Below are positions 1 to 41,782 of a stretch of 41,782 nt of DNA, one piece after another; the stretch's first letter is position 1; each line of letters starts with the position of its first letter. The translations under genes and the position numbers were made by a program. This DNA is from Myxococcaceae bacterium (GTDB taxonomy: Bacteria; Myxococcota; Myxococcia; Myxococcales; Myxococcaceae): the NCBI GenBank assembly GCA_016926755.1, contig JAFGNZ010000117.1, forward strand, positions 1 to 41,782, in the 5' to 3' direction. Under the pieces are notes generated by a model that was not told the DNA's origin, ran no database searches, and saw nothing but the letters and a program-made list of their open reading frames with translations.

Positions 1-1
1 C

Positions 2-85
2 ATCGACAACTGGACGCTGCTGACGGACCTGAGCCTCATCCTGAAGACGGTGCCCGTGGTCATCACCGGCAGCGGCGCGAGCTAG
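2..85 (+). CDS. Sugar transferase, C-terminal end only
   Basis: The window opens inside a gene whose last 27 residues read IDNWTLLTDLSLILKTVPVV and end in GSGAS before a TAG stop. This matches the conserved C-terminus of bacterial sugar transferases, the polyprenyl-phosphate glycosylphosphotransferases that start exopolysaccharide or O-antigen repeat synthesis at the inner membrane. In that family the tail reads roughly DNWSL..DL.ILLKTV. The catalytic part lies outside the window, so the substrate cannot be told. A weak inverted repeat (GGCCGC at 85-90, GCGGCC at 110-115) follows the stop and may help termination. The family call rests on this tail alone. Confidence 0.6.
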   Translation: MDNWTLLTDLSLILKTVPVVITGSGAS

Positions 86-167
86 GCCGCATCAGCAAAG
101 TCCGTTAAGGCGGCCCTCTGGGAGAGATCATCCGCCCTCCCTCTGATAGGAGCGGATCGACAAAGCC

Positions 168-248
168 ATGTTCGGGATGGACTACGACATGGGAGGCTAC
201 ATCGAAGAGGTTCGCATCAAGCGCGCTGCGTCGCGGAAGACCCGGTAG
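168..248 (+). pseudogene. Possible remnant of a LamG-like domain tail
   Basis: A 26-residue frame begins MFGMDYDMGGYIEEVRIKRA and ends at TAG. Two stop codons lie in frame just upstream, so no longer protein can be read. The stretch GGYIEEVRI resembles the closing strand of LamG / concanavalin-A-like lectin domains (G.IDEVRI). It could be the tail of a decayed surface protein, or chance similarity. No ribosome-binding site is evident. The rest of 86-316 shows nothing that I can name. Confidence 0.2.
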
Positions 249-316
249 AAGGTACGCCCGAGCCCGAGCACCGTCCTGACGGTGGCAACCCACACCTGGC
301 CGATCAAGGAGCACGC

Positions 317-763
317 TCATGTGCGAAGGCGCGCAAATTCCTCGATGGCCGTGAGTAGATCTTCTCGGACGGGATCATCGCCAGGGAGCTGATTCCCTGG
401 TTGCCCCAGAAACGACTCGACGCCCGACAGGACGGCCCTGTACATCGGGGTGGCTTCCACCTCACCCAGCAAGGTCGTGCCACATCGGACGGCAATGAGA
501 CCCTTCTTCGTCCTCTGGAAACGAACGGCGAAGGACGAGTCGGTCCCAATGAAAGTGTACTCGCGTTGTCCTTCCTTCAGGAACCTCTCCAGGCCATAGA
601 GGAGGTCCGTGATGGCGATGGCCAGCATCATCGCCTGATCCGGCTTCTTCCCTCGCGAGGTGCAGATCCCCTTCTCACCAGCAATGGTCATGTGCCCCAG
701 GTCGAAGCCCGACCGCGTAGAAGCTGTGTGCCCATCGGCCCATTCGCATTGGAAGCGAAACAT
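317..763 (-). CDS. Putative immunity protein for the locus A toxin
   Basis: This small cytoplasmic-looking protein of 148 residues has no signal peptide or membrane segment, and I do not recognise a named domain. It starts 9 bp after the stop of the upstream lipoprotein toxin gene, and a GAGGGGATGGA stretch just before the ATG serves as ribosome-binding site. The two genes are therefore almost certainly co-transcribed and probably translationally coupled. A small soluble protein directly downstream of a polymorphic toxin is the standard place for the cognate immunity protein, which would bind and block the toxin tip. Its codons look less GC-biased than the neighbouring housekeeping genes, as is usual for exchanged tip/immunity cassettes. 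The role is inferred from position. Confidence 0.65.
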   Translation of the reverse strand: MFRFQCEWADGHTASTRSGFDLGHMTIAGEKGICTSRGKKPDQAMMLAIAITDLLYGLERFLKEGQREYTFIGTDSSFAVRFQRTKKGLIAVRCGTTLLGEVEATPMYRAVLSGVESFLGQPGNQLPGDDPVREDLLTAIEEFARLRT

Positions 764-772
764 TCCATCCCC

Positions 773-2059
773 TCACTTGACCGGGAACAGGGTGATGACC
801 CGGTTGGCATCGTCGGAGTCCACGACCATCCGCACCAGGTCTTTCCGGCCATTGATCGTAATCTTCATCTGGAAGGTCTGAATGCGGATGCTGGGAGGTG
901 AGATGCGATTCCCATTCTTGAGGATCTCCTTGGCGGCCTCCTGGAGTTGAGCGCGGGTCGTACCTGGTGCGAAGAGGTCACCCGGGCCATTCGGATGATT
1001 GCCTGTGATGTGCCTGGCTTCGATGTGTTGCCAGCCCTCTTTCAGATTCCCGTCCTCAATCCGTGGGGGCGTCCGCTGCGGAACCCGCCAGCTTCGCACG
1101 GTGGCGGCGCCACCACCGGGTCCCTGGCCCGTCATAGCCACTGCCGTGGGAGCCAGGGTAATGGTGATGATGCCCTCGGCGGAAACTGCCACCGCGCTCA
1201 CCTGTCCTATCTCCGAAAGAGTGAGGCGCAGTTGTGAGGCCCCCAGTGCCGCCGCCTCCGAGAAGCTGGGCAGCATCGTCAACCGCGAGGCCAGCGACGC
1301 CGAACCCCCGGCCACGCCGTGGCTCACCACCACTGTCACCGCGAGGACGAAGACGCGGGCCACCTCCGGTCCCACCCGGTTCGCGAAGCGCTTGCTGGCG
1401 CGCTCCAACTCCTCCCAGGTCGTGGCCCGGTCGGTGGCCCACTTCAACACCCGGCTCGCATCCACCAACTCCAGGAACGTCTCCACTCCCAGGTAGATCA
1501 ACAGGGCTGCTGAAACGATCGCCGCCGCCTTGGTGAACACGGGCTCGGGGTTGGCCGCCAAGACGGCCCAGGAGATGAGCCCCGTGGCGATCACCGTGTA
1601 GAAGAGCTGGGGGGCCAGCGTCTTCTCCACCGCCTTGGAGATGCTCTCCTTGAGGGGATCGATCGACAGGCCTAGGGCTACCCCCAGTTTGTCCCACTGG
1701 CTCAAGCCCATCACGTCGTCGAGCAGCGAGAGGCAGGTTTCCCTGCGCTGGCCTGGCTCGCAGATGCCGCCGTAGCTCTTGCTCATCAGACTCTGCCAGC
1801 GGGTGTCCGGGTCATTGCCGGGGTAGGAGGCGCGCACCAACCAGCCTTGCTGGGGTGGGCGAAGAGTGAGGGGAACCTCCAGCACCAGGTGCGTCAGCGC
1901 TTCCTCGAACGCTTCAGCGTCCACCTTCACGGACTTGTTCGAGGGAGGCCGGTGCTCCAGAGGCTCCCCCTGGCCCGTGTCGAGGCGCACGACACGCTGG
2001 GAGGCACACGCATTGAGCAGCGCCAACAGCACGACCGCAGCGGGCAGGCGAGATGCCAT
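773..2059 (-). CDS. SitA-like lipoprotein polymorphic toxin (locus A)
   Basis: The product is 428 residues. The N-terminus, with lipobox LNAC and lipidated Cys18, marks a lipoprotein. I chose the ATG at 2059, which follows GGAGGG and sits just ahead of this signal; an upstream extension would bury it. The middle has hydrophobic stretches (roughly residues 150-200 and 240-262) and is collinear with the locus B toxin: both carry an ATT(W/F)E....A..RF...G.E.AR.F.L block and later a T.TA.AM-like block. The last 87 residues form a different tip, starting GWQHIEARHI and ending ANRVITLFPVK. The (V/I)IT.FP ending recalls BECR-fold RNase toxins, but this is only suggestive. The architecture fits SitA-type toxins of Myxococcus, lipoproteins passed between cells by TraAB-dependent outer membrane exchange. 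The downstream gene is the likely immunity partner and the upstream gene a broken DUF2381. Confidence 0.75.
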   Translation of the reverse strand: MASRLPAAVVLLALLNACASQRVVRLDTGQGEPLEHRPPSNKSVKVDAEAFEEALTHLVLEVPLTLRPPQQGWLVRASYPGNDPDTRWQSLMSKSYGGICEPGQRRETCLSLLDDVMGLSQWDKLGVALGLSIDPLKESISKAVEKTLAPQLFYTVIATGLISWAVLAANPEPVFTKAAAIVSAALLIYLGVETFLELVDASRVLKWATDRATTWEELERASKRFANRVGPEVARVFVLAVTVVVSHGVAGGSASLASRLTMLPSFSEAAALGASQLRLTLSEIGQVSAVAVSAEGIITITLAPTAVAMTGQGPGGGAATVRSWRVPQRTPPRIEDGNLKEGWQHIEARHITGNHPNGPGDLFAPGTTRAQLQEAAKEILKNGNRISPPSIRIQTFQMKITINGRKDLVRMVVDSDDANRVITLFPVK

Positions 2060-2091
2060 GAGACGCCCTCCAGAGCGAGGAGGGTTCCAGT

Positions 2092-3014
2092 CTACGGGAA
2101 CGTCACACCCGTGACGATGACGCTTCGGGTCCCATCCGCATCCCACAACTTGAGCGTGAAGCTGCTCCGGGTCTCTGCCTCCGTAGCGTCGGCCTCGATC
2201 ACCACGTGCGGGTCCGTCGCGCCGGGGCTGAGGGGCTCAGCTTGCCAGGGTGGGTACACCCGCAGCGGGCGGCGTCCTGCCCCACCAACTCCGCTCTGAC
2301 CACTCGCAAGGGCTGCATTCCCTGGTTGGCCCTCAGCCGCACCAGGACAGCCACCGTGCGGGTGGAGCGATAGCTGAAGACCCGCATCACCTCGGCGGCA
2401 TTCCCAGGGTGCTTCCCGATGCTGAAGGTGATGTCCTTGGGAGGGATCCCCTTGTCGTCCATGAGCCCAGTGGCCACCAGGCCCGTGAGTCGCCCGGGAC
2501 TCGCCTTCTCGGCGAGCAGCCGCCTGTTGTCCTCCTGGCACTGGTGGAGCTGGGTGCCCGTCTCCTGCACCTCCTGCTGGTAGGACTCCAGGGTGCGCTT
2601 CTCGCGGTACACCTCCACGAGGGGCTCCACCTATCCGGGGGACACCACCAGCCAGAAAGCCGCGCTTGCCGGGGCCTCTCCATCCTTGAAGCGTGCCGTC
2701 AGCCGGAAGCGCTCTCCCGGCATCACGCGCCCCGAGGGCACCAGCCGGAGCATGGTGTTGCTCGCCTCCACCAACGTGAAGCGCTCCCGCCCGTCCACGG
2801 TCACTTCGTTGCTGAGGAACTCCGCGCCGTAGAAGAGGAGCGCGGTGGACAGCTCGGGACCGATGCACAGCTCGGGCACTTCTCCGGTGGGCTCCGCCTT
2901 GAGCTCGATGCGCCGTGTTCTCGGTTCGCAGGGGACGGCTCGGGGTTGCGCGGTGGCACTGGCGCCCACGAGAAGCGCCAGCGCCAGAAGAGCGGCGGGG
3001 GACGGGTCGAACAC
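2092..3014 (-). pseudogene. DUF2381 family gene broken by a stop and a frameshift
   Basis: Read on the minus strand, this is a nearly full-length member of the DUF2381 (TIGR02268) family, common in myxobacteria. A GTG start at 3014 follows an AGGAGG site and opens a signal peptide. Typical family motifs follow: ELCIGPELSTALLF, VDGRERFTLVEA, PGERFRLTARFKDG, then VEVYR..RTLESYQQEV. Two lesions split it. An in-frame TAG at 2631-2633 falls between VVSPG and VEPLVEVYR, perhaps from a CAG glutamine codon. A one-base indel lies near 2265-2285, after which the true C-terminus (YPPWQAEPLSPG to IVTGVTFP) continues in another frame to a stop at 2092. The gene ends 32 bp before the locus A toxin. Function of the family is unknown. 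Two separate lesions argue for real decay, though sequencing error is possible. Confidence 0.75.
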
Positions 3015-3387
3015 GGAACAGAACCTCCTGAGTGGGGGCGCGGCGTAGCGTCCTGGGACGTCGCCTCTACCACGCCTTCCCGCTCAAGAGCGCCGCTCGC
3101 TCCGGGGGCTTCGCCTGGGTCAGCCTCCCTCGAAGCGATCCACCGCTCTCACAATCCCATCGTTCACCACCCTCGCAGTGTCGGCCGTGGAGCCACTCTC
3201 CATCTTCAGTCCGGGATCGTCGTCAGCGGGGGCACGAAGTCCGCCCGAACTGGCAAACTGGCGCGGCCCGATCCGAGCGCCGCGACGATACCGCCGCGAC
3301 GCCCTTTGCCCCGCCATTCCGCGTTTCGCCGCGCCGCTGCCTTCTGCGCGCGTCTCCCTGCCCGAGCCAGGCCGGCGCCGCGCTGGC
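3015..3387. other. Intergenic stretch without a supported gene
   Basis: This 373-bp stretch lies between the start of the broken DUF2381 gene and the 3' end of the outer membrane protein gene. It should contain the promoter for locus A. Short open frames exist on both strands, but none has a convincing start, a ribosome-binding site or a family motif. I see no clear terminator or repeat. Confidence 0.4.
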
Positions 3388-4839
3388 TCAACCCGGGGCG
3401 ACGCCCGCGACCAGGTAGAAGCGGAACTCGCCCGAGTTGACGCCGTAGGCCACGTCCACGCCCACCAGCGGCAGCACGATGCTGCGCAGGTACAGGCGCA
3501 GGCCCACGCCCAGGCCCTGCGCCAGCGTGGCGCCGTCCAGCCCGCCCTCCGCCTCCTCCAGGTAGCCGCGCACCACGCGCCCGTTCACGTCCCGGAGCAG
3601 CTTGTCCTCGGGCAGGGTCCGCCACATCATCAACCCCGTGTCCGAGAAGCCCACCCCTCGGAACGACAGCGACTTCACGGTGAAGAGCGGGAAGTGGTAC
3701 TCGGCCGTGAAGGACAGCCGGGTGTCGCCGCGGAACTGCCGGTACAGGAAGCCCCGCAGCGAGTTGCCTCCCACCACCAGCTCCTGGTGGAAGGGCAGGT
3801 CCAGGCCCGCCACCGCCTCGCCGCGCAGCACCAGGTTGTGCTCCTCGAAGAAGCGCAGGCCATGCCGGTACAGCAGCCCGAAGCGCTTGTAGCGGAAGTT
3901 GCTCCACACCCCCGGATCCGAGAACTCCAGCGAGCCCTCGATGTTCAGCCCCTCCATCACCGCGTGGAGGTTCTGCCGCGTGTCGACCCCCACGAACAGC
4001 CGCAGCGAGGTGTCGCGCTGCGCCGCGCCGGGCTCGAACGCCGGCTCCGTCACCGGGGCGTCCGTGCCCGGCGCCTGGGCGTCGATGAGCATCAGCCGGT
4101 ACTTGGCACCCACCCGCACCCGCTCGGCGATCATCACCGACAGCTCCCCCGCGGCGGAGGCCGAGTTGAGCCGCGTGCGGCGTGCCACCTCGGGCTCGTC
4201 CTGGCTGGCGCCCAGCCGGTACTCCTCCACCCGATCGCTGCGCACCTGGCCCTCGAAGCTCAGCCGCAGCGGCGGGAAGCCGAACAGGTTCGGATCCAGG
4301 TAGCCCACGAACAGGCCGCTCTCCGCCGTGCTCACCTGCAGCGCCGCCGCGAACTTCTTGCTGCGGCCCCACAGGTTGCTCTCCGCGTACAGCACCCCGC
4401 CGCCGATGTTCGAGTTGGACACCGAGAAGGTGGGCGCCACCACCCACGAGGCCTTGTCCTCCACCTGGAGCACCACGCGCACCCGGCCCTCTCCCGTGGC
4501 CTGCGTGCTGACACGCACCTCCTTGAAGAGGCCCGTGGCGAGGAGCCGCCGCTCCACCCGGAGGAGCTCCTCCTCGGTGATGGAGTCGCCTGCATCCAGA
4601 CGCGAGTACGCCCGCACCGTCTCCGGCAGCGTCTTCTCCATGCCGAGGGCTGTCACCTCGTCCACGATCATCCGGGCGGGCGCGGGCGGAGGGACTTCCA
4701 GGAGGGAGGGCGGGATCTCCTCGACGGTGAGAGGCGGCTGTGGGGCAGGGGGAGAAGGCTCCGCCGCCTGGGCGTCGACTCGCGGGGCCTGAAGGCCCAG
4801 CATCAGCGCCACGCACCCTCCCACCCATCGTCTCTTCAT
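3388..4839 (-). CDS. BamA/TamA (Omp85) family outer membrane protein
   Basis: The product is 483 residues from the ATG at 4839, which is followed by a signal peptide (MKRRWVGGCVALMLGL...VDAQA). Residues about 55-130 look like one POTRA-type domain (DAGDSITEEELLRVERRLLA, then TGLFKEVRV). The rest is a beta-barrel with a strong Omp85 signature near the C-terminus: LVVGGNSLRGFLYRQFRGDT, then AEYHFPLF. The last residues (FRFYLVAGVAPG) form a terminal strand. BamA has five POTRA domains and about 800 residues, so with one visible POTRA this is a short member, closer to TamA-like or FhaC-like insertion and secretion proteins. Likely jobs are outer-membrane protein insertion or translocation of a partner. 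It is transcribed away from the peptidase gene at 5046, and the 206 bp between them should hold both promoters. Confidence 0.8.
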   Translation of the reverse strand: MKRRWVGGCVALMLGLQAPRVDAQAAEPSPPAPQPPLTVEEIPPSLLEVPPPAPARMIVDEVTALGMEKTLPETVRAYSRLDAGDSITEEELLRVERRLLATGLFKEVRVSTQATGEGRVRVVLQVEDKASWVVAPTFSVSNSNIGGGVLYAESNLWGRSKKFAAALQVSTAESGLFVGYLDPNLFGFPPLRLSFEGQVRSDRVEEYRLGASQDEPEVARRTRLNSASAAGELSVMIAERVRVGAKYRLMLIDAQAPGTDAPVTEPAFEPGAAQRDTSLRLFVGVDTRQNLHAVMEGLNIEGSLEFSDPGVWSNFRYKRFGLLYRHGLRFFEEHNLVLRGEAVAGLDLPFHQELVVGGNSLRGFLYRQFRGDTRLSFTAEYHFPLFTVKSLSFRGVGFSDTGLMMWRTLPEDKLLRDVNGRVVRGYLEEAEGGLDGATLAQGLGVGLRLYLRSIVLPLVGVDVAYGVNSGEFRFYLVAGVAPG

Positions 4840-5045
4840 GGCTCGTTGCACGCGCACTGCTCTCCCCTGAGTCCCCGGTCCGCTTGGGGGCGGAGCGAGG
4901 CGTGAGGGTAGCACGGGTGCGCTGTGACTCACCGGTGCAAGGGCCTCATCCACCGGGAGCTCATGTCCTCCAACAGCATGAGGGAATGTCGCCCCAGGTT
5001 CTCAGGTTGCCGGGCCGCAGTCCTCCCTCTTCGGAGAAAGCACTT

Positions 5046-6503
5046 ATGAGCAAGACGACCCGCCTTGCCGGGGCCCTCGTGGCCGCGCTGCTGGCGCCGC
5101 AGCTCCAGGCCCACGCCAGTTCCAATTTCGAGCTCGAGCCCGTCGCGCCTACCGTCGCGGCTCCGGCCCCCCAGGAGAGCGCGTCCGACGAGGACGCCGA
5201 CATCCTCACCCGCATCCGTGCCCTCCCGGGGGTGGTGTCCGCGGTGGAGCTGAGGAGCCTCCCGGGCGCGCGCTTCTTCTCCATCGAGTTCGATCAGCCG
5301 GTGGATCACCAGCAGCCCCAGGGGCGGCGCTTCCTCCAGCGCGTGACGCTGCTGCACCGCGCCGAGGCTCGCCCCATGGTGCTCGCCAGCACCGGCTACG
5401 GCATCTCCATCCGCGCCTCGCAGCGTGAGCTGACGTACCTGCTCCAGGCCAACCAGCTCACCGTGGAGCACCGCTTCTTCGGGCCCTCCACGCCCCAGCC
5501 CACCACCTGGGAGCACCTCACCATCGCCCAGGCCGCCGGGGACCATCACCGCCTCGCCGAGGCCTTCAAGGCCCTCTATGGCGCGAAGTGGGTGTCCACC
5601 GGCGCCAGCAAGGGCGGCATGACGAGCGTGTACCACCGCTTCTTCTACCCGGGAGACGTGGACGCCACCGTGCCCTACGTGGCCCCGAGCAGCCAGGGCC
5701 CGTATGACGCGCGCTACGTGAAGTTCGTGGCCGAGGCGGGCAGCGATCCGGCGTGCAACGAGAAGCTGAGCACCTTCCAGAAGGCCGCCCTCCTGCGCCG
5801 CGCCGAGCTGCTCCCGCTCGTGAGCGCCGCCTACGAGCCCCTGGGCATCACCTTCAACCTCCTGGGCCTGGAGCGCTCGTTCGAGTTCGCGGTGGTGGAG
5901 CTGCCCTTCGCCTTCTGGCAGTACGGCGCCCAGCCGCTGTGCGCCTTCATCCCGGCCGCGGACGCGCCGGCCGCCGAGCTGTTCGACTTCCTCGAGTACG
6001 TCGTCGGGGTCGGCTACCTCGCCGGTGACGGCTTCATCACCTACTACGCGCCCTACTACTACCAGGCCGCCACCCAGCTCGGCGCGCCGCGCGTGGACGA
6101 GCGCCACCTGCACGGGATGCTGCGCTACCCGCGCCAGGACGTGGTCTTCAACTATCCGCCCTACGACGTGGAGAAGCCGTTCGATCCCTCCATCATGAAC
6201 CAGGTGGAGCGCTGGGTCCTCAACGAGGGCCAGCGCTTCCTCTTCATCTATGGAGGCAATGATCCCTGGTCCACCGGCGCCTTCGATGTGCGCGAGCGCA
6301 ACGACGCGTTCCGCCTCTGGGTGCCCGAGGGCAACCACGGCTCCAGCATCCTCGCGCTCCCCGAGGCGGAGCGCACCCTGGCGCTCGACAAGATCGAGGC
6401 GTGGATGGGGGTTCCTGTCCTCCGCCCAGGGGCGCTGCGCGCGATGGAGGGCGGCGAGCTGCCCTTCGATCCGCCGAGCCGCGAGGAGCTCTTCCTGCGG
6501 TAG
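5046..6503 (+). CDS. Secreted S37-family peptidase (tripeptidyl aminopeptidase type)
   Basis: The 485-residue protein begins with a signal peptide (MSKTTRLAGALVAALLAPQL...HAS) that fixes the ATG at 5046; CGGAGAAAG upstream is the ribosome-binding site. It matches the PS-10 / S37 serine peptidases first described in Streptomyces, alpha/beta-hydrolase enzymes that release tri- or tetrapeptides from protein N-termini. The nucleophile motif GASKGGM puts the serine at residue 188. The acid is likely the Asp in IYGGNDPWS, and the histidine the one in PEGNHGSS, giving a complete triad. The Tyr/Phe-rich insert around YYAPYYYQ is typical of the family. The enzyme would be exported and could serve the predatory, protein-degrading lifestyle of myxobacteria. 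It converges with the next gene: the two stops share TAGCGCTA. Confidence 0.85.
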   Translation: MSKTTRLAGALVAALLAPQLQAHASSNFELEPVAPTVAAPAPQESASDEDADILTRIRALPGVVSAVELRSLPGARFFSIEFDQPVDHQQPQGRRFLQRVTLLHRAEARPMVLASTGYGISIRASQRELTYLLQANQLTVEHRFFGPSTPQPTTWEHLTIAQAAGDHHRLAEAFKALYGAKWVSTGASKGGMTSVYHRFFYPGDVDATVPYVAPSSQGPYDARYVKFVAEAGSDPACNEKLSTFQKAALLRRAELLPLVSAAYEPLGITFNLLGLERSFEFAVVELPFAFWQYGAQPLCAFIPAADAPAAELFDFLEYVVGVGYLAGDGFITYYAPYYYQAATQLGAPRVDERHLHGMLRYPRQDVVFNYPPYDVEKPFDPSIMNQVERWVLNEGQRFLFIYGGNDPWSTGAFDVRERNDAFRLWVPEGNHGSSILALPEAERTLALDKIEAWMGVPVLRPGALRAMEGGELPFDPPSREELFLR

Positions 6504-6505
6504 CG

Positions 6506-7879
6506 CTACAGGGAGCGGACCCGGGCGCGCAGCTGCGCGTCCTCGGGGAGGCCGAACCGGCGCACCACATCGTCATAGGTCGCCAGTGAGGCCTCGAGCC
6601 GGTTCATCTTCCACAGGAGCTCGGCCTTGCAGGCGAGCCCCCGCGCCACCTGCTCCCGTAGCTCCTCCTCGCGCGCTCCGCCATAGCGCCGGTCCAGCTC
6701 GTCGAAGGCGGCCACCTCCTCCTCGCGCCGGTTCAGCCTCCCCAGGAACACGCCCTTGTAGGAGAGCGCCCGGGCCACCCGGACACGCACCGCCACCGGC
6801 TCGCCCACGCCCCCATACCGGGAGACCATCGCGTCATAGACGGCCACGGCCTCCTCGGTGCGTTGCAGGTTCCCCAGGACGACGCCCTTGTAGAGGAGCG
6901 CCTCGGCCGCCGCCTCGCGCAGCGCCGGCTCGCTCGCGCCGTCGAACCGCCGGAGCACCTCGTCGAAGGTGGACAGCATCTCCTCGGAGCGGTGCTGCTG
7001 CCGGAAGAGCGCGGCCTTGTCGAGCAGCGCCCGGGCCACGCGCGCCCGCGCCCCCGGCTCGCTCGCGTCGCCCTGCTGGTGGATCACCTCATCCAAGGCG
7101 GCCAGCTCCGCCTCGCTCCGCTCGAGCAGCTCCAGCGTCCGCTCCCTGCCCGAGCCCGCCGCGGCCACCAGGTCGCGCAGCCGCGGCTCCCGCGCTCCGC
7201 TGAAGTGCTGGAGCAGCGAGTCGTAGGTGGCCAGCGCCTCCAGGGGCCGGTTCGAGAGCCGAAAGAAGATCGCCTTGCTCAGCAGCGCCACGCCCGCGGT
7301 GTCACGCAGCACGGCGTCGCTGGCCCCGCCATATCGGCGGAACACCTCGTCGTAGAGCGGCAGGGCCTCCTCGAGCCGCTCCAGCTCTCCCAGCGCCTCC
7401 GCCTTGGTGAGCAGCGCCCCGGCCACCGCCACGTGCAGCGCCTCGTCGCCGGGCCTGTCATAGCGCCGGAGCAGCTCGTCGCTGACGGACAGCGTCTCCT
7501 CGGGCCGCTTCAGGCCCATCAGGGCATGGGCCTTGTGGACGAGCACCTTGGCCACCAGCTCGCGCAGCCTCGCATCGTCGTACCCGGCGAACCGCTGGAC
7601 CGCGTCATCGCAGGAGGAGAGGGAGTCCGCGAAGCGCCCCAGCTGCCCCAGGGCGATGGCCTTGCCGATGAACGCCCGGGCCACCTGCGCGCGCAGCGCC
7701 GGCTCGCTGGCCGCGCCGAACCGCTGGAGCACCTGGTCGCAGAGGGACAGCGCCTCCTCGAAGCGGTGCTCGTCCAGCAGCGCGTTGCCCCGGTCCACGA
7801 GCGCGCCAGCCGCCTGCTCGGGCGGCTCCGCTTCGCTCGCTCCATCCGCCCGTCGGCTCACTTCATCCTCGTCAGCCAT
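6506..7879 (-). CDS. Tetratricopeptide-repeat protein
   Basis: The 457-residue soluble protein consists almost wholly of tandem helical repeats of about 45-50 residues. Each contains variants of A..LY.KA..LG.L.R.EEAL..YD.(V/L)..R(F/Y)G.A.EP.LR..VA. At least eight units can be followed, from about residue 28 to the end. The start at 7879 is preceded by AGAGGACC. No signal peptide or catalytic motif is visible, so a cytoplasmic scaffold or protein-protein interaction role is likely. This long-unit TPR type recurs in actinobacteria and myxobacteria as uncharacterised proteins. It is divergent from the gene at 8026 and convergent with the S37 peptidase. Confidence 0.8.
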   Translation of the reverse strand: MADEDEVSRRADGASEAEPPEQAAGALVDRGNALLDEHRFEEALSLCDQVLQRFGAASEPALRAQVARAFIGKAIALGQLGRFADSLSSCDDAVQRFAGYDDARLRELVAKVLVHKAHALMGLKRPEETLSVSDELLRRYDRPGDEALHVAVAGALLTKAEALGELERLEEALPLYDEVFRRYGGASDAVLRDTAGVALLSKAIFFRLSNRPLEALATYDSLLQHFSGAREPRLRDLVAAAGSGRERTLELLERSEAELAALDEVIHQQGDASEPGARARVARALLDKAALFRQQHRSEEMLSTFDEVLRRFDGASEPALREAAAEALLYKGVVLGNLQRTEEAVAVYDAMVSRYGGVGEPVAVRVRVARALSYKGVFLGRLNRREEEVAAFDELDRRYGGAREEELREQVARGLACKAELLWKMNRLEASLATYDDVVRRFGLPEDAQLRARVRSL

Positions 7880-8025
7880 GGGTCCTCTCGCCGTTCCCCT
7901 GAAGCCTGTCCGCTCCCCCGGGGCCCTGTCCAGCGTGAGCTGCGCGGCCCGGGGCCGGGCTTGCGTTCCGAGCCCGAAGCTTCGAGAGTTCCCGGCCGCG
8001 CGGAGAACCGCTGGAGGTTACGTAC

Positions 8026-8889
8026 TTGAAGAAGGTCTTGATTGGCGTCGGTATCGGCTGTGGGGTCCTCATCCTCGTGGGTGTCATCGCGCTGGTGGCC
8101 GGTGGCATCTGGATGAAGGGCAAGGTGGAGGGGATGGCGGAGGGCGGCGAGAAGATGCAGAAGCAGGAGCAGCACATCACCAGCCTGAACCAGAAGTATG
8201 CGTTCGAGGAGCCGCCGAAGGGCAAGCCGCTCCCGCTCGCGGAGGATCGGCTCGAGGACTACTTCGCCATCCGCAAGTCACTGACGCAGGTGTTCGCCTC
8301 GTACGAGCAGAGGATGAAGGAGTTCGAGTCCTCGACGGGGAAGCAGGCGGACCTCAGCAAGGGCTTCGAGGCGCTCGGCACGGTGATGGGGATGATGGCC
8401 GAGGTCCGCGAGAAGTGGCTCGAGCAGCTCGACGCCCAGAAGATGTCCCCCCGCGAGTTCCACGCCATCACCGCCGCCCTCTACAGCTCGAACTGGGGCA
8501 AGGCGAAGGGGCAGATGAGGCAGAACCAGCGCGCGGCGCTCGAGCAGGTGAAGCTGGGCCTCGAGAAGCAGGCCAACGATGAGAGCCTCCCCGCCGCCCA
8601 GCGGGAGCGTGTCAGGAAGCACCTGGCGATGATCGAGAAGCAGCTCGCCGCGATCCCGCCTGCGACGACCGAGCCGTCCGAGGCGGAGAAGATCCACACG
8701 GCGAACGCCGCGCTTTACGAGAAGTACAAGGCGCAGATCGAAGAGGGCATGAACCCCGGGCTCGACGCGTTCCTCGTGGGAGACAACAATGGGTTGGGCA
8801 AGGCCTTCGAGGACGCAATGGGGGAGGACGCCCTGCCCGAGCTGCCCGCCGAGGAAGAGCTCCCCGCTGACGAGGCCGCGGCCGAGTAG
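8026..8889 (+). CDS. Membrane-anchored protein of unknown function, TTG start
   Basis: The product is 287 residues. The start is a TTG at 8026, chosen because a GGAGG at 8012-8016 sits at ideal spacing and the membrane segment (VLIGVGIGCGVLILVGVIAL) begins two codons later. No ATG lies in a comparable place. After the single N-terminal helix the protein is charged and helical, with coiled-coil character around residues 80-240, and it ends in an acidic tail (ELPAEEELPADEAAAE). I recognise no family. The topology suggests a short cytoplasmic N-terminus with the bulk in the periplasm. The AbrB-type gene begins 45 bp downstream on the same strand, so they may share a transcript. Confidence 0.75.
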   Translation: MKKVLIGVGIGCGVLILVGVIALVAGGIWMKGKVEGMAEGGEKMQKQEQHITSLNQKYAFEEPPKGKPLPLAEDRLEDYFAIRKSLTQVFASYEQRMKEFESSTGKQADLSKGFEALGTVMGMMAEVREKWLEQLDAQKMSPREFHAITAALYSSNWGKAKGQMRQNQRAALEQVKLGLEKQANDESLPAAQRERVRKHLAMIEKQLAAIPPATTEPSEAEKIHTANAALYEKYKAQIEEGMNPGLDAFLVGDNNGLGKAFEDAMGEDALPELPAEEELPADEAAAE

Positions 8890-8934
8890 GCCTCCCTCGT
8901 GGGGCCGCCCGCTGCACGGCGGCTCCGCTCGGGC

Positions 8935-10005
8935 ATGATGACGAACGACTCCGGCCAGCCCCGCCCCTCGCGTGCTCGCGTGTGGGGCGCTACCGCGGCG
9001 TCGCTGCTCGGCGGCGCCCTGGCAGAGCTGCTCCACCTGCCCGGCGGCGCCCTCCTGGGCGGGATGCTGGTGGCGCTCGTGGCCTCTGTCGGCGCCTCGG
9101 TGCGGGTTCCGCTCCACCGCTCCCTGCAGATCGCCGCGCCCGCCGTGCTGGGGGCCGCCCTCTGCATCGCCTTTCAGCCCTCCGCCTGGGCCGCGTTCGC
9201 CTCGCACTGGTTCGTGGCCCTCATCAACGTGGTGGGCGTGGTGGCCGTCGCCCAGGGCGTGGCGCTCGTCTTCGCCCGGCTGAGCGGCGTGGACGTGCGG
9301 ACCGCCACCCTCGGGCTCATGCCGGGCGGGGCGCCGACCATGGTGACCTTGAGCGAGGAGCTCGGTGCCGACTCCCGCCTGGTGGCGCTCGTCCAGTATG
9401 TGCGCCTGGGCGTCGTCATCATCGTGGCGGGCGCCGTGGGCCGGTTGGCCGGAGCTGCTCCGGACCTGCAGGTGGCCAGCGCCGCGCCGCTCCCTGGCGC
9501 ACCGCCTCCCCTGCTGGCGTGGGGGGCCACCGCGCTCGTCGCCATCGTGGGCGGGTGGTTGGGAGTCCGGCTGAGACTCCCGGCGGGCGTCTTCCTCGGC
9601 CCCCTCATGCTGGGCGTGCCGCTCACCGCCCTGGGGGTGCCCGTGGGCCCGCTGCCCCCCGGCCTCCTGCCGCTCGCCATGTGGGTCCTCGGCGTGCGCG
9701 TGGGCAGCCAGTTCGACGCGGCGACCGTGCGCGAGCTGCGGCGGCTCGCCCTGGCGGCGCTCGGAGCCGCGGTGGCCGTGGTGGGCGGTTGCGTGCTGCT
9801 CGCCTGGGGTTGGTCCACCCTGGGCGGCGTGGATCTGCTCACGGCCTACTTCGCCACCTCGCCGGGTGGGGCCGACACGGTGCTCGCCATTGCCCTGGGC
9901 ACCGGGGCGAGCCTCCCCCTCATCCTCGCCGTCCAGGTGGGCCGGCTCATGCTCATCTTCTTCATCGCCCCCGGCCTCTTCCGGCGCCTGTCGGCGCGCA
10001 GGTAA
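8935..10005 (+). CDS. AbrB-family integral membrane protein (permease-like)
   Basis: The product is about 356 residues and very hydrophobic, with roughly ten transmembrane segments in two similar halves. It matches the membrane AbrB duplication family (PF05145), which is unrelated to the AbrB transcription factor. Diagnostic pieces are LPGGALLGGML near the start, GLMPGGAPTMVTLSEELGAD in the first half, LPAGVFLGPLMLGV in the second, and AYFATSPGGADTVLAIALGT near the end; the repeated (M/S)PGGA motif marks the duplication. Members are proposed transporters, but the substrate is unsettled. Two ATGs lie together at 8935 and 8938; an upstream GTG at 8899 is an alternative, and neither has a strong ribosome-binding site. 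Confidence 0.8.
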   Translation: MMTNDSGQPRPSRARVWGATAASLLGGALAELLHLPGGALLGGMLVALVASVGASVRVPLHRSLQIAAPAVLGAALCIAFQPSAWAAFASHWFVALINVVGVVAVAQGVALVFARLSGVDVRTATLGLMPGGAPTMVTLSEELGADSRLVALVQYVRLGVVIIVAGAVGRLAGAAPDLQVASAAPLPGAPPPLLAWGATALVAIVGGWLGVRLRLPAGVFLGPLMLGVPLTALGVPVGPLPPGLLPLAMWVLGVRVGSQFDAATVRELRRLALAALGAAVAVVGGCVLLAWGWSTLGGVDLLTAYFATSPGGADTVLAIALGTGASLPLILAVQVGRLMLIFFIAPGLFRRLSARR

Positions 10006-10051
10006 TTCCGCGGCTGTTCATACGAGCGCGCGCGGCGCGTACAGTGGCGCC

Positions 10052-11983
10052 ATGTCTGGACGTCGTCGCGTGATGCTGGGGCTGGGGTTTGTCGTCATCG
10101 CAGGGGTGCTCGGGCTGCTCCTGCTTCGAGCCGAGGAGCCCGCCGGCATGGGGCGTGAAGTCGTGCCCACCGGGGGCCCGGCTGCCGCCGCCGCGGACTC
10201 CTCGGTGTTGGTGCCCCCGGCGAAGCCCGCGAGCGCGGCTCCTCCCGCGCCGATCGCGCCCGCCGAGCCCGTGCGGCAGCTTCCGCGCGTCACCCTCGAG
10301 CGCGGCACGCCCGCACCCGCGGGGGCGTTCTCGGGACGGGTCGTCTCCGCGACGACAGGGGAGGGCGTCCAGGGCGCGGAGGTGACGCTCGCGGCCCCCA
10401 GCGGCGCGGTCTCCCTGGTGACGGATGCGGAGGGGCGCTTCGAGTTCAGGCCGACGGCCCCGGGCGTGTACCAGGTGGCCGCCATCCGCGCCGAGGGGTA
10501 CCTGCCCTTCGGCCCGGAGTGGGGCAGGAGCCCGATCGCGCTGTCCGCCGTGCCGGGGGTCCACGTGCACGAGGTCGTCATCGCGCTGACGCCAACGCCG
10601 GAGCTCGTGGGGCAGGTGCTGAGCGCCTCGGGAGCGCCCGTCTCCGGTGCGACGGTGCGGGTGCTCACCCAGCGCGCGGGAGAGACCGTGTTGTTCCCGG
10701 TGCGGGATCGCTTCTCCTCGGACGAGCGGGGGGAGTTCCGCTTCACCGCGCCGGAGGGAGCCACGGTGGAGGCGCGGCACACGGCGCACGGCGTGGCGCG
10801 AGCCCGGGTGGGCTCGGAGGCGGTGCGGACACGGCGCCTCGAGCTCCGGCTGCCCGCGCCGGCCGAGGCAGGCTCCCGCGCGGAGGCTCGGCTCGAGGGG
10901 CGGGTGCTGGCGCCTGATGGGAGCGGAGCCTCGGGCGCGCTCCTCTCCGTGCAGTCCGCGACCAGCGCCTATCCGCGGGTGTTCGGCCAGCAGGACGGCT
11001 ACCAGACGATCGCCGAGGTGGATGGGAGCTTCGCGCTCGAAGGGCTGGAGCCGGGCCTGTATGACGTGTCGGCGCACGCGGCGGGCTTCGCGCCGGCCCG
11101 CGACTTCGACGTGCGCGTGCCCGCGAGCGGGCTCGTGCTGCGGCTCTCGGAGGGCGGAGCGCTCGTGGGGCGCATCATGGAAGAGGAGGGTGGGGCCCCC
11201 GTGCCGGCCTTCGTCGTGAACGTGCTCTTGCAGCACAGCGCGCTCGAGCGGCTCCCCTTCGCGCAGGCCCGGTTCCTCGACGCCGAGGGCCGGTACGAGC
11301 TGCGCGGGCTGAAGCCGGGGCGCTACGAGCTCCAGGTGGTGGCCGCCGGCTTCGTGCCCGCCAAGCGCCAGGTCGAAGTCCCCGAGGGCGCTCGCGAGGT
11401 GCGCGCCGACGTGGGGCTGGCGCGCGGGATGCGGCTCGAAGGCCGGCTCCTCTCCGCGGCCACGCGAGCGCCCATCGCCGGGGCCCGAGTGATCGTGGAG
11501 GGCTTCAGCGGGGGCGACGCGCTCGCGCCCCTCTTCGACGCGGTGAGCGGCGCCGACGGGGCCTTCACGCTGGAGGGCATCCCGCGCGCGGGCGTCTCGC
11601 TGCTCTGCTCCGCCCCGGAGCACAACAGCCGGCTCGTGTCGGGAGCCCGGCCTCCAGGCCCCGTGGAGATCGCGCTGACGCCGGTGGAGGCCGATGCCGG
11701 GCCCCGGGTGGAGCTCATAGGCATCGGCGCCGTCCTGCGGCCGCGGGGGGATGTCATCGTCGTAGGCGCGGTGGTCGACGGAGGTGGCGCCCAGGCCGCG
11801 GGGCTCGCGCCGGGGGACGAGCTCCTGCGCGTCGAGGGGACTCCCGTGACGGAGCTGGGGTTCGAGCTCGCCATCGAGCGCATCCGCGGCCCGGAGGGGA
11901 CCCAGGTGCTGCTCGGGGTGCGCAAGGCAGGGCAGAGCACGGTGAGGGATCTCCCGGTGCCCCGGAAGAAGATCGGCGCCTGA
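10052..11983 (+). CDS. Carboxypeptidase-regulatory-like repeat protein with C-terminal PDZ domain
   Basis: The product is about 643 residues. The ATG at 10052 is followed by a basic start and one hydrophobic segment (VMLGLGFVVIAGVLGLLLL), so it is anchored or exported. A Pro/Ala linker comes next. Several beta-sandwich modules of the CarboxypepD_reg type then repeat, each with the pattern G.V....G..V.GA.V.........T...G.F.F.....G.Y.V.A.A.G, roughly at residues 90-165, 185-265, 280-360, 370-460 and 465-540. The last ~90 residues (from IGIGAVLRPRG) form a PDZ domain with AQAAGLAPGDELLRVEG, which typically binds protein C-termini. No protease domain is present. Similar envelope proteins occur in many copies in myxobacteria, without known function. 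It starts 46 bp after the AbrB-type gene. Confidence 0.75.
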   Translation: MSGRRRVMLGLGFVVIAGVLGLLLLRAEEPAGMGREVVPTGGPAAAAADSSVLVPPAKPASAAPPAPIAPAEPVRQLPRVTLERGTPAPAGAFSGRVVSATTGEGVQGAEVTLAAPSGAVSLVTDAEGRFEFRPTAPGVYQVAAIRAEGYLPFGPEWGRSPIALSAVPGVHVHEVVIALTPTPELVGQVLSASGAPVSGATVRVLTQRAGETVLFPVRDRFSSDERGEFRFTAPEGATVEARHTAHGVARARVGSEAVRTRRLELRLPAPAEAGSRAEARLEGRVLAPDGSGASGALLSVQSATSAYPRVFGQQDGYQTIAEVDGSFALEGLEPGLYDVSAHAAGFAPARDFDVRVPASGLVLRLSEGGALVGRIMEEEGGAPVPAFVVNVLLQHSALERLPFAQARFLDAEGRYELRGLKPGRYELQVVAAGFVPAKRQVEVPEGAREVRADVGLARGMRLEGRLLSAATRAPIAGARVIVEGFSGGDALAPLFDAVSGADGAFTLEGIPRAGVSLLCSAPEHNSRLVSGARPPGPVEIALTPVEADAGPRVELIGIGAVLRPRGDVIVVGAVVDGGGAQAAGLAPGDELLRVEGTPVTELGFELAIERIRGPEGTQVLLGVRKAGQSTVRDLPVPRKKIGA

Positions 11984-12165
11984 GCGCGTGGTGAGCAGGT
12001 GAAGGGGGGGCTCCTACCTGGATGGCCCTCGTCCGCCCGTCAGGACTGCGATCAGGGGAAACCTGAAACCCCGGAGCGCTTCGAGTCACTCTCGCGTAGA
12101 GTCCCGAGGCTCGCGCGGTCTCGGCACGCCCGGGCCTTTCAATCGATATCGGATGGGGTGAAGAG

Positions 12166-13509
12166 ATGAAGACAGGTGTGTTGGGCCTCGTTCTGGGCCT
12201 GGTGTTGGGAGTCGGCGTCGGACGGATGATCTGGACCTCGAATACGGCCACGACCGACACGGCGAAGCCCGCGAGCGCGCAGGTCGCCGCGGCCCCCGCG
12301 CCCGCTCAGGCCCAGCCTCCGCAGCAGCCTCAGCCGCAGCGGCCGCTGCTCTCGTCCACCGTCTTCAAGGTGCCCCTGGACGACTCGCCCTCCAAGGGCC
12401 GCGCGGACGCGCTGGTGACGATGGTGGAGTTCACCGACTTCCAGTGCCCGTTCTGCTCCCGGGCCAACGCCACGATCAAGCAGATCCAGGAGGACTACGG
12501 GGACCAGCTGCGCCTGATCGTCAAGCAGCACCCGCTGCCCTTCCACCCGCGCGCGCGTCCGGCGGCCATCGCCGCCCTGGCGGCCCACGAGCAGGGCAAG
12601 TTCTTCGAGTACCACGACAAGCTCTTCGCCAATCAGAAGACGCTGGATGACGCCAGCCTGGAGACGTTCGCCAAGGAGGTGGGGCTGGACGTGAAGAAGT
12701 GGAAGAAGGCGCTGGCGGATCCCAAGCTGGCCGCGGCCGTGGATCGGGACGAGGCGCTGGCCAAGTCGCTGGGCGCGGGCGGCACGCCGTCCTTCTTCGT
12801 CAACGGCCGCTTCTTCTCCGGCGCCCACCCCATCGAGGTGTTCCGGGCCGTGGTGGACGAGGAGCTCGCCAAGGCGCAGATGCTGGTGAAGGAGGGCATG
12901 AAGCCCTCGGAGATCTACGCCTCCGTCCTGGCGCACGGGGTGAGCGCGCCGCCGCCGCCGCCGGAGCCGGCGGCCGTGAAGGTGGAGCTGGGCGCCGCGC
13001 CGGTGAAGGGCGCCAGTGACGCGCCCGTCACGCTGGTGGCCTTCTCGGACTTCGAGTGCCCGTTCTGCTCGCGCGCGGCCAACACCGTGAAGCAGCTGGA
13101 GGAGGAGTACAAGGGCAAGCTGCGCGTGGCCTTCAAGCACCAGCCGCTGGCGCGTCACCCGAACGCGAAGACGGCCGCGGCGGCCTCCCTGGCGGCCCAC
13201 GAGCAGGGCAAGTTCTGGGAGTACCACGACAAGCTCTTCGCCAGCCAGACGGCGCTGGACCGGGCCTCGCTGGAGCGCTACGCGCAGGAGCTGGGGCTGG
13301 ACATGGGCAAGTTCAAGGCGGCGCTCGACTCCAACAGGTTCGACCTGCAGATCGCCGCGGACTCCACGCAGGGCGCCCAGATCGGCGCCAGCGGCACGCC
13401 GACGTTCTTCATCAACGGCCGGCAGATCGTGGGCGCCAAGCCCGTTGAGGTGTTCCGCCGGATGATCGACGAGGAGATCAAGAAGGCGGGCGTGGCCTCC
13501 GCGCAGTGA
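12166..13509 (+). CDS. Double DsbA-like thioredoxin-fold protein
   Basis: The product is 447 residues with an N-terminal hydrophobic anchor (VLGLVLGLVLGVGVGRMI), an Ala/Pro/Gln linker to about residue 65, and two DsbA-like domains in tandem. Each has a CPFC redox site (residues 94-97 and 298-301), a helical insert with the shared AAHEQGKF.EYHDKLFA block, and a cis-proline loop (GTPSFF and GTPTFF). The halves are clearly a duplication joined by a PPPPPPEP linker. DsbA-like proteins oxidise or isomerise disulfides in exported proteins, and a CPFC centre with this layout is also found in BdbD and DsbG-like proteins. A helper role for the many Cys-rich lipoproteins encoded nearby is plausible. 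The ATG at 12166 follows GGGGTGAAGAG. The 182 bp upstream shows no other gene. Confidence 0.85.
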   Translation: MKTGVLGLVLGLVLGVGVGRMIWTSNTATTDTAKPASAQVAAAPAPAQAQPPQQPQPQRPLLSSTVFKVPLDDSPSKGRADALVTMVEFTDFQCPFCSRANATIKQIQEDYGDQLRLIVKQHPLPFHPRARPAAIAALAAHEQGKFFEYHDKLFANQKTLDDASLETFAKEVGLDVKKWKKALADPKLAAAVDRDEALAKSLGAGGTPSFFVNGRFFSGAHPIEVFRAVVDEELAKAQMLVKEGMKPSEIYASVLAHGVSAPPPPPEPAAVKVELGAAPVKGASDAPVTLVAFSDFECPFCSRAANTVKQLEEEYKGKLRVAFKHQPLARHPNAKTAAAASLAAHEQGKFWEYHDKLFASQTALDRASLERYAQELGLDMGKFKAALDSNRFDLQIAADSTQGAQIGASGTPTFFINGRQIVGAKPVEVFRRMIDEEIKKAGVASAQ

Positions 13510-13589
13510 GCCTCGGCTCGCTGCACCGCGGGAGCTGCCTGGGGGCCGGTCCGGCCGGTCCCCGGGTTTCGTAGGAGGGTCGGGGGCGC

Positions 13590-14078
13590 ATGGCTCGTCG
13601 CAAGAAGCTGGATGAGACGCCTGCTCGTGTCCGCAACCTGATCGCCCTGGACGCCGCGCTGATCATGCGGCGCCTGGAGGCGCGCAGGGACGAGATGTTC
13701 ACGCTCTTCTCGCGCCTGCGCAGCCGCGAGCCGATGCTCAGCACCATCGCCACCCGGTTCACCAGCGCCACGTTCCATGACCTGGTGCACCTGCCGGAGC
13801 GCGAGCAGGCGGTGGTGCACGGCTTCCACGAGCGGCTGGACGAGCTGCGCTGGTACTTCACGTACACCGAGGACATGCCCAGCACCGTCCAGCAGACCTT
13901 CGGCGCCCTGCACCGGCGGCTGGACGAGGCCTACCGGCAGCTCGTGGTGGCGCTGGGGCCGCCCGTGCCGCCGGATGGGGCGGTGGTGGTGGAGGCCAGG
14001 CCGGTGCGCGCCGAGCCCGCCTCCACCGGGGTGGCGCTGGCGCGCCCGTCGCGCAAGCGCTCGGCCCCCGCCGCGTAG
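13590..14078 (+). CDS. Small helical protein, function unknown
   Basis: The product is 162 residues from an ATG at 13590 preceded by TAGGAGGG. It is mainly helical, rich in Arg and Glu, with no signal peptide or membrane segment. A conserved-looking core (RRLEARRDEMFTLFSRLRSR to DLVHLPEREQAVVHGFHERL) is followed by a Pro/Ala-rich basic tail (RPSRKRSAPAA). I recognise no family; it is probably a myxobacterial lineage-specific protein. It follows the double DsbA-like gene by 80 bp in the same direction. Its TAG stop abuts the stop of the convergent epimerase gene (TAGCTA), so the two transcripts must overlap. Confidence 0.65.
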   Translation: MARRKKLDETPARVRNLIALDAALIMRRLEARRDEMFTLFSRLRSREPMLSTIATRFTSATFHDLVHLPEREQAVVHGFHERLDELRWYFTYTEDMPSTVQQTFGALHRRLDEAYRQLVVALGPPVPPDGAVVVEARPVRAEPASTGVALARPSRKRSAPAA

Positions 14079-15281
14079 CTACGGGCTCTTCTTCTCGCTC
14101 GCGGTCGGCTTGTCCGGGGCGGCCTGGGGGCTCCCCGCCCCTGCCTTCTCCTTCGCCCAGAGCGCGAGCAGCTCCTTCTCCCGCTCCGGCTTCAGCCCGG
14201 CGCGCATCTTGGCGCGGCGCTCCTCGGGCAGGCTCTTGAAGTACTCGAGCGTGTCCTTCACGGTGACGGAGGCCGGGCGGAACTGGAGCCCCGCCTTCCG
14301 CGCCTTGGCCGTGGAGCGCAGGTGGAAGCCCTTCGTCTTGCCGATGGGCGGCGCCCAGATGGGGAGGTCTCCCTCTCCGTTCTCCCCGTGCTTCGCCAGG
14401 AAGTCCGTGGGCACCCACGTCAGCTTCGTGTCCTTGCCCGTCACCTCCTTGCAGGTGGCCAGCAGGGCGCCCATGCTCGACGGCTTCTCCGGGCCCGTCG
14501 CGTTGTAGATGCCGGTGAGCGTGTCCTCCACCACCCGCACCAGCCACTCGGCCAGATCCCTCACGTCGATGAACTGGAGGGGATCCGCGGGGCTGCCCGG
14601 CGCGAGCAGCTCCCCGCCTTGCTCGAAGCGCACCGGCCAGTACGTGAAGCGATCCGTGGGATCCATGGGGCCGACGATGTAGCCCGGGCGGATGTTGGCG
14701 GTGCGGCCCGGCATGGCCCTCTCCGCCGCCTCCTCGCACAGACGCTTGAGCCCGCCGTAGTTCTCGAAGTTCTTGCCCATCGTCTCCACGGTGGGATCGG
14801 CCAGCTTCGCGGTGGCGCCGCGCTCATCCTCGTTCGGCGTGAGATCATTCGCGTAGGCGGAGATGCTGGAGATGAAGAGGTAGTGCTGGACGTGGGGGGC
14901 CAGCAGCTCCGCCGAGGCCTGCACCATGCGCGGGTAGTAGCCGGAGGTGTCCAGGACGGCGTCCCACTTGCGGCCCTCGAGCGCCTTGAGGCCCTCGCCC
15001 TTCTTCGGATCGCGGTCCCCGCGCAGCTTCTCCACCTCGGGGAACCACTCCGGCCGCGTCTTCCCGCGGTTGAAGAGCGTCACCGTGTGGCCTCGGGCCT
15101 GCGCGGCGGTGACGAACGCCGGGCCCAGGAAGCCGGTGCCGCCCAGGATGAGGATCTTCTTCTTGTCCTTCGCGGGAGCGGCGGGCTTCTTGGGAGCGCC
15201 GGCCAGGGCCTGGGGGCTCAGCGCCAGCAGGGAGGCCGCGGACAGCGAGTACTGCAGGAAGTGCCTGCGGGAAGTGCTCAT
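14079..15281 (-). CDS. NAD-dependent epimerase/dehydratase with Tat signal
   Basis: The product is 400 residues. It begins MSTSRRHFLQYSLSAASLLA, a twin-arginine signal (SRRHFL) ending near QALAGA, followed by a Lys/Pro linker. The rest is an extended short-chain dehydrogenase fold: NAD(P)-binding GGTGFLG at residues 47-53, LFNRGKT after strand 2, ISSISAYA, and the catalytic pair in NYGGLK (YxxxK). RPGYIVGP and QFIDVRDLAEWLV complete the pattern of sugar-nucleotide epimerases and isoflavone-reductase-like enzymes. The C-terminal 50 residues are Lys/Glu-rich. The enzyme would be exported folded with its cofactor by the Tat system. The substrate is unknown. It lies downstream of, and in the same direction as, the locus B immunity gene, 113 bp away. 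Confidence 0.8.
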   Translation of the reverse strand: MSTSRRHFLQYSLSAASLLALSPQALAGAPKKPAAPAKDKKKILILGGTGFLGPAFVTAAQARGHTVTLFNRGKTRPEWFPEVEKLRGDRDPKKGEGLKALEGRKWDAVLDTSGYYPRMVQASAELLAPHVQHYLFISSISAYANDLTPNEDERGATAKLADPTVETMGKNFENYGGLKRLCEEAAERAMPGRTANIRPGYIVGPMDPTDRFTYWPVRFEQGGELLAPGSPADPLQFIDVRDLAEWLVRVVEDTLTGIYNATGPEKPSSMGALLATCKEVTGKDTKLTWVPTDFLAKHGENGEGDLPIWAPPIGKTKGFHLRSTAKARKAGLQFRPASVTVKDTLEYFKSLPEERRAKMRAGLKPEREKELLALWAKEKAGAGSPQAAPDKPTASEKKSP

Positions 15282-15394
15282 GGGGGCTCACGGAGTGTGG
15301 GTCCAGGTGGACCGAGTTCATGCGCGGACGGCTGCGCGGGGCGCGGAACACGCCTGCCTGGCTGGCCATTCCACACCCTGGGAGGCGAGCCTGG

Positions 15395-15967
15395 TTAGAC
15401 CTCCTCGAACCTCGTGCCGGTGGCGCCCATGCGCTGCAAGGCGTCATGGATCGCCTCGGAGACGATCAGCGGGCCTGTCCACCCCTCTAGACGAAACACC
15501 TGGGCGCTTCCCACCTTGGCCTTGTCGATGCGCAGATCCCGCACGGAGGAATACTGACCAACCATGTGAGGCACTCCGTCCTCATGCGTCCAGAGTTCGA
15601 TCCGGGATGCCTGTTCATCGATACAGCGGATGAGGCGTGTGGCCACAAGGATGAGGTACTGATCGGGCTGCCCCTCCACGTCCACGGGGAGGAACTGCAC
15701 ATCGTCAGGGGCTAGCTCCGCGAACATGGACGCAACTCGAACATGGACCACCGGGACGCGGATGCCCGCTTCCGTGAAATCCAGCGGCTTTCCCGCGATC
15801 TCGACGGGAATTCTCAAGCGTTCCTTGATGTGGACGGGTGCCCCGAGCCTGAACTGCGCGTCGTCCACCTTTCGGCCCTGACGGTCCGTCGGCGTGTCGA
15901 GATCCCAGCGCTGAGGGAAATTCACATCGTCGACGAGCTTGAAAAACCGCTTGGACATGGGCTCCAT
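15395..15967 (-). CDS. Imm11-family immunity protein (locus B)
   Basis: The product is 190 residues, soluble, with no signal. It matches the Imm11 (DUF1629-related) family seen beside myxobacterial toxins. Recognisable blocks are the N-terminal FFKLVDDVNFPQRWDLDTP, the central VASMFAELAPDDVQFLPVD and ILVATRLIRCIDE, and C-terminal RLEGWTGPLIVSEAIHDALQ. The ATG at 15967 directly abuts the toxin stop (TAA then ATG), so translation is very likely coupled; a second ATG at 15958 is possible. Imm11 proteins are predicted to neutralise nuclease toxins of polymorphic systems, and the upstream gene supplies one. It would protect the producer and its kin from the locus B toxin. Confidence 0.85.
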   Translation of the reverse strand: MEPMSKRFFKLVDDVNFPQRWDLDTPTDRQGRKVDDAQFRLGAPVHIKERLRIPVEIAGKPLDFTEAGIRVPVVHVRVASMFAELAPDDVQFLPVDVEGQPDQYLILVATRLIRCIDEQASRIELWTHEDGVPHMVGQYSSVRDLRIDKAKVGSAQVFRLEGWTGPLIVSEAIHDALQRMGATGTRFEEV

Positions 15968-17371
15968 TTAGCGCGGTGGCTGCCGGGTGACGAGTTGGTT
16001 CAGTTCTGTTCCCGGCGTGGCGATCTGCCTGGCCAGTTTCCGGAGTTGGCCGGTCAACGCCTCGCGGCACGCGACGACGCTGCGACAGGTCGCCGTTGCG
16101 GTGTCCAGTTCCTCGAAGACGATCTGGTGATACCGCTCGGGGTGTGGTCCGTAATGCCCCGGGAGGGGCATCTTGTTCGCCGGGTCATCCATCGACATCC
16201 CCGCCTTGGCGAAGATGCGGCGGAATCGTGGCGTCCACGGGCCGCCGCGCGCGGTGGACGTGTCGTTGCAGATGGTGGCGATGTGGTGCGTCTCGATGCA
16301 GGGGGCCTTGTTGCCACGGCCACTCGCTCCCATCGTCATCGCGGTGGCTGTCACCGTCACACTCACGCCCTCGGCCGTCAGCGCGATCTCCTCCACGGTC
16401 CCCAGGGCGCTCACCCGGATTCCTGCCTTGCCCTCGGCCTGCAGGGCCATCTGCGCCGAGCCGGGCAGCGTCGGCACCTTCGCCGCGAACAACTGCGCCG
16501 TCGAACCAATGGCCGCCACCAGCAGCAGGGCGAAAGCGCGCGCGGCCTCCCGCCCGAGAATCTTCCCGAAGCGCTCACCCGCGTCCCGGATCTGCTCGAA
16601 GGTGGTGGCCACCTTCACCTCCTCCATCAACCGGAACCAACCCGTCACCAGGTTGCGCAGCGTGTCGTAGCCCACGTACAGCACCAGCCCCAGGCTCAGC
16701 ACCGCCACCAGCGCCGGTGCCACCGGATTGAGCGCCATGATCAGCAGCATGGAGCCGAGCGTCCACAGGGCCGCGTTGAGGAGCGCGCGCACCTCCACCA
16801 TCTCCCCGAGGGCCTTCTCCATCTCGTCAATCACCGGGCTCTTGCTCAGCGCCAGCGCCCAAATGTAGCGGCCGTGCATGTCCAGGTAGCGCCCCGCCAC
16901 CAGCGCGCCCCCCAGGCAGTCGCCATAGGCGTTGTAGGCGCGCTGGCACCAGAGCCGGTAGCGCTCGGCCGTCTCCAGGTCGTCTTTGGTCAACGCGCCT
17001 TCCAGGGGCTGGCCCGGTCCCGCCGGCACCAGCTTCTTGTCCCTCGGAAGATAGAGGTAGTCGCCAGATTGCGAGTCCATGGGCAATAGCTTCTCCGGAA
17101 ACATCTTCTCCACCGTCTGGCGCGGCGTGCCACTCAGCCGCGCCTTGCGCGCCAGGGGCCGGATGGCTTGCTGGAACTCCTCTTTCTCCACCACCACGGG
17201 TTGCAGCTCCACCGTGCGTGGGATGTGGATGACGACTCGGCCCTGGCCGGTGTGCTCCACTCGGAAGGTGCGTGGGGTAGCGCTGCACCCCACCGCCAAC
17301 GCAAGGATGAGCGGGTTGGTCTTCCACAGCGCCGGCCACAGCACCCGCCCCATCATTCGCCACAGCCTCAT
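15968..17371 (-). CDS. AHH-nuclease lipoprotein toxin (locus B, SitA-like)
   Basis: The product is 467 residues. The ATG at 17371 follows AAGGGGTG. The signal ends in lipobox LAVGC with Cys29 as the lipidated residue. Two or three hydrophobic stretches lie near residues 205-235 and 280-300. The carrier part (ATTFEQIRDAGERFGKILGR, then EAARAFALL) parallels the locus A toxin. The final 110 residues are an AHH domain of the HNH/endonuclease VII superfamily: ETHHIATICN with His362-His363, PRFRRIFAKAGMSMDDPANK, and GHYGPHPERYHQIVFEEL with further metal or catalytic histidines. It should cleave DNA or RNA once inside a recipient. A lipoprotein carrier with a swappable nuclease tip and a coupled immunity gene fits SitA-type toxins delivered by outer membrane exchange. 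Delivery is inferred. Confidence 0.85.
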   Translation of the reverse strand: MRLWRMMGRVLWPALWKTNPLILALAVGCSATPRTFRVEHTGQGRVVIHIPRTVELQPVVVEKEEFQQAIRPLARKARLSGTPRQTVEKMFPEKLLPMDSQSGDYLYLPRDKKLVPAGPGQPLEGALTKDDLETAERYRLWCQRAYNAYGDCLGGALVAGRYLDMHGRYIWALALSKSPVIDEMEKALGEMVEVRALLNAALWTLGSMLLIMALNPVAPALVAVLSLGLVLYVGYDTLRNLVTGWFRLMEEVKVATTFEQIRDAGERFGKILGREAARAFALLLVAAIGSTAQLFAAKVPTLPGSAQMALQAEGKAGIRVSALGTVEEIALTAEGVSVTVTATAMTMGASGRGNKAPCIETHHIATICNDTSTARGGPWTPRFRRIFAKAGMSMDDPANKMPLPGHYGPHPERYHQIVFEELDTATATCRSVVACREALTGQLRKLARQIATPGTELNQLVTRQPPR

Positions 17372-17491
17372 GTGTCACCCCTTCTTGAGAGGAGGGGAGC
17401 AGGGTAGAGGGCTGCTACAGGCAAGAGGAGGAGTTGATGGGTAGTGCTCGCCTTCCCATGCCCACGCCCCGCGAGGAGGCTTGGAGGGCGA

Positions 17492-17538
17492 GTGGCTACT
17501 TCCAACTGAGTTGGAAGTGGCGCTCCACCCCTGGCGCC
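17492..17538 (+). repeat. 47-bp palindromic repeat, copy 1 (left boundary of locus C)
   Basis: The core at 17495-17521 is an inverted repeat: arm GCTACTTCCAAC, spacer TGA, arm GTTGGAAGTGGC. It forms a 12-bp stem with one G-T type mismatch. The following 17 bases (TCCACCCCTGGCGCC and its approach) are shared with the copy at 20296, giving 46 of 47 identical positions. It lies in the gap between divergent loci B and C. Confidence 0.85.
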
Positions 17539-17558
17539 AACGGGAGGGGTGGCGGGTG

Positions 17559-17585
17559 GCTACTTCCAACTGAGTTGGAAGTGGC
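17559..17585 (+). repeat. Palindromic repeat core, copy 2
   Basis: This is the same 27-nt hairpin core as at 17495, 64 bp downstream and in the same orientation, with no base change in the core. The TCCACCCCTGGCGCC flank is absent. Two close copies in a divergent intergenic region could act as operators, REP-like elements or transcript-end hairpins. Confidence 0.85.
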
Positions 17586-17726
17586 GCGCGGACCTGGGGC
17601 ATGGTTGCACCGTCCGTGGGCGCGGACGGTCGTCTTTTGTGCGTGACGGGAGCACATACCCTCAATTCAAGGGGTTGCAGAGCCGCGACGGCTCTCCGCC
17701 TGCGCTTCCCCCTGCGTAAACGCGCG

Positions 17727-18115
17727 GTATTGTCCGCCACGCGCGAGCGGTGCGAGGCGCAGCGCGAGGAACTGGAGGCGTTGAAGGCGAGGCCCCCGGT
17801 GGTGAGCCCGGCCGCCGTGGCTCTCTCGGGGCTCGTGGACGACAACGGCATGAAGGGAGCCGACTTCGGGCGCGAGTGCCTCCAGGCGCACGGCGAGTTT
17901 CGCGCTGCCCGGTGCAGGGGACTTGGGGCGCCAACGTGGAGCGTGGTGCTCCTCGACGTGAGCAAGCGCGGGGCGGAGCCGTGGGCGCCCGCGTGGGCGG
18001 AGGTCACGCCCGCTGCGGGTGGGGAGCCTCGCCGCGCCCGTGCGGTGCTCTCTGGACAGGCCCTCATCCCCCCGGGCGGCGCGGTGAGCGTGGCCGTCGA
18101 GGTCCGACACGCGCG
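17727..18115 (+). pseudogene. DUF2381 family remnant, truncated at both ends (locus C)
   Basis: An open frame here carries the second half of a DUF2381 (TIGR02268) protein: TRERCEAQREELEALKARPP, then AAVALSGLVDDNGMKGADF, WSVVLLDVSKRG and PPGGAVSVAVEV. The signal peptide and first domain are missing. The usual last ~40 residues are also lost: homology stops at VAVEV, where a GC-rich repeat begins. There is no plausible start or ribosome-binding site. The order DUF2381, toxin, immunity matches locus A, so this is probably the decayed first gene of a third toxin operon. Family assignment is from recalled motifs and function is unknown. Confidence 0.6.
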
Positions 18116-18200
18116 CCTTGCCTGTCCGACGCGCGAGGGCTCCAGGACCCAGCAGACGAGCCTGGACGCGCGCGGGCTCCACGGCCCAGCAAGCAAGAAA
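18107..18200 (+). repeat. GC-rich direct repeat, left copy
   Basis: A stretch containing TCCGACGCGCG, then CGAGCCTGGACGCGCG and GGGCTCCACGGCCCAGCA recurs, diverged, at 19198-19330. By eye the copies share about three quarters of positions. The two copies flank the toxin-tip and SMI1/KNR4 genes. It begins exactly where DUF2381 homology stops. Confidence 0.55.
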
Positions 18201-18651
18201 CGGAATCCCATCACCGGGCCCTCAAAGCGGAGCGCTCCCGTCACCGGGCGCCCAGCCTGCGCGCGCCAAGGTGGAAGGACCACGGATCAGCGTTGTCGCC
18301 GGGAGTTTCAAGCCGACGCTGTTCTACGGTCCATGGCAGTGCAACCAGCGATGGATGGCCTATTGCACGCGACAGTGCGCAGCCGAGGGATACACCCTCA
18401 AGGGCTGCGTGTGGCTCGCTGATCTCAAACTGGACTGGGAAGGGCGGCTCTACGATGCGGGAGGACGGTACGCGATCACGCACTGCTGCTGCGATTACCC
18501 CGTGCTGTCGAAGGAGGCGACCCAGGCGGCACGGGATCGGTGGGAGAACATCCGCGAATCCTTCCGGGAGGACTGGAGCAAGACGAGGTGCTACGCCGGA
18601 GGGCCGCCCTGGAATACGGTAGGCCCTGATCTGCCCTACTCGGATTACTGA
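18118..18651 (+). pseudogene. Orphan polymorphic-toxin tip lacking its carrier (locus C)
   Basis: The frame is open across this span, but only the part from about 18271 (VEGPRISVVAGSF) looks like real protein; the beginning is translated repeat DNA. The ~127-residue tip is Cys/Trp-rich (GPWQCNQRWMAYCTRQCAAE, THCCCDYP) and ends CYAGGPPWNTVGPDLPYSDY. It resembles C-terminal tips of myxobacterial toxins as I remember them, which carry a histidine-rich nuclease segment between DWSK and CYAG. Here DWSKTRCYAG runs straight through, so that segment seems deleted. No lipobox, carrier or ribosome-binding site precedes it. A silenced tip kept as an orphan module is the simplest reading; a small functional protein from a GTG at 18271 cannot be excluded. 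Two bases after its stop the SMI1/KNR4 gene begins. Confidence 0.55.
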
Positions 18652-18653
18652 CG

Positions 18654-19142
18654 ATGCCCAAGCCCATAGCCAGCTTGCTTGAAGAAGTCTCGCGCGATCA
18701 CTTCCCGTATCCGCCCGCTACGCCTGCGGAGATTGCGGAATTCGAGGAGCGCGTGGGCTGGAAACTGGATCCCGACCTGCGGGCCTTCTATCTGCACTGC
18801 AACGGCGCGGAGTTGATCAAGCGGCTGCCAAATTCGCCTTACCAGATCCTCCCCTTGTCCGAGATCGTCCGGGCGCGCGTAGCCATCTACGGTGAAGATG
18901 ACGGCAAGTGGGGCCCTTCCTCTGTGTATGCAGTCTGCGATGTTCAAGACGGCAACTACCTGGTGATCGACGTGAGCCAACAGGTGAACGGGCGCTATCC
19001 GCTGTTCGACGCATGGCATGAGGCATGGCCGGATCCAAACTACTGCGACAAGATCGAAGATTCGTTCTCGGACTTCCTGGAAGCCGCTTTGCGTGCGCGC
19101 CGCCCCGCGTACTGGCTCAAGAGGGGCGCTGGGCAACACTGA
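18654..19142 (+). CDS. SMI1/KNR4 (SUKH) family immunity protein (locus C)
   Basis: The product is 162 residues and soluble. It shows the SUKH pattern: an early ATPAEIAEFEERVGWKLDPD, then LRAFYLHCNGAELIK, YQILPLSEI, and later VYAVCDVQDGNYLVIDVSQ and DAWHEAWP. SUKH proteins are a large immunity superfamily of bacterial polymorphic toxin systems, often directed against nuclease tips. The ATG is 2 bp past the stop of the toxin-tip frame, the spacing expected for a coupled toxin-immunity pair. The gene looks intact although its toxin does not, so it may persist as an orphan giving resistance to toxins of neighbouring strains. Confidence 0.85.
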   Translation: MPKPIASLLEEVSRDHFPYPPATPAEIAEFEERVGWKLDPDLRAFYLHCNGAELIKRLPNSPYQILPLSEIVRARVAIYGEDDGKWGPSSVYAVCDVQDGNYLVIDVSQQVNGRYPLFDAWHEAWPDPNYCDKIEDSFSDFLEAALRARRPAYWLKRGAGQH

Positions 19143-19197
19143 ACCGGGTAAGAGAGCGCGCGGCGGACAGGTGAAGTTGGGCCCGGTGCGGGGCGCG

Positions 19198-19330
19198 CGG
19201 CGCGCGGCACTCGTCCGACGCGCGCAGGCTGCACGGGCCCGGCAGGCGAGCCTGGATGCGCGAGGGCTGCACGAGGCCGGCTCCGCCTCTCCGACGCGCG
19301 GGGCGGCTCCACGGGCCCAGCAGGCGAGCC
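19198..19330 (+). repeat. GC-rich direct repeat, right copy
   Basis: The first unit (TCCGACGCGCGCAGGC, then GGCAGGCGAGCCTGGATGCG) matches the left copy at 18107-18200. A second, shorter unit follows (TCCGACGCGCGGGGCGG, CACGGGCCCAGCAGGCGAGC). The right copy therefore contains about one and a half units. It begins about 60 bp downstream of the SMI1/KNR4 stop. Confidence 0.55.
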
Positions 19331-19367
19331 ATCCTGTTGATCATCCCCGAGGAATGAGGGTGTCTGA

Positions 19368-20105
19368 ATGACGCAAGAGATGAAGGGGCTGCTGCTGGAG
19401 GACCGCTGGGCGCCTGTCACTTCAGAGATGGGCTTTCTGGAGCTGGGGGCGGAGCAGGCGGCGCAAGCCTTCGCCACGTGGGAGAGAGAGGTGATGATGC
19501 CCCGTGGCATCACCGTGGAGGTGCTCCCCGTCTCGGGCACCCTGGAGCAAGCCCTCTCCCGCCTGCTACCCCTGACCAGTGGGGAGAGGCGGCGGCGCCT
19601 GTTCATCCCGACGCGCAGCACCTGGACAGCCTACGTTGCCGACCAGTGGACTGGGACGGATGCCGCCAGCCCCATGAGCGCCATGGCCCGGAGGCTAGGC
19701 ATCCGGTGCCTGCGGGTGGTCGCCGTGTCCCACACGCTGCGCGGGAACCAAGGCCGCTATGGTGGGGTGATGCTGGATGTGTTCGGCCCGGAGCAGCCGG
19801 AGAAGATCAGCAACACTGTGCGCGTCGTGGAGGTTGCCAATGACGGGGGACGCTGGGTCTTCGTGCAGTCGGGTGAGCCCTTCCCCTTCGAGCAGGTAGA
19901 GCAGTACCAGGCGCGCCGGGTGAGGGACCGCTTCACCTTTGACATGCTCAAGGACTACCTGCGCCACCTGGGGCTGGCACCTTTCGAGGAGGACTTCTAC
20001 ATGCCTCCGGGCTCCCGCGCGTGGCTCATCCAAAAGACAGGCCCCTTCACCACCGTCGGGCGGGAGTACACGCTGGAGGAGGCCCGCGCCGCCCATGTGT
20101 TGTGA
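19368..20105 (+). CDS. Myxobacterial protein of unknown function, possible orphan immunity
   Basis: The product is 245 residues, soluble, with no signal peptide. I recognise no named domain, though similar proteins with RSTWTAYV..QWTGTDA, HTLRGNQGRYG and NDGGRWVFVQSGEPFPFEQ blocks seem to recur in myxobacteria. The Trp/Gly-rich middle and the C-terminal RDRFTFDMLKDYLRHLGL suggest an alpha/beta fold. It follows the SMI1/KNR4 gene in the same direction, separated by 225 bp that include the GC-rich repeat. Position inside the toxin island makes an immunity or accessory role likely, but nothing in the sequence proves it. A second cryptic immunity gene without its toxin is one reading. Confidence 0.6.
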   Translation: MTQEMKGLLLEDRWAPVTSEMGFLELGAEQAAQAFATWEREVMMPRGITVEVLPVSGTLEQALSRLLPLTSGERRRRLFIPTRSTWTAYVADQWTGTDAASPMSAMARRLGIRCLRVVAVSHTLRGNQGRYGGVMLDVFGPEQPEKISNTVRVVEVANDGGRWVFVQSGEPFPFEQVEQYQARRVRDRFTFDMLKDYLRHLGLAPFEEDFYMPPGSRAWLIQKTGPFTTVGREYTLEEARAAHVL

Positions 20106-20467
20106 CGCACCCAGCGGGCCGGGAGCGGCAAAGGGCGCCATTCGCGGACTCGGAGGGGCGCGGCCCTGGCGCCATTCTCGGGCTGGTGGTGCGTGGGACA
20201 GCGCCAGCCCGGCCCGGTGCCGCGTGCCAGGACAGCAGCCAGGGGCGCCGCGCCCGCGTCGGGCGGATGGCTCATGGCAAAGGAGTGGACGGTGGGTGGC
20301 TACTTCCAACTGAGTTGGAAGTGGCGATCCACCCCTGGCGCCCCGTGGAGGCGCGGCGTTGGAGGCTGGGCACTGCGGACAGAAAATCCTCGCGCTGGCG
20401 GGCGCTTTGGCTACAACGCACCCCCTCCGGGCTGACCCGGACACATGACTGAAAAGGAGCGCCTGTG
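20106..20467. other. Intergenic stretch closing the toxin island
   Basis: These 362 bp contain no supported gene. They hold the third palindromic repeat (20296-20342) and, at the end, an AAAGGAGC ribosome-binding site for the gene at 20468. GC-rich short duplications (GGCGCCATTCGCGG and GGCGCCATTCTCGG near 20140-20180) look like decayed DNA. No promoter could be assigned with confidence. Confidence 0.4.
20296..20342 (+). repeat. 47-bp palindromic repeat, copy 3 (right boundary of locus C)
   Basis: The hairpin core (20299-20325) is identical to the two copies near 17.5 kb. With its TCCACCCCTGGCGCC flank it matches copy 1 at 46 of 47 positions, the difference being A for C just after the core. 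The orientation is the same. Copies 1 and 3 thus bracket locus C as direct repeats about 2.8 kb apart. Confidence 0.85.
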
Positions 20468-21031
20468 ATGAAGCGGAACACGCCGTGGCAGGTCCTGGCC
20501 CTCGCGGCCGCACTCGCCATCTCGCTCGAGGCGCGCGCGCAGGAGGAGGCGCCGTCGGTGACGCGCACGGCTGGGGGCTTCGGCGCTGTGGGGCAGCTCG
20601 CCATCTCCTCGGACTTCTTCGGGGAGCTCGGCTTCCGCAGCGGCCCGGGAGACGATGAGTTCCTCATCACCCTGCGGCCCGCGGCGGACTACTTCCTCAA
20701 GGAGAACCTCTCGCTGGGCGGCCACGTCACCCTGGCCACCTCCCTCCAGGATGGCAATGATCCGCTGGCGGTGGGGCTGGGCGTGCGCGGCGGCTACAAC
20801 ATCCCGCTGACCGACACGGTGTCCGTGTGGCCGAAGCTCGGCCTGGCCGTGGGGCATGTGGATGCGATCCTCACGGATCGGACCTACCTGGAGATCTCCC
20901 TCTCCGCGCCCTTCCTGATCCACTTCGCGCCGCACTTCTTCGTCGGCGGGGGCCCCAGCCTCGTCACCCAGCTGGGCGACAGCACCATCGCCACGCTCAG
21001 CGTGAGCACGGTCGTCGGCGGCTACTTCTGA
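20468..21031 (+). CDS. Small outer-membrane beta-barrel protein
   Basis: The product is about 187 residues. A signal peptide (MKRNTPWQVLALAAALAISL...ARAQ) supports the ATG at 20468 after AAAGGAGC; the GTG three bases upstream is an alternative. The mature part alternates polar and hydrophobic residues in about eight strands and ends VVGGYF, an aromatic-terminated last strand typical of porin-like barrels. Glycine-rich turns (FVGGGPSLV, LGVRGGYNI) support this. It resembles outer-membrane-beta-barrel-domain proteins that are numerous in myxobacteria and lack assigned roles. Confidence 0.7.
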   Translation: MKRNTPWQVLALAAALAISLEARAQEEAPSVTRTAGGFGAVGQLAISSDFFGELGFRSGPGDDEFLITLRPAADYFLKENLSLGGHVTLATSLQDGNDPLAVGLGVRGGYNIPLTDTVSVWPKLGLAVGHVDAILTDRTYLEISLSAPFLIHFAPHFFVGGGPSLVTQLGDSTIATLSVSTVVGGYF

Positions 21032-21155
21032 TCTAATGATGCGGCTGCGGCGTGGTGGAACTTTTCCACCCAGTCCGCACGAGCGAGCAGGTGGGCGTCC
21101 GGCGGTGGGCGTTCTGGATTAGGCTTCGGTCAGAACCCCCCGCCTCGTGCCTCGA

Positions 21156-21857
21156 ATGCGCTCCCTGCTCGCTCAGCCCGCTCCCCGGAAGGCCACTCTC
21201 GCCGTGCTGCTGTTGCTCTTCGCGCTGCCCGCCGGCGCCAGGACGCGCATCGGCGTGGGCCTGGACCTCTTCATCGAGGACTCGCGGATGACGGGGGCGC
21301 AGACGATCAACACGTCCACGCGCGACGAGTCGTTCGACTACGGCAGCGACGGGTTCCTGTCCGCCACGCTGGGCATGAGCGTGCCCGCGCCCATCTTCGA
21401 GGAGCGGGCGCGCATTGGCGGCGCCGTGCGCCTGTTCGGCAACTACGGCGCGGGTGGGGATCGCACCTTCGGCTTCGGCCTGCTCAACGAGGCGTTCATC
21501 ACGGGCGAGTACGGCCTGCCCGTGGCGGACAAGCTGGAGGTCGTCTTCGGGGCTCGCGGGGGGCTGGCGCTGCTCATCCCCGGCCGCGACTTCATCCAGG
21601 AGATCGAGCGGCTCCAGGACGAGGGCGTCAGCGTGTGGAGCCTGCCGCGGCTGGGCTGGCTGGGCGGGCTCTCCGTGGGCGTCCGGCGGGCGATGAGCGA
21701 TCGGGTTCTGCTGCGCGCCGACCTGCTCGCCCAGTATGAGAAGCTCTTCCTCTTCTCCACGAGCCAGGAGTTCGATGATGGGCTCACGTTCAACAAGGAC
21801 TGGAGCACCTCCGGTCTGCGCTTCGGCCTCACGTTCGGCGTCGAATTCGCCCTCTAA
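21156..21857 (+). CDS. Outer-membrane beta-barrel protein
   Basis: The product is about 233 residues with a signal peptide (ATLAVLLLLFALPAGARTR). The ATG at 21156 or a GTG at 21147 could be the start; neither has a clear ribosome-binding site. The mature protein shows amphipathic strands with Gly/aromatic turns (IGGAVRLFGNYGAGGDRTFG, LRFGLTFGVEFAL) and ends in a hydrophobic terminal strand. The family is not recognised. The next gene begins 30 bp downstream on the same strand, so it may form an operon with the DUF1549/1553-like lipoprotein. Confidence 0.65.
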   Translation: MRSLLAQPAPRKATLAVLLLLFALPAGARTRIGVGLDLFIEDSRMTGAQTINTSTRDESFDYGSDGFLSATLGMSVPAPIFEERARIGGAVRLFGNYGAGGDRTFGFGLLNEAFITGEYGLPVADKLEVVFGARGGLALLIPGRDFIQEIERLQDEGVSVWSLPRLGWLGGLSVGVRRAMSDRVLLRADLLAQYEKLFLFSTSQEFDDGLTFNKDWSTSGLRFGLTFGVEFAL

Positions 21858-21887
21858 GGGCTTCACCCCCCACCCCGGGAGCCGCGG

Positions 21888-23684
21888 ATGAACCGTCTCC
21901 TCACGCGGGTCTTCACGACCCTGATGACATTGGCGGTCGCCTGCTCAGGCGACAAGGGCTTCGATCCGGAGCAGCTCGCGGTGGGCCCGGGCGGCCTGGT
22001 GGGCAATGGCGACCCGCTCACCCCGGGCGACTTCGCGGGCGGGGATGACGTGCTGCCCGCGCCGCGCGAGGTGACGCCGCCGGACGACACGCGCCCACCC
22101 GACTGTGATGGGGCGTGCGTGTCCTACTGCAACGCCACGAGCCTGCAGAACCCGGTCAACCGGGGCCTGTGTCGCAGCCTGTGGGGGGTGGGCCTGTCAC
22201 ACCAGCCCATCAACCACCCCGAGGCGTGCCGCCGGCTCTTCGTGGACGTGCTGGGGCGCCTGCCCACCGCGGAGGAGGCGGACGCCACCTGCACCGGCGG
22301 GTGGGGCGCCACGGTGAAGCGGCTGATGGACAGCCAGGAGTTCATCTTCATCAACCAGCGCCGCGCCGCCGACAAGTTCCTCTACAGCAACGAGGTGGTG
22401 AACATCCAGGCCATCTACGACATGGATCGCCTGGTGGAGAAGCTCTACCGCGGCAAGGTGCCGTATGACTTGTTCGCCGCGGTGGTGAGCGCGCACCCGG
22501 TGCTCACCCGCCGCCACGCGGATCCCGGCGACAAGGTGGAATCGCTCTTCCGCCTCTTCCTGGGCCGGCCGCCCTTCGAGCACGAGAAGGCGGACATGGC
22601 CCGCATCTACCGGCCGTGGCACTCGGGCTACTACGATCACCCGCAGCTGGGCCGCATGCCGGACGCCTACCTCAAGTTCCCCTGCCTGACGGAGGACAAG
22701 AAGGCGGTGGATCCGATCCGCAAGGGCGAGTGCACCAGCGTGCTGTGGGGCTACCACGAGCTGGTCTTCGTCCCGGATCTGCGCGCCGCCACGGATCGGC
22801 AGCTCAACCAGCTGACGATGTGGAACGGCCTGCTGTCGCCGGAGGAGTGGGCGCAGGTGCAGCTGCCGGGCCGCGTGCTGGCCACGGAGCTGGCCTTCTG
22901 GGAGCGGGCGGTGGATGACGTGCTGGAGCTGTACCTGGGCTACGAGCTGTCCCCGAAGGTGCCGGAGGTGCGCGCCGAGCTGGTGCGCTGGCTGCTGGAG
23001 CACCAGGGCGACATCCGCTCCGTGCACTACGCCGTGCTCACCTCCGCCGCCTACCTGCAGTCCGCCTATGGCGACACGGCCACCTCGTACCGGTGGACGC
23101 ACGGGCCCATGAAGCAGATGGACGCGGAGGTGTGGATCGACTCCATGGCGCGCAACACCGGCTACACCACCACGGGCTGTGATCACCGCATCAGCCAGCC
23201 GGAGCTCCTGCTGCGCTCCAGCAGCATCGCCGCGTACCGGGTGCTCCAGTCCTCCCGCTGGATCCTGGATGAGGAGGGCCGGATCGAGCAGAGCTACGCC
23301 AACCTCGCGCGGACCCTGGGCGGCTGCCCGGAGAACATCATCGGCGGGCGCTTCCGCGTGGTGAGCATCCTCACCACCGGCACGCAGCTGGCCTTCGTGG
23401 GGGACCTGTGCAACCCGACGATGGACGCGGACGTGAGGGGCGCCGCCATCGAGCGGCTGCTGCCGGCGGGCGTGGAGCCCGGCCGCGCGGTGGACCAGGA
23501 GCTGGCGGGCCAGATCGCCACGCACCAGTACCGCGAGCTGCTGGGCCGGCCACCCAGCGCGGAGGAGCTGACCGAGGCGCGGGAGGCGGGCGCGCAGTGT
23601 GCCCTGGACCGCTGTGGGGCCGAGCAGTTCGCCCGGCCGCTGTGCTTCGCGCTGCTGTCCAGCGCGGAGCGTCTCTTCTACTGA
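21888..23684 (+). CDS. DUF1549/DUF1553-like lipoprotein
   Basis: The product is 598 residues. The N-terminus MNRLLTRVFTTLMTLAVACS has a lipobox (AVAC). A Pro/Asp/Gly-rich linker to about residue 75 is followed by a Cys pair region (CDGACVSYCNA). The body has helical motifs reminiscent of the planctomycete cytochrome-associated DUF1549/1553 proteins: RRLFVDVLGRLPTAEEAD, FLYSNEVVNIQAI, LFRLFLGRPPFEHEKAD and the C-terminal YRELLGRPPSAEEL. Their biochemical role is unknown, but they commonly sit beside DUF1501 and cytochrome genes, as here. It begins a three-gene operon; the next ATG follows the stop by 19 bp. Confidence 0.7.
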   Translation: MNRLLTRVFTTLMTLAVACSGDKGFDPEQLAVGPGGLVGNGDPLTPGDFAGGDDVLPAPREVTPPDDTRPPDCDGACVSYCNATSLQNPVNRGLCRSLWGVGLSHQPINHPEACRRLFVDVLGRLPTAEEADATCTGGWGATVKRLMDSQEFIFINQRRAADKFLYSNEVVNIQAIYDMDRLVEKLYRGKVPYDLFAAVVSAHPVLTRRHADPGDKVESLFRLFLGRPPFEHEKADMARIYRPWHSGYYDHPQLGRMPDAYLKFPCLTEDKKAVDPIRKGECTSVLWGYHELVFVPDLRAATDRQLNQLTMWNGLLSPEEWAQVQLPGRVLATELAFWERAVDDVLELYLGYELSPKVPEVRAELVRWLLEHQGDIRSVHYAVLTSAAYLQSAYGDTATSYRWTHGPMKQMDAEVWIDSMARNTGYTTTGCDHRISQPELLLRSSSIAAYRVLQSSRWILDEEGRIEQSYANLARTLGGCPENIIGGRFRVVSILTTGTQLAFVGDLCNPTMDADVRGAAIERLLPAGVEPGRAVDQELAGQIATHQYRELLGRPPSAEELTEAREAGAQCALDRCGAEQFARPLCFALLSSAERLFY

Positions 23685-23703
23685 GTCCCCGGAGCCATTG
23701 CCC

Positions 23704-25113
23704 ATGTCCGACGACACGAAGAAGCCCGTCACGATCGGCCGCCGCGGGTTGCTCAAGGGCCTGGGGGCGGGTGCCACCGCCCTGGCCTTGCCGACCCTGT
23801 GGCTGCCCAACAAGGCCTACGCCCAGACCTCCGGGCGCGGCAGCGTGGAGCACCTCATCTACATCCGCCTGGGCGGCGGCTTCCGCTTCACCACCGCGTT
23901 CAACGCCGACGTGGATGGGGACTTCAACCCCTTCGGCAGCGCGGGGCAGCGCGCCCCCGGCACCGAGTGGGGCGTGGGCTCCCTGCTGGAGCAGGCCACC
24001 TGGCTCGAGGGCGACGAGGGCCTGCCCCGGGTGGAGCTGGGCATGCAGCGGGTGACGGACTTCACCAACGAGATCTGCGTGCTGCCGTGCGTGGATCACG
24101 AGCCCTTCTCCGCGCGCGCGGACGGCAACCACGGCACGGGGCTGGAGCGCTTCCTCACCGGCTTCGTGGGCGGCAACACCAGCTTCCTCTCGTACCTGAA
24201 CTACGGGCTGCGCGAGAAGGTCGCCGAGGCGGCCCGGCAGGGCGAGACGCTGCTGCCGGCCTTCAGCCTGGGGGAGTCGGGCATGGCGCTGGGGGCGGGC
24301 GTCTACGCCGGCTACCGGCCGCCCGTGCTGGATGGCAGCGGCTTCGAGCGGTTCGGGTTCGATCCGGACTCGACGCTGCCGGCGTGGGCGGTGAACATCG
24401 CCGGCAACCTGGACAGCCGGCTGCGCGCGAAGCTGCACCCGGGGCTGCGCACCGGCGTGGAGGCCTACCAGCAGACGCGCGAGGCCACGCGCGCCTACGG
24501 CCGCATCTTCCGCGATCCGATCCTCCGGGTGAACGCCACCTCCGAGGAGGCGGTGGACGGCATCAGCAACCGGGAGCTGGTGACGATGCTGGGGGACGAC
24601 GGCACCGGGCGCGAGGTGGTGCTGGCCCTGCGCCTGTTCCACTTCGGCTGCCCCGCCGTCTTCCTCAACCAGGGCTTCTATGACTTCCACTCGGACGAGG
24701 CGGATGGCCTCCCGGGCGAGATGGATCAGGCCAACCGGCTGCTGAGCGGCCTGCGCACCGCCCTCAAGCGCATGCAGCACCCCAAGGGCGGCACCTACTG
24801 GGACAAGACGCTGGTGGTGCTGGGCAGCGAGTTTGGCCGCACCGCTGGCGGCAACAAGTTCAACTCGGCCAACGGCAGCGACCACTCCAGCGATCTGGCC
24901 ACGCGCTGGATGTCCATGCCGATGATGGGCGGCATCATCGATCAGGCGAGCAAGGGCGGGCGTCGGCTCGGCGAGACGCGCGCCTCGGACCTGAAGGCCA
25001 TGGGCAAGGTGTACTCCTACCGCTCCGTGCTCAAGACGTTGATGGACCTGCTCGGCGCGGACCACAGCACCGTCTTCCCCGCGGACAACCCTCTGGAGGA
25101 TCTCTTCCTATGA
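23704..25113 (+). CDS. DUF1501 family protein with Tat signal
   Basis: The product is 469 residues. It starts MSDDTKKPVTIGRRGLLKGL, a twin-arginine signal (RRGLLK) cleaved near AYAQ. The body matches DUF1501 (PF07394), an alkaline-phosphatase-like fold: LIYIRLGGGF near the start, NREL and RLFHFGCPAVFLN in the middle, WDKTLVVLGSEFGRTAGGN as the family hallmark, and a histidine-containing NGSDHSSD metal-site region. Substrate is unknown. Tat export suggests that it folds with a cofactor or metal before secretion. Its stop overlaps the next start by 4 bp (ATGA), so the products are probably made in fixed proportion. Confidence 0.85.
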   Translation: MSDDTKKPVTIGRRGLLKGLGAGATALALPTLWLPNKAYAQTSGRGSVEHLIYIRLGGGFRFTTAFNADVDGDFNPFGSAGQRAPGTEWGVGSLLEQATWLEGDEGLPRVELGMQRVTDFTNEICVLPCVDHEPFSARADGNHGTGLERFLTGFVGGNTSFLSYLNYGLREKVAEAARQGETLLPAFSLGESGMALGAGVYAGYRPPVLDGSGFERFGFDPDSTLPAWAVNIAGNLDSRLRAKLHPGLRTGVEAYQQTREATRAYGRIFRDPILRVNATSEEAVDGISNRELVTMLGDDGTGREVVLALRLFHFGCPAVFLNQGFYDFHSDEADGLPGEMDQANRLLSGLRTALKRMQHPKGGTYWDKTLVVLGSEFGRTAGGNKFNSANGSDHSSDLATRWMSMPMMGGIIDQASKGGRRLGETRASDLKAMGKVYSYRSVLKTLMDLLGADHSTVFPADNPLEDLFL

Positions 25114-26471
25114 TTCGCTCCACGCTTGCTCCCGTGCTCGCCGGCCTCCTGCTGGCCTGTGGCCCCTCCGAGCCCTACGGCGGGCCCGGTGAGATCCCCT
25201 TTGATCCGCAGCGCCCCACCCCGGGCACGCCTGGCGAGGTGACGCCGTATACGGGCACCCACCCGATCGTGCTGGAGGCGCAGACGCGCCTGCCCACCGG
25301 GCTGGAGCTGCAGCGCAAGCTCGTGCTGCGCACCTGCGGCCCCACCAACGGCGTGTGCCACAACCAGAAGGAGTTCCCGGACCTGCACACCACGGGCACC
25401 TTCGCGGCCGCCATCAACCTGCCCTGCAACCTGCAGCCCGGCAGCTACATCTCCGTGTATGACCGGTGCGAGCGGCTGGGAGATCGCTTCACGTTCAGCG
25501 ACCACGACAACTCCAAAGAGCTGGAGCTCGGCTGGTTCGAGGTGGTGGTGGGCGCGTACGTGGAGTACGAGGACGACCAGACGCCGCCCTCGGACGCGGC
25601 GGGGCTGCACCTGCACTTCAAGGACGTGGTGCTGCTGGAGCAGGGGCGGGCGCACTGGGGTACGGGCACCTTCATCCGCAACTTCGTCAACGATCAGGGC
25701 AACGTGGAGGCGCTCGCGTTCGCCAGCTACAACACGCGCTGGTGGGTGCTGGATGACGGCAAGCACCTGTTCGGCGAGGTGCGCGACTACCAGCGCGAGT
25801 CCGTGGACGCGCTGCTGGCGGTGGGCATCATCCAGGGAGACCAGAACCGCAACGGCATCTTCGGCGCGCGCGAGGGCAAGACGGTGCCGATGATCAACCC
25901 GGGCAAGCCGGAGGAGAGCTACCTGGTGGCGCGGCTGCGCGGGCACATGCAGGGCGAGGCGGTCCCCGGCACCCGCATGCCCCTGGCCAACCAGCCCCCG
26001 TCCGTGACGGACATGCTCGCGCTCATGTGCTTCATCGAGGGCCTGGATCCGGCCGCCCAGGAGTGGAACCTCTCGGCGTCCATCGACTACAACGCGTGCT
26101 CCTACATCGCCGACCCGGAGGCGCTGAACCTGGTGGGCGCGGGGGTGAAGTGGGGCGAGCGCGTGTGGCCCATCCTCCAGTCCAGCTGCGGCGGCTGCCA
26201 CGGCGGCGCCAACCCGCAGGCCGGGCTGGACCTGCTCTCCGCGGACACGTGGACGCGCCTGCAAGGCAACTCTTCGCAGAACCTGGACCTCAAGCTCATT
26301 GATCCGGGCCGCCCGGAGAAGAGCTACCTGTGGCTCAAGCTCGCCGGGGACGGCAGCATCTTCGGCAGCCGCATGCCGCTGGATCCGCTCGGCAGCGGCA
26401 GCCGCTCGCTGCCGCAGGATCAGCTCGACAGCATCCAGACCTGGATCCTCGCGGGCGCCTTCAACGACTGA
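25110..26471 (+). CDS. Lipoprotein with cytochrome-c-like haem motif
   Basis: The product is 453 residues, with a lipoprotein signal (VLAGLLLACG). Near the C-terminus is one normal haem-binding CxxCH (SSCGGCHGG, about residue 362), followed by a DPGRPEKSYLWLKL and GSRMP stretch with Met as likely distal ligand, as in planctomycete-type cytochromes c. The first half has a looser motif, RTCGPTNGVCHN (Cys-x6-Cys-His), and its own PEESYLVARLRG and GTRMPL copy. The protein therefore looks like a duplicated cytochrome unit whose first haem site has changed spacing. It would face the periplasm as part of an electron-transfer or oxidation set with the two preceding genes. It converges on the spondin gene with a 28-bp gap. 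Confidence 0.75.
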   Translation: MIRSTLAPVLAGLLLACGPSEPYGGPGEIPFDPQRPTPGTPGEVTPYTGTHPIVLEAQTRLPTGLELQRKLVLRTCGPTNGVCHNQKEFPDLHTTGTFAAAINLPCNLQPGSYISVYDRCERLGDRFTFSDHDNSKELELGWFEVVVGAYVEYEDDQTPPSDAAGLHLHFKDVVLLEQGRAHWGTGTFIRNFVNDQGNVEALAFASYNTRWWVLDDGKHLFGEVRDYQRESVDALLAVGIIQGDQNRNGIFGAREGKTVPMINPGKPEESYLVARLRGHMQGEAVPGTRMPLANQPPSVTDMLALMCFIEGLDPAAQEWNLSASIDYNACSYIADPEALNLVGAGVKWGERVWPILQSSCGGCHGGANPQAGLDLLSADTWTRLQGNSSQNLDLKLIDPGRPEKSYLWLKLAGDGSIFGSRMPLDPLGSGSRSLPQDQLDSIQTWILAGAFND

Positions 26472-26499
26472 CAGGGCCCGGGGGGCCTGGGCGGCGGGC

Positions 26500-27876
26500 T
26501 CAGCGGCTGATGGTCAGCTTCAGGTGGGTCGTCACCGGGGTGGCGTACTCGGAGGTGGGGACCTTGCGGACCTTGGTGTCGTTGTCGACCAGGCCGGTGT
26601 TCGCCGCCCCCTGCTGCGGGCCGGTGTTGGGGCCGATGCCCAGCTCCTCGGACTGCTCGGTGCCCGCATCGTAGAGCTGGAGCCGCGAGCTGAAGTCGCC
26701 GGTGAGCGGCTGGCCCGCCTCGTCGAAGAGGAAGATGCCCTCCGGCTCGGTGCCGAAGAACCAGTCATTGGACATGCCGAACATCGTCACGAACGAGAGC
26801 CGCGCACCTGGGTGGGCGCGCACCTCGAAGGTGTAGGCCTGGCCGGGGTGCGCCGGGCCAGGGGCGCTGGCGCCCTCGGGGGTGTTGAAGATGCCGTGCG
26901 CGGTCCTGGAGAAGGGCATCCGGATCCGCATCGCTTCGTACAGCGGGGTGACGTTGCCGTCCTCGGCGATCCGCTCCAGGCCCTGGCCGCTGTCCGGCGC
27001 GTTGAGCGTGAACAGCGCGCGCCCGGAGTGGGTGAGCAGGTAGATGCCGGGTGACACCGGGGTGCCCACACCGGTGGTGCTGGCGAGCGCGGAGGAGAGC
27101 GCGGTGACGTTGCCCGACTCGGCGAGCGCCTCGAGCCCCTGCCCGCGATCCCTCATGCCCGCGGAGAAGAGCGGCTCGCCGCCGGTGGACAGCGTCCACA
27201 CGCCCGGGGAGATGCGCACCGGCTTGGGGCCCTGGGTCGTCATCAGCGTGGAGTCGTCCTTGGCGACGTTCTGGATGAGGACGGTGAACGTGCGGGTGGG
27301 CACGTTGTAGGCGACGAGGACGCGGATCATCTCTTCCACCGGCGGCACGTGGAACCAGCCGCCGCCGGGCAGATCCACCGGGGAGACGACCTTGCGCACG
27401 CTCGTGTTCGGATCCGCGGCGCCCGGCCCGTCCGTGGAGGAGGCCTGGTTGGGGCCGGTGTGCGGGCCGACGGCCGGCTCCTCGTCGGCCTCGGTGCCCA
27501 CGTCCCAGAGGGAGATGCTCGAGGTGATCTCACCGGAGATCGGGCTGCCGCCCTCGTAGAGGTCGATGCCACCCGGCGGGGTGGAGAAGATCCAGTCGTT
27601 GGACTGGCCGAGCATGGAGGCGAACGAGAGCTTCTGGCCCTTGCCGGCGGTGAAGGAGAACTCGTAGTAGTCGCCCGGCGCGAGGGGGCCCGGCGCGGAG
27701 CCGCCGACGCGGGTGTGGTAGACGCCCGACTTGAGCTGGGCATAGGGGGCGACGTTCTCCAGTCGCACCTTGAAGGTGGTGGGCTCGATGGGCTTCGGCT
27801 CCTCGCCGCAGCCGGAAGCGAGGAGGGCGGCGGCGAGGAGGGCGGCGGAGACACGTCCAGCGTGAGAGGCGAGCAT
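26500..27876 (-). CDS. Double spondin-domain lipoprotein
   Basis: The product is 458 residues; the ATG at 27876 follows AGGAG and a lipobox lies in LLASGC. Two spondin_N-like domains are visible. The first (about residues 35-210) has FKVRLENVAP, GQSNDWIFSTPPGGIDLY, LWDVGTEADEEPAVG and GPNQ. The second (about residues 215-458) has FTVLIQNVA, GMSNDWFFGTEPEGIFLFDE, LYDAGTEQSEELGIG and GPQQG, with a G.W.L.....LF.AG.......GLE.LAE.GN repeat between. In animals this domain binds divalent ions and matrix; bacterial roles are not settled. It is probably a surface lipoprotein. It lies downstream of the NHL lipoprotein gene in the same direction, 91 bp away. Confidence 0.8.
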   Translation of the reverse strand: MLASHAGRVSAALLAAALLASGCGEEPKPIEPTTFKVRLENVAPYAQLKSGVYHTRVGGSAPGPLAPGDYYEFSFTAGKGQKLSFASMLGQSNDWIFSTPPGGIDLYEGGSPISGEITSSISLWDVGTEADEEPAVGPHTGPNQASSTDGPGAADPNTSVRKVVSPVDLPGGGWFHVPPVEEMIRVLVAYNVPTRTFTVLIQNVAKDDSTLMTTQGPKPVRISPGVWTLSTGGEPLFSAGMRDRGQGLEALAESGNVTALSSALASTTGVGTPVSPGIYLLTHSGRALFTLNAPDSGQGLERIAEDGNVTPLYEAMRIRMPFSRTAHGIFNTPEGASAPGPAHPGQAYTFEVRAHPGARLSFVTMFGMSNDWFFGTEPEGIFLFDEAGQPLTGDFSSRLQLYDAGTEQSEELGIGPNTGPQQGAANTGLVDNDTKVRKVPTSEYATPVTTHLKLTISR

Positions 27877-27903
27877 GGGTTGCTCCTGTAGCAGAAGGGA
27901 GAG

Positions 27904-27922
27904 CGCCGCTTGAAGGGCGGCG
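27904..27922 (-). terminator. Possible weak terminator hairpin
   Basis: CGCCGC at 27904-27909 pairs with GCGGCG at 27917-27922 around a 7-base loop. On the minus strand the hairpin lies after the NHL gene and is followed by a pyrimidine-rich run (TCTCCCTTCT). It could separate the four-gene operon from the spondin gene, but the stem is short and there is no clean T-tract. Confidence 0.3.
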
Positions 27923-27967
27923 ACTCACGGTCTTGTACGCGGGAACGGATGGGGGGTTACACACCCT

Positions 27968-29659
27968 TTACCGACTCTCGAAGACGAGGAGGCGGTTGTT
28001 GCCGTAGTCCGTCACCACCACCTGCGGTGCGGCCAGCAGGATGCCGCTGGGCTGGTTGAGGCTCCGGGCGCTTGGCCTCCCCGTGGAGGGATCCACCTGG
28101 CTGCTGGAGTTGAAGTCCTGCTGCCCGAGGACAACATCCGCGGCGGCGCCATGGGTGGTGGGAAACTGGTTCCAGATCGTCACCCGAGAGTTCCGAAAAT
28201 CAGCAACGAAGATCTGTTGGCCGGTGGAGTTGACGTTATAGGGGTTGCTCATTCCCGCCGCGGTGGTGGCCGCAGCGCGGGTGGCGAAGCTCGGCTGGCC
28301 GAGGACCACGTCCGCGGGTTGACCATTCGTGGTGGGGAATTGATTCCAGAGGAGCACGCGGTTGTTGCTGGTATCAGCCACGAGGAGGCGGGTCCCATCC
28401 GTCCAGACGTCCCCGGGGAAGAAGAGCGTCGAGGCAGTAGCCGCGCCGTCATTGGTTCCGTCACCATCCGCGTCGTTGCCAGCACACGTGGTGAAGGACA
28501 CCTGTCCGAGGACCAGATCCGCGGCAGCGCCATTCGAGGTAGGCAGTGACTTCCAGATGAGGACGCGATGGTTGTAGGTGTCCGCGACGACGAGTTTCTC
28601 GTCACTGAGGGACACACCCTCCGGGATTTGAAGCGAGCGCGCGGTGCACTCAGCAGTTGAGGTCTCGAAGTCCGGCTGGCCGACGACGAGGTGGGGCTCG
28701 GCCGCGTTGGTGGAAGGGAGCGAGTTGTAGAGCAGGACCCGGTTGTTGGATTTGTCCGCGACTGCCAGGCGAGTCCCATCGCTGGAGTTGCTCTCGGGGC
28801 TGGACAGGCCGCTCCGTCCAGCCCTGGCCGTCGTGGTCGTGAAGTCGGGCTGGCCCAGGACGAAGGCGGCGCTCGCGCCATTCTGGGAGGGCACACCGTT
28901 GAACCCGAGGACCCTGTTGGAGCCCAGATCCGACACGTAGAGCATGCCACCCGCGAACACAGGGTTGCCCCAGGGGCTGTCCAGGGTGTTGGGGCCGGGA
29001 GTCTCATCCTGGTTGGGGAGCGCGCTGGTGAAGTCGCTCTGGCCGATGACGACGGTGGCGGATTGGAAGGATGACAGGTCGAACCAGGGGGTGCACCGGA
29101 CGGTGATGCCAGTAACGTTGCCGCTTACCGAGCCGCTCCCACCTGTGACGGCGCAGCGGTGGCCTCGGGGCTGGGTCGCCACCGTCACGGCGTAGGCGCC
29201 ACCCTGGGGCAGCCGGGTCTGGAAGGAGAAGGGGCCGCTCGCCGTGACGGGGAGCGTCTCCCCACCTTCCAGGCGGAGTAGGAGGGTTCCATTGAGCCCC
29301 GCGACTGTGCCTCCCAGGGAGTAGGTCCGCTGCGCGCAGGTGACCCGGACCGAGTCCACGTCCGCGCCGTTCACCTTGCCGGTGGCTCCTTGAAGGGTGC
29401 ATTCCTGCTCCGTAGGCGGAGCGCTGAGCGTGACCTCATAGGTGCGCTGATCGGCAACCGGAGTCTCGAAGGAGAAGGGGCCGTCCTGTCCCTGGGTGAG
29501 GCTCTCGGCCCCGTTGAGATGGAGAGTCAGGTTCCCGGCGAGGCCGGTGATCGTGCCTCCCACGCGAAACTCGGGCCGGGCCGGTGGCTTCGACGTGCCG
29601 TCGCCACACGCGGCCATGAGCGCCGCGGCTCCCATGAGCCTGAGCCATTTGATGTTCAT
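27968..29659 (-). CDS. NHL-type beta-propeller lipoprotein
   Basis: From the ATG at 29659 the product is 563 residues, with lipobox ALMAAC. Two short beta domains come first (about residues 30-180, each opening (V/L)GGT(I/V).GL.G.L.L.L). A propeller of about six blades follows, built from repeats of ADVVLGQ.(D/S)F, then GL..P.........LLVADT.NNRVL(L/I)(W/Y).(Q/S)(F/L)P. Such NHL-like propellers are usually binding surfaces rather than enzymes. The protein should sit in the outer membrane or on the surface. It starts 45 bp after the DUF4215 gene stop and is the fourth gene of the kinase-led operon. The second copy of that operon lacks a counterpart within this window. An upstream in-frame ATG at 29695 would bury the signal. 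Confidence 0.8.
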   Translation of the reverse strand: MNIKWLRLMGAAALMAACGDGTSKPPARPEFRVGGTITGLAGNLTLHLNGAESLTQGQDGPFSFETPVADQRTYEVTLSAPPTEQECTLQGATGKVNGADVDSVRVTCAQRTYSLGGTVAGLNGTLLLRLEGGETLPVTASGPFSFQTRLPQGGAYAVTVATQPRGHRCAVTGGSGSVSGNVTGITVRCTPWFDLSSFQSATVVIGQSDFTSALPNQDETPGPNTLDSPWGNPVFAGGMLYVSDLGSNRVLGFNGVPSQNGASAAFVLGQPDFTTTTARAGRSGLSSPESNSSDGTRLAVADKSNNRVLLYNSLPSTNAAEPHLVVGQPDFETSTAECTARSLQIPEGVSLSDEKLVVADTYNHRVLIWKSLPTSNGAAADLVLGQVSFTTCAGNDADGDGTNDGAATASTLFFPGDVWTDGTRLLVADTSNNRVLLWNQFPTTNGQPADVVLGQPSFATRAAATTAAGMSNPYNVNSTGQQIFVADFRNSRVTIWNQFPTTHGAAADVVLGQQDFNSSSQVDPSTGRPSARSLNQPSGILLAAPQVVVTDYGNNRLLVFESR

Positions 29660-29704
29660 ACCGAGGTCTCCCTGGCGTGGAAGGGTTGGAAGCAACGGGC
29701 GCTG

Positions 29705-31939
29705 CTACTGACAGGTTCCGTTCGTACAGACACCGGAGGCGCAGTCCTCTGCCACCTTGCAGCCTGTTCCGGCAGGGCAGTCATGGCCGCCGCCGCCGGA
29801 CATCCCACTGACGGTGAAAGAGTTGTTCTGCGCATTTCTGAGGATGAGCTGGTTGCCATTCGATCCGTTATCGAAGTGCGTGAGCGTCACGACACTGTTG
29901 GCGGCCAGCGCTGTGATTCTCAGGTTGGCACTCTGGGCATTGATGGCGGACGCTGTGGCTACGGCGACGCCAGCGTTGGAGGTGGCGCTCTGGATGTCGA
30001 CCCTCACGTTGGACCCGGTGACGGTTCCGTCCTTGTCGAACTCAAAGACCACCGAGGGGTTGATGCCGTCGTAGATCACGACCGTGTTGCCATTCCTGAT
30101 GTTGGAAAAACTGTTCACGGTGACACTGCCGGTTGCCTTGGCGAGCTTGTTCTCCGAGCACGTGGCGTTGCAGCTGCCGCAGGCGTTGTTGTTGCGGTCA
30201 TCGCAGTTCTCGGCGCCGTTGATGATGCCGTCGCCGCAGTAGGCACCGGTGAGGCTGAGCGGAGTGGAGCACGAGGCATCGCACCGAGAGCAGCTGGCGG
30301 TGCCGTAGGGGCAGGAGATCTCCGTATCGGTGTTGCCGTCATCGCAGGCCTCGGCGCCATTGGTGATGGTGTCGCCACAGTAGGCGCCGGTGAGGTTGAG
30401 CGGAGTGGAGCACGAGGCATCGCACGTGGAGCAGGTCGGAGTGCCATAGGGGCAGGAGATCTCGGTGGTGTTGTTGCCGTCATCGCAGGCCTCGGCGCCA
30501 TTGGTGATGGTGTCGCCACAGTAGGCGCCGGTGAGGTTCAGCGGGGTGGAGCAGTCCGCGGAGCAGCGGGAGCAGGTCGCTGTGCCATACGGGCAGAAGG
30601 CCTCGGTGGTGTTGTTGCCGTCATCGCAGGCCTCGGCGCCATTGGTGATGGTGTCGCCGCAGTAGGCGCCGGTGAGGGTGAGCGGGATCGAGCAGTCCGC
30701 GGAGCAGCGGGAGCAGGTCGGGGTGCCGTACGGGCAGGAGGCCTCGGTGGTGTTGTTGCCGTCATCGCAGGCCTCGGCGCCATTGGTGATGGTGTCGCCA
30801 CAGTAGGCGCCGGTGAGGTTCAGAGGGGTAGAGCAGTCCGCGGAGCACTGGATGCAACTCGGAGTGCCGTACGGGCAGGAGTCCTCGGTGGTCGTATTGC
30901 TGTCGTCACAGGCCTCGGTGACCGGCCCCTGCTGATCAATCGCACCGTCGCCGCAGCGGTTGAGCTTGCACGTGGAGAGGCAGTCATCCTGTTCGCTGCC
31001 GTTGCCGTCATCGCAGAACTCCCCGGCGACCGTGTTGCGCTTGCCATCGCCGCAGCTGGAGAGGGTGCAATCGCTGTTACAGCTGGCGGTGCTGGCGCCG
31101 ACGCTGGGGACCTCACACTCCTCGTTGGCATCGGGGTTGACGATGCCGTCGCCGCAGACGGGTAGCGTGCAGTCGAGATCACAGGGCCGCGAGGGATCCG
31201 CGTAGTCGCACTCCTCGATGCGGGGGGCCTGGGCGTCGACGAGTCCGTCACCACACCGGGCCAGCGCGCACACGTTGTCGATCTCGACGCAATTATCGTC
31301 GTTGCTCTTGTTGCCGTCGTCACACTCTTCGTCATCATCGCGCGTGCCGTTGCCGCAGCCCTCGCCCGACTTGCAGTCGGCGCTGCAGCCGTCACCGCTC
31401 TCGGTGTTCCCGTCGTCGCACACCTCGTTCTTGACGTCGTCGATGATCTCGTTGCCGCAGATCTCGGTGGAGCGGCAGTTGGCGCTGCAGCCATCGCCAG
31501 ACTGGATGTTCTTGTCATCGCATACCTCGCCCACTGCGCGGTCGACGATGCCGTTCCCGCACAGCTCGCTCGACTTGCAGTCCGCGCTGCACCCATCCTG
31601 GTCGGCGGTGTTCCCGTCGTCGCACACCTCACCGACGGCGAGATCGATGATCCTGTTGCCGCAGGCCTCGGTCGACGAGCAGTCCTTGCTGCAGCCGTCG
31701 CCATCGCGGATGTTGCCGTCGTCACAGACTTCATTCACGTCGACGATGCCGTCGCCGCACGGGGTTTGGATGCAGACGGGCTGGTTGGCGGCGCAGGCCT
31801 GTCCCTCGGGGCAGACCAGTCCGGAAGGGCAGAGCACGCTCCCAGGCTCAAAGCAGGAGAGGAGGGGGAGTGCCAGGAGCGCCAGCGCGAGAGAGCTGAT
31901 CCCGTGACGGCGAAGAGGGCGAAGGAGAGTGGAGCTCAT
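29705..31939 (-). CDS. DUF4215 cysteine-rich repeat lipoprotein, copy 1
   Basis: The product is 744 residues, with lipobox LLSC. A short Cys motif (CPSGLVCPEGQACAANQPVC) precedes about fifteen Myxococcus cysteine-rich repeats (DUF4215 / TIGR02232), each of the form CG(D/N)GI(V/I)....EVCDDGN...GDGCS..C. The central part includes four nearly identical 47-residue units. The C-terminal ~150 residues form a separate beta domain (VNSFSNIRNGNTVVIYDGIN to VSGMSGGGG) shared with the copy at 37306. The high cysteine content implies many disulfides and an extracellular location. It starts 15 bp after the PEGA gene, in the same operon. No enzymatic motif is seen; adhesion, ligand binding or a stalk-like role are possible. 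Confidence 0.85.
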   Translation of the reverse strand: MSSTLLRPLRRHGISSLALALLALPLLSCFEPGSVLCPSGLVCPEGQACAANQPVCIQTPCGDGIVDVNEVCDDGNIRDGDGCSKDCSSTEACGNRIIDLAVGEVCDDGNTADQDGCSADCKSSELCGNGIVDRAVGEVCDDKNIQSGDGCSANCRSTEICGNEIIDDVKNEVCDDGNTESGDGCSADCKSGEGCGNGTRDDDEECDDGNKSNDDNCVEIDNVCALARCGDGLVDAQAPRIEECDYADPSRPCDLDCTLPVCGDGIVNPDANEECEVPSVGASTASCNSDCTLSSCGDGKRNTVAGEFCDDGNGSEQDDCLSTCKLNRCGDGAIDQQGPVTEACDDSNTTTEDSCPYGTPSCIQCSADCSTPLNLTGAYCGDTITNGAEACDDGNNTTEASCPYGTPTCSRCSADCSIPLTLTGAYCGDTITNGAEACDDGNNTTEAFCPYGTATCSRCSADCSTPLNLTGAYCGDTITNGAEACDDGNNTTEISCPYGTPTCSTCDASCSTPLNLTGAYCGDTITNGAEACDDGNTDTEISCPYGTASCSRCDASCSTPLSLTGAYCGDGIINGAENCDDRNNNACGSCNATCSENKLAKATGSVTVNSFSNIRNGNTVVIYDGINPSVVFEFDKDGTVTGSNVRVDIQSATSNAGVAVATASAINAQSANLRITALAANSVVTLTHFDNGSNGNQLILRNAQNNSFTVSGMSGGGGHDCPAGTGCKVAEDCASGVCTNGTCQ
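30239..30802 (-). repeat. Four tandem 141-bp repeats inside the DUF4215 gene
   Basis: Four consecutive units of exactly 141 bp (47 codons) encode CGDTITNGAEACDDGNNTTE, then (A/I)(S/F)CPYGT and LTGAY with few changes. Unit boundaries are regular: the shared GGCGCCGG or GGCACCGG word falls at 30242, 30383, 30524, 30665 and 30806. Partial units continue on both sides. The near-identity of the DNA implies recent duplication or ongoing gene conversion. Confidence 0.9.
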
Positions 31940-31954
31940 CAGGGACCTCAGACC

Positions 31955-32974
31955 TCAGAAGTTGAATGTCGCCAGGATGCCGCCTTCACCACCGCTGAGC
32001 AGGGGCGCAACGCTGACCCTCGGTGGGGTCTCGGCTTCATCTGGGTTGACGCGGTAGGCCTGCGGCCGGTTGATGTATGTGAGCACCGCGCCCGTGATGA
32101 AGGCCGCGCCGCCCACGGCGTACGCGCCGAACGCCAGCCGCTGCATGTTGTCCCCGCGGATACGCATGTCGCTCACCGCCGGAGCCGGGATGCAGCCGCC
32201 ACACTCCGCGATCCGGGTGTCGAAATCGTCGTAGCTCCTGCGGGCCTGCACGTGGAGCGCCCCGCCGCCCAGTGCCACCGCCGCCCCCGCTCCCAGCACG
32301 GCCCAGGGCTTCCAGGCGGCCCAGGGCCGGCTGTACCGGGTCATCTCATCCTGAGTGTAGAGCTTGAACGGCAGGACGAGCTTCTTGCCAGGAAACAGGT
32401 CGCGCTTCCTCTCGTTGGCGGGATATCCCTCCTTGGTGGCGGTGAAGGTGTGCTGGCCGGGGAGCACGAATCCCTCGTAGCGGCCGGGCGCCTTGAACAG
32501 CTCCTTGCCATCCATCATCACGGTGGCGCCCGGCACATCGCAGGTGATCTCCACCAGGGCCAGCTGCTGCTCCACCAGCGTCTTGAAGGTGCGGGCGCGC
32601 TCCAGCTTGTCGGCGTCGAGCGGCGCCTCGCCGAAGCGCATGGCCGAGACCAGGTGGGCATGGAGCGCGAGCGGCTCGTTGAGGTTCAGCAGGGCCAGCG
32701 CCATGTTGTAGTGGATGGCGGGGTGATCCCACAGCTTGAGGGCCTCGCGGTACTTCTCCGCGGCCCTCGGGAAGAGGGAGTTCTTCAGGAGGATGTTGCC
32801 TTCGCGGAACAGCTTGAGGGCGGCCTCCTGCTTCTCCGGTGGGACGCCCTGGGCCCAGGGGCGCTGCGCCCCCGCGCCGAGCTCCGGCTTCTGCTGCGCG
32901 GCCGCGGGCCCGGCCCACGAGGCCAGGAGCACCAGCGCCGCCGTGAGAACGATCGTGATCCTCTGCATCCCCAT
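31955..32974 (-). CDS. TPR/PEGA-domain membrane protein, copy 1
   Basis: The product is 339 residues with a signal peptide (ITIVLTAALVLLASWAGPAAAQ). The first part has a TPR-like helical block (ALKLFREGNILLKNSLFPRA to HYNMALALLNLNEP). A PEGA domain follows at about residues 140-210 (CDVPGATVMMDGKE, RYEGFVLPGQHTFTATKEGY), typical of surface-associated proteins. Two hydrophobic helices lie in the C-terminal part (WAVLGAGAAVALGGGALHV and AFGAYAVGGAAFITGAVLTY). It starts 11 bp after the kinase stop; the ATG at 32974 follows a GAGG-containing stretch. It is a clear paralogue of the gene at 38952, in the same operon position. It may couple the inner membrane kinase to periplasmic or surface partners; this is inferred from topology. 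Confidence 0.8.
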   Translation of the reverse strand: MGMQRITIVLTAALVLLASWAGPAAAQQKPELGAGAQRPWAQGVPPEKQEAALKLFREGNILLKNSLFPRAAEKYREALKLWDHPAIHYNMALALLNLNEPLALHAHLVSAMRFGEAPLDADKLERARTFKTLVEQQLALVEITCDVPGATVMMDGKELFKAPGRYEGFVLPGQHTFTATKEGYPANERKRDLFPGKKLVLPFKLYTQDEMTRYSRPWAAWKPWAVLGAGAAVALGGGALHVQARRSYDDFDTRIAECGGCIPAPAVSDMRIRGDNMQRLAFGAYAVGGAAFITGAVLTYINRPQAYRVNPDEAETPPRVSVAPLLSGGEGGILATFNF

Positions 32975-32985
32975 CCTGGCGATCC

Positions 32986-35940
<2,955 letters not shown>

Positions 35941-36256
35941 TGCCCGCTGACTTCCCTTCTGAGGCAGTGGCGCACCGAGAGGGGTCTCTCGATCCCCGCT
36001 TCTCCTGGCCGTGGGAGAGAGGGGCCCCGCCCTACCTGTTGGCGGGTGCCAGTTTCGTTCAGTTCCAAGCGCCGCGACAAGAATCGGGGCGTGCGACGCG
36101 GGCTGCGGGGGCTCGACTGCCTGCCTTCTCGATGTAAGCAGGGTTTGCAGGGTAGGGCACACCTCCGCCCAGCCCTCTGTACGTGTCAGCACAGTTGAGC
36201 CCGCTGAGCGAGCGAGCGGGCTCGCGGCAGGCTGATCCGCGACTCAGCTTCTGGGG
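35941..36256. other. Divergent intergenic region between two kinase genes
   Basis: These 316 bp separate the starts of the kinase-STAND gene (minus) and the soluble kinase gene (plus), so they should contain both promoters. I see no open frame with a good start, no repeat matching others in the window and no convincing sigma-54 or sigma-70 boxes. Confidence 0.4.
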
Positions 36257-37282
36257 ATGCAAGTCGCCAGGTACGAGATCATCCGCAAGATCGCCCAAGG
36301 TGGAATGGCGGAGCTCTTCCTCGCCAGAGCGAAAGGGCCTGGGGGGTTCGAGAAGACGCTGGCGCTCAAGCGCATCCTTCCCCAGTTCGCGGCGGATCCC
36401 GCCTTCGTGGCCATGTTCCTCTCCGAGGCGAGGCTGGCCTCCCGGCTTCACCACTCGAACATCGTCCAGATCATCGATCTCGGGAGGGATGCGGGCGGCT
36501 ACTACCTCGTCATGGAGTACATCGACGGGCCCAACCTGCGCGCCCTGGGCCGGTGTGCCAGCAAGAGGGGCGTGGCGCTGTCGCCGGAGCTCTGTGCCTG
36601 GATCATCGCGGAGGCGTGTGAGGGGCTGGCCTTCGCCCACGAGATGTGCGCCCCGGCGACGAGGAAGCCCCTGGGGCTCATCCATCGCGACGTGAGCCTG
36701 GACAACATCCTGGTGTCGCGGGAGGGCATGGTCAAAGTGGTGGACTTCGGGATCGCCAAGGCCGCGGACCAGGTCCATCGCACGCAGACCGGCGTCGTCA
36801 AGGGGAAGCTCCCCTACATGGCACCCGAGCAGCTGCGGGGCAAGGTGCTGGATCACCGGGTGGACGTGTACGCGCTCGGGGCCGCCTTCTACGAGCTGCT
36901 CACGGGGCACAAGCCCTTCGAGGCGAAGACGGACGCGAGCATGGCGAGGGCCATCCTCTTCGAGCCATTCATCCCCGTGCTGAAGCGCCGGCCGGGGTTG
37001 CCGGGAGAGGTGCAGCGCATCCTCGATAGGGCGCTCGCCAGGGATCGCGAGCAGCGCTACCCGGACTGCCGGGCCTTCCAGGCGGAGCTGGAGGCCTTCA
37101 TCCGCTCCAGGGGGAAGCCGATGGGGAGCGCGCAGCTGGCTCGCTTCGTGGCGCGGGTGATGAGCACCCCGCCGAAGGCGCCCGCTCCCGCGCCCGAGGC
37201 CCCCGTGCGCGCCGGCCGCGTGGAGGCGCGAGCCTCGGGCGCAGAGCCGACCGAGCCGGTGGCGACGCCCGAGCTCCGCTGA
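36257..37282 (+). CDS. Soluble Ser/Thr protein kinase
   Basis: The product is 341 residues from ATG 36257, with little ahead of the kinase fold ([20 protein letters not shown]). Features are a glycine loop at 13-19, lysine 38 in LALKRI, catalytic HRDVSLDN at 143-150, DFG at 163-165 and [11 protein letters not shown]. The HRDVS..N form, rather than HRDLKP.N, is common in myxobacterial kinases and keeps the catalytic Asp and Asn. A Pro/Ala-rich tail of ~60 residues ends the protein; there is no transmembrane segment or sensor domain. It is divergent from the kinase-STAND operon and converges on the second DUF4215 gene, from which a strong hairpin separates it. Its substrates are unknown; the neighbouring duplicated operons are the obvious candidates for cross-talk. 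Confidence 0.9.
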
Positions 37283-37292
37283 AGCTCGGGCG
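37266..37292 (+). terminator. Hairpin terminator between convergent genes
   Basis: CGCCCGAGCT (37266-37275) and AGCTCGGGCG (37283-37292) form a perfect 10-bp stem with a 7-base loop that contains the kinase stop codon. It lies in the 23-bp gap before the convergent DUF4215 gene end and could work in both directions. The T-tract is poor (TTGCC), as is usual in high-GC genomes. Confidence 0.65.
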
Positions 37293-37305
37293 TTGCCTCA
37301 CCCGC

Positions 37306-38943
37306 TCACCAGGGAGCACAGCGATGGTCGTCCTGGCACTGGAGGCCCTCTGCGCAGTCATCATCGCCCCGGCACCAGGAGTTGGCTGGGCAGTCAGCGC
37401 CGACTCCACCGGACATGCCCTCGCTCCTGAGCGCATCCGGATCGCTCGAAATGATGCGCTGATTGCCGAGCGTCCCGGTCCTGTGATGGCGGATGGTGAC
37501 TCGACCTGAGTCGATCCCTGCGGACACTTCCAGCTCATCGCGATTGCGAATGATGTTGATGGTATCGTGGATCTCCTGGGTCAGATCATGCTCGGTGGGG
37601 TTGTTGCCGAGGCTGATGCAACAACGAGGGAAACCGTCGGTGTTGGCGCAGAGGGGATTGGTGCATGTGCTGGCGAACTTGAAGGTGACAGGAGGATTCA
37701 TGCCGTCGCTGATGACGAACGAATCTCCAGGGGAGATGTTCCAGCGCTCAACGATCTTCAAGGAGCCTTCGGCCGGTACGGCATCCACGATCCTGCAGCC
37801 CGCGCTGCATGTCCCGCAGGCCTCGCCGAAGTCGCACTGCTCCTGAGGGGTGTTCACAATCTCGTCCCCGCAGAAATCACCGCTGGCTCCCATCCAGTCG
37901 GTGCAGTCGGCGTTGCAGATCCAGCAACTCTCCTCGCCGTACTGGCAGCGTTGGGCGCCATTGCGGGAGCCGTCGTCACAGGCCTCTCCATCGCTCGGCA
38001 CGCCATCACCACAGTAGGGACCGCTGAGAGTCCGCTCCTCGGAGCAGTCACTGGTGCACACGGTGCAGTCCCGAGTCCCATAGGGGCAGGTCTCCTCGGT
38101 CGTGATGTTACCGTCGTCACAGGCCTCATGCTCTGGGTCCAGGCGGTTGTCGCCACATCTGTTCTTCTTGCAGGTGTTGAGGCAGGAGTCCTCGTCGCTG
38201 GTGTTGCCGTCATCGCACTCCTCGATGTTGGGCGCCTCCATGGCCACGAACCCGTCTCCGCAGCGTGCTACGACACATCTGCCGCCGAGGTTGACGCAAT
38301 TGTCGTCGTTGTTGGTATTGCCGTCGTCGCATTGCTCGCCTGGTTCGAGCTCTCCATCGCCGCACCCCCCTCCGGAGCGGCAGTCAGCGCCACAGGTGTC
38401 GCCACCCACCGTGTTCCCGTCATCGCAATCTTCTCCGACGTCGACGATATTGTTTCCGCACCGCTCGTCGGATCGACAGTCGGCGCTGCAAGTACGATCT
38501 CCGCTGACGTTGTTGCCGTCGTCGCACATTTCTCCGATGTCTTTGATATTGTTTCCGCACCTCTCATCGGAGAGGCAGTCGGCGCTGCAAGTACGATCTC
38601 CGCTGACACTGTTGCCGTCGTCGCACACTTCTCCGATGTCGACGATGTTGTTTCCGCACTGCTCGTTGGAGCGGCAGTCGGCGTTACAGCCATCACCGCT
38701 GAGGATGTTGCCGTCGTCACAGGCTTCATTCACGGAGGCCTGAACGATGCCGTCGCCGCAAGAGGGCGAGGCGGCGATGCACACATCCTGGTTGGCGGCG
38801 CACCTCATTCCCGCGGGGCAGACGAGCCCGGACGCGCAGGTTGTGCTCCCCAACTCGAGGCAGGAGGAGAGTGCCGGTCCCAGGAGGGCCAGCGCGAATG
38901 CGGTGATGCTTCGATGGAGGGCTGCGGGGGAGTCTTGTCGCAT
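37306..38943 (-). CDS. DUF4215 cysteine-rich repeat lipoprotein, copy 2
   Basis: The product is 545 residues from ATG 38943, with lipobox LSSC. The layout mirrors copy 1: N-terminal [20 protein letters not shown], about ten DUF4215 repeats ([22 protein letters not shown]), then a C-terminal beta domain ([21 protein letters not shown] to [13 protein letters not shown]). It lacks the array of near-identical 141-bp units, which accounts for much of its shorter length. The base composition looks less GC-rich than in copy 1. It begins 8 bp after the stop of the PEGA gene, so it is the third gene of the second operon copy. An upstream start would add non-signal sequence and is unlikely. Confidence 0.85.
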
Positions 38944-38951
38944 CGTGTACC

Positions 38952-39986
38952 TCAGAATTGGAACGTTGCCGTGACACCAGTCGTGCCTGCGCCGAGCAGG
39001 GGCATGACACTCACGCCCTGCTCCTGCTCGTACTTGTCCGGGTCGATGCTGTAGGGCACGGAGCGGTTGAGGAGGACGAGCACCGCTCCGGTGACGAGGG
39101 CGGCGCTGCCCGCGGCCATGGCGCCAAAGGACACCTTGTGCATCAGCTCCGCGCGGCTGCGCTGGGGCGCGAGGCCTGCAGCCCTGCAACCCCGATCGAC
39201 CGTGCCTTGCGCGCAGTCGGACACGCGGAGATCGAAGGCGCGGTAGTCGTCGCGCGTCTTCAGATACAGGAGGCCACCGCCTGCTGCGACAGCCGCGCCC
39301 GCCCCCACCACGGCCCAAGACTTCCACTTCGCCCACCTCGGCTTGTAGCTGATCAATTCCTCCTCGGTGTAGAGCCTGAAGCGGATGCGGTTCGGCTGGC
39401 CCGGGAGCAGCGTGAGATCCTTCTTCCGGAGCACGTAGCCTGTCTTGGTGGCGACCAGTGCGGCCGGCCCTGGCAGCATCAACGCCGCGTAACGCCCTTC
39501 TTTCAGGTGGATGCGCTCGTTGCCGATCGTCACCACGGCATCGGGGGTCTCACAGATGATCTCCACCCGGGCAAGTCGGCTCTCGAGGGCCTCTTTATGG
39601 AGGAGGGCATGCGCGTACTTCTCTTCCCCCAGAGGCGCCTTGCCCGCACGGAGCGCCTGGAGCACGTGCGCATAGGCCTCGACAGGTCTGTCCAGGTTGA
39701 GCAGTGCCAGCAGCAGGTTGTAGTGGGTGCCAGGGTGATCCCAGATCTCGAGAGACTGGCGGTACAGCTTTACGGCTTTCGTGAAGTTGTTCTCCTTCAG
39801 GAAGGCATCATTCCCCTTGCGGAGCAGCTCATCGGCACGCTCCTGCTCGGCTCTGGAGACGTCCTGGGGCCTTGGGCGTGTCACGACGGGACCAAGCTGA
39901 GCCTCCTGTGCATCCGCCGGTGTTGCCCACGGCGTCATGAGGAACAGACAGAAGGCGAGCCCCACTGTCGATTGATGGAGGTTCAT
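38952..39986 (-). CDS. TPR/PEGA-domain membrane protein, copy 2
   Basis: The product is 344 residues with a signal peptide ([20 protein letters not shown]). TPR-like block ([20 protein letters not shown] to [16 protein letters not shown]), PEGA domain ([35 protein letters not shown]) and two C-terminal hydrophobic helices follow in the same order as in copy 1. Shared blocks such as LYT(Q/E)(D/E)E(M/L), then [14 protein letters not shown] show the paralogy. The ATG overlaps the kinase-STAND stop by 4 bp (ATGA), giving translational coupling. The close stoichiometric link suggests that the two proteins act together in the envelope. Confidence 0.8.
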
Positions 39987-41782
39987 CGCACAGGCCTCCC
40001 CAGGATCTTGTCGAAGAGTACGCTGTCGATCTGCAGGTTCCGAAGTCGCTCCTCTTCCTCTCGGAGCTTCTTCTTCAACTCTTCCACCGCGCGGTTGGCC
40101 TTCTCCTCGGCCTCCCGAGCCGCCCTCGCGTTCTTGTCGGCTCTCTTCTTGGCGAGGCGAGCACGAACCTTGGCTGCCTCAGCCCGCTTCAGGGCCTCTT
40201 TCAGCTCGTCGTGCGTGCGTTGGAGCTTCGCGTAGGCGGCGGTGACTTCCTGCTCGGCCTTCTGGCGCTCCTGCTTCTCGGCCTGTACTTCCGCCAGCCG
40301 CTCCCGGGTCTCTGCCTCGGCCCTGCGTGCCGCCGCCTCCGCCTCGCGAGCCTGCGCCTCGGCGCGTCTGGCATCCACGGCGTTCCGATCGGCGTCCTGC
40401 TTCGCCTCGCGGATCACCACCAGCGCCACCGCGGAGGCGGCCACCAGCAGGCTCAGGGACACCATCGCGCCCACCACCAGCGTCCGCTTGCGCCGAGTGG
40501 CCTTCGCGCTCTGTGCGAAGACCGCCTCCAGGAAGTCCTGCTGCACCTGGGAGAGCTCGCCGTGGTAGCGGCGCTGGAACCGCTGCGCCTCCTCCACCAG
40601 CTCCCCGCGCCACAGCAGCTCGCTGTCTCGCGCCTTGCCCTGCCATTGCCGGGCCGCGTTGCGCAGCTGCTCGAGGAAGGCCGAGTCCTCCTGGCCCTCG
40701 TCGAGCCAGCGCTTCAGGGTCGGCCAGCCATGGATGAGCGATTCGTGGACGAGCTCCGCGGTTGCTCCCGTGGCCCCGCCGCCGGTCTGCACCACCAGCA
40801 GGCGCGCCTGGACGAGCTGATCCAGCACCCGCTGCAGCTCGGCCTCGTCCCGGGACAGCTCGCGCAGCTCCTCCACGGAGACGATGGCGCGAGTCCGCTC
40901 GGGAGTGACGAGGCGCAGGAGGATCGCTCGCGCCAGCGCGTGCCCTTGAGGGGACAGCCCGCCCAGGACGCTGTCGGCGTGGCGGGCGAGCGCGCCGGCG
41001 ATCCCACCCATCGCGGTGTAGCTGCTCTCGGTGAGCAGCATGCGTGTCGGGTCTCGCTGCTCCCAGAGCTGGGTGGCGGCGAACTGGAGCAGCGGCAGCG
41101 CGCCTTGCGTCGCCTCCAGGTGCTGGAGCATGCCCTCCACCATGGTGGGCGTCTCGAAGCGGTAGCCCGCCAGCTCCGCGGGTTGTACCAACGCTTCGCG
41201 CAGGCCCTCTCGGCTGGGAGTGCTGAGGAAGAAGAGGCCTTGGCTGAGCTCGGCCATGAAGCGCTCGTCCTCGGGGACACGGTCCAGGAAGTCGGAGCGG
41301 ATGGAGAGCACCACGCGGATGGGCGAGGTGGCGTCGTCCGCGATGCCACTCAGGCAGGCGGTGAAGGCCAGGCGCTCACGGGCGTCTGGCACCAGGGTGT
41401 AGAGCTCCTCGAACTGATCGACGAACAGCAGGATTCGCTGACGCTCGCGGCGGGCGCGGCTGCGCAGCACGGAGCCTACGAAGCCGGGCTCCGCGCGAAG
41501 GTGCTCGACGAGCTTGTGGTGTTCCTTGAGATCATCGGCCAGGGAGGTGGAGGAGTTCACCAGCGGCGCGATGACGTTGGCCAGCGCCCCCAGCGGGTAC
41601 CGCCCGGGACGGACGATGAGCGACTCCCACGCCTCACCGGAGCGCTTGAGCCCCGGCACCAGCCCGGCGCGCACGAACGAGGACTTGCCCGCCCCAGAAT
41701 GACCCACCACGGCCATGAGCGGCCGATCCCGCAGGCGGCTCCCCAGCGCGGCGATCTCGCGGGAGCGGCCGAAGAAGCGATC
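39983..41782 (-). CDS. Kinase-STAND NTPase protein, copy 2 (N-terminal part outside window)
   Basis: The frame is open to the window edge, so 599 C-terminal residues are visible, starting DRFFGRSREIAALGSRLRDR, which matches copy 1 from about residue 383. Seen here are Walker A GHSGAGKSS, Walker B ILLFVDQFEEL, the LVHESLIHGWPTL region, one transmembrane helix (LLVAASAVALVVI) and a long charged coiled coil. A kinase domain is expected upstream by analogy with copy 1 but cannot be seen. Most visible blocks align without large gaps; the coiled coil has diverged most. It leads the second operon copy and overlaps the PEGA gene by 4 bp. Confidence 0.85.
   Translation of the reverse strand, partial: DRFFGRSREIAALGSRLRDRPLMAVVGHSGAGKSSFVRAGLVPGLKRSGEAWESLIVRPGRYPLGALANVIAPLVNSSTSLADDLKEHHKLVEHLRAEPGFVGSVLRSRARRERQRILLFVDQFEELYTLVPDARERLAFTACLSGIADDATSPIRVVLSIRSDFLDRVPEDERFMAELSQGLFFLSTPSREGLREALVQPAELAGYRFETPTMVEGMLQHLEATQGALPLLQFAATQLWEQRDPTRMLLTESSYTAMGGIAGALARHADSVLGGLSPQGHALARAILLRLVTPERTRAIVSVEELRELSRDEAELQRVLDQLVQARLLVVQTGGGATGATAELVHESLIHGWPTLKRWLDEGQEDSAFLEQLRNAARQWQGKARDSELLWRGELVEEAQRFQRRYHGELSQVQQDFLEAVFAQSAKATRRKRTLVVGAMVSLSLLVAASAVALVVIREAKQDADRNAVDARRAEAQAREAEAAARRAEAETRERLAEVQAEKQERQKAEQEVTAAYAKLQRTHDELKEALKRAEAAKVRARLAKKRADKNARAAREAEEKANRAVEELKKKLREEEERLRNLQIDSVLFDKILGRPVR

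Follow-up and report, generated by a model that had tools for sequence, protein, structure and literature searches.

Three neighbouring genes in a myxobacterium, which we call A, B and C, form a real and conserved set, more than chance would give. They lie in a window of 41,782 nucleotides, the whole stretch of DNA that we analysed. What appears to be new about them is an unusual, putative haem-attachment motif together with a change at a candidate metal site, in a set that is known and uncharacterised. The set is a sharply defined, single-copy version of an abundant planctomycete kind, and the unit is small enough to delete. Its split between haem protein and partner, its fixed co-occurrence and its arginine swap each open a direct test of haem, metal site or partner.

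Layout and conservation of the unit

The open reading frames were confirmed at the positions in Table 1, with gene B starting at the ATG at 23704. Their coordinates bear out the tight packing first reported for them: 19 bp separate A from B, while B and C overlap by 4 bp, as ATGA. An overlap of this type recurs in 15 of 17 loci (start codons assigned by script), and even the distant locus L153 keeps it along with the gene order. The survey of co-occurrence that had been suggested gave a clear answer: of 195 Myxococcota genomes, 22 have B (E ≤ 1e-40), and precisely these 22 have C (E ≤ 1e-20). It is this shared distribution and the recurrent overlap that put the trio beyond chance. Gene A (E ≤ 1e-10) occurs in those 22 genomes and also in G009, where the contig ends inside it, and in G071, which has an A–B pair without C; C is therefore not always required. 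A, B and C gave a single match in each genome that has them, and mean column identity in the orthologue alignments is 77% for A, 77% for B and 68% for C. Hyalangium versicolor is one of the myxobacteria with the unit.

Table 1. Features of the unit, with positions in the window and conservation among the aligned sequences
Feature	Position	Strand	Evidence
OMP2, start of the conserved unit; exported protein whose barrel likeness comes from sequence alone	21147..21857	+	adjoins A
Gene A, haem-less DUF1549/DUF1553 lipoprotein	21888..23684	+	PSCyt2 15/15, PSD1 14/15 members
A, predicted lipobox Cys19	21942..21944	+	invariant 15/15
Gene B, predicted Tat-exported DUF1501 protein, modelled alkaline-phosphatase-superfamily fold	23704..25113	+	Pfam; fold Z 12.9
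B, predicted Tat twin arginine R13 R14	23740..23745	+	invariant 16/16; also 15/15 rows of a mixed DUF1501 alignment
B, Arg61, replacing the Asp of GGxD	23884..23886	+	R in 16/16 orthologues, plus L153, L154
B, His143, a DUF1501 His that is almost invariant and precedes the Gly of TG by 10 residues	24130..24132	+	41/42
B, Asp327-x-His329 motif	24682..24690	+	42/42
B, Glu376-Phe-Gly-Arg379 motif	24829..24840	+	E 41/42 (D in one), R 42/42
B, Asp393-His394 motif	24880..24885	+	42/42
Gene C, two-domain cytochrome lipoprotein	25110..26471	+	PSCyt1 17/17 members
C, predicted lipobox Cys17	25158..25160	+	invariant 17/17
C residues 76-84, CX6CH (CGPTNGVCH), candidate non-canonical haem c site	25335..25361	+	
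C residues 122-241, inserted beta domain in N-terminal cytochrome domain	25473..25832	+	AF2 model, six strands
C residues 244-248, DxNxN, calcium-loop-like	25839..25853	+	D, N, N invariant 12/12 rows including L153
C, Met290, proposed distal haem ligand, N-terminal domain	25977..25979	+	invariant in RMPLAN, 17/17 and 12/12
C residues 360-364, CGGCH, haem c site, C-terminal domain	26187..26201	+	CXXCH in 15/17
C, Met422, proposed distal haem ligand, C-terminal domain	26373..26375	+	invariant 17/17

Upstream of A, the preliminary description had noted two barrel protein genes as possible members of the unit. The second of these, OMP2, does belong. It is present in 21 of the 22 genomes with B and C and in G009, and of the 22 genomes that have it at E ≤ 1e-8, all but one carry it beside A; the exception is G018, where 6.6 kb lie between the two. 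Loci L035 and L153 have A, B and C without it. The first barrel-like gene (20465-21031) was rejected as a member: of the 14 distinct homologous loci that reach well past A (L041-L052, L054 and L035, the window not counted), no more than seven have it upstream. In five of those seven it stands 721-1347 bp from the next gene. Its product scored 27.2 bits against OMP_b-brl, just below the cut-off of 28.7, none of 14 OMP2 members matched Pfam, and a barrel remains a candidate structure for both proteins. The neighbours of an OMP2 paralogue (L155, L156 and L158) showed none in common by eye. Three flanking genes, at 19368-20105, 26500-27876 and 27968-29695, were also rejected, giving no tblastn match at E ≤ 1e-4 in 18 loci, some of them short and one (L033) a duplicate of L041. 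A scan for promoters and terminators was uninformative, with no promoter-like site and one terminator-like site against 2.3 expected, and a search for plasmid copies of C found none.

The three proteins and their sites

Profile searches place B firmly in the family originally named for it and A less securely in its two. B scores 75.1 bits against DUF1501 (PF07394; cut-off 27), with 16/16 members matching at E ≤ 0.01. A is barely over the cut-off for PSD1/DUF1553 (PF07587; 29.2 against 28.5 bits) and under that for PSCyt2/DUF1549 (PF07583; 19.3 against 29.8), of which it covers only profile positions 20-120 of 209. At E ≤ 0.01, PSCyt2 is matched by 15/15 of the A orthologues and PSD1 by 14/15. 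The A of G029, alone among the orthologues listed with bits, exceeds the PSCyt2 cut-off (34.2 bits), as does the distant A of G071 (36.2 bits), and that of L035 falls below the PSD1 cut-off (16.1 bits). The orthologue matches and the score of the G029 protein show that A, weak as its own scores are, does belong to these families. A CX1-6CH haem motif is present in none of 15 A proteins, against CAQCH or CARCH in all four planctomycete-type comparators from the same phylum; A is without the haem-bearing half of DUF1549. Sequence searches of solved structures gave none for A or B, the matches listed being designed helical proteins, Tat-signal and other chance matches.

The export routes first predicted still look right: Cys19 of A, Cys17 of C and the twin arginine of B are all invariant, which points to lipidation of A and C and to Tat export of B. 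Five sequences escaped a strict lipobox pattern: the A proteins of L041 and L042 and the C proteins of L051, L052 and L053. The residue at +2 after the lipid-bearing Cys of C is Gly in 13 of 17 orthologues, Ser in one and Asp in three (L047, L048 and L049), so the membrane address of C may vary.

The putative metal site of B is where the clade shows its mark. At the GGxD position the 42 other DUF1501 ORFs have Asp in 33, Ser in seven and Arg in two (L153 and L154); counted over the 39 distinct genes among them, the numbers are 33, four and two. By these alignments, Arg is the mark of the B clade, and Arg61 sets B outside the Asp-type subgroup, not outside PF07394. H143, D327, H329, E376, R379, D393 and H394 are invariant in 16/16 B sequences, a partial B from L053 being excluded from alignment and tree. 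According to a low-confidence model (pLDDT 58.9), B has the alkaline-phosphatase-superfamily fold. In structural comparison 310 of 734 chains reached Z ≥ 8, ENPP7 gave Z 12.9 with an rmsd of 4.3 over 237 residues, and all 50 matches listed belong to that superfamily by their usual classification. Foldseek alone, run on the same model, found nothing at E ≤ 0.001, its best match having E 0.043.

C matches PSCyt1 (PF07635) at 35.2 bits against a cut-off of 22, as do 17/17 members at E ≤ 0.01. Its two domains are repeats of one another, with an unstitched profile score of 55.8, whereas 100 column shuffles reached no more than 19.1. In the first, C76, C83 and H84 are invariant in 17/17 sequences and also in L153, whose C retains the CX6CH domain only, and make CX6CH a candidate for haem attachment. 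The second has CGCH as its haem motif in L034 and L035. The inserted beta domain gave a tie between PilZ- and Hcp-like folds (Z 5-6), which offers no functional reading, and the DxNxN stretch may bind calcium. For the C model, Foldseek likewise found nothing at E ≤ 0.001, and none of the 50 matches listed is a cytochrome.

Two structures stand above the rest in the comparison of the second domain of C: the C-terminal haem domain of hydrazine synthase alpha (5c2v; Z 8.3, rmsd 3.0 over 98, 26% identity; sequence E 2.5e-4) and FoxE, a putative iron oxidase (5mab; Z 8.0, rmsd 2.8 over 95; sequence E 1.4e-4), although a Z near 8 may arise from common structural arrangements. In these results, likeness to hydrazine synthase is confined to the fold and sequence of that domain. 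FoxE is a dihaem protein; C differs from it in its inserted beta domain and CX6CH, and shows no sign of iron oxidation.

A possible redox complex and its alternatives

We give an even chance to the proposal that 21147-26471 is one operon for a cell-envelope redox complex, with A and B as the core and C as the electron carrier. The genes would be transcribed together. A and C would be lipid-anchored by virtue of their signal sequences, B would fold in the cytoplasm before its export by Tat, and the OMP2 product would probably be the outer-membrane partner. Such a complex would be a re-partitioned PSCyt1–PSCyt2–PSD1 plus DUF1501 set, with A as the haem-less partner and the haem function moved to C. 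A Myxococcota locus, L142, encodes a PSCyt1–PSCyt2–PSD1 fusion with CFGCH and CARCH, which connects A with C as components of a single assembly; no DUF1501 gene was seen in the 6.8 kb covered at that locus. The conserved core of C would be a cytochrome domain defined by the CX6CH attachment motif, its Met ligand and the inserted beta domain, to which most members would add an ordinary CXXCH domain. B would be a metalloprotein of the alkaline phosphatase superfamily, its site altered by the Asp-to-Arg swap, perhaps with loss of a metal. Held by A, it would act at the metal site on a small or polymeric envelope substrate, and C would take electrons from it or give electrons to it.

A bolder version makes Arg-type DUF1501 proteins redox enzymes on an alkaline phosphatase fold: Arg61 would drop one metal, D327, H329 and H394 would hold a single metal as a 2-His-1-carboxylate site, and the CX6CH haem, fenced by the inserted beta domain, would be the dedicated acceptor or donor. 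In either version a redox role for B takes a leap, since the superfamily is not known to include a redox enzyme. We think the bolder version improbable. If it were true, the superfamily would gain a new kind of catalysis and haem c a new spacing.

Alternatively, B could be a hydrolase, or a scaffold with no catalytic activity. As an ordinary extracytoplasmic phosphoester or sulfoester hydrolase, it would attack envelope or prey polymers, with A as its carrier and C as a redox sensor or electron sink for something else. Its modelled fold, that of phosphatases, sulfatases and phosphodiesterases, would suit such a role, as would the presence of D327, H329, R379, D393 and H394 in all 42 DUF1501 ORFs. 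Yet His143, by its spacing before TG, may stand at the usual place of the Ser/Thr/Cys nucleophile in these families. Sulfatase genes are described as often near PSCyt genes in Verrucomicrobia in the relevant passage of PMC5615132, but our unit has no further enzyme gene, and a hydrolase would leave the strict co-occurrence of B and C unexplained; we consider this reading fairly unlikely. As a scaffold, B and A would be decayed remnants, a pseudoenzyme merely positioning cytochrome C. Arg61 in place of the Asp of 33 of 42 DUF1501 ORFs and the missing haem motif of A speak for decay. Against it, A and B are better conserved than C, the rest of the B site is unchanged and G071 retains A and B without C, all of which makes decay unlikely.

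CX6CH could also be haem-free. The cysteines would then form a disulfide or bind a metal, and the domain would be a cytochrome-like one from which haem has been lost. We found no paper pairing 'CX6CH' with 'heme' in that spelling, the loop (residues 77-89) is of low confidence in the C model, and Pfam PSCyt1 gave no match to the one-domain C of L153. Loss of haem nevertheless sits poorly with the invariance of C76, C83, H84 and M290. Related domains, moreover, vary the spacing freely: among 14 loci (15 weak matches, one not covering the motif) there are five CX2CH, two CX3CH and seven CX4CH. Elsewhere CX14CH binds haem in OmcZ, as a passage of PMC11208441 has it, and a dedicated synthase exists for CX15CH, in that of PMC12285233. 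We therefore regard a haem-free site as unlikely. A haem at CX6CH would add a spacing intermediate between the short kinds and the CX14/15CH kind.

Distribution and relatives

The genes had been presented as a planctomycete-style DUF1549/1553–DUF1501–cytochrome set in a myxobacterium. The families stand; finding them in this phylum is no surprise, as DUF1501 is matched in 123 and PSCyt2 in 91 of the 195 Myxococcota genomes (E ≤ 0.001; PSCyt2 mostly over the first part of the profile). Full-length PSCyt2–DUF1501 pairs occur in Myxococcota at L139-L141. What is distinctive is the B–C clade, not the mere presence of DUF1501 in myxobacteria. Nor is the architecture the standard one. The domain families are those of the planctomycete-type PSCyt1–PSCyt2–PSD1 plus DUF1501 set, but here a lipoprotein of its own, C, carries the haem sites, A has none, and B has Arg at GGxD.

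Recent transfer from a planctomycete, which the domain names would suggest, is highly improbable. The 16 B rows fall with L153 and L154, all Myxococcota, on a single branch with support 100/99, and the set is carried by all seven g1, six g8 and four g12 genomes listed, as under vertical descent. The tree excluded L139-L141 (copies of L079-L081) and had no planctomycete sequences among its rows, so there may have been an older transfer. Four Pseudomonadota DUF1501 genes (L036-L039) lie across a 100/99 branch from B and have Asp at GGxD.

Searches of open-licence PMC papers found no function for the set. A 2017 paper states, in its passage on PSCyt genes, that nothing is known of their functions (PMC5615132), and Rhodopirellula baltica is credited in part of another with PSD1 and PSCyt2 41 times each (PMC2754498). 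The DUF1800–DUF1501 pairs of Proteobacteria, like our unit, put a Tat-exported DUF1501 protein beside a second uncharacterised gene; unlike C, no cytochrome partner is described in the passages of PMC5122149 on these pairs.

The host, a soil myxobacterium, has a second trio (G000:C282; L040 7679-13484), which shares the gene order: PSCyt2/PSD-like, DUF1501 and cytochrome lipoprotein-like, the first and third under or at the Pfam cut-offs. Its first gene keeps a CXXCH (CNYCH), unlike A; its DUF1501 protein has GGWD where B has Arg; and its cytochrome has one CXXCH (CAKCH) and, unlike C, no CX6CH domain.

The unit and its distribution

The trio that the preliminary description had placed at 21888-26471, tightly packed DUF1549/1553, DUF1501 and cytochrome genes (A, B and C), was found with all three reading frames in position, A and B separated by 19 bp and B and C overlapping by ATGA. 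Pfam assigns B firmly to DUF1501 and C to PSCyt1. The proposed family of A was borne out more weakly, PSD1 scoring slightly above its curated cut-off and PSCyt2 below, an assignment supported by the orthologues, since a scan at E<=0.01 matched PSCyt2 in 15/15 and PSD1 in 14/15; A of genome G029 exceeds the PSCyt2 cut-off. Planctomycete-style families are indeed present, but this is ordinary for a myxobacterium, DUF1501 occurring in 123 of the 195 Myxococcota genomes searched. The PSCyt/PSD plus DUF1501 kind, already known and uncharacterised, gains a new variant in the window's clade.

When eight window genes were compared with 18 loci by tblastn, OMP2, A, B and C were kept together, and the tested flanking genes on either side were not, the exception being the first barrel gene at some loci. 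Of the two upstream barrel genes suspected of belonging to the unit, OMP2 thus travels with it, whereas the first does so in only part of the loci. With thresholds of E<=1e-40 for B and E<=1e-20 for C, both occur in the identical 22 genomes: G185 and 21 members of f1, the family of the host. A (E<=1e-10) occurs in 24, adding G009 and G071, and OMP2 (E<=1e-8) in 22, the 21 family genomes and G009. The N-terminal domain of C alone retrieved the same 22 genomes as full matches, with short weak matches in G007, G016 and G038. The unit was not found in most other f1 genera, including all listed genomes of g43 and g23. In G009 a contig of 5,990 bases stops within A; in G071 the A-B pair alone was found, and the next gene downstream encodes another protein, which lacks a haem motif. 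OMP2 adjoins A in 21/22 genomes and lies 6.6 kb away in G018; it does not accompany the trio at loci L035 and L153.

Features and their coordinates (strand in brackets where given)
Feature	Sequence	Position	Remark
AHH-type nuclease-domain gene	window	15968-17371 (-)	
SUKH/SMI1-KNR4 gene	window	18654-19142 (+)	
First barrel gene	window	20465-21031	
OMP2	window	21147-21857	second barrel-like gene
A	window	21888-23684	predicted lipoprotein
B	window	23704-25113	DUF1501
C	window	25110-26471	predicted lipoprotein
Lipoprotein-like gene	window	26500-27876 (-)	repeated spondin domains; convergent with unit's 3' end
STAND NTPase-protein kinase fusion	window	32986-36192 (-)	
Second trio	L040 (G000:C282)	7679-13484	same genome as the window; PSCyt2/PSD-like with CNYCH, DUF1501 with GGWD, cytochrome lipoprotein-like gene
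C with CGCH	L034	1410-2783	MAG
C with CGCH	L035	9302-10675	MAG
A with in-frame TAG	G009:C853	4615-5988	draft genome; error or decay
OMP2 with in-frame TGA	G029:C233	10571-11260	draft genome; error or decay
OMP2 paralogue elsewhere in genome	L156	607-1767	long Ala/Lys-rich N-terminal stretch
OMP2 paralogue elsewhere in genome	L155	7858-8979	long Ala/Lys-rich N-terminal stretch

Haem motifs of C and A

In C, one cytochrome domain occurs twice. In an unstitched comparison, the profiles of residues 40-320 and 336-453 matched over 35 columns (the PGxPExSYLxxRLxG...RMPL stretch) with a score of 55.8, the best of 100 column shuffles reaching 19.1; with the insert manually removed the match spans 72 columns, haem site included, and scores 61.1 against a shuffled maximum of 17.9. 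CX6CH and RMPLAN are present in the first copy in 17/17, with a beta domain between them in the structure model; this copy also contains an invariant DxNxN loop. The second, with a fold like hydrazine synthase alpha and FoxE, has CXXCH in 15/17 and CGCH, with one residue between the cysteines, in the other two. In the distant trio L153, C has 302 residues, no Pfam match and the first copy alone, CX6CH and RMPLAN retained, which makes the unusual domain the core and leaves the ordinary one as an addition or a losable part.

Haem motif spacing in related domains is plastic. Among 15 weak-match loci from the host's order (L018-L032), the 14 with motif coverage have CX2CH in 5, CX3CH in 2 and CX4CH in 7; with these side by side, plain CXXCH counts would overlook many. 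Longer spacings have been published, CX14CH in OmcZ (PMC11208441) and CX15CH for the synthase CcsA1 (PMC12285233), whereas no paper turned up when the literature was queried for 'CX6CH' together with 'heme'.

CX1-6CH was found in 0/15 A proteins and in neither of the two distant ones whose sequences we read. In contrast, CAQCH or CARCH lies within the latter half of PSCyt2 in 4/4 comparators of planctomycete type, all of this phylum, and the PSCyt2 match of the window's A is confined to the profile's first half. In comparator L142 a single chain unites PSCyt1, PSCyt2 and PSD1.

Gene B and the proposed mechanism

The model of B (pLDDT 58.9) aligns to the alkaline-phosphatase superfamily (310/734 chains at Z>=8, top Z 12.9), to which Foldseek alone also points, weakly (best E 0.043). 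Residues were surveyed in 42 DUF1501 reading frames of further loci, which represent 39 distinct genes and are not a random sample, since 30 of these loci were the best-scoring matches to Pfam: D327, H329, R379, D393 and H394 are kept in 42/42, H143 in 41 and E376 in 41, with one Asp. The GGxD position holds Asp in 33, Ser in 7 and Arg in 2, the last being the B counterparts in L153 and L154; it is Arg in 16/16 B. By superfamily motifs, the GGxD-position Asp, H143 and E376 would form a first metal site, and a second would consist of D327, H329 and H394. H143 precedes the Gly of TG by 10 residues, which would be the nucleophile's place in other members.

In a midpoint-rooted, 55-row tree, the 16 B with L153 and L154 form one 18-row branch (support 100/99). 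Six DUF1501 rows, of planctomycete type or from second trios, group with this branch to make 24 rows (100/99), apart from the other 31, which include Pseudomonadota. Exact positions are unsure: L153 and L154 are long branches, and the program warns of long branches meeting at several of these joins. G002 and G112 carry DUF1501 genes related to the second trio's.

An envelope redox complex, in which A would hold B, B would be the metal centre and C would carry electrons, is the reading we adopt, with about an even chance, redox chemistry at B being its weakest step. The alkaline-phosphatase-like fold of B brings in the alternative of a hydrolase with an activity to which cytochrome C is unrelated, which we think rather improbable. 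We also doubt that B, which has Arg in place of the GGxD Asp and keeps its other putative metal ligands, is a pseudoenzyme scaffold, and find it unlikely that the CX6CH site of C, conserved as it is, carries no haem.

Elsewhere in the window, the AHH nuclease gene and the nearby SUKH/SMI1-KNR4 gene form a pairing like that of bacterial toxin-immunity loci.
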